This document shows, piece by piece, positions 1 through 27,364 of a stretch of DNA of 27,364 nt. Every line of letters starts with the position of its first letter. The first letter of the stretch is position 1. The stretch spans positions 1 to 27,364 of the IMG/VR virus record IMGVR_UViG_3300031658_000088, one strand, 5' to 3'. The DNA comes from a virus. The notes under the pieces were generated by a model that saw nothing but the letters and a program-made list of their open reading frames with translations, did not search any database and was not told where the DNA came from. Made by a program: the position numbers and the translations under genes.

Positions 1-471
1 TCAGCCACAGCAGCAGCCAATAGTGCGTCACAAGCAGCTAATAAATTACCTCTAGCTGGTGGTGCAATGACAGGAGCAATCACTACTAACAGTACCTTTG
101 ATGGGGTAGACGTTGGTGTTCGTGATGGTGTACTTACGTCCACTACCGCTACAGCAGTAGCAGCCTTGCCCAAAGCTGGTGGACAATTAACAGGCAATGT
201 AACAAACACATCAACTGGTTCATTCCAAGTAGCACAAGGTACAACAGCACAGCGTCCATCAGGTACATCATTAGGACGCTTACGTTATAACTCTACAACT
301 TCTGGTTTTGAAGGCTACACAGCTTCGGGGTGGGGTGAGATAGGTGGGGCTAATCCAAGCCTGTTCCCATTTTTTAAATCAGATGGTGCATTAGACACCA
401 TTGCTATAACTAACGCAGAGTTCCCTTTCTTTAAATCGAATGGTTCTCAAGATAACATTGGAGTCTCTTAA
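1..471 (+). CDS. Tail fibre protein, 5'-truncated by window edge
   Basis: The reading frame is open from base 1, so the gene begins before the window; the ATG at 67 is internal. The visible 156 residues are rich in Ala, Thr, Ser and Gly. They contain two fibre-type repeats, LPLAGGAMTGAIT and LPKAGGQLTGNVT, a motif typical of phage tail fibre shafts. The end carries a near-duplicated segment, FPFFKSDG and FPFFKSNG, about 24 residues apart. The gene ends 2 nt before the next one, in the same direction as the adhesin genes, which fits a receptor-binding apparatus. The role is inferred from the repeat style and location, with no catalytic motif seen. Confidence 0.75.
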   Translation, partial: SATAAANSASQAANKLPLAGGAMTGAITTNSTFDGVDVGVRDGVLTSTTATAVAALPKAGGQLTGNVTNTSTGSFQVAQGTTAQRPSGTSLGRLRYNSTTSGFEGYTASGWGEIGGANPSLFPFFKSDGALDTIAITNAEFPFFKSNGSQDNIGVS

Positions 472-473
472 TC

Positions 474-878
474 ATGGCAAAGCTAGTTAAATCAATATAC
501 ACAGGAACAAACGTCACATCTTTAGGTGAACTAAATGACACAGACTCTATAGACCAAGGTGTTGCTGGAGCCATAACAGCTTTGTCTGACGCTACAAGCA
601 TTGCTACAAATTTAAATCTGTCTAATAATTTCAGTGTAACATTAGCTGGTAATAGAACTCTTGCTAACCCCAGTGGAATAACTGCTGGTCAATCAGGATC
701 TATCTTTATTACACAAGATGGCTCAGGCTCACGAACATTAGCTTATGGAGCTTACTTTAAATTTGTAGGAGGCACTGCCCCTGTATTAAGTACAGCCGCA
801 AACTCAGTAGATAGATTAGATTATGTTGTAGCAACAACTACTAAAATTCATGCAGTGGTTTCATTGGATGTGAAATAA
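474..878 (+). CDS. Tail-fibre-associated protein (C-terminal fibre domain type)
   Basis: A 134-residue protein. The central part (about residues 55-130) has a pattern I recognise from phage tail fibre C-terminal domains: SVTLAGNRTL, then ITQDGSGSRTL, a Phe-Lys-Phe strand and a terminal VDRLDY segment. The likely role is host attachment or fibre trimer capping. The start is preceded by GGAGT about 10 nt upstream. The last base of its TAA stop is the A of the next gene's ATG (TAATG), so the two are probably translationally coupled. Confidence 0.65.
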   Translation: MAKLVKSIYTGTNVTSLGELNDTDSIDQGVAGAITALSDATSIATNLNLSNNFSVTLAGNRTLANPSGITAGQSGSIFITQDGSGSRTLAYGAYFKFVGGTAPVLSTAANSVDRLDYVVATTTKIHAVVSLDVK

Positions 879-3800
879 TGAGCGTCTTAAACGAGAATCA
901 ATTATTAGGTGCTAGCGGTGCTGGCGGTGACTATGAGATTGAGCAGAGTCTAAGGTTTAATGACAATGATGGTTCATATCTAAGCCGAACATTTCCTAGT
1001 GCTGGTAATCGCAAGACTTGGACATTTAGTGCTTGGGTTAAACGCACAAATCTTAGCTTATCAGGCAGTTCTATTTTTTCAGCAGGAGTGTCATCTGGCG
1101 CAAGAGGGATAATAGATTTTAACAACACAGATACTTTAAGATTTGGTTTTAACAACGGGTCAACATGGTATATAGCTGAAACTACAGCAAAATTCAGAGA
1201 CACTTCTGCTTGGTATCATATTCTTGTAAAGTGCGATCTAGCAAATACTACAGCGATAATATATGTAAATAATGTTGCTCAAGCTACAAACTCAGTATCA
1301 TGGCCTAATGCTGATAATGTTTTTAACAATAATGTATTTCATGCTGTCGGCAAAACTTTTGTAAATGGTGGCCTTTTTGACGGCTACATGGGCGAAGTCA
1401 ACTTCATTGACGGACAAGCCTTAACACCTGATTCATTTGGTGAGACAGGCGACTATGGCGAATGGAAGCCTACCAAGTACGCTGGCGCATACGGAACTAA
1501 TGGTTTCTATCTTCCGTTTGAGCAGGACTATTCCGTTGAAGGTTTTTCTACAGTCGTTTATGAAGCTAACACAAAAGTAAGATATATAGGTGGGACAGGC
1601 TTTCAGCCCGATTTTATCTGGTTTAAAAATAGAACAAGATCAAGCCCCCATCGTTTAGTAGACGCAGTTAGAGGAATACCTAAAACTTTATCTTCTAACA
1701 CCACTGGTGCTGAGGCTACTGGACTATCTGACGGCACTGTAAATAGACTTGTCACAGGATTAACCGCAGATGGATTTACTCTAGGTATAGACGATGGCGG
1801 CTATCGTATCAACTCTGCAAGTGGCGATGATATAGTTGCATGGACATGGGACATGGGAGGCACAGCCGCCTCCAATACTAGCGGTACTATAAACTCTAGT
1901 GTCAGGGCTAACCAAGCTTATGGGCAATCTATAGTTAAATATACTGGCACAGGTTCAAACGCCACAGTCGGTCATGGCCTGTCATATGCGCCCGATATGA
2001 TTATTTGTAAGTCAGATACAAATGGGTACGATTGGCCTGTGTATCATTCAGCGTTAGCAAGTGCAGCTCATGTCGTTACATTAAATTTAACTAGCGCACA
2101 AGAAGTCCAAACAAATAAATTTAATGGAACTGCTCCTACAAGTTCTGTATTTTCAGTTGGCACTCATGGGACAAACGTCAGCAGCAAACAACAGATAGCG
2201 TATTGTTTTAACAATGTCACAGGCTATTCAAAATTTGGTACGTACACTGGATCTGGATCTGGCAACAAAGCTGTAGCAACAGGGTTTGTCCCTGCTTTTG
2301 TGATGATTAAAAGAAAAGATGGTTCTGGTGATTGGTTTATATATGATAACGTAAGACAATCACAAGTCGGTTCAAATAAAAAGAAAATACTTAGGGCTAA
2401 CACTACAGCAGTAGAAGACGAAAGTTCAAACTATTCGTTAGATTTTACGTCAACTGGATTTACTCTACAAACTAATGCTGCATATCTAAATGGCAATAAC
2501 AATACTTACATCTACGCAGCATTCGCAGATACACGCGAGTACGCCTACTGGCTAGATCAATCTGGAAATAATAATGATTGGAATAGCGAAGGTGGATTGA
2601 CTGAAAGTGATGTGATGGTTGATAGCCCTACTAACAACTTTTGTACGCTTAATCCATTGGATATGAACATAGACAATTACGCTATTACTGTTTCAGAAGG
2701 TAACCTTCAAGCGGCTGGGCCGTCTGAGGGGAGAAGTTTACGAAGCACAATGGGTATGCCAAGTGGAAAATGGTACTGGGAGGTTTGTACTACTGTAAGT
2801 GGTGTCTACAATGTTGCTGGTATTGCTAAAAACTCTTCTCCATTAAATGCTGTACTCGGTAACGATGCAAATGGCTATACGATGTTTAGCCAAAGCGGTG
2901 CAAAGTTTAACAATGGTTCAACATCTTCATATGGTTCTGCATGGAACGCAGCAGGTAATATTTGCGGAATAGCATTTGATGCTGACAATGGCACTCTAGT
3001 CTTTTATGTAAATAATTCCAGTCAAGGTACAGCATTTACTGGTTTAACATCGGGTGACTTTTTACCAGCATTGGCAGTTCGTACTGGTAAAGCAGTGGTT
3101 AATTTTGGTCAAGATTCATCATTCGCTGGCAACAAAACCCCACAAGGCAACTCAGACGCTAACGGCATTGGTGACTTCTACTACCAGCCTCCTTCTGGCT
3201 TTTTATCGCTATGCACAAAATCACTACCATCGGTTGATGTGATACCAAGTGAGCATTTTAATACTGTGATTTATACGGGTAATGGTGCAGATAATAGAGT
3301 CTTATCAGGCGTTGGATTTACTCCTGATCTTGGAATATTTAAACGCAGAAATGGAACTGGCCCTTCTCAATTCTTTGACACTTTGCGGGGTGCTACAAAA
3401 CAGTTACGAAGTGATACTACTTCAGCAGAATCTACCCAATCTAACAAGCAAAAAACATTTACGTCAGATGGGTATACATTAGGAACGGACGCTCAAATAA
3501 ACGGAAGTGGTGGCACATACGTTGCTTGGAACTGGAAAGCTGGCGGAAGCGCATCATCCAACAGCAACGGCACAATCACTTCACAAGTGTCTGCTAACGT
3601 GGATGCTGGGTTTAGTATTGTTAGTTATACAGGTACGGGTGCAATAGCAGCTACCATAGGTCATGGTCTGGCATCTGCGCCCACAATGATAATCCGAAAA
3701 GACCGAGATACTGCGGTTAGCTGGGTTGTTTATCATTCAAGTATGGGTACAGGTAACGGCAACCTTGCTTTGTTTTTAAACACGACAAGTGCACAGGATG

Positions 3801-4255
3801 GTGGGCAAGGTTATATGAATAACACTGCGCCTACTGCCTCAGTGTTTACACAAGGCGATCAAAGCTTTGTTGGTGTATCTGGTAGGGATTATATTTCCTA
3901 CTGTTTCCATGATGTTGACGGCTACTCTAAGGTCGGTTCATACGTTGGGAACGGAAATGTTAATGGGCCTATGTTGCATCTAGGTTTCAAGCCAAAATTC
4001 GTTATTATTAGAAGATCCACAGAAGTAGGCGTATGGTTTATGTTTGATACTGAGCGTAGCCCTCACAATGTAATGAATAGTAAATTAAATGCCAATGGTA
4101 GTGACGCAGAAGATTCAGATACTTCTTGGAACATTGATTTTCTTTCTAACGGATTTAAGTTACGAGGCAATCATGTTTACATTAACAGTCAAAATAATCC
4201 TCACATATTCATAGCATTCGCAGAAAATCCATTTAAACACACAAACGCAAGATAA
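878..4255 (+). CDS. Large tail adhesin with LamG-like, SPRY-like and duplicated repeat domains
   Basis: This 1125-residue protein is the largest in the window. About residues 20-190 look like a concanavalin/laminin-G fold (SLRFNDNDGSYLSRTF, then TFSAWVKR and FDGYMGEVNFIDGQAL). About residues 214-550 form a long beta-rich module (TGFQPDFIWFK, GHGLSYAPDMII, YCFNNVTGYSKFGTYTG, IYAAFAD). About residues 628-745 resemble SPRY (GKWYWEV, then GIAFDADNGTLVFYVN). About residues 794-1117 repeat the earlier module (VGFTPDLGIFKRR, GHGLASAPTMII, YCFHDVDGYSKVGSYVG, IFIAFAE). Such domains bind glycans or surface proteins in phage adhesins; attachment to the host surface is inferred. It follows two fibre genes with a 1-nt overlap and precedes a small gene 12 nt downstream. 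Confidence 0.75.
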   Translation: MSVLNENQLLGASGAGGDYEIEQSLRFNDNDGSYLSRTFPSAGNRKTWTFSAWVKRTNLSLSGSSIFSAGVSSGARGIIDFNNTDTLRFGFNNGSTWYIAETTAKFRDTSAWYHILVKCDLANTTAIIYVNNVAQATNSVSWPNADNVFNNNVFHAVGKTFVNGGLFDGYMGEVNFIDGQALTPDSFGETGDYGEWKPTKYAGAYGTNGFYLPFEQDYSVEGFSTVVYEANTKVRYIGGTGFQPDFIWFKNRTRSSPHRLVDAVRGIPKTLSSNTTGAEATGLSDGTVNRLVTGLTADGFTLGIDDGGYRINSASGDDIVAWTWDMGGTAASNTSGTINSSVRANQAYGQSIVKYTGTGSNATVGHGLSYAPDMIICKSDTNGYDWPVYHSALASAAHVVTLNLTSAQEVQTNKFNGTAPTSSVFSVGTHGTNVSSKQQIAYCFNNVTGYSKFGTYTGSGSGNKAVATGFVPAFVMIKRKDGSGDWFIYDNVRQSQVGSNKKKILRANTTAVEDESSNYSLDFTSTGFTLQTNAAYLNGNNNTYIYAAFADTREYAYWLDQSGNNNDWNSEGGLTESDVMVDSPTNNFCTLNPLDMNIDNYAITVSEGNLQAAGPSEGRSLRSTMGMPSGKWYWEVCTTVSGVYNVAGIAKNSSPLNAVLGNDANGYTMFSQSGAKFNNGSTSSYGSAWNAAGNICGIAFDADNGTLVFYVNNSSQGTAFTGLTSGDFLPALAVRTGKAVVNFGQDSSFAGNKTPQGNSDANGIGDFYYQPPSGFLSLCTKSLPSVDVIPSEHFNTVIYTGNGADNRVLSGVGFTPDLGIFKRRNGTGPSQFFDTLRGATKQLRSDTTSAESTQSNKQKTFTSDGYTLGTDAQINGSGGTYVAWNWKAGGSASSNSNGTITSQVSANVDAGFSIVSYTGTGAIAATIGHGLASAPTMIIRKDRDTAVSWVVYHSSMGTGNGNLALFLNTTSAQDGGQGYMNNTAPTASVFTQGDQSFVGVSGRDYISYCFHDVDGYSKVGSYVGNGNVNGPMLHLGFKPKFVIIRRSTEVGVWFMFDTERSPHNVMNSKLNANGSDAEDSDTSWNIDFLSNGFKLRGNHVYINSQNNPHIFIAFAENPFKHTNAR

Positions 4256-4267
4256 GAGGAGAACCTT

Positions 4268-4891
4268 ATGTGGTTTGTAGGAGAAACAGCAACAGGATTT
4301 GTAGTCAATAAGCCGCGAGGCTTGACCATTGATTCAGTTCAATACCCCCGTAACATATTTGCTCTTTGGAGTAAAGCCGAACTAGCAGCTATTGGCGTGA
4401 TGCCTTATAGCGAGACTAGACTTGACTCAAGGTATTACAACCAAGGTGCATTAACTCGAACTGAATCAGAGGGTGAGGTATTAGGTACTTATGCATCTCT
4501 ATCTAAAGATGTTGATCATCTTAAAAACAACATGCTAAGTACAGTGAAATCAGTAGCTGGCTCGTTACAGAGTGATGTAGATTGGTATTGGAGCAGGGCA
4601 GCTAAAGGTGGCACAGCCGTACCATCAGACGTAGCCACTCACGCCACAGCAATCTACACAGTGATGGACGCTAAAGAAAGTGCTATAGCTGCGCTGTCTG
4701 ACCTAGCTGCCGTGATTGCTTATCAGAATACGCCAATGATTGAGACTCGTAAGATCAAGCATACCTCAGATGAGGGTGTTGAGACTTACGGGCCTGAGAC
4801 TTATACAATTAATCGTGATGTAGATAATGTGATACATGGCTGGCCTAGTCTTGAAGTTGATCCTGCGTTTGTCAGTATAGTAGAGGCTTAA
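4268..4891 (+). CDS. Uncharacterised tail-region protein, 207 aa
   Basis: The start follows AGGAGAACCTT, a strong Shine-Dalgarno sequence. The protein is soluble, with no signal or membrane segment. Its N-terminus (MWFVGETATGFVVNKPRGLTI) leads into YPRNIFALWSKAELAAIGVMPY, a segment I associate with small proteins encoded beside tail fibres in marine phages. The middle (about residues 85-150) is helical and Ala-rich, ending DAKESAIAALSDLAAVI, perhaps a short coiled coil. Its place directly after the adhesin suggests a fibre accessory or chaperone. No family assigned with certainty. Confidence 0.55.
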   Translation: MWFVGETATGFVVNKPRGLTIDSVQYPRNIFALWSKAELAAIGVMPYSETRLDSRYYNQGALTRTESEGEVLGTYASLSKDVDHLKNNMLSTVKSVAGSLQSDVDWYWSRAAKGGTAVPSDVATHATAIYTVMDAKESAIAALSDLAAVIAYQNTPMIETRKIKHTSDEGVETYGPETYTINRDVDNVIHGWPSLEVDPAFVSIVEA

Positions 4892-4892
4892 T

Positions 4893-5171
4893 ATGAGCGT
4901 AGACTACAGAGGTGAGAAGTTTGCTGGATACAACAAGCCTAAGCGTACACCTAAACACGCTACTAAGTCTCACGTAGTTCTAGCCAAGGAAGGATCTACC
5001 ATTAAGATGATTCGTTATGGTGAGCAAGGTGCAAGTACAGCAGGTAAGCCCAAGGCTGGAGAGAGTGATAAGATGAAAGCTAAACGTAAATCATTCAAAG
5101 CTAGGCATGGTAAGAACATTGCTAAGGGTAAGATGTCAGCAGCATTCTGGGCGAACAAATCAAAATGGTAG
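4893..5171 (+). CDS. Small basic conserved phage protein, 92 aa
   Basis: A strongly basic protein rich in Lys and Arg. Its C-terminal half, from KPKAGESDKMKAKRKS through FKARHGKNIAKGKMSAAFW, is a conserved block I recognise from many phage hypothetical proteins (possibly DUF6321, from memory). No catalytic residues or membrane segments are visible. It starts 2 nt after the previous stop and heads three consecutive Lys-rich small genes. It could bind nucleic acid or pack inside the virion; neither is shown by the sequence. Confidence 0.65.
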   Translation: MSVDYRGEKFAGYNKPKRTPKHATKSHVVLAKEGSTIKMIRYGEQGASTAGKPKAGESDKMKAKRKSFKARHGKNIAKGKMSAAFWANKSKW

Positions 5172-5181
5172 GAGAATTAAG

Positions 5182-5340
5182 ATGAGTCTTTATGGAAACA
5201 TTGCAGCCAAAAAGAAACGCATCAAGGCTGGCTCTGGCGAAACGATGAAGAAAGCGGGTGCTAAAGGTAGGCCAACAGCTGCTAATTTTAAACAAGCAGC
5301 TAAGACAGCTAAGAAAAAACCAAAGAAGAAAGGATACTAG
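5182..5340 (+). CDS. Lysine-rich 52-aa protein
   Basis: The chosen ATG follows GGAGAATTAAG, a good ribosome binding site directly after the previous stop; a longer frame upstream would overlap the previous gene heavily and lacks such a site. The protein (MSLYGNIAAKKKRIKAGSG, ending KKKPKKKGY) is extremely basic, with Lys/Ala/Gly repeats and no hydrophobic core. The composition resembles histone-tail-like or nucleic-acid-coating peptides. Function unknown. Confidence 0.6.
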   Translation: MSLYGNIAAKKKRIKAGSGETMKKAGAKGRPTAANFKQAAKTAKKKPKKKGY

Positions 5341-5342
5341 GT

Positions 5343-5480
5343 ATGAAAGGTGTTAAGCATTACTTACCAAATGGTAAGGAGTACACAGGTAAGACTCACA
5401 AGACTAATGGTAAACTTATGACAGGTGCAAAGCATACTGCCTCTAGTAAGAATCTAACTCATAAGAAAACTAAGAAGTAA
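5343..5480 (+). CDS. Lysine/histidine-rich 45-aa protein
   Basis: A very short gene running ATG to TAA with no gap to its neighbours; the next gene's ATG begins at the last A of its stop. The protein starts MKGVKHYLPNGKEYTGKTHK and ends HKKTKK. Three imperfect repeats of Lys-His/Thr-x-Asn-Gly-Lys are visible. The spacing and coupled stop/start support a real gene in the operon. It is the third consecutive Lys-rich protein here. Function unknown. Confidence 0.55.
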   Translation: MKGVKHYLPNGKEYTGKTHKTNGKLMTGAKHTASSKNLTHKKTKK

Positions 5481-5707
5481 TGTGGTCAATAGTCCTTGCA
5501 ACAATGTTAGCCAATGGTGAGCCTCAAGTTCCATTGATCATGTCTAGTTACAGTACGTTTAATAATTGTAGAAAAGAGTTATTACGTGTAGCTAAGATAG
5601 GAGGGTATGAGCCTGTGCTTAGTCCAATGGTAGGGTATGCAGTGGTTAAAGTGGAAGATGATAAAACTAGCACAGCATTCTGTGTAAAGAATATGCAGAG
5701 TATATAA
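5480..5707 (+). CDS. Hypothetical 75-aa protein with hydrophobic N-terminus
   Basis: Starts within the stop of the previous gene (TAATG). The N-terminus MWSIVLATMLANGEPQVPL is hydrophobic with a possible signal-peptide-like end, but there is no upstream positive charge, so export is uncertain. Two Cys residues (C30 and C68) could form a disulfide if exported. The end (AFCVKNMQSI) is coupled to the next ATG by a second TAATG overlap. Unrecognised family; lies just upstream of the lysis genes. Confidence 0.5.
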   Translation: MWSIVLATMLANGEPQVPLIMSSYSTFNNCRKELLRVAKIGGYEPVLSPMVGYAVVKVEDDKTSTAFCVKNMQSI

Positions 5708-5889
5708 TGTGGTCTACTGTATCGGAAGTGTATCCCACCTACTTCAGTCCCTCACAGGCTCCACAAGGCTCTGTGTTGGTCGTTGAACCACAAGTGATAC
5801 GTAGCTATGACTATAGATCAATACAGCCTCAGAAGCCACCATACGAGCTTACAGAGGATTACTACTCAAAGAGGTTATGGATATGTTAG
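5707..5889 (+). CDS. Hypothetical 60-aa protein, Tyr/Pro-rich
   Basis: Starts at a TAATG overlap with the previous gene and runs 7 nt into the next. The protein is rich in Tyr, Pro and Ser (SVLVVEPQVIRSYDYRS, then PPYELTEDYYSKR), with no hydrophobic helix. It shares the start MWS with its upstream neighbour but is otherwise unlike it. Supported mainly by tight packing in the operon. Confidence 0.45.
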   Translation: MWSTVSEVYPTYFSPSQAPQGSVLVVEPQVIRSYDYRSIQPQKPPYELTEDYYSKRLWIC

Positions 5890-6311
5890 CAGAGTTAGCC
5901 ATAGCTAATGCAGCATTTCAAGTTATTAAACAGACTCTATCTAATGGCAAAGAGATAGCAGATGCTGGCTCCGCATTAACTAATTATTTTAGTGCAAGCC
6001 AAGCTATTGAGCAGAAAGCAAAGCTAGGTACTGGAGATGTACTAGCCGCCTACCAAGCAAAACAGGCTATAGAACGACAAGAAAAAGAATTGGCTTGGAT
6101 GTTAAACAAGCAGGAAATACAGGGCTACTATAAGTACTGCCAGTTTAGAGATGAGTTTTTTAAGAAACAAAAAGCTTTAGCAGTTAAACAAAGAGTAAGA
6201 GCTAAGAAGATAAAGAGTAACGTAGAGACAGGGTTTTTAGTCACACTATTAACTATACTTTTTCTAGCAGCATTTGTTGGTATGTTAATTTATATAAAAG
6301 GGACTTTGTAA
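5883..6311 (+). CDS. Membrane-anchored coiled-coil protein, 142 aa
   Basis: Two in-frame ATGs lie at 5877 and 5883. I chose 5883 because GAGG sits 8 nt upstream of it and only 2 nt from the first. The first 110 residues are helical and charged (SASQAIEQKAKLG, QAIERQEKELAWML, FFKKQKALAVKQRVRAKK). One strong membrane helix ends the protein (FLVTLLTILFLAAFVGMLIYI). Topology is probably cytoplasmic coil plus C-terminal anchor. It lies immediately before a single-TM protein and the endolysin, so a lysis role such as holin regulation or spanin-like action is possible but unproven. Confidence 0.6.
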   Translation: MLAELAIANAAFQVIKQTLSNGKEIADAGSALTNYFSASQAIEQKAKLGTGDVLAAYQAKQAIERQEKELAWMLNKQEIQGYYKYCQFRDEFFKKQKALAVKQRVRAKKIKSNVETGFLVTLLTILFLAAFVGMLIYIKGTL

Positions 6312-6485
6312 ATGAATGATCGAGAGTTAACACAACAAGAGAAGAATGAGATAGCTGAGTTAGCAGCAGACAAAGCTTATGAAAGGTTCTACCTTGCAGT
6401 AGGTAAGTCAGTTATCAAGAAGATAATGTGGATCATTGGTGCTACTGCTGTAGCTTGTTGGTTATATTTTAATGGGGATATATGA
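6312..6485 (+). CDS. Small single-TM protein, holin candidate, 57 aa
   Basis: ATG follows the previous stop directly (TAA then ATG). The N-terminal 35 residues are charged and helical (MNDRELTQQEKNEIAELAAD). They are followed by KKIMWIIGATAVACWLYF, one membrane helix with positive residues before it, and a short tail. The stop overlaps the start of the peptidase gene. Size, single membrane helix and position directly before an endolysin fit a small holin or pinholin. The family was not identified, and the two-TM protein downstream is a competing candidate. Confidence 0.55.
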   Translation: MNDRELTQQEKNEIAELAADKAYERFYLAVGKSVIKKIMWIIGATAVACWLYFNGDI

Positions 6486-6874
6486 TGGGCTTTGAGTTAG
6501 GAAAGAATAGTATTAACAACATGGTAGGAATAGATGATCGACTCATTGATATTGCAGAACTCGCTATCACGCTTAGTCCTATTGACTTTGGCATTCCCTC
6601 TACTGGTGGGCTTCGCAGCACTGAAGACCAAGCTGCATTGTATACCTCTGGCAAATCTAAGTGTGATGGACGAACTAACAAATCATATCACCAAACAGGG
6701 AAAGCCATTGATGTGTATGGTTATGTTGACGGAAAGGCCAGTTGGGAAGCCCTTCACCTTACCACAATCGCCACTGCTATGCTGCAAGCATCCGCACAAC
6801 TAGGGTATGAATTAAAATGGGGTGGCTTGTGGAAGAGTTGGCAGGACATGCCTCACTTTGAGTTGAGGGATTAA
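6485..6874 (+). CDS. Endolysin, M15-family zinc L-alanyl-D-glutamate-type peptidase
   Basis: The pattern is that of the VanY/M15 peptidases used as phage endolysins (T5 type). It has an N-terminal helix, GLRST with an Arg, then SYHQTGKAIDVYG with the zinc ligands His and Asp (H70 and D77 counted from the ATG at 6482), and a C-terminal WGGLW...DMPHFEL with the third ligand H125. The enzyme would cut peptide stems of host peptidoglycan at lysis. There is no signal peptide, so holin-dependent release is expected, and holin candidates flank it. About 130 residues is usual for a single-domain enzyme. ATG 6485 has better spacing from GGGGA than 6482; either is possible. Confidence 0.88.
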   Translation: MGFELGKNSINNMVGIDDRLIDIAELAITLSPIDFGIPSTGGLRSTEDQAALYTSGKSKCDGRTNKSYHQTGKAIDVYGYVDGKASWEALHLTTIATAMLQASAQLGYELKWGGLWKSWQDMPHFELRD

Positions 6875-6875
6875 C

Positions 6876-7316
6876 ATGGGTTGGTTAAGTTTCTTAAATC
6901 CAATTGCAAGTTTAGGTACTACTTACTTAGAAGGTAAGAACCAAGTAGCTAAAGCTAAGTCAGAAGCAGCCATTGTAGGAATACAGGCAGACGCTGATGT
7001 TAAGACAGCAGGAGCTAGGGCAGCTAACAAGCTTGCTGATGATGGGCAAACACAAGACTTTAATTTAGATCTAGTAGCAATGCAGCAAATGGACAAGTCC
7101 TTGTTAGACGAGGTTATGATTGCCCTACTACTAGTTCCTATAGCAGCATCCTTCTTAGGGTATCAAGAAGAAGTTACAGCAGCATTTGAATCCTTTGCTG
7201 TTATGCCTGATTGGTATCAGTACTTAGTTATTGGTGTGTACGTTGTTAAGTTTGGTATGCGTGGTTTGTTAACTAAACTAGTCTCAGGAAAGTTAGGTAG
7301 TTTAAAACTAAAATAG
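6876..7316 (+). CDS. Two-TM holin-like protein, 146 aa
   Basis: Residues 1-75 begin NPIASLGTTYLEGK and form a charged helical region (KAKSEAAIVGIQAD). Two membrane helices follow, around VMIALLLVPIAASFLGY (about 86-102) and WYQYLVIGVYVVKFGM (about 118-133), then a basic tail. The order of amphipathic N-terminus and C-terminal membrane helices resembles the GTA-type/3-TM holin family often found beside phage endolysins. It directly follows the M15 peptidase, 1 nt after its stop. I favour holin; a structural or spanin role cannot be excluded. Confidence 0.55.
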   Translation: MGWLSFLNPIASLGTTYLEGKNQVAKAKSEAAIVGIQADADVKTAGARAANKLADDGQTQDFNLDLVAMQQMDKSLLDEVMIALLLVPIAASFLGYQEEVTAAFESFAVMPDWYQYLVIGVYVVKFGMRGLLTKLVSGKLGSLKLK

Positions 7317-7323
7317 TAGTCTA

Positions 7324-7352
7324 TTTACTTTTGATTAAAAATATGGTATAAT
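7324..7352 (+). promoter_or_regulatory. Sigma70-like promoter overlapping a gene start
   Basis: TTTACT (7324-7329, 4/6 match to TTGACA), a 17-nt spacer, then a perfect TATAAT (7347-7352). The next ATG is at 7355, so transcription would begin at or inside the start codon; no Shine-Dalgarno sequence precedes that ATG. In an AT-rich genome the -10 could be chance, but this is one of the longer gaps of the rightward block. Confidence 0.35.
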
Positions 7353-7354
7353 AT

Positions 7355-7999
7355 ATGAATTACTTAAATGCAGTAAACAAAGTTCTAAAGCGTTTACGAG
7401 AGCGTCCTGTCACATCAGTCTCTGATACTGAATACAGTGAACTCATTGGAATGTTTATTAATGATGCTAAACTTGAAGTAGAAGAAGCTTGGAACTGGTC
7501 AGCCCTCAGACAATCTCTAACTGTTACAACCACTAGTGGCGTGTTTAACTACGAGTTAAATGGTACACAGAATAATGTTAGTGTTCTTTATGTAACCAAC
7601 GTCACTTCTAATGCTTTCATGCAGTATCAATCTGCTGCTTGGTTTGATGACAAGTTTCTTACAGCAACAGTTGCAACAGGAACACCTTCCAACTATTCTT
7701 TTAATGGTGTTAGTACTGATGGAGATACTCTAGTAGATATTTATCCCAAGCCTGATGGTGTTTACACATTACGATTTAACGTGGTTGCTAGGACAGCAGA
7801 CCTTGAATCAGATGCTGATAAGTTTAATGTACCTTCTCATCCAGTAGTTATGTTGGCCTATGCTAAAGCTATTGAAGAGCGTGGTGAAGATAATGCTCAG
7901 ACAGGTAACACAGCATTCGCAAATGCACGAGCACTACTTAATGATGCTATTCAACTCGATGGTAACAAACATCCCGAAGAACTAATCTGGACTAGCTAA
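7355..7999 (+). CDS. Tail adaptor / tail tubular protein A-like (T7 gp11 type)
   Basis: 214 residues, the usual size for a T7 gp11-like adaptor. The opening NAVNKVLKRLRERPVTSV, with an acidic helix and WNWSALRQSLTV (about 48-59), is the characteristic pattern: an N-terminal helical bundle followed by beta strands, then LDGNKHPEELIW near the end. In T7 and P22 these proteins form the ring that joins portal to tail. The next gene, a nozzle-like protein, begins at the last base of its stop, as expected for this pair. No Shine-Dalgarno sequence is visible before the ATG. Confidence 0.7.
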   Translation: MNYLNAVNKVLKRLRERPVTSVSDTEYSELIGMFINDAKLEVEEAWNWSALRQSLTVTTTSGVFNYELNGTQNNVSVLYVTNVTSNAFMQYQSAAWFDDKFLTATVATGTPSNYSFNGVSTDGDTLVDIYPKPDGVYTLRFNVVARTADLESDADKFNVPSHPVVMLAYAKAIEERGEDNAQTGNTAFANARALLNDAIQLDGNKHPEELIWTS

Positions 8000-9540
8000 T
8001 GACAAAGCAATTACTATCAACATCAATTGCAGCTCCTGGCTTTTTTGGTTTAAACACACAGGAAAGTAGTATTACTTTAGCCAGTGGTTATGCCTTAGAA
8101 GCTACGAACTGTATCATTGATAAGTCTGGACGATTAGGATCTAGAGAAGGTTGGATAGACAGAACTACAGCGAGTACTGCTGTTAACCTTAAAGGACTGC
8201 ATGAGTTTGTAAACAACGCAGGAGTATCAGAGTTCATATCATTTGGTGCTAACAAAGTATACTCAGGTCTAGCTACACTATCAGACATAACAAACTCTGC
8301 CGCTATCTCAGCAGACAACTGGCAGTGTGCTACTTTAAGTAACAGAGTGTACATGTTCCAGCGAGGACATCATCCATTAGTAAGAGAATCAGGAGTAGTA
8401 CTAAAGAGAATTGACGCTGCTACTAATGCGGCTGGAACTCCTCCTCAAGCTAATGCAGTAGTGTCTGCTTATGGCAGGTTATGGGCTGCTGACATTGTAG
8501 GCGACAACCATACCGTATACTGGTCAGACTTAGTTCTTAATCATGGTGGTGGTATTAGATGGACAGGGGGTACTAGTGGTAACTTAGACATAGCTACCTC
8601 ATTCACTAAGGGTGGAGATTCTATAACTGCCTTGGCTGCATTCAACGGCTACTTAGTTATCTTCTGTAAGAACTCTATTATTATTTATCAGGACTCAGAC
8701 ACAAGTAATAATCAAAGCTACTTAGTACCTACAGATTTAAGACTAGTAGAAGTTATACATGGTGTAGGTTGTGTTGCCCGTGACTCAGTGCAGAACACTG
8801 GCTCTGATATTCTATTTTTATCTAACTCAGGTCTACGTTCTTTGAGTCGAGTCATTCAAGAGAAGTCTACTCCTATTGGTGACTTGTCTGTTAATGTTCG
8901 TGATGAAATTACAGCACTAGAAGCTACAGAACCTGTTGAGAATATTAAGAGTGTATACTCTCCAGAACATGCTTTCTATTTATTAAGCTTCCCTACTAGT
9001 GAGCAGATCTACTGCTTTGATATGCGAGGAAAGCTAGAGAACGGAGCAGCAAGAACTACTCGATGGGCAGGTTTATCTCACAGGGGAATGATAAGCACTA
9101 CTGATGGACGATTATTGTTTGGTCAAACTACAGGCATAGCTGAGTACAGTGGTTATCTTGATGATGACGAAACATATCGTATGCTCTACTACACAAACTA
9201 CTTTGACTTTGAGCAGCCCACTACAGTTAAGATATTGAAGAGTGTAGGCATCACGTTGATAGGTGGTTCTGGTCAGGCGTTTACAGTTAAGGCTGGTATT
9301 GACTACTCAGATGAGTACAGGTCTTATAACGCCACAGTTAAACAGACTGCTCTATCTGAATACAATGTTGGTGAGTATAACATTGCTGAGTATACAGGTG
9401 GTGGTGGTACTGACCGAGTTAAACTATCTATTGGAGGTACTGGCTCAGTGGTTCAATTAGGTTTTGAAACAGAGATTAGTGGCAATGAGGTTTCTATTCA
9501 GAAATTTGATTTATATATTAAAACAGGTAGGGTCATATAA
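7999..9540 (+). CDS. Tail nozzle / stabilisation-type protein, 513 aa
   Basis: The sequence is beta-rich throughout, starting GFFGLNTQESSITLASGYALEATNCII, a pattern I associate with P22 gp10-like stabilisation proteins and T7 gp12-type tail nozzles. Repeated blade-like segments follow (LRVY-like strands, RLWAADIVGDNHTVYWSD, YLVIFCKNSIIIYQD, YCFDMRGKLENGAARTTRWAG). The C-terminus has an imperfect repeat, SEYNVGEYNIAEYTGGGG. It would sit below the adaptor ring and form the short tail tube. Placement between adaptor and collar fibre supports this. It is shorter than T7 gp12 (794 aa), so the P22-like assignment is a better fit. Confidence 0.6.
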   Translation: MTKQLLSTSIAAPGFFGLNTQESSITLASGYALEATNCIIDKSGRLGSREGWIDRTTASTAVNLKGLHEFVNNAGVSEFISFGANKVYSGLATLSDITNSAAISADNWQCATLSNRVYMFQRGHHPLVRESGVVLKRIDAATNAAGTPPQANAVVSAYGRLWAADIVGDNHTVYWSDLVLNHGGGIRWTGGTSGNLDIATSFTKGGDSITALAAFNGYLVIFCKNSIIIYQDSDTSNNQSYLVPTDLRLVEVIHGVGCVARDSVQNTGSDILFLSNSGLRSLSRVIQEKSTPIGDLSVNVRDEITALEATEPVENIKSVYSPEHAFYLLSFPTSEQIYCFDMRGKLENGAARTTRWAGLSHRGMISTTDGRLLFGQTTGIAEYSGYLDDDETYRMLYYTNYFDFEQPTTVKILKSVGITLIGGSGQAFTVKAGIDYSDEYRSYNATVKQTALSEYNVGEYNIAEYTGGGGTDRVKLSIGGTGSVVQLGFETEISGNEVSIQKFDLYIKTGRVI

Positions 9541-10193
9541 TGAGTAACTATACAAAGTCCACAAACTTTGCAACTAAAGATAGCTTGTCAGCAGGTAATG
9601 CTCTCAAGCGTGTTAAAGGTGCAGAGATAGATGATGAATTTAATTCCTTAGCTACAGCAATAGCTACTAAGGCTAACTCAAACAATACAGCACTAACAGG
9701 TGTTCCCAGTGCTCCTACTGCTTCTGCTGGTACTAGCACTACTCAATTGGCTACTACAGCTTTTGCTCAAGGAGCAGGATTTGCAGCAGGTACTGTTATG
9801 GTGTTTCATCAAGCTGCTGCCCCTACAGGGTGGACTAAGGTTACCACTCACAATGACAAAGCATTACGTGTAGTGTCTGGTAATGGAGGAGGTAGTGGAG
9901 GTAGTACTGCATTTAGTACTGCGTTTAATCATACACACGCAGACAACTTTAGTGTAAGTAATCATACATTATCAATTGCTCAGATACCTTCTCACACTCA
10001 CTATTCAGGATGGCGAACAGGGTCTGGGGACGGCAGTGCAGGACAATATGCAACCCTGCATGAAGGGTCATCATCTGTTAATACTGGTTCAGCAGGTAGT
10101 AGCCAACCACATAATCATGGATTGGCTGGAAGTAATACTGCTAATAATATTCGACCTCACTATGTTGATGTGATCATTTGTTCAAAGAATTAA
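9540..10193 (+). CDS. Tail fibre with HxH collar domain
   Basis: The N-terminal region TNFATKDSLSAGNALKRVKGAEIDDEFNSL is the tail-attachment motif seen in many T7-like and marine fibres. A Thr/Ala linker follows, then the collar-type domain from AGTVMVFHQAAAPTGWTKV, with three HxH motifs (NHTHAD, SHTHYS, PHNHGL) and a terminal NNIRPHYVDVIIC. HxH clusters coordinate metal along the axis of fibre tips in T4-type proteins. The protein probably forms a trimeric spike or side fibre. It starts at the last base of the previous stop, and is a receptor-binding candidate additional to the adhesin at 878. Confidence 0.75.
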   Translation: MSNYTKSTNFATKDSLSAGNALKRVKGAEIDDEFNSLATAIATKANSNNTALTGVPSAPTASAGTSTTQLATTAFAQGAGFAAGTVMVFHQAAAPTGWTKVTTHNDKALRVVSGNGGGSGGSTAFSTAFNHTHADNFSVSNHTLSIAQIPSHTHYSGWRTGSGDGSAGQYATLHEGSSSVNTGSAGSSQPHNHGLAGSNTANNIRPHYVDVIICSKN

Positions 10194-10196
10194 AAT

Positions 10197-10478
10197 ATGA
10201 AAATTGTATTAACCTGTCCTCTAGGACATACGTGTGAGAAAGCAGTTGATGGGTACATTGAAAGGTGTGCTTGGTACACTAACATCAAAGGTAAAGATCC
10301 GCAGTCGGAGGAGATTATTGATCAATGGAAATGTGCTATGACTTGGCAACCAATTCTTTTAGTAGAGAATGCTCAGACAAATCGTGGACAGACACAAGCT
10401 TTAGAATCGTTTAGGAATGAAGTTGTAGCAGGACAACAGATTCTTGATCATAACAAACTAATTTCAAATAGAGAATAA
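10197..10478 (+). CDS. Conserved hypothetical phage protein, 93 aa, Cys-containing
   Basis: The N-terminus MKIVLTCPLGHTCEKAVDGY, followed by IERCAWY and WKCAMTW, contains four Cys (C7, C13, C24, C46) and one His. Then comes AQTNRGQTQALESFRNE. I recognise the pattern as conserved among marine short-tailed phages at this locus, without known function. The Cys spacing could hold a metal. It starts 3 nt after the collar fibre stop and precedes the internal virion proteins, so a virion or assembly role is plausible. Confidence 0.55.
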   Translation: MKIVLTCPLGHTCEKAVDGYIERCAWYTNIKGKDPQSEEIIDQWKCAMTWQPILLVENAQTNRGQTQALESFRNEVVAGQQILDHNKLISNRE

Positions 10479-10489
10479 GGAATAATATT

Positions 10490-11470
10490 ATGGGGCCAAT
10501 CTTAGGGTCAATTGTAAGTGCAGTAGCACCATCATTAATAGGTGGGTTATTCGGTAACAAGGGAGCTAATGCAGCATCACAAGGTGCTCAACAAGCTTCT
10601 CAGATGCAGATAGATGCAGCTAACAAAGCATACGAAGGGGGTACATATAAACCATATGGTGTTACCTCTGGGCTAGGCTCTACTCAGTTTAACAATGGTC
10701 AAGCTAGTTTCTCGTTAGATCCTCGATACCAACAAGCACAGAATCAAATGCAGGGACTAGGACAACAAGCCTACACTGCTGCTGGTGGTGACTATGGTCA
10801 ACTAGCTAATCAGTTCTACAACCAACAGCGTGAGATGGGTGCTGGTAGTCGTAATGCTGAAGCACTAGCACTAGGTGGTTCTATGTTTGGCTCTGGTCGA
10901 ACTGGTCTAATGTCTAGTGGAGATGCTCTAGGGTTTACTGGTGGTGGCATGATGTCCCCTGATGGTACTGGATTTGCTCAGGCATTTGCACAACAAGACT
11001 CAGCAGATCGTTACAATGCACAGCAACAAGCACAGCAGCAAAGGCAGATGGATATTAATATTGGTAATAGTATGTTCAATCAGTCTATGGGTCTTGATGC
11101 AGCAGGAATGGATCAACAAAAACTAGCTGGTATGTTAGGAGCACAGCGATCACAAGCTAATAATGCTGCTGGTGGTAACTTAGTCTCTGGTATGGGCGGT
11201 GGAGCAGAGTCTAGGCAGAACCAAGGTCTAGCACAAGCTGGTAAGTACACAGGTATTGGTAATGCACTAGGTAATATTGGTTGGGATAAGATAGGTGGTA
11301 TGCTTAACCCTGTAAGTGACTCAGATGTAGTCAATGCTTATGCTGGTAACATGAGTAGAGGTGGTGGACATCCTTCTATGGGTGGTTATTCAAACAATGG
11401 ATACACTCCTACGCCTTACCTAACAAGTAATCAAGGCATGGGTGCTAACTACACTGGACGGAACTACTAG
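10490..11470 (+). CDS. Probable internal virion / ejection protein, 326 aa
   Basis: The start follows AAGGAATAATATT. The first 25 residues (MGPILGSIVSAVAPSLIGGLFG) are hydrophobic and Gly-rich, as in membrane-entering ejection proteins. The rest is Gln/Ala/Gly/Met-rich (AASQGAQQASQMQIDAANKAYEG, then NAQQQAQQQRQMDI), a composition typical of T7 gp14-like core proteins. The last 60 residues are Gly/Asn/Tyr-rich and probably disordered. It leads a set of three genes with increasing length (326, 305, 966 aa), echoing the T7 gp14-gp15-gp16 order. Assignment rests on order and composition, not on a recognised domain. Confidence 0.55.
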   Translation: MGPILGSIVSAVAPSLIGGLFGNKGANAASQGAQQASQMQIDAANKAYEGGTYKPYGVTSGLGSTQFNNGQASFSLDPRYQQAQNQMQGLGQQAYTAAGGDYGQLANQFYNQQREMGAGSRNAEALALGGSMFGSGRTGLMSSGDALGFTGGGMMSPDGTGFAQAFAQQDSADRYNAQQQAQQQRQMDINIGNSMFNQSMGLDAAGMDQQKLAGMLGAQRSQANNAAGGNLVSGMGGGAESRQNQGLAQAGKYTGIGNALGNIGWDKIGGMLNPVSDSDVVNAYAGNMSRGGGHPSMGGYSNNGYTPTPYLTSNQGMGANYTGRNY

Positions 11471-11479
11471 GAGAATATT

Positions 11480-12397
11480 ATGGCTAGTGATGTAATGAGT
11501 TTATTTGGTTTAAATCCTAATGCTTTACAACAGCAAAGGACTAATGATGCAGTGACACAAGCTTCTGCAATGAATCCTTTCTTTGCTGCTGGTGCTGCTG
11601 GTGGTGCGCTTATGGGACAAAGTGTTAACTCTGCCCTTGGTCTACAGACACCAGAGATGGCACAAGCACAAGGTGTACAGGAGAGCTTAGAGGGTGCTGA
11701 CTTAACTGCCCCAGAGGGTATGCGAGATGCGGCTAGTAAGTTGATGCAAGCTGGTGATTATGCTACAGCTATGGACTTGTACTCAAGGGCTAGTAGTATG
11801 GTGGCAGCAGAGCCTCGTCCTGTGGCTGCAGTTAAGCCAACCTATGCAAATGCAAAGACTTATGTACTACCTTCTGTAGATGGTAAAGCTGGTAAGGAAG
11901 TATGGGGACTAACTGTTGATGGTGCTCTTATGATTGATACACCAGAGGGAAGGATTAACGCACCTGCTGGAACTCTTCCTTTGGTAGCTCCTGTAAGGCC
12001 ACTAGCATCTGACAGTAAGGTAGGAGATGCTGGCTCAGTTTTTAAGTTAGATGGTGCAAAGAATTATATGAAGAATGTTGGATGGATACGTAATGCAACT
12101 GATTCTATACTCAGTGATTCTGACGAAGACTTAGTAGGTCGTAAGATAATAGCAATTGCTGAGGATCTTAATACAGGTACAGGCAAAGTTCCTTATGATC
12201 AAGCATTTAAAACAGCTACGGAAATGGTAGGTGCTGGAATTTATAAAGAGGGTGGAGTAAATATCCCACTCATTGGTGATGTAATGGAAAATAGATTATA
12301 TAACCCTGATAATGTACCACCATCACATTATAAGTTAGCGCATGGCTACTGGGTTGATCCTAATGATAGCGCGGCTAGAATATACAAAGCAAATTAA
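11480..12397 (+). CDS. Probable internal virion protein, 305 aa
   Basis: Preceded by AGGAGAATATT. The N-terminal 100 residues are helical, with a Gly/Ala segment (FFAAGAAGGALMGQSVNSALG) that could insert in membrane, and a repeat-like helical hairpin (AASKLMQAGDYATAMDLYSRASSMV) resembling a TPR unit. The C-terminal part has a globular region ending YKLAHGYWVDPNDSAARIYK, a segment resembling conserved C-termini of phage internal proteins. Gene order suggests the middle of three ejection-type proteins. No enzymatic motif is seen. Confidence 0.5.
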   Translation: MASDVMSLFGLNPNALQQQRTNDAVTQASAMNPFFAAGAAGGALMGQSVNSALGLQTPEMAQAQGVQESLEGADLTAPEGMRDAASKLMQAGDYATAMDLYSRASSMVAAEPRPVAAVKPTYANAKTYVLPSVDGKAGKEVWGLTVDGALMIDTPEGRINAPAGTLPLVAPVRPLASDSKVGDAGSVFKLDGAKNYMKNVGWIRNATDSILSDSDEDLVGRKIIAIAEDLNTGTGKVPYDQAFKTATEMVGAGIYKEGGVNIPLIGDVMENRLYNPDNVPPSHYKLAHGYWVDPNDSAARIYKAN

Positions 12398-12407
12398 GGT
12401 ACATATA

Positions 12408-15308
12408 ATGGCTACTCGTACAAAGGAAGAATTAGACGCTGCTTATTCTGCACAACAGTCTGTTCAGCAACCTGTTCAGCAACCTGTTCAGCAACCTGTT
12501 CAGCAACCTGTACAGCAACCTGTTCAGCAACCTGTACAGCAATCTACTACTCGTACAAAGGAAGAACTAGACGCTGCTTATCTCTTACAGTCTGGTACAC
12601 CTGTTCAGCAACCTACTGAAGAAGCTTCTACTGAATCAGGTAAAGAGACTACCTTTGCTAGAGGATTTGTTGAGAGCAATAGCTTCACTCAGAACCTATC
12701 TGACATATGGATAGCAGGTACTGGTGAGGATAGTGGTCAAGCAATGTCTGGTCAGTTTAGGTGGGAAGATGATGATGGTAATTTTGATTTAAACATTAAG
12801 ACAAAAGATGATCTGTATGGGGACGACTTTGCTGATCTAACCTTTGATGAAAGGCGCGTAAGAATTAATGAGGTAAGGGCAGCAGAGATTGAAAGACTGT
12901 ATCCCAACCAAGAGGGTAGTACGTTTGGTAGGGTAGTTGGTTCTCTATTTGACCCTACTACCTTACTCCCTGTAGGTGCAACTTATACAGCTATGATGAA
13001 GATTGCAGGTGCTCTTGGTTTTTCTTGGAGTGCTGCTGATCAGTTTCAAAAGAAAGGGGAAGTAGATGTAGTAGAGGCAGGAGGACATGCCATTATTTCT
13101 GGCATAGCAGCTCCAGTCCTTGGTTATGGTATAGTAAAAACAGGCCAAGTCATTACAAAAGCAAGACTACCTAAGCAAATTGAAAAGTCTAACAAAGCAC
13201 TTGATGATTATGAAAATCAAATCAGTCATGAGATAGCTACAGCACAAGGTGGGTATAGTAATATTACTGTGGCACAGGCTAAGGCCAACGCACAAGATCA
13301 TTTAAAATTAACTCCTGAGCAGATAGCTAACGCTGAGAAGCTAACTAATCGTAGGACTGTAGTGCCTAAAAAAGCTGAGGCTATTGCTATTCAAGTAGCC
13401 CACAAAGATGCAAATATGTTGTCTCATTATGTTGAGAGTATGTCTTCTCGTATAGGCACACTGTCTAAGCCTATACAGAATGTGCTTCGTAAGTATGAGT
13501 CACGAGTACTGAGTCAGACACAGGCTAGGATGGATCAATCACAACCTTTTATTAAAGCTATGGGTGCATATAGTAATAAGGCTAAAGATGAGATTAAATA
13601 TCATCTACTGAATGGTGACTTTAAAGCTGCAAAAAGTTTAATGAATAAGGGCGGTACAAAGGAACTAGATGATCTGTCAAAAATGCTCTATAAAGATGGT
13701 AAAAGAATGGAAGTTTTTACTAATGCAAATAGAGGTAAGGGTGTTGCAAAGTTTAAAGCACTAGACAATTACTTCCCACGTAGAGTTAAAGACTATGATG
13801 GTCTTAGGTTAGCTATTGGAGGCAAGAGCCAAGCAGCAGGTACTGCCCTTGATGACGCTATCAATGCAGCCATGACACAAGAAGGTGTTAAGACAGTGCA
13901 AGAGCTTTCTGAAATGGCTTTGACTACAGCAGTAATGAAAGCTACTAACACTGGATGGAGAAAAGGTATTGCTCCTAAAGGGTCAGAAGGTAAGCGTACA
14001 TTACAAGAAGTACCCCCTGAGTTGGCTAAGTTCTATGACGATTCTATATCATCTTTGACTACCTACGTTCAACAGTCCACTAAAATGTTTGAGAGGCAGT
14101 CACTTCTAGGTAAGACTGATTTGTTACCAGTAGGTCAGTATGATGAATCTTCAAACTTATGGAAACTCATGGGTAAAGAGGTTAGTGAGAACAGACTATC
14201 GGGTGAGGCTCATAGGGAATTAAAAGAACTACTTCATTCTCGTTTTACCAATGCCGAGAAAGCTATGAATAAAACATTAGCTGCTATTAAGGACATTGGA
14301 TACATGTCTTCTCTTGGTCAATTCAGATCAGCAATAACTCAGCTTAAAGACGTAGGAACATCTGCCTACTTACATGGGGTTATCCCTACAATCAGGGCTG
14401 TGTTTAAAACTAAGAGTACATACGTACAAGATGCAGGTCTTATTAACAATGTATCAGCAGAGATGACTCAAACTGGTACTAGGAAGTGGTTAGATAGAAC
14501 ATTAAAATATAGTGGCTTTAGATTTTCTGATAGGTTTGGTAAGAAGGTACTACTAGAAGCGTCAATGCTTTCTGGTAAGAGGTTAGCCTCTTCTCCTAAA
14601 GGTATAGCAAAGTTAAAGAAGAAGTATGGTGAGGCTTATGGTAATGATTTCACTAAACTAATTAATAGTTTAAGGAATGGTACTGATGATGCCAATACAG
14701 AACTGTATAGATTCCATGAGTTATCAGATACTCAGCCTATCTCAATGCTTGAACTACCTCAAGGATTTGCTGATAACCCTGACATTGGTCGCCTTGCTTA
14801 CGCCTTAAAATCATTTGGATTAAAGCAGGTAACCTTAATACATAACAACATTATTAAAAGAGCGAAGGGTGGTGATAAATTAGGAGCTACTAAGGAAGCA
14901 CTAAAGTATGCCTCCTTCATAGGAATAGCTGGTGGTACTGTTGATGAGCTTAAAGGTGTGTTCAGTGGTGAGGCTTTTAATGCAGAAGATATACCTGATA
15001 GAGTAATAGAGAACTTAACTAGTTTGATGTTTATTAATAAGTACTCCATAGGTGACATAAAGAAAGGGGACATGTCTGGTTGGATTGGAGATGTAGTTAC
15101 TCCTCCACTTGGGCCTTTAGAAGCAGGTATAAAAGAAGTATCAGGATTTACTGAGGAGCGAGACATTAATGACCCTAGCTTTGGAGATGACCTATTGAAA
15201 ACAATGCCTGTCATGGGTCGTATTCTATATGATTGGTATCTTGGAGGTAGGGAAAAGGCTATGGACAAGAGGAGTGATGAACAACAAGCGGATCTTAGAG
15301 GGGAATAA
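12408..15308 (+). CDS. Large internal virion / ejection protein, 966 aa, with PVQQ repeats
   Basis: I start it at 12408 (AAGG 8 nt upstream); an upstream ATG overlaps the previous gene. The N-terminus carries TRTKEELDAAY twice, separated by seven 4-residue units (one SVQQ, six PVQQ). About residues 180-250 contain hydrophobic helices, a long helical middle follows (about 280-760), and a late hydrophobic segment appears near residue 840 (SFIGIAGGTVDEL). I see no lysozyme/SLT transglycosylase motif such as that in T7 gp16. Size, helical content and place at the end of the structural block suggest the largest ejection protein. A short intergenic hairpin follows. Confidence 0.55.
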   Translation: MATRTKEELDAAYSAQQSVQQPVQQPVQQPVQQPVQQPVQQPVQQSTTRTKEELDAAYLLQSGTPVQQPTEEASTESGKETTFARGFVESNSFTQNLSDIWIAGTGEDSGQAMSGQFRWEDDDGNFDLNIKTKDDLYGDDFADLTFDERRVRINEVRAAEIERLYPNQEGSTFGRVVGSLFDPTTLLPVGATYTAMMKIAGALGFSWSAADQFQKKGEVDVVEAGGHAIISGIAAPVLGYGIVKTGQVITKARLPKQIEKSNKALDDYENQISHEIATAQGGYSNITVAQAKANAQDHLKLTPEQIANAEKLTNRRTVVPKKAEAIAIQVAHKDANMLSHYVESMSSRIGTLSKPIQNVLRKYESRVLSQTQARMDQSQPFIKAMGAYSNKAKDEIKYHLLNGDFKAAKSLMNKGGTKELDDLSKMLYKDGKRMEVFTNANRGKGVAKFKALDNYFPRRVKDYDGLRLAIGGKSQAAGTALDDAINAAMTQEGVKTVQELSEMALTTAVMKATNTGWRKGIAPKGSEGKRTLQEVPPELAKFYDDSISSLTTYVQQSTKMFERQSLLGKTDLLPVGQYDESSNLWKLMGKEVSENRLSGEAHRELKELLHSRFTNAEKAMNKTLAAIKDIGYMSSLGQFRSAITQLKDVGTSAYLHGVIPTIRAVFKTKSTYVQDAGLINNVSAEMTQTGTRKWLDRTLKYSGFRFSDRFGKKVLLEASMLSGKRLASSPKGIAKLKKKYGEAYGNDFTKLINSLRNGTDDANTELYRFHELSDTQPISMLELPQGFADNPDIGRLAYALKSFGLKQVTLIHNNIIKRAKGGDKLGATKEALKYASFIGIAGGTVDELKGVFSGEAFNAEDIPDRVIENLTSLMFINKYSIGDIKKGDMSGWIGDVVTPPLGPLEAGIKEVSGFTEERDINDPSFGDDLLKTMPVMGRILYDWYLGGREKAMDKRSDEQQADLRGE
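12459..12542 (+). repeat. In-frame 12-bp tandem repeat (7 units)
   Basis: Seven copies of CCTGTTCAGCAA, with small variants (first unit starts TCT; two units read GTA for GTT), encode SVQQ and six PVQQ units. An eighth partial copy lies near 12600. The array sits between two copies of the codons for TRTKEELDAAY, so it may have grown by slippage or unequal recombination. Confidence 0.95.
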
Positions 15309-15310
15309 CA

Positions 15311-15330
15311 AGGGGACAACTAAGTCCCCT
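15311..15330. terminator. Hairpin at convergent operon junction
   Basis: AGGGGAC, loop AACTAA, GTCCCCT: a 7-bp GC-rich stem between the stops of the converging operons (15308 on +, 15350 on -). On the minus strand it is followed by TTGTTATT, a weak U-tract, and on the plus strand by ATAAAG. It probably ends leftward transcription, perhaps both directions. Confidence 0.55.
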
Positions 15331-15335
15331 ATAAA

Positions 15336-15350
15336 GTTTCCACTGGAAAC
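15336..15350 (-). repeat. Palindrome copy 1, GTTTCCACTGGAAAC
   Basis: A perfect 7-1-7 palindrome overlapping the first base of the stop of the last leftward gene. Its flanks are reversed compared with most other copies: on the minus strand it is followed by TTTATA. The location suggests an operon-end or terminator-type role here. Confidence 0.9.
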
Positions 15351-15544
15351 TATTTACTCTTCTTCTTACGGACAGGCTTGACTACAGGTATAGGAATACC
15401 AGTGATCATGCTCTCTAGTTCCTTGAACTCATTAGGTAGTAGTTCCACTGTAGTCCCTGTCGTGAGGACAATAGACTGATAGTGGAGTACTACTACATGG
15501 TCAGTATTCAAGTACCCTGTCTCTATCTTCAGCCACTTACTCAT
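15350..15544 (-). CDS. Hypothetical 64-aa protein at end of leftward operon
   Basis: Start chosen at 15544 (MSKWLKIETGYLN) because ATGAGTAA overlaps the stop of the upstream gene, the coupling pattern used across this operon. The protein has a short beta-rich body (YLNTDHVVVLHYQSIVLTTGTTVELLP) and a basic tail (PVVKPVRKKKSK). Family unknown. It is the last gene of the leftward block, and its stop lies on palindrome copy 1. Confidence 0.55.
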   Translation of the reverse strand: MSKWLKIETGYLNTDHVVVLHYQSIVLTTGTTVELLPNEFKELESMITGIPIPVVKPVRKKKSK

Positions 15545-15857
15545 GATTCTCCATCCAATCTTCAACCATCATATCAATACAATGACGAGCCTTAGCTAAG
15601 TCCTGCAAAGCTGTGCCTTTGTCTTGATACCTAGTGACATACTTGATAGCTGTATGCTGCAACGCATTCAAGTTGTTAGACATAGAGTAGGTCATTGGCT
15701 GTATACTGAGCTTAGTATAATGATTACCTCCAACCTGCTGATCTGATGCTAACTCAGGTGTAGTCCATAGATCCTCAATAGCCTTAGTCAAAGGCTTCTT
15801 ATCTAAGGCGTGATCCAAGTCATTATCTTCCCAGTTACTGTATGGATTATACGTCAT
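15537..15857 (-). CDS. DUF3310 protein, T7 gp1.7-like nucleotide kinase family
   Basis: The C-terminal 65 residues carry the DUF3310 signature: QVGGNHYTKLSIQPMTYS, then LNALQHTAIKYVTRYQDKG and DLAKARHCIDMMVEDW. The T7 member gp1.7 is a nucleotide kinase acting on dGMP and dTMP; whether this protein has that activity is inference. A short acidic N-terminus (MTYNPYSNWEDNDLDHALDK) precedes it. The start has GGAGATAGATT upstream and overlaps the preceding small gene by 11 nt. Its place in the replication operon fits nucleotide supply. Confidence 0.8.
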   Translation of the reverse strand: MTYNPYSNWEDNDLDHALDKKPLTKAIEDLWTTPELASDQQVGGNHYTKLSIQPMTYSMSNNLNALQHTAIKYVTRYQDKGTALQDLAKARHCIDMMVEDWMENHE

Positions 15858-16020
15858 AATCTATCTCCTCTATTTCATTCTCTAGTTCTGAGAACTTATT
15901 AATAATAATATCCTCATACCTATCTACTAGATGGTGACTCTCTAGCTGTAAGAGTTCTAACACATGAGTTTCATCCAACGCTCGTAAGCGTTCTTTCAAT
16001 TCTTCTAGTGTCATTGACAT
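15847..16020 (-). CDS. Small acidic helical protein, 57 aa
   Basis: MSMTLEELKERLRALDETH begins a Leu/Glu-rich protein with LLQLESHHLVDRYEDIIIN and an acidic end. I recognise the style of a widespread phage hypothetical with the LEEL...LDE...ELL...DLVDRFED pattern. The start has AAGGA 8 nt upstream. The gene overlaps the 3' end of the phosphoesterase gene by 50 nt in another frame, and its 3' end overlaps the DUF3310 gene. MT at 16014 is an alternative start. Function unknown. Confidence 0.6.
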   Translation of the reverse strand: MSMTLEELKERLRALDETHVLELLQLESHHLVDRYEDIIINKFSELENEIEEIDYDV

Positions 16021-16768
16021 AGCGTTTCCTTAAATAGTTCATGCTAACTGGCATCTCGTCAAAGCTGCCATCCTTGACATCATTCATTACCCACAACCCA
16101 CGCCATGATCCATTGGTCTGAGGTGTCAAGTACTCTTCATCATGTTGATAGTAAATACCAGCAAAGAGTCCTGTCATATTTAAACCATCAGCCCTACGTG
16201 CATAGGCTATGTCCCTGTCTTGAACATGTCCCATAACACAACTCATATGCTTCTTAGTGAGCAGCATCTTAGCTGAGGCAACAGGTCTACCCATCACACC
16301 TGACGTAAAGTAATGACAGTAGGCAACACCATCCACAACGATAGGATCTAAGAACTGTTTGACTTCCCACCCATTCAGATCAAAGTCGTTATAGCTAATT
16401 AACCCATCAAGCTTAGGATCATTCTCAGCAGCCCTATTGATTCGATCCTCATGGTTACCCATTAAGAATATCATACGAGGGTTCCATTGCTTCTTCTTGT
16501 TACGAGTCAGCCTCCAGCGTTCCTCCAGTATAGGCTGCATGAGAGCCGCCATAGCCTCGTTCCCTGCCTCTATGTCCTTGGTATACCTCCTACCCTCAAA
16601 GCTCTTCTTACCTACGTCATAGGAGCTTAGAGAGGACATATCCCAGTGATCACCTAGATGGATAATAACATCAGGCTTAGTATCAGAAGCGAACTTACCT
16701 GCCCATGTCAAATGATCATAACTTGTGTCAGGTTTAACCTGTGTATCGGGTATGATTAAATGTTTCAT
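15971..16768 (-). CDS. Calcineurin-like metallophosphoesterase
   Basis: 265 residues with the metallophosphoesterase motif series: IPDTQ (D8, a variant of D-x-H with Gln in place of His), LGDHWD (D40), MGNHED (N105-H106), CHYF (H152) and GHVQDRD (H181). This is the two-metal phosphoesterase fold; the substrate (nucleotide, DNA end or protein) is not evident. Similar genes are common in replication modules of marine T7-like phages. ATGA overlap with the upstream HNH gene indicates coupling. Confidence 0.8.
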   Translation of the reverse strand: MKHLIIPDTQVKPDTSYDHLTWAGKFASDTKPDVIIHLGDHWDMSSLSSYDVGKKSFEGRRYTKDIEAGNEAMAALMQPILEERWRLTRNKKKQWNPRMIFLMGNHEDRINRAAENDPKLDGLISYNDFDLNGWEVKQFLDPIVVDGVAYCHYFTSGVMGRPVASAKMLLTKKHMSCVMGHVQDRDIAYARRADGLNMTGLFAGIYYQHDEEYLTPQTNGSWRGLWVMNDVKDGSFDEMPVSMNYLRKRYVNDTRRIERTLTSVG

Positions 16769-17166
16769 TTCTTCTTCCTATTCAAAGTTCGGAGTTCTCT
16801 CTCATCACGAGTCTTTACTCCATGACAGGCCCAACATAGAACCTGATAACCATCTTCTTCTAAGAACATACGATTGATGTATGTATTCCAATCAATGAAC
16901 CCATCCTTGGGACACACTACAGGATCAATGTGATCCACTGCTGCATTGTTTTTCCTACGTGACTGTCCCTTATCAGGAGGCAAAGTAGCAGGGCCAACAG
17001 TCCCACAGCAAGCACATAAGTACTTCCCTGTAGAAACTCTAGCAGATTTCTTAACATCAGCTTTGACACCCCACTTACTATGCGCTCCACGTAGAGCAGA
17101 GATTATGAAAGACTTGTGTCTAGCTTCTGTCCATCGTCCGTTGTTACGGGTCTTGGCGGTTGCCAT
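16765..17166 (-). CDS. HNH endonuclease
   Basis: 133 residues. The N-terminus GRWTEARHKSFIISALRGA is a conserved lead-in of phage HNH nucleases of this size. Two zinc-type pairs, CACC (about residues 51-54) and CWACH (about 114-118), frame the catalytic VDHIDPVV, an Asn in YINRMF, and HGVKT. It probably acts in DNA processing, recombination or replication intermediates, occupying the slot of T7 gp3 endonuclease. It is intact rather than a homing insertion, and overlaps the exonuclease gene by 64 nt in another frame. Confidence 0.8.
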   Translation of the reverse strand: MATAKTRNNGRWTEARHKSFIISALRGAHSKWGVKADVKKSARVSTGKYLCACCGTVGPATLPPDKGQSRRKNNAAVDHIDPVVCPKDGFIDWNTYINRMFLEEDGYQVLCWACHGVKTRDERELRTLNRKKK

Positions 17167-17834
17167 ATCTCATCATCCTGTCTGCGTAAGTATAAAAGGA
17201 TACCATTCTCGATAGCCCTCTCTTCACTGCCTAGTTTATCAACACATATATCATACATCTCAAGCTCAGTCTTATCAGCCAGTAACTTCTTAGCTTTCAC
17301 TGGGCCTATACCAGCTACACCTTTGATGTTATCTGCACTGTCTCCTACAAGAAACTGCATGTAGAAGTTGAATAGACCTTCCTCTTCAGTAATATAATAT
17401 TTATTCTTCTTGACAAAGTTATAGTGCCAACCAGCGAACTGATCGAAGTCTTTGTCTAGAGATATGGCGATGGATTTATCACCTTCCTGTGTTGCACGTA
17501 TTGCTATACGATCATCAGCTTCCTCACCACTAGTCACAATGGCATCGAGTTCATTCACAAAGAAATCCCTCAATGCTTCTAGGTGTTTAGGTTTCTCTCT
17601 AGACTTACGATTACCTTTGTACTCAGCAGTAATCGCATAGTCTTTTCTAAAGTTACCTCTGCCTGTTAGGTAGTACTCAACTTCATGAGTGGCATCATCA
17701 GAATCTATTACTAGTTCCTCGATGATGTCATTCGTAAAGTTGAGTAGTGTCTTACAAGCAACCTTTTGTGACTCGTCTTGGCAAGACCAAGCTATGCGAT
17801 AGCACAGTATGTCTGCGTCAACGAGTAAGATCAT
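17103..17834 (-). CDS. 5'-3' exonuclease / flap endonuclease-type (T7 gp6 / T5 FEN family)
   Basis: 243 residues with the FEN acidic centre: VDAD (D6, D8), EYKGNR at 71-76 in the arch, EEADD (E104, E105, D107, D108), SLDKDFDQ (D127, D129, D131), and GDSADNIKGVAGIGPVKAKKLL (164-185), the helix-three-turn-helix DNA-binding motif with D165 and D168. It would remove RNA primers and degrade DNA during replication or recombination. It starts in an ATGA overlap with the SSB-like gene and extends 64 nt into the HNH gene. All key acidic residues are present. Confidence 0.88.
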   Translation of the reverse strand: MILLVDADILCYRIAWSCQDESQKVACKTLLNFTNDIIEELVIDSDDATHEVEYYLTGRGNFRKDYAITAEYKGNRKSREKPKHLEALRDFFVNELDAIVTSGEEADDRIAIRATQEGDKSIAISLDKDFDQFAGWHYNFVKKNKYYITEEEGLFNFYMQFLVGDSADNIKGVAGIGPVKAKKLLADKTELEMYDICVDKLGSEERAIENGILLYLRRQDDEIWQPPRPVTTDDGQKLDTSLS

Positions 17835-18238
17835 AGCTCTGGGATATCCTCAAAGCTCGTAGTGGCTGCCTCGTAACGTACAAGATCATTCACTCGTGCT
17901 TTAGATAGTCCTAAGCTAACGCCTGTCTTACCCTTGAAGTTATAGTCATAGGGTTTGACAATGAACGTACACTTAGACCCATTGCCTACAGCGTCTGTCA
18001 TTTTGAATCCGTCTACATCCTCTACATGAGGTGCATACTTAGAGGACTTAGCAGTTACAAAGTAACCACGATCATCACCTTTGTTCTTGACTGATACACC
18101 CATACCTTCTAGGCGATCAACGTGCTCTTCTGATAGTTCACTAATATCTACCTGATACTTGTCTGACATTTCATTCTTCTCTAGGAATGAGAACCAGAAA
18201 GCAGTGGCTTCAATTTTAAGTGGGTTATGATTTTGCAT
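17831..18238 (-). CDS. Single-stranded DNA-binding protein, gp2.5-like
   Basis: 135 residues. ATAFWFSFLEKN and KYQVDIS near the N-terminus, then FKMTDAVGNGSKCTFIVKPYDYNFKGKTGVSLGLSKARVNDLVRYE, match the pattern of OB-fold T7 gp2.5-type proteins (GNGSK, aromatic strand, final L-x-V strand). The C-terminus FEDIPEL is only mildly acidic, shorter than the T7 acidic tail. It would coat ssDNA and contact polymerase and helicase. It sits between polymerase and exonuclease, as expected. Start at 18238 keeps the first OB strand; an internal ATG (MSDKYQ) would lose it. Confidence 0.68.
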   Translation of the reverse strand: MQNHNPLKIEATAFWFSFLEKNEMSDKYQVDISELSEEHVDRLEGMGVSVKNKGDDRGYFVTAKSSKYAPHVEDVDGFKMTDAVGNGSKCTFIVKPYDYNFKGKTGVSLGLSKARVNDLVRYEAATTSFEDIPEL

Positions 18239-18281
18239 GGATTTTTCCTTTAGTTACATTATCACTAGACCTGTATGCAAG

Positions 18282-19970
18282 CTAGTGTGTGTCTGCCCAA
18301 GTGAGTCCTACATTGTAGTCACCATCTAATGGGCAATTCATTTCAAAGTGTAGACCAGCATCAACGATGGCCTGTACTCCGAGTCTACCTACTAAGTCTG
18401 CATCACTAGACGAGGACTCTATCTGCCACTCATCATGTACATTAGCTACAAACTTATACCACACTCCTGACTCATCAAGACTATGCTTGAGAAGTACTAG
18501 AGCTTTCTTCATTACTATAGCACCAGCAGACTGTAAGAGAAAATTCAAGGCACTGTGCTCTGACTCCACTCTTAACCTACGCCCGTCCAGCCCTCGTAGT
18601 GTACCACGTTTACGCATACTCTGCAAGACAATCTCCTTCAAACGTGCATAGGCTGGTAGGTTAGCCATGAACTTGTCAACCAGTTGCTTACCCTTACGAG
18701 GTGAGCCTCCAGCGATCTGTCCTATCTTAGCAAAGCCCCCGCCATAAATCAGCGCGTATATAAAAGTCTTGCTCTGATCTCTAGTTTCTAAGCCAGCAGC
18801 ATGTTGATTATATGTATGTATATCGCCTTCCAATAACTGCTTGGTATAGGCGGCATCATTCATATAGTGGGCAAGCATTCTCAATTCTAAACCAGAAGCA
18901 TCTATACCAGTGAGTGCGTTACCTTCCTCTACAATCCAACAGGCTCTACAGTCTGTACTGAAGGTTGAAGCTGCACCCCACAGTAACTCACCTGTCTTCT
19001 TGTCCTTCTTAGCAGCAGGTACTTGTGCCATGTTGGGGTTTGAATGAGTCATTCTACCAGAGACTGCTCCATTCGTTATCACTCCACCATGTACACGACC
19101 ATCATCAGCTAACGCATTCACCCAAGAATCAAGCTGACTAACCCTCTTCTGTAGGGTAAGGTACTCTAGTATCAACTGAGCTTCAGGCAGGTCAACCCCT
19201 GCTAAGATCTTCTCATTAATAATGATTGCCCCTTTAGGTGTCTCCTCCTTAAACACTACTCCTTGGCTTTGAAGTCTTTGGGCAATTTGTCTTCTACTTC
19301 CAAGGTTAAAGACTGTGACCTTATCTTTAAGCTGCTTGCCTGTCTTTTCCGAGACTCGCTTCTCCACCAAGGGAGGGTAGATAAGTTGGACTTCCCTTTC
19401 GATTGCATTCATTCTCCCCATAAGGTCAGTGAGTAATTGATTAGCCCTGTCCGTATCTAACTTGAATCCATTAGCCTGTTGCTGTGCAATGATGATTGCA
19501 ACCTCATGCTCAAGCTGTATAGATTCCTCTGAGAATCCATCCTCAAGTAATAGACTAGTCAGGTGAGGCTCAAGCTTATGAGTTATCTCAACGTCAACCT
19601 TGCAGTACTCACGCATCTCATCAGTCAAGCCACCATCATAATCATCAAACTTAATCTTAGGGAAACCTAAACGATCACCCCAAGCTGCTAATGAATGACC
19701 ACCTTCTAAGCGTGGACACCATAGCCGAGACAGTAGCACTGTGTCCCTTAGCTTATGACTAGGTATGGATACATTCCATAGGCTGCTTATCTTAGGTGCA
19801 TCAAAGCCTGTAATGTTATGGCCTATTACGCTTGATGTTCCTACGAGATGTTGCTCTAGCTGCATTGAGTTGACTAGTAATCTCTGCCTTGGTTCCCCCT
19901 CTCGCTGGATTCCGCAACACCATATCTGATCCTGTGCCATAGTCGTTTCTATATCTAGTGTTAGCTTCAT
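18282..19970 (-). CDS. Family A (T7-type) DNA polymerase
   Basis: 562 residues. Proofreading domain: Exo I LDIETT (D6, E8), Exo II HNITGFDAPK (D57), Exo III YCKVD (Y122, D126). Polymerase domain: SGRMTHSNPNMAQVP (304-318), motif A GIDASGLELR (D357), motif B RDQSKTFIYALIYG (R397, K401, Y405) and motif C VHDEW (H512, D513, E514). Y405 aligns with T7 Tyr526. It is about 140 residues shorter than T7 gp5 (704), so the thioredoxin-binding loop is probably missing. The start has GGAGGT 8 nt upstream; it lies 36 nt after the helicase stop, and another ATG with a strong ribosome site (20010) opens a different frame. Confidence 0.95.
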   Translation of the reverse strand: MKLTLDIETTMAQDQIWCCGIQREGEPRQRLLVNSMQLEQHLVGTSSVIGHNITGFDAPKISSLWNVSIPSHKLRDTVLLSRLWCPRLEGGHSLAAWGDRLGFPKIKFDDYDGGLTDEMREYCKVDVEITHKLEPHLTSLLLEDGFSEESIQLEHEVAIIIAQQQANGFKLDTDRANQLLTDLMGRMNAIEREVQLIYPPLVEKRVSEKTGKQLKDKVTVFNLGSRRQIAQRLQSQGVVFKEETPKGAIIINEKILAGVDLPEAQLILEYLTLQKRVSQLDSWVNALADDGRVHGGVITNGAVSGRMTHSNPNMAQVPAAKKDKKTGELLWGAASTFSTDCRACWIVEEGNALTGIDASGLELRMLAHYMNDAAYTKQLLEGDIHTYNQHAAGLETRDQSKTFIYALIYGGGFAKIGQIAGGSPRKGKQLVDKFMANLPAYARLKEIVLQSMRKRGTLRGLDGRRLRVESEHSALNFLLQSAGAIVMKKALVLLKHSLDESGVWYKFVANVHDEWQIESSSSDADLVGRLGVQAIVDAGLHFEMNCPLDGDYNVGLTWADTH

Positions 19971-20006
19971 TATCCATTACCTCCAGTGCGTATGTTCCTA
20001 TCTTAC

Positions 20007-21608
20007 TCATAGTTCTTTCTCCTCTTCCTTCTCAAGCATACGACCAGTGCTATGACTGTAAGCTAACTCATTAGCCTTGCCTGTGATACCACAGAAGCGG
20101 TTCTTTAGTACACGTACATGAGTAGTGTTGCGTGTCTCCTCATCCTCTGCCTGTCCATTACGTTCAAGACCTAGAACCATATCACTAAGCTGTGCTATAG
20201 AACCAGAGCCACGTAGCTGTGACAGGCTGGATGCTGCTCCCTCTTCATGACCTTTACCATCTGGCCTCTTGAGGTGAGACACTACGAACAAGGCTATGCC
20301 TGTCTCTTGCACTAGCATACGTAGCCTAGTCATGATCTCATCGAGTGCCTTACGTTCATCACCATTAGCCTGTGCTGATACTACAATGGATACGTGATCG
20401 AGCACAATATACTTACACCCTAACCCCTTAGCCATGTAACGAACACGAGCAACGATGTTATCAACACCAGTGGAACCGAAGTGATCAAACAAGAACACAC
20501 GATCAGTGCCTAGTGTGGCATCGAAAGCATCCTTACGTTCCTCATCAGTTGACACAGTATCAGGTAGATGCAATGGCTTGTTAGCAGCAAGGGACATTAA
20601 AGATAGAGCACTCTTCTTAATACTCTCTTCAAGGAATAGTATTCCAATATTATCTTCTGTCTTACTGATGATCTGCCATATGATCTCACGCATGAACTGA
20701 CTCTTACCTAAGCCTGACCCTGCTGTGACTGTAACTAACTCTCCATAACGTATGCCATAGGTGAGCTTGTTGAGTCCATCAAAAGGATAGAGACATTCTG
20801 CTGGTGCTATAGGTTTATTAACTTCATCCCATAGACTAGACCCTGCAATGATTCCATCTGGTACGAATCGTTCTGAAGACCACCACCTGTCAATGAACTC
20901 TTTAGTTCTACCGAACTTTAGATAATCATTAGCATCCTTCTCATCCTTAGTATGCTTATAGATCTTAGTCTTACCACCGAACAACTCAGCCACTTGGTTA
21001 GCAGCCTTGACACCCACCTCATCTGAATCGAAGCATACCACTATGGTATCGAAGCTATCGAGATACTCATACGAGGATCGACAGTCCTTCAGTGCAGCAC
21101 TACTGCCATTCTTAATTGATACGACAGGGTACTTACTGCCAAGCATCTGATATGCAGACAGCGCATCATACTCACCCTCAGTGATAGTAATATACTTACC
21201 ACCTTTAGGGAATAGGTTCTGTCCAAACAGTACTGTGTCTGACCAAGCACCTGATGTAAAGAACTCCTTCTCAGGTGTCCGAGTCTTAGCTCCCACTAAG
21301 AAACCATCCTTATCATGGTAACCAAAGATCATACGCTCGCCATGTAACTGGGCTTTGTATGTCTTACATGTGTCACTTGATATGCCACGAGCGACAACGC
21401 TCTTGTATGGCTTGGTGTTTAAGTCTTCTTTAGTTCTATCAAAGTTTCCAGTGGAAACATTCTTACTTGGTACATCCATACTGTCTATCTCCTTGCCTCT
21501 AGTTCTAGTCTCACAGGCGAAGCAAGTGCTCCACCCCTTATCATCAATACTCAGTGCGTCACTGCTTCCGCAGTCGTCACAGGGTAAGTGTTTTTTGACG
21601 AAGGCCAT
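20007..21608 (-). CDS. Primase-helicase (T7 gp4-like)
   Basis: 533 residues. Zinc finger C10-C13...C29-C32 (CDDCGSSDAL, STCFAC) for primer-site recognition; TOPRIM with TEGEYDAL (E144) and CFDSDE (D194, D196); linker; RecA-like helicase with Walker A GSGLGKS (K302), catalytic LEES (E327), Walker B IVLDH (D404), SHLKRP (H445) and NRFCGITG (R504, arginine finger). All catalytic residues of the T7 enzyme have counterparts. It primes lagging strands and unwinds DNA at the fork. Start set at 21608 (GAGGAT upstream); an ATG 21 nt earlier lacks a good ribosome site. Palindrome copy 2 lies inside and encodes VSTGN (51-55). Confidence 0.95.
   Translation of the reverse strand: MAFVKKHLPCDDCGSSDALSIDDKGWSTCFACETRTRGKEIDSMDVPSKNVSTGNFDRTKEDLNTKPYKSVVARGISSDTCKTYKAQLHGERMIFGYHDKDGFLVGAKTRTPEKEFFTSGAWSDTVLFGQNLFPKGGKYITITEGEYDALSAYQMLGSKYPVVSIKNGSSAALKDCRSSYEYLDSFDTIVVCFDSDEVGVKAANQVAELFGGKTKIYKHTKDEKDANDYLKFGRTKEFIDRWWSSERFVPDGIIAGSSLWDEVNKPIAPAECLYPFDGLNKLTYGIRYGELVTVTAGSGLGKSQFMREIIWQIISKTEDNIGILFLEESIKKSALSLMSLAANKPLHLPDTVSTDEERKDAFDATLGTDRVFLFDHFGSTGVDNIVARVRYMAKGLGCKYIVLDHVSIVVSAQANGDERKALDEIMTRLRMLVQETGIALFVVSHLKRPDGKGHEEGAASSLSQLRGSGSIAQLSDMVLGLERNGQAEDEETRNTTHVRVLKNRFCGITGKANELAYSHSTGRMLEKEEEKEL
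21444..21458. repeat. Palindrome copy 2, GTTTCCAGTGGAAAC
   Basis: A perfect palindrome inside the primase-helicase coding region, read on the minus strand as VSTGN between zinc finger and TOPRIM. Flanking bases differ from the intergenic copies. Confidence 0.9.
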
Positions 21609-21792
21609 TATTAAAATCCTCGTATTCATGTTCAGTCATGAAGTGACTAAGCACTAGGTCTAATGACATTAATAAATCCCAATCAGAAGCACTAACATTA
21701 GCACTCTCATCATGACGATTCGCTAGGTAATAACTCTTCAAGCAATCAACAGTGATTGCATTAGCATCATCTACATTTACTTCAATCTTCAT
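21577..21792 (-). CDS. Conserved hypothetical 71-aa protein
   Basis: MKIEVNVDDANAITVDCLKSYY leads a helical acidic protein (SDWDLLMSLDLVLSHFMTEHEYEDF). I have an impression of a conserved small phage family at this place upstream of the primase, without known function. It overlaps the primase-helicase start by 32 nt and its own start overlaps the previous stop. No metal site or membrane helix. Confidence 0.6.
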   Translation of the reverse strand: MKIEVNVDDANAITVDCLKSYYLANRHDESANVSASDWDLLMSLDLVLSHFMTEHEYEDFNNGLRQKTLTL

Positions 21793-22027
21793 ACCTCTTC
21801 TCCTTTAAATTAGAATCGTGACTAAGCACAATACTTACTGGTTTACCTGTCTCCTCTGACTTGTCTAATGCATCACACATGATGTTATACAACTCAGTCT
21901 CTGTATCTACACTGTGCTTAGTGTACTTAAAGAACTCATACATGGGTGACAGGAAGAACATGGTAACAGAACCTAGTACCGCAAGTCCAGCAGCAAGCCA
22001 CACTACCTCCGTAAACATACTAAGCAT
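21782..22027 (-). CDS. Small membrane protein with acidic C-terminal domain, 81 aa
   Basis: The N-terminus has one strong membrane helix (VVWLAAGLAVLGSVTMFFLS, about residues 8-27), then a charged soluble part (YKHSVDTETELYNIMCDALD-like helix, then KPVSIVLSHDS). Topology is probably N-out, C-in. ATG overlaps the stop of the HTH gene; MFTEV at 22018 is an alternative start. An inner-membrane early protein could act on a host target or anchor replication, but the sequence does not say. Confidence 0.55.
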   Translation of the reverse strand: MLSMFTEVVWLAAGLAVLGSVTMFFLSPMYEFFKYTKHSVDTETELYNIMCDALDKSEETGKPVSIVLSHDSNLKEKRYED

Positions 22028-22298
22028 CAGCCATTGCCTCCTCTATTTGTTTCTTCTTTCGTTCATTGATCTCTACAAATAACATCTTATCATGTACGTG
22101 AAAGGCACAGGTATTAGCTGACCTACGTATCAACTTAGCTATGTCATTGTAAGATACATTCAAAGCACGTAGCTTAACTATACGAGATAAGTCAGCCTCT
22201 GTTATAGGGTTACTACTACTTAGCGGCCTCTTTGCAAGTACTGACTTAGTAGGTACGTTGTAAGACTCTTTGATCTTAGGTTTGAATACTAAGCTCAT
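22020..22298 (-). CDS. Helix-turn-helix DNA-binding protein, 92 aa
   Basis: Start at 22298 after a strong AAGGAGGAGGAGC; an upstream in-frame extension would overlap the previous gene and is not needed. Residues 31-68 form a homeodomain-like helix-turn-helix: ITEADLSRIVKLRAL, a turn at NVSYNDIAKLI, then RRSANTCAFHVHDK as recognition helix. The first 30 residues are basic and probably disordered (VFKPKIKESYNVPTKSVLAK); the end is a charged helix (NERKKKQIEEAM). It is the only evident sequence-specific DNA-binding protein in the window, hence a candidate partner of the palindromes. No experimental homologue recognised. Confidence 0.6.
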   Translation of the reverse strand: MSLVFKPKIKESYNVPTKSVLAKRPLSSSNPITEADLSRIVKLRALNVSYNDIAKLIRRSANTCAFHVHDKMLFVEINERKKKQIEEAMADA

Positions 22299-22467
22299 GC
22301 TCCTCCTCCTTAAACTCAGCAATGATCTTAACAAGAGCATCAGCCTTACCTTTATTATAAGAACCAAAGGGTTCACGCATTGTACTACCTTGGGTGTAGA
22401 TGTCTAGCTCAGTAGTTAACTGCTCTAGCTTACGCGCCCGTTGAATCTTCTGCTTCAGTGTTAACAT
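22276..22467 (-). CDS. Hypothetical 63-aa helical protein
   Basis: MLTLKQKIQRARKLEQLTTEL starts a charged helical protein, with GSYNKGKADALVKIIAEFKEEE as a second helix. GAGGAGAGAGA precedes the ATG closely. It overlaps the upstream gene by 38 nt and the HTH gene by 23 nt. Perhaps a coiled-coil early protein; unknown family. Confidence 0.5.
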   Translation of the reverse strand: MLTLKQKIQRARKLEQLTTELDIYTQGSTMREPFGSYNKGKADALVKIIAEFKEEEHELSIQT

Positions 22468-22618
22468 TCTCTCTCTCCTCTAATCGTTGTTGGCATTGGC
22501 ATAGGTAATCAATAGCTTTAGCCATAGTCTCATGGTCAGCAGTACCTGTAGTCCTACGCCATATTTCTTTAGCATGATTACGTTCAGTAAGTAACTGTGC
22601 ATACGTTTTATCTTCCAT
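22430..22618 (-). CDS. Hypothetical 62-aa helical protein
   Basis: MEDKTYAQLLTERNHAKEIWRR leads a helical hairpin-like protein (ETMAKAIDYLCQCQQRLEER). AGGAG lies 7 nt before ATG 22618 and 4 nt before the in-frame ATG 22621, so 22618 is preferred. The start overlaps the stop of the zinc-binding small gene. The acidic end continues into the next gene in another frame. Function unknown. Confidence 0.5.
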   Translation of the reverse strand: MEDKTYAQLLTERNHAKEIWRRTTGTADHETMAKAIDYLCQCQQRLEERENVNTEAEDSTGA

Positions 22619-22779
22619 CATTCATCTCCTATAGTCAACAAGTCAGCACGATTAATAGTGGGTATCTCTTCACCCATGTCATGACAACAGTCAGTACATA
22701 AATCTAAGTAACCGCCTGACTCATATCTTCTCGTTGATTCATAATCTGTTAACTCACAGTCACAACTAACACATCTCAT
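22618..22779 (-). CDS. Small zinc-ribbon-like protein, 53 aa
   Basis: MRCVSCDCELTDYE gives a C-x-x-C-x-C group, and GGYLDLCTDCCHDMGEE gives a second C-x-x-C-C-H group; together they look like a small zinc ribbon. The end is acidic (IPTINRADLLTIGDE). Its ATG lies 13 nt after palindrome copy 3, preceded by GGGGTTGTT. It is the first gene after the internal promoter, so it may head the replication transcription unit. Such mini zinc fingers often bind host RNA polymerase or DNA, but that is inference. Confidence 0.6.
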   Translation of the reverse strand: MRCVSCDCELTDYESTRRYESGGYLDLCTDCCHDMGEEIPTINRADLLTIGDE

Positions 22780-22792
22780 AACAACCCCAATT

Positions 22793-22807
22793 GTTTCCAG
22801 TGGAAAC
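22793..22807 (-). repeat. Palindrome copy 3, at predicted transcription start
   Basis: A perfect copy, two bases downstream of the -10 hexamer of the promoter at 22810-22838, therefore covering its expected start point. The flank CAATT on the plus-strand side matches copies 4-7. Confidence 0.92.
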
Positions 22808-22809
22808 TT

Positions 22810-22838
22810 ATTCTAACATAAGGGTTTACTTATGTCCA
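22810..22838 (-). promoter_or_regulatory. Strong sigma70-like leftward promoter with inverted-repeat spacer
   Basis: On the minus strand: TGGACA (5/6), 17-nt spacer TAAGTAAACCCTTATGT, TAGAAT (5/6). The positions 22816-22835 hold ACATAAG-6 nt-CTTATGT, a perfect inverted repeat between and touching the hexamers. It lies in the 116-nt gap before the zinc-ribbon gene, one of the few real gaps in the leftward block, and would serve the helix-turn-helix and replication genes. Palindrome copy 3 covers the start site, so two possible operators overlap it. Confidence 0.7.
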
Positions 22839-22895
22839 GATCTGTGATAGAATAGAACTCTTGAGTTAACAAGTTAGCAACACGTTATAATATTA

Positions 22896-23246
22896 TTATC
22901 CATTAGATCCAAACAACTCATTCAACAAGTCATCATCATCTATCTGACTAGGTAACTCATGAGTAGAGTAGTAGTCAGTCCATCCATCGACAGCACTAAC
23001 CAACTTCATGTTACCTACTAACGCCTCCTTAACATACGTGTCACCATAATCAAATGATCCATATGTCATGTCAGTCTTAGCACCAATCAACCACTTAGCA
23101 TAAGGGTTCTTACGCTCATTGTCAGGGTGTTGATAGGTCTTGATCACATGAATAATCTGGTGACCCCAAGGCCCCTGCCCTTCATAGATTGCATGAGGTG
23201 CATCGAAGTTACTCTTACCAAACGGATTCTTCTTTCTAATAGTCAT
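22896..23246 (-). CDS. Conserved hypothetical protein, 116 aa
   Basis: Start at 23246 (MTIRKKNPFGKSNFDAPHAI) after GGAGGTGGTGT. The protein is soluble with aromatic-rich beta segments (GPWGHQIIHVIKTYQHP, AKWLIGAKTDMTYGSFDYGD). It ends with an acidic tail (SQIDDDDLLNELFGSNG), which could mimic the acidic tails of replication-fork proteins. The Tyr/Gly/Asp motif is reminiscent of conserved marine phage hypotheticals. It ends the upstream early unit before the internal promoter. Confidence 0.55.
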   Translation of the reverse strand: MTIRKKNPFGKSNFDAPHAIYEGQGPWGHQIIHVIKTYQHPDNERKNPYAKWLIGAKTDMTYGSFDYGDTYVKEALVGNMKLVSAVDGWTDYYSTHELPSQIDDDDLLNELFGSNG

Positions 23247-23437
23247 ACACCACCTCCTAACCACTCATCATATGTTAATTTAAAATCATCTTCACCTAAA
23301 TTACTAAGGTATATTTGATAGGGCGCATCATGTCTCTCGCCCTTGGCTGCACTGTCCTCATACAATGACATGACAGCATCAATGAATGCTTTGTCCTCAG
23401 CCTGTCTCTTGAGTACCCTTGCTTTAGTGTTAGTCAT
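23243..23437 (-). CDS. Hypothetical 64-aa protein
   Basis: Start at 23437 after GGGAGAATAGTA. MTNTKARVLKRQAEDKAFID gives a basic-acidic helix, then DAPYQIYLSNLGEDDFKLTYDEW. ATGA overlap with the next gene. It overlaps the previous gene by 8 nt. Small helical early protein without recognised relatives. Confidence 0.5.
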   Translation of the reverse strand: MTNTKARVLKRQAEDKAFIDAVMSLYEDSAAKGERHDAPYQIYLSNLGEDDFKLTYDEWLGGGV

Positions 23438-23711
23438 TACTATTCTCCCTGTCATACTTAGCTGCCCGTACTGCAATGATCTGCTCTTCTATCGTACCCT
23501 CTATAGCTTCTGCTATCTCTGTCTCTAGCTGTACCCTAAGAAGTAATGAAGCACAGATCGCATTAGTGATGAGAGTGTCTAAGGGTTTGTTCTCCCTTGT
23601 ATCACCGCTCTTGGTGTAGATGTCACACAATAATGTACGAACCTTCTCCATTTTAATTACATCACCTTGGTTCCAATTGTTTCCAGTGGAAACTTTATTT
23701 GATTCACTCAT
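23430..23711 (-). CDS. Hypothetical 93-aa early protein carrying palindrome-encoded peptide
   Basis: Start chosen at 23711 (MSESNKVSTGNNWNQG) because GAGGAG lies 7 nt upstream and ATGAGTGA overlaps the previous stop. With this start, palindrome copy 4 is coding and yields VSTGN. A later ATG (MEKVRTLL) would place the palindrome upstream, like the other copies, but its ribosome site is poorer. The body is helical (LLCDIYTKSGDTRENKPL, ICASLLLRVQLETEIAEAIEGTIEE). Unknown function. Confidence 0.5.
   Translation of the reverse strand: MSESNKVSTGNNWNQGDVIKMEKVRTLLCDIYTKSGDTRENKPLDTLITNAICASLLLRVQLETEIAEAIEGTIEEQIIAVRAAKYDRENSND
23679..23693 (-). repeat. Palindrome copy 4
   Basis: A perfect palindrome with CAATT and CTTTATTT flanks on the plus strand, near the start of the 93-aa gene. 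TTGGTTCCAA next to it (23668-23677) is a weak half-like repeat. Confidence 0.92.
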
Positions 23712-23874
23712 TACCATACTCCTCATTTACTTTATACAATAGTCCACCATCAGGGTTAGGCAACGCCACAACAAACCCTACATCTAAAGCTCTACGCAAT
23801 ATCTCCTGCTCATCCAACTCAAAATTAAAAGTAGGTGCGAACTTGTTAAACAATTCCTTGCTAGTAGTATACAT
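23704..23874 (-). CDS. Hypothetical 56-aa protein
   Basis: Start at 23874 (MYTTSKELFNKFAPTFNFEL), with AGGGTATTAAT upstream and the previous stop one base away. The middle ELDEQEILRRALDVGFVVAL looks like a small helical regulatory-type domain, the end (LLYKVNEEYGNE) is acidic. Coupled start of the next gene (ATGAGTGA overlap). Function not recognised. Confidence 0.45.
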   Translation of the reverse strand: MYTTSKELFNKFAPTFNFELDEQEILRRALDVGFVVALPNPDGGLLYKVNEEYGNE

Positions 23875-23875
23875 A

Positions 23876-24064
23876 TTAATACCCTCGATTAGTAAAGTGT
23901 CGTAATGCAAAGCCGTCCTTCAATGACTCTTTGATTAGCTCCTCCCGTTCCTTATGGGGTGCAGTCTTTAGGAACTGAAAGCATTGGTCAAGATATTCTT
24001 TCTCATTATCTAGGTTGATTAGATAGTGACGCGCTCGACTGATGGTACGTTTTACATTGCTCAT
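23876..24064 (-). CDS. Hypothetical 62-aa helical protein
   Basis: MSNVKRTISRARHYLINLDN is basic, followed by KEYLDQCFQFLKTAPHKERE and a helix ending FALRHFTNRGY. GAGGATGCATC precedes the ATG, and ATGA overlaps the previous stop. All-helical with amphipathic pattern; no family recognised. Probably an early host-interacting or accessory protein by position only. Confidence 0.5.
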   Translation of the reverse strand: MSNVKRTISRARHYLINLDNEKEYLDQCFQFLKTAPHKEREELIKESLKDGFALRHFTNRGY

Positions 24065-24261
24065 GATGCATCCTCTTTATAAATTGTATTGACTTCTTCT
24101 AGTTGAGACTCTGTTAAAATCTCTTGATTCTCTGCTATCTCCCATCTCTGGGCATCCATCTCGATCATTAGAAAATAATCCTTGATTCCTTTAGGTGCTT
24201 GCTCCACCCATTTGTTCCATTGATCTATGCGCTCGGTCTTTGTTAGTATTGTTATAGACAT
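24061..24261 (-). CDS. Hypothetical 66-aa acidic early protein
   Basis: Start at 24261 (MSITILTKTERIDQWNK) preceded by GAGGAGAGTACTA. A longer in-frame reading would translate palindrome copy 5 as FQWK, which I consider non-coding. The protein has Trp residues and an acidic helix (FLMIEMDAQRWEIAENQEIL). Palindrome copy 5 lies 17 nt upstream of the ATG. Function unknown. Confidence 0.5.
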   Translation of the reverse strand: MSITILTKTERIDQWNKWVEQAPKGIKDYFLMIEMDAQRWEIAENQEILTESQLEEVNTIYKEDAS

Positions 24262-24278
24262 TAGTACTCTCCTCAATT

Positions 24279-24293
24279 GTTTCCACTGGAAAC
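24279..24293 (-). repeat. Palindrome copy 5 (centre base reversed)
   Basis: Perfect arms, plus-strand centre C rather than G, same CAATT and CTTTTA flanks. It lies between the GP88 stop (24296) and the start of the 66-aa gene. Confidence 0.92.
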
Positions 24294-24295
24294 TT

Positions 24296-25027
24296 TTATG
24301 CTGCAATTAATAAAGGTATGCAATTAGTGTCCACTACAAAGTTGGACTTGCGAGGATCAACCTTATCCTCTCCTGCCTTAGCCTTAGCTACCTTATAGGT
24401 TAAGCCTATAATCTTACCTCGCTGGTATAGGTTTAGTATATCACTAACGTCACCATTCACCACCTCTCTGCCTAGAAATGTCTTGGGCATAGGGCCAAGG
24501 AATACAACTGACATAGGCACATCGGTTTGTAACGCTTGCTCGACATACGTTTGATACTCTTCTGCCTTGCTATAGCTAAACATCAATTGATAATTAGCAG
24601 GTAATTTCTTCATTCGTTTACTAACCTTCGTGTAATCATAGAAATTAATGTCAGGGAATCTCTGAGGTATAGCCCCATTTTGCATTAACTCCCATCGTAC
24701 ATCACTCAACACGTTAAGTCTAATCCAACACTCAACCTCATTCTTTTTGCATAACTTCTCAAATAGAGTTATCTCATGTATTAGCTGTGCTATAAATGCC
24801 TTGCGATCCGAATGATACCAATCTGTCTTGGCTTGCCTCGCTCTCTCCACTGCATTAAACGTACCACGACCCGCTAATTTGAGACACTCCTTGGCACAGG
24901 CTGCAATCCACCTCATTATGCATACTGTATCATCAGGCATCATACTCAAACCTGCTACCCTCAACTTAACATCTTTATTGTTCTTGGCTAGCTTAGTGTT
25001 GCCACCGCTTGTGTCTAGTAATTTCAT
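24296..25027 (-). CDS. GP88-family phage protein, function unknown
   Basis: 243 residues from ATG 25027, preceded by GGAG; an upstream TTG frame is not needed. The sequence fits the phage gene-product-88 family as I recall it: LLDTSGGNTKLAKN, a C-rich stretch with CAKECLKLAGRGTF, ERARQAKTDWYHSDRKAF, WIRLNVLSDVRWE, FPDINFYDYTKVSKRM, NYQLMFSYS, VVFLGPMPKTFLG, VVNGDVSDIL and NFVVDTN. These Asp, Tyr and Asn blocks could form an enzymatic site, but no activity is known to me. It is the only long gene among the small early ones, and palindromes lie on both sides (copies 5 and 6). Confidence 0.75.
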   Translation of the reverse strand: MKLLDTSGGNTKLAKNNKDVKLRVAGLSMMPDDTVCIMRWIAACAKECLKLAGRGTFNAVERARQAKTDWYHSDRKAFIAQLIHEITLFEKLCKKNEVECWIRLNVLSDVRWELMQNGAIPQRFPDINFYDYTKVSKRMKKLPANYQLMFSYSKAEEYQTYVEQALQTDVPMSVVFLGPMPKTFLGREVVNGDVSDILNLYQRGKIIGLTYKVAKAKAGEDKVDPRKSNFVVDTNCIPLLIAA

Positions 25028-25044
25028 TATATTATTCTCCAATT

Positions 25045-25059
25045 GTTTCCAGTGGAAAC
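25045..25059 (-). repeat. Palindrome copy 6, within a 38-bp duplicated block
   Basis: A perfect palindrome in the gap between the 67-aa gene and GP88, 17 nt upstream of the GP88 start. It is part of a 38-bp block (25029-25066) that is identical to 25263-25300. Confidence 0.95.
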
Positions 25060-25060
25060 T

Positions 25061-25264
25061 TTATTTATATTCTATTAAGCGACCACTAATGGTAGCTTTA
25101 CCATGATTTAGTAACGCACTAGCTAAGTCGATAGTAGATGAGCTATCGGAAGCAAAGCCTACAATATAACTGCATGGCCCTCTTAACCAATGGCCTACAG
25201 ATTTAGGTTCTTTTAATGGACGCGCATAAACTACGCCGTCAATATACACTGCTTTATTTTCCAT
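25061..25264 (-). CDS. Hypothetical 67-aa protein
   Basis: Start at 25264 (MENKAVYIDGVVYARP) with GGAGAATAAT upstream. The protein begins with a beta hairpin (VYIDGVVYARPLK), followed by GHWLRGPCSYIVGFASDSSSTIDLASALLNHG. No membrane helix of convincing length. Tiny compact domain; unknown. It lies between palindrome copies 7 (upstream) and 6 (downstream), the cassette arrangement of this region. Confidence 0.5.
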   Translation of the reverse strand: MENKAVYIDGVVYARPLKEPKSVGHWLRGPCSYIVGFASDSSSTIDLASALLNHGKATISGRLIEYK

Positions 25265-25278
25265 ATTATTCTCCAATT

Positions 25279-25293
25279 GTTTCCAGTGGAAAC
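25279..25293 (-). repeat. Palindrome copy 7, second 38-bp block
   Basis: A perfect palindrome between a 29-aa membrane protein gene and the 67-aa gene, within the second copy of the 38-bp block (25263-25300). On the minus strand TTGATA-17 nt-TATAGG occurs just upstream, a possible weak promoter inside the small gene. Confidence 0.95.
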
Positions 25294-25294
25294 T

Positions 25295-25384
25295 TTATTT
25301 TCCTATAGTCGAAACGATATAACCTATCAACACAAGACAACATAGCACCGCGCCAATCCATGCTAAATCTACAATCATATACAT
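25295..25384 (-). CDS. 29-aa single-membrane-helix microprotein
   Basis: MYMIVDLAWIGAVLCCLVLI begins a protein of one hydrophobic helix with a short tail (GYIVSTIGK). GGAGGT, 7 nt before the ATG, overlaps the end of the upstream 51-aa gene, giving a strong ribosome site. The stop lies 1 nt upstream of palindrome copy 7. Such tiny membrane proteins can be holin-like, superinfection-exclusion or host-enzyme inhibitors; the sequence gives only the topology. Confidence 0.55.
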   Translation of the reverse strand: MYMIVDLAWIGAVLCCLVLIGYIVSTIGK

Positions 25385-25385
25385 A

Positions 25386-25541
25386 TTATAAACCTCCAAA
25401 TAATGCGCGAGTGCATAGTACAATGATAGCTATGCCGCTAATGACGCCTAATATATTAAATACAATATTAGCTACCCTGTCAAACTTTTCTTGTGCCACT
25501 ACTTCGGCACTCGGTTTAATACTCTTGTTAAAATCTCTCAT
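25386..25541 (-). CDS. 51-aa membrane protein
   Basis: Start at 25541 (MRDFNKSIKPSAEVVAQEKF), preceded by AAGGATTATT. The C-terminus holds one membrane helix (IVFNILGVISGIAIIVLC) after a charged N-terminal part, so an N-in topology is likely. Its last codons form the ribosome site of the 29-aa membrane protein gene. Two consecutive small membrane proteins in an early region may target the host envelope; that is inference. Confidence 0.5.
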   Translation of the reverse strand: MRDFNKSIKPSAEVVAQEKFDRVANIVFNILGVISGIAIIVLCTRALFGGL

Positions 25542-25549
25542 AATAATCC

Positions 25550-25876
25550 TTAATTGTTTCCAGTGGAAACTTTTAGTTTTTGTAAGGCTGTAGCTGTCAT
25601 GCATTTGGCTTGCAACAATCTAGATTTTAAATCATCACGCTGTCGCAATTGATCAAATTCCATTTGCAATAATTGCTGCAAGAATTTTACAGTTCTTATA
25701 CGCTTCTCAATATCAGACATACCGCGAGCAATGATACGCTCATCCATATCAACAACATCCGCAGAATATTCTGTTTGATATTGTCGAATTTGTATAACGG
25801 AATCATCAATAGACGCGATTAATTGGGCAACTTTTTGCTCAGATTCTAGCGCATTATGGTAGCTTAATTCAGACAT
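25550..25876 (-). CDS. 108-aa coiled-coil-type protein
   Basis: Start at 25876 (MSELSYHNALESEQKVAQLI), preceded by AAGGATTATT. The body is predominantly helical with heptad-like stretches (ERIIARGMSDIEKRIRTVKF, LLQMEFDQLRQRDDLKSRLL), suggesting dimerisation. The last codons LQKLKVSTGNN are the in-frame reading of palindrome copy 8, followed directly by TAA. Function unknown; no membrane helix. Confidence 0.5.
   Translation of the reverse strand: MSELSYHNALESEQKVAQLIASIDDSVIQIRQYQTEYSADVVDMDERIIARGMSDIEKRIRTVKFLQQLLQMEFDQLRQRDDLKSRLLQAKCMTATALQKLKVSTGNN
25556..25570 (-). repeat. Palindrome copy 8
   Basis: A perfect palindrome at the extreme 3' end of the 108-aa gene (coding VSTGN on the minus strand), 15 nt upstream of the start of the 51-aa gene. 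Confidence 0.92.
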
Positions 25877-25932
25877 AATAATAATCCTTAATAGGGAATA
25901 AAAGGGGAAACAATACAAGGGGAATTTGCATT

Positions 25933-25947
25933 GTTTCCAATGGAAAC
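25933..25947 (-). repeat. Palindrome copy 9, GTTTCCAATGGAAAC
   Basis: Perfect arms with A at the centre. It lies between the first early gene (ending 25952) and the 108-aa gene, in a 75-nt gap. Purine-rich GGGGAAAC on the plus strand at 25902-25909 is a half-site-like sequence. Confidence 0.9.
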
Positions 25948-25951
25948 TATT

Positions 25952-26410
25952 TTATTTAGCTGCTTTTTTGGTTAGCTTTTCCACAAGCTTTGTTAACTTA
26001 GCAAGAGTTATAGCTTTTTCCTTGTCATCATTGCACCACTTTTCGATCAGTTGCAGCTTAGTAAGCGGCTTAGTTTTATACACTTCAGTACGAAATGCGC
26101 TATAGGTGTCGTGTGATTCGGGGCTAATGTCTAATGATGCGGCTTTTTTCATAGTGGCGACAACCTGTCGACATTGCATAACAGACTTAACTTGTGCATC
26201 ATCTTTAACCTTGCCATATGCACCAGCATAGACCACCTTGCAAGCCGCCGTGACGCTTGTTTGCTTCTCCTCAAGTGTACTGTCGTCTTTATATAGTTGA
26301 ATAGCTAGGGCCATGCGAGCACAACCTGTCTCTTGTTTAGCTACTTGTTCAAGGTCGAAATTGTTACCAATGGCAGTAAGATTGTTTTGTAAATCGATTT
26401 TAACTAACAT
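25952..26410 (-). CDS. First early gene, hypothetical 152-aa protein
   Basis: The ATG has AAGGAAATTATT upstream. The protein is soluble and mostly helical (FDLEQVAKQETGCARMALAI, AACKVVYAGAYGKV, KKAASLDISPESHDTY) and ends with Lys-rich helices (KEKAITLAKLTKLVEKLTKK). A small Cys set (C30, C57, C80, C126) is spread out without a finger pattern. It is the first gene after the leftward promoter at 26515-26542, so it is expected to be expressed first on infection. No family recognised. Confidence 0.6.
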   Translation of the reverse strand: MLVKIDLQNNLTAIGNNFDLEQVAKQETGCARMALAIQLYKDDSTLEEKQTSVTAACKVVYAGAYGKVKDDAQVKSVMQCRQVVATMKKAASLDISPESHDTYSAFRTEVYKTKPLTKLQLIEKWCNDDKEKAITLAKLTKLVEKLTKKAAK

Positions 26411-26460
26411 AATAATTTCCTTTATATAGGTATTGATTAAGTCGGGCCTTATGCCCTAGT

Positions 26461-26475
26461 TGAGAATGATTCTCA
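26461..26475 (-). promoter_or_regulatory. Fur-like box, TGAGAATGATTCTCA
   Basis: A perfect 7-1-7 palindrome, 12 of 14 matches to the Fur 7-1-7 consensus TGATAAT-N-ATTATCA. It lies about 33-47 nt downstream of the predicted start point of the leftward promoter, in the 5' leader of the first early gene. It would act as a roadblock if bound. Confidence 0.6.
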
Positions 26476-26514
26476 TTTGCATTAGCATCATCTCTTTGCT
26501 GCTGCTGCCCCCTG

Positions 26515-26542
26515 ATTGTACCGTGTCAATTAGTAAAGTCAA
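26515..26542 (-). promoter_or_regulatory. Leftward sigma70-type early promoter
   Basis: Minus strand: TTGACT (5/6) at 26542-26537, 16-nt spacer, TACAAT (5/6) at 26520-26515. Predicted start near 26508, giving a leader of about 98 nt before the first early gene at 26410. A second TTGACA lies inside the spacer. It is the best leftward promoter in the region and serves the whole early and possibly replication operon. Confidence 0.7.
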
Positions 26543-26630
26543 TTTATTAGTAGTTATTTATCATAATAGTTTTATATAGTGCATATCAGTTTGGTGAATA
26601 GTGGTCAATATTAGCCCATATTTGAGCATA

Positions 26631-26645
26631 TTAGCATTGTCTAAT
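26631..26645 (+). repeat. TTAGCATTGTCTAAT repeat, copy a
   Basis: One of four related 15-mers; the other copies are at 26760-26774 (TTAGCTTTATCTAAT), 26961-26975 (TAAGCTTTGTCTAAT) and 26991-27005 (TTAGCATAGTCTAAT). Copies c and d are 30 bp apart. Same orientation in all four. Confidence 0.75.
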
Positions 26646-26650
26646 TATAT

Positions 26651-26743
26651 CCTGTAAGGCCATAGGACGAATATGACAAGGTTTTAATTTAGGCAATGCC
26701 TAGCTATAGACCTACTTTTATATAGCTTAGATGGCCTTATAGG
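26651..26743. repeat. Inverted repeat CCTGTAAGGCCAT / ATGGCCTTATAGG
   Basis: Arms at 26651-26663 and 26731-26743 pair at 12 of 13 positions over a 67-nt spacer, which itself holds TAGGCAATGCCTA (26690-26702), a 6-1-6 palindrome. It could form a cruciform or bind a dimer at both arms. Confidence 0.6.
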
Positions 26744-26759
26744 TAGCTTACAATTTATA

Positions 26760-26774
26760 TTAGCTTTATCTAAT
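26760..26774 (+). repeat. TTAGCTTTATCTAAT repeat, copy b
   Basis: Second copy of the iteron-like 15-mer, followed by GTGCC; copy c is followed by GTAGC. Confidence 0.65.
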
Positions 26775-26795
26775 GTGCCTATAATCCAGGGCGAA

Positions 26796-26810
26796 TGAGA
26801 CTCATTATCA
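26796..26810 (+). promoter_or_regulatory. Fur-like box, TGAGACTCATTATCA
   Basis: Matches TGATAAT-N-ATTATCA at 12 of 14 positions; the 19-mer starting at 26791 matches the classical GATAATGATAATCATTATC box at 15 of 19 by my count. It lies 23 bp from the next box. Confidence 0.6.
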
Positions 26811-26818
26811 TTTACGAA

Positions 26819-26833
26819 TGAGAATCATTTACA
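26819..26833 (+). promoter_or_regulatory. Fur-like box, TGAGAATCATTTACA
   Basis: 11 of 14 matches to the 7-1-7 form. Its core AATGAGAATCATT (26817-26829) also occurs on the minus strand at 26465-26477, within the first box. ATCATTTAC occurs twice, 17 bp apart, at 26807 and 26824. Confidence 0.55.
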
Positions 26834-26845
26834 TATATTATAATT

Positions 26846-26860
26846 GTTTCTACTGGAAAC
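26846..26860 (-). repeat. Palindrome copy 10, GTTTCTACTGGAAAC
   Basis: One mismatch in the left arm, with the usual TAATT flank. It lies upstream of the early promoter, 12 nt from the Fur-like pair. Confidence 0.85.
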
Positions 26861-26960
26861 TATATGGGGTAGTGCCTTGTTTAATTTATGCCTATGGGTA
26901 CCTATCTGTCTCCTCACTTGTATCAATTTAAACTATCATGATATAACTTGATTGACCTTA

Positions 26961-27005
26961 TAAGCTTTGTCTAATGTAGCTCTATAGATATTAGCATAGT
27001 CTAAT
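26961..27005 (+). repeat. TTAGC-type repeats, copies c and d
   Basis: TAAGCTTTGTCTAAT at 26961-26975 and TTAGCATAGTCTAAT at 26991-27005, 30 bp apart, immediately before the G-rich tract. Same strand as copies a and b. Confidence 0.7.
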
Positions 27006-27008
27006 GAA

Positions 27009-27046
27009 GGGGCGGGGGAGGGGGAAGCTCTATATAGGGGAGGGGG
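27009..27046 (+). other. G-rich tract with quadruplex potential
   Basis: Five runs of at least four G: GGGG-C-GGGGG-A-GGGGG at 27009-27024, then after AAGCTCTATATA, GGGG-A-GGGGG at 27037-27046. In otherwise AT-rich DNA this is a marked compositional outlier and fits a strong G-quadruplex motif on the plus strand. Confidence 0.75.
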
Positions 27047-27214
27047 TATCTGCTTAGATACAAAAAAGAGTCAAATTAGAGAAATGTAATTACTATGTAA
27101 GTCTATGTAACTAAAGGTAATAAGAACAATGTTAATATAACTATATGATCTAGATAATGGAGGCTGCTGCGGAGGGTTGTGTAGTGGTAGTGAGTCCCGC
27201 CAGAGATCTACTAT

Positions 27215-27255
27215 AATGTATACTCCAATGTATACTATATACTCCAATGTATACT
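27215..27255 (+). repeat. Tandem repeat with AATGTATACT
   Basis: TATACTCCAATGTATACT occurs at 27219-27236 and 27238-27255 (period 19), and AATGTATACT occurs three times (27215, 27227, 27246). GTATAC is itself palindromic. Confidence 0.9.
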
Positions 27256-27303
27256 TAATGTAACGAATATGAACCGTCATGTAGAAGATAACTTAAATAT
27301 CTC

Positions 27304-27332
27304 TTGACTTTTAATAGAAAGTATGCTACCCT
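27304..27332 (+). promoter_or_regulatory. Possible rightward promoter with extended -10
   Basis: TTGACT (5/6) at 27304-27309, 17 nt, TACCCT (3/6) at 27327-27332 with a TG two bases in front, as in extended -10 promoters. It would drive genes beyond the right edge, consistent with a divergent control region. The weak -10 keeps confidence low. Confidence 0.4.
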
Positions 27333-27364
27333 CTATTCCTACTATATAGGACTGAACAGAACTA

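Follow-up and report, generated by a model that had tools for sequence, protein, structure and literature searches.

In the temperate Streptomyces phage phiC31, conserved inverted repeats are spread across intergenic regions and are bound by a known phage repressor. The stoperators of the Cluster A (L5-type) mycobacteriophages comprise many short sites distributed across the genome, only a minority of them at promoters, and their class differs among related phages and changes with a phage protein (PMC6550527). These asymmetric 13-bp sites, mostly found in one orientation, are read by the immunity repressor of a temperate phage (PMC6550527). In the Cluster K mycobacteriophages, repeats are located directly 5′ of start codons, with an inverted-repeat consensus that differs by subcluster; the SAS, an asymmetric 13-mer, adjoins the start, and the ESAS consists of two 17-bp repeats separated by a spacer (PMC3203893). 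For dispersed sites in related podoviruses, a literature search found nothing closer than these mycobacteriophage papers. Marine podoviruses that lack an RNA polymerase of their own must time their genes via the host polymerase, and to our knowledge the means by which they do so are largely unknown.

The window analysed here is the whole of a 27,364-base viral contig. Its structural genes are encoded on the + strand (67-15308), and a convergent leftward block encodes a nucleotide kinase, phosphoesterase, HNH nuclease, exonuclease, SSB, DNA polymerase and primase/helicase, together with many small early genes. On the basis of the helicase, the nearest cultured relatives are the Pelagibacter phages HTVC115P and HTVC103P (~53% identity), followed by members of the Zobellviridae such as SIO1 (46-47%), and no near DNA match to the window was found among cultured phages. 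A search for T7-type RNA polymerases (PF00940), which recovers that of HTVC119P, found none in 17 related records, and use of the host polymerase and sigma70-type promoters is therefore expected. The leader preceding the leftward operon contains three AATGANAATNATTCTC-like palindromes resembling Fur boxes (26462-26477, 26797-26812 and 26817-26832), a type for which the two strands together give six matches (expected: 0.47). A 12-nt tandem repeat, CTGTTCAGCAAC, is found at 12436-12555 inside a + strand gene coding for 988 amino acids.

A 15-mer palindrome, GTTTCCACTGGAAAC, is present in ten copies in the window when up to one mismatch is allowed (Table 1; expected: 0.55), a number reached in none of 100 shuffles. 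All ten are located in the leftward half of the window (P = 3e-4), and within the leftward operon 7/9 copies fall in the non-coding 3.9% of bases (P = 5e-9), usually in the gap that separates a stop codon from the following Shine-Dalgarno sequence. Five of the ten lie a few bases upstream of a Shine-Dalgarno sequence with a shared AATT; the remainder include intragenic copies, the promoter copy and the one at the operon end. Identity between the 25045 and 25279 copies extends over 38/38 bases. Counterparts of the operon-end site can be observed in the related loci L054, L027 and L055, and the L054 relative of gene 23430-23726 keeps its own palindrome at the corresponding site, read in another frame. 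At the site in the primase/helicase gene, the 95% clade has a changed serine codon, with TCA in place of the ACT or AGT of the window's clade, which gives the 95% clade its own site class there. The palindromes are almost certainly real and functional. They were rejected as ordinary promoters, promoter elements being present at the 22793 copy only. They were likewise rejected as terminators; many copies are followed on the + strand by TTTATTT, which lends them a terminator-like look, but the 6-bp stem is weak and the run of T belongs to the AT-rich surroundings of the stop codon before it. A comparison with Rfam matched the palindromes to no known RNA family.

Table 1. Positions of the palindromes, the internal promoter and the associated genes in the window
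Feature	Position	Strand	Remarks
15-mer copy	15336..15350	.	Between last leftward-operon gene and its terminator (15330-15311), convergent junction
Primase/helicase	20007..21629	minus	First large replication gene past internal promoter
15-mer copy	21444..21458	.	Inside primase/helicase gene
HTH protein	22020..22298	minus	92 aa from ATG 22298
53-aa Cys-rich (zinc-ribbon-like) protein	22618..22779	minus	First gene past internal promoter
15-mer palindrome GTTTCCACTGGAAAC	22793..22807	minus	Over predicted start point of internal promoter
Sigma70-type promoter	22810..22838	minus	-35 TGGACA 22838-22833; 17-nt spacer; extended -10 TGTTAGAAT, hexamer 22815-22810
Spacer inverted repeat ACATAAG-N6-CTTATGT	22816..22835	minus	One arm overlaps TGn of extended -10
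AACTC-NN-GAGTT palindrome	22856..22867	.	Upstream of internal promoter
15-mer copy	23679..23693	.	Few codons into gene 23430-23726
15-mer copy	24279..24293	.	Between stop codon and Shine-Dalgarno
15-mer copy	25045..25059	.	Between stop codon and Shine-Dalgarno
15-mer copy	25279..25293	.	Between stop codon and Shine-Dalgarno
15-mer copy	25556..25570	.	Intergenic, before Shine-Dalgarno
Hairpin, 13 pairs	25906..25938	minus	After first gene, uses right half of palindrome; terminator- or attenuator-like
15-mer copy, 1 mismatch	25933..25947	.	Just past first-gene stop; overlaps terminator-like hairpin
First gene of leftward operon, 152 aa	25952..26410	minus	New helical family with conserved Arg/Lys
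15-mer copy, 1 mismatch	26846..26860	.	Leader 5′ of first gene; 0.4 kb upstream of any gene

The copy at 22793, the third from the left, coincides with an internal promoter of the leftward operon. An earlier note on this DNA had read TGGACA-17-TAGAAT on the minus strand as a promoter and placed this copy at its predicted start point, and both readings hold. The promoter matches the consensus at 10/12 positions, with a TG one base 5′ of the -10, and since the 15-mer begins 2 nt past the -10, the predicted +1 (~22803) would fall inside it. Consensus promoters are no more frequent in the window than expected (34 found vs 34.4), so the match alone is no evidence; it is the conservation of its position that is informative. 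The -35 and extended -10, with a spacing inside the 16-18 nt of sigma70-type promoters, are kept in relatives. When the 110 bases 5′ of the zinc-ribbon gene were aligned over more than 50 relatives, the position of the extended -10 was found to be kept down to 83% helicase identity. Among the loci with 83-100% helicase identity the hexamer reads TAGAAT, TACAAT, TATAAT, TAAACT, TAAGAT or TATTAT, mostly with TGT just before it, and the -35 is of variable quality and weak in L045. Both promoter and palindrome are kept at the zinc-ribbon gene in L018, L038, L049, L109 and L118, the last four having a palindrome version of their own, and the sequence just downstream of the -10 is GTTTCCAGTGGAAAC in L018, ATTTCCTAGGAAAC in L038, L049 and L109, and GTTTCCTAGGGAAAT in L118. 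The upstream alignment revealed no palindrome at the internal promoter in L017/L054/L116 or L030/L045/L055.

The earlier note had further described this as the one place where the 15-mer sits as an operator would, and only the 22793 copy indeed has a promoter within the top 0.1% of positions ending 0-4 nt upstream, the other nine ranking between 4.6% and 96% at operator distance. As claimed, the promoter also marks the boundary between the small early genes and the group of zinc-ribbon, HTH and replication genes. The proposal of a promoter switch stands in part: the 15-mer on the promoter start is operator-like, but a local switch would be only a portion of the system, as nine further copies are distributed promoterless along the operon. 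The perfect inverted repeat ACATAAG/CTTATGT exists inside the spacer, but its proposed role as a second operator was rejected. The window contains eleven 7-bp inverted repeats of this kind, a chance-level count (11-33 in shuffles), and outside the window's own clade this one is retained in L018 and L019 alone. The spacer repeat is thus probably incidental. A possible second regulatory element is the AACTC-NN-GAGTT palindrome upstream of the promoter, at the place of which many relatives carry CTCTTAAGAG or a similar repeat, some of them without a 15-mer there. The HTH protein might bind at this palindrome and its CTCTTAAGAG equivalents.

Repeated palindromes were sought blindly in related loci, where shuffles and loci without families give 2-3 copies. 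The relatives carry their own palindrome class at 4-10 dispersed places each: the 95% clade has GTTTCCYWRGGAAAY, most of the 84% clade GTTTCCTAGGAAAY and the 60% clade GTWACT-N4-AGTWAC. The class GTTTCCTAGGAAAC is even-centred. The eight copies of the 36-kb relative L027 are confined to the early/replication stretch, its structural genes being free of them. Orthologous sites change class in place: between L055 and L027, 4/4 differ in class although their upstream flanks are 88-95% identical, and 2/3 differ between L030 and L027. Loci of the 60% clade (L058, L060, L068, L081 and L084) harbor 6-11 sites each, one of which lies just 5′ of a tRNA-like gene in L058 (18858) and L060 (9502). A two-palindrome cassette, GGGGATATCCCC followed by TACCCTTTAGGGTA, is found before several start codons at 8459-9495 of L086. 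The L007 locus is a mosaic, in which four sites around the first gene are RTTTCCACAGGAAAT and five distal sites are GTTTCCASTGGAAAC, while its first gene is 30-34% identical to that of the window. This looks like a recent swap which the distal sites have not followed.

The palindromes are quite likely to be recognised as double-stranded DNA. In the GTWACT-N4-AGTWAC sites of the 60% clade, the two W positions would be complementary in 37 distinct contexts and mismatched in 34, so what is conserved there is the half-sites and not a stem; this, the weak hairpins formed by even-centred sites (-0.6 to -2.7 kcal/mol), the different reading frame of the L054 counterpart and the changed codon at the helicase site of the 95% clade underlie our preference. 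Stem-loops in RNA, located by ribosome-binding sites and acting on translation or mRNA processing as has been proposed for start-associated sequences, would account for the half of the copies just 5′ of a Shine-Dalgarno sequence with a common AATT, for the ability of the 15-mer to fold into a 6-bp stem with a triloop (-4.3 kcal/mol), and perhaps for the excess of G-T over A-C ends (46 vs 11) among the asymmetric sites of classes A-E in transcript orientation. This explanation is nevertheless unlikely, as W pairing is not kept in the 60% clade, the even-centred classes fold weakly, and the other copies are found in coding sequence, past the last operon gene, on the start of the promoter and 0.4 kb 5′ of any gene. 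The virion polymerase of phage N4 uses hairpin promoters, and a stem with a 3-nt loop upstream of genes could serve a phage RNA polymerase in the same manner. The chance of this is close to negligible, given that the even-centred classes have no triloop, the asymmetric sites occur in both orientations, and a search for single-subunit RNA polymerases (PF00940) was positive in the control phage and negative in the records.

The best candidate for the protein that reads these sites is the product of the first gene of the leftward operon, which belongs to a family with the invariant residues R32, K67, K75, R81, K88, R107 and K118 and is flanked by palindrome sites in most relatives. Over 16 non-redundant loci, site-class distance correlates with first-gene distance when the helicase is controlled for (partial Mantel test; r = 0.66; p = 0.0002, a significance that relatedness among genomes can overstate). 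The correlation extends to sites more than 3 kb from the first gene (r = 0.54) and is weaker for distal sites when the A/B clade is left out (r = 0.26; p = 0.03). Values for the HTH, zinc-ribbon, 71-aa, DNA polymerase and SSB genes are 0.02-0.15, and the exonuclease gene also correlates with site class (r = 0.50; n = 11). A natural swap can be observed between L124 (same contig as L030) and L122 (same contig as L027), in which identity is 77-97% for most of the early and replication genes but 30% for the first gene. The swapped first gene shares 54% identity with that of the clade having its site class. The covariation is imperfect, however: the first genes of L113 and L118, which carry odd-centred sites, are closer to those of other classes, and in L007 the first gene has changed while five sites remain of the old class. 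Because of these misfits, and because Mantel tests can overstate significance, the covariation is a strong lead and not proof, and we regard the case for the first-gene product as the reader as evenly balanced. Pfam, PHROGs and fold searches recognised no DNA-binding domain in the family, and two structural models (pLDDT 74.5 and 84.3) gave nothing above the background for helical proteins. The match to the TetR-fold protein FasR (Z 4.5; rmsd 5.1 over 106 residues) lies among unrelated helical proteins, and for a TetR-like fold Foldseek gave an E value of 0.56. Relatives of two first-gene variants were sought in the cultured-phage collection, and a low-sensitivity scan covered 84,980 bacterial and archaeal genomes; none were found in either.

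The earlier note had instead proposed autoregulation by the HTH protein. This reader was rejected, as HTH alleles do not track the class of the sites (partial r = -0.08 with the first gene controlled for and 0.14 with the helicase): L007, L018 and L051 have HTH proteins 29-40% identical to that of the window yet carry mainly the same 15-mer, and L027 has one that is 68% identical and a different palindrome. A 118-aa version of the HTH open reading frame that starts at a GTG (22020-22376) overlaps the upstream gene and is probably over-extended, homologs starting at ATG 22298 (MSLVFKPKI).

A strong hairpin with the loop GAAGTCT follows the first gene in most relatives (L038, 1631-1690; L109, L113, L116 and L120). 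Its stem varies with compensation (CTCT/AGAG, CTTT/AAAG and CTCC/GGAG), and it is often built from a palindrome half-site and sometimes located between two whole palindromes. This structure is possibly an attenuator or terminator that gates the operon.

On balance, we favour the palindromes being dispersed operators for a dimeric regulator encoded by the phage, most likely the first-gene product, that would combine repression of a promoter with a block to elongation. The regulator, made first and from a gene flanked by sites, would be subject to negative feedback. When bound at the 22793 copy, it would sit over the start point of the internal sigma70 promoter, so that transcripts of the zinc-ribbon, HTH and replication genes could not be initiated there. 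The nine remaining sites are mostly in short intergenic gaps, and at these it would impede RNA polymerase already moving along the operon in a stoperator-like manner; the site at the operon end could hold convergent transcription apart. As the regulator accumulates, early and replication transcription would be turned down; down-regulation of the leftward operon by the sites is, in our estimate, somewhat probable. A lytic-phase shut-off is favoured over immunity because an integrase was not found in the 17 related records, all of them fragments. More tentatively, and at rather less than even odds, the first-gene proteins may constitute a new family of sequence-specific DNA-binding regulators of apparently non-temperate, uncultured marine podoviruses. 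Some ten dispersed palindromes would then act as operator and roadblocks through which the early/replication operon is silenced, and natural swaps of the gene would exchange specificity, with the sites following.

Other readers can be considered for the same sites. Were they true L5-type stoperators, the operators of a temperate-phage immunity repressor whose gene lies outside the fragment, the dispersed intergenic sites, the single site on a promoter and the shift of class with a phage gene would all be as in Cluster A (PMC6550527). This is distinctly unlikely, since the 17 related records, all of them fragments, contain no integrase by a search positive in 14/14 control genomes, and the low-sensitivity scan of bacterial and archaeal genomes likewise recovered no first-gene relative. 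A host DNA-binding protein exploited by the phage would require no phage gene at all, but nearly identical phages (helicase 97%) differ in class, and do so together with a phage gene, which makes a host factor very unlikely. Gene shuffling could also spread repeats, as 'palindrome plus ribosome-binding site' cassettes that serve as linkers and have no regulatory reader, and accessory genes do lie between identical cassettes, such as the 25045 and 25279 copies. It is highly improbable that this explains the family, as orthologous sites change class within flanks that are still largely identical, and copies are also present within conserved genes and at the promoter.

If dispersed operators with a phage-encoded reader are confirmed, this type of control would extend beyond temperate phages, with a reader from a new protein family. 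The locus offers a concrete, testable system in its defined promoter, ten sites, candidate regulator and natural swaps of specificity.

Among its cultured relatives, SIO1, ICBM1 and HTVC103P/115P share with the window phage a primase/helicase of 46-53% identity and replication and structural genes on opposite strands, but no repeated palindrome above shuffles was found in SIO1 or ICBM1. The likeness to phiC31 lies in conserved intergenic inverted repeats dispersed in one phage genome, and is one of arrangement. In contrast to the Cluster K repeats, the single 14-15-bp palindromes of the window are also located in genes, at the promoter start and at the operon end. A further parallel is with Cluster A. 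Nine of the ten window copies have no promoter at operator distance, one lies by its position as an operator within a conserved promoter, and site class varies, imperfectly, with a candidate reader (r = 0.66, helicase controlled). The window sites differ in being palindromes within one operon, with asymmetric variants both ways (46 G..T and 11 A..C), in records that are fragments and yielded no integrase, and in a candidate reader without a known DNA-binding fold. By analogy, while the asymmetry of the sites and the recognisable repressor in a temperate phage set the Cluster A system apart, the window system appears to work as its operators and stoperators do.
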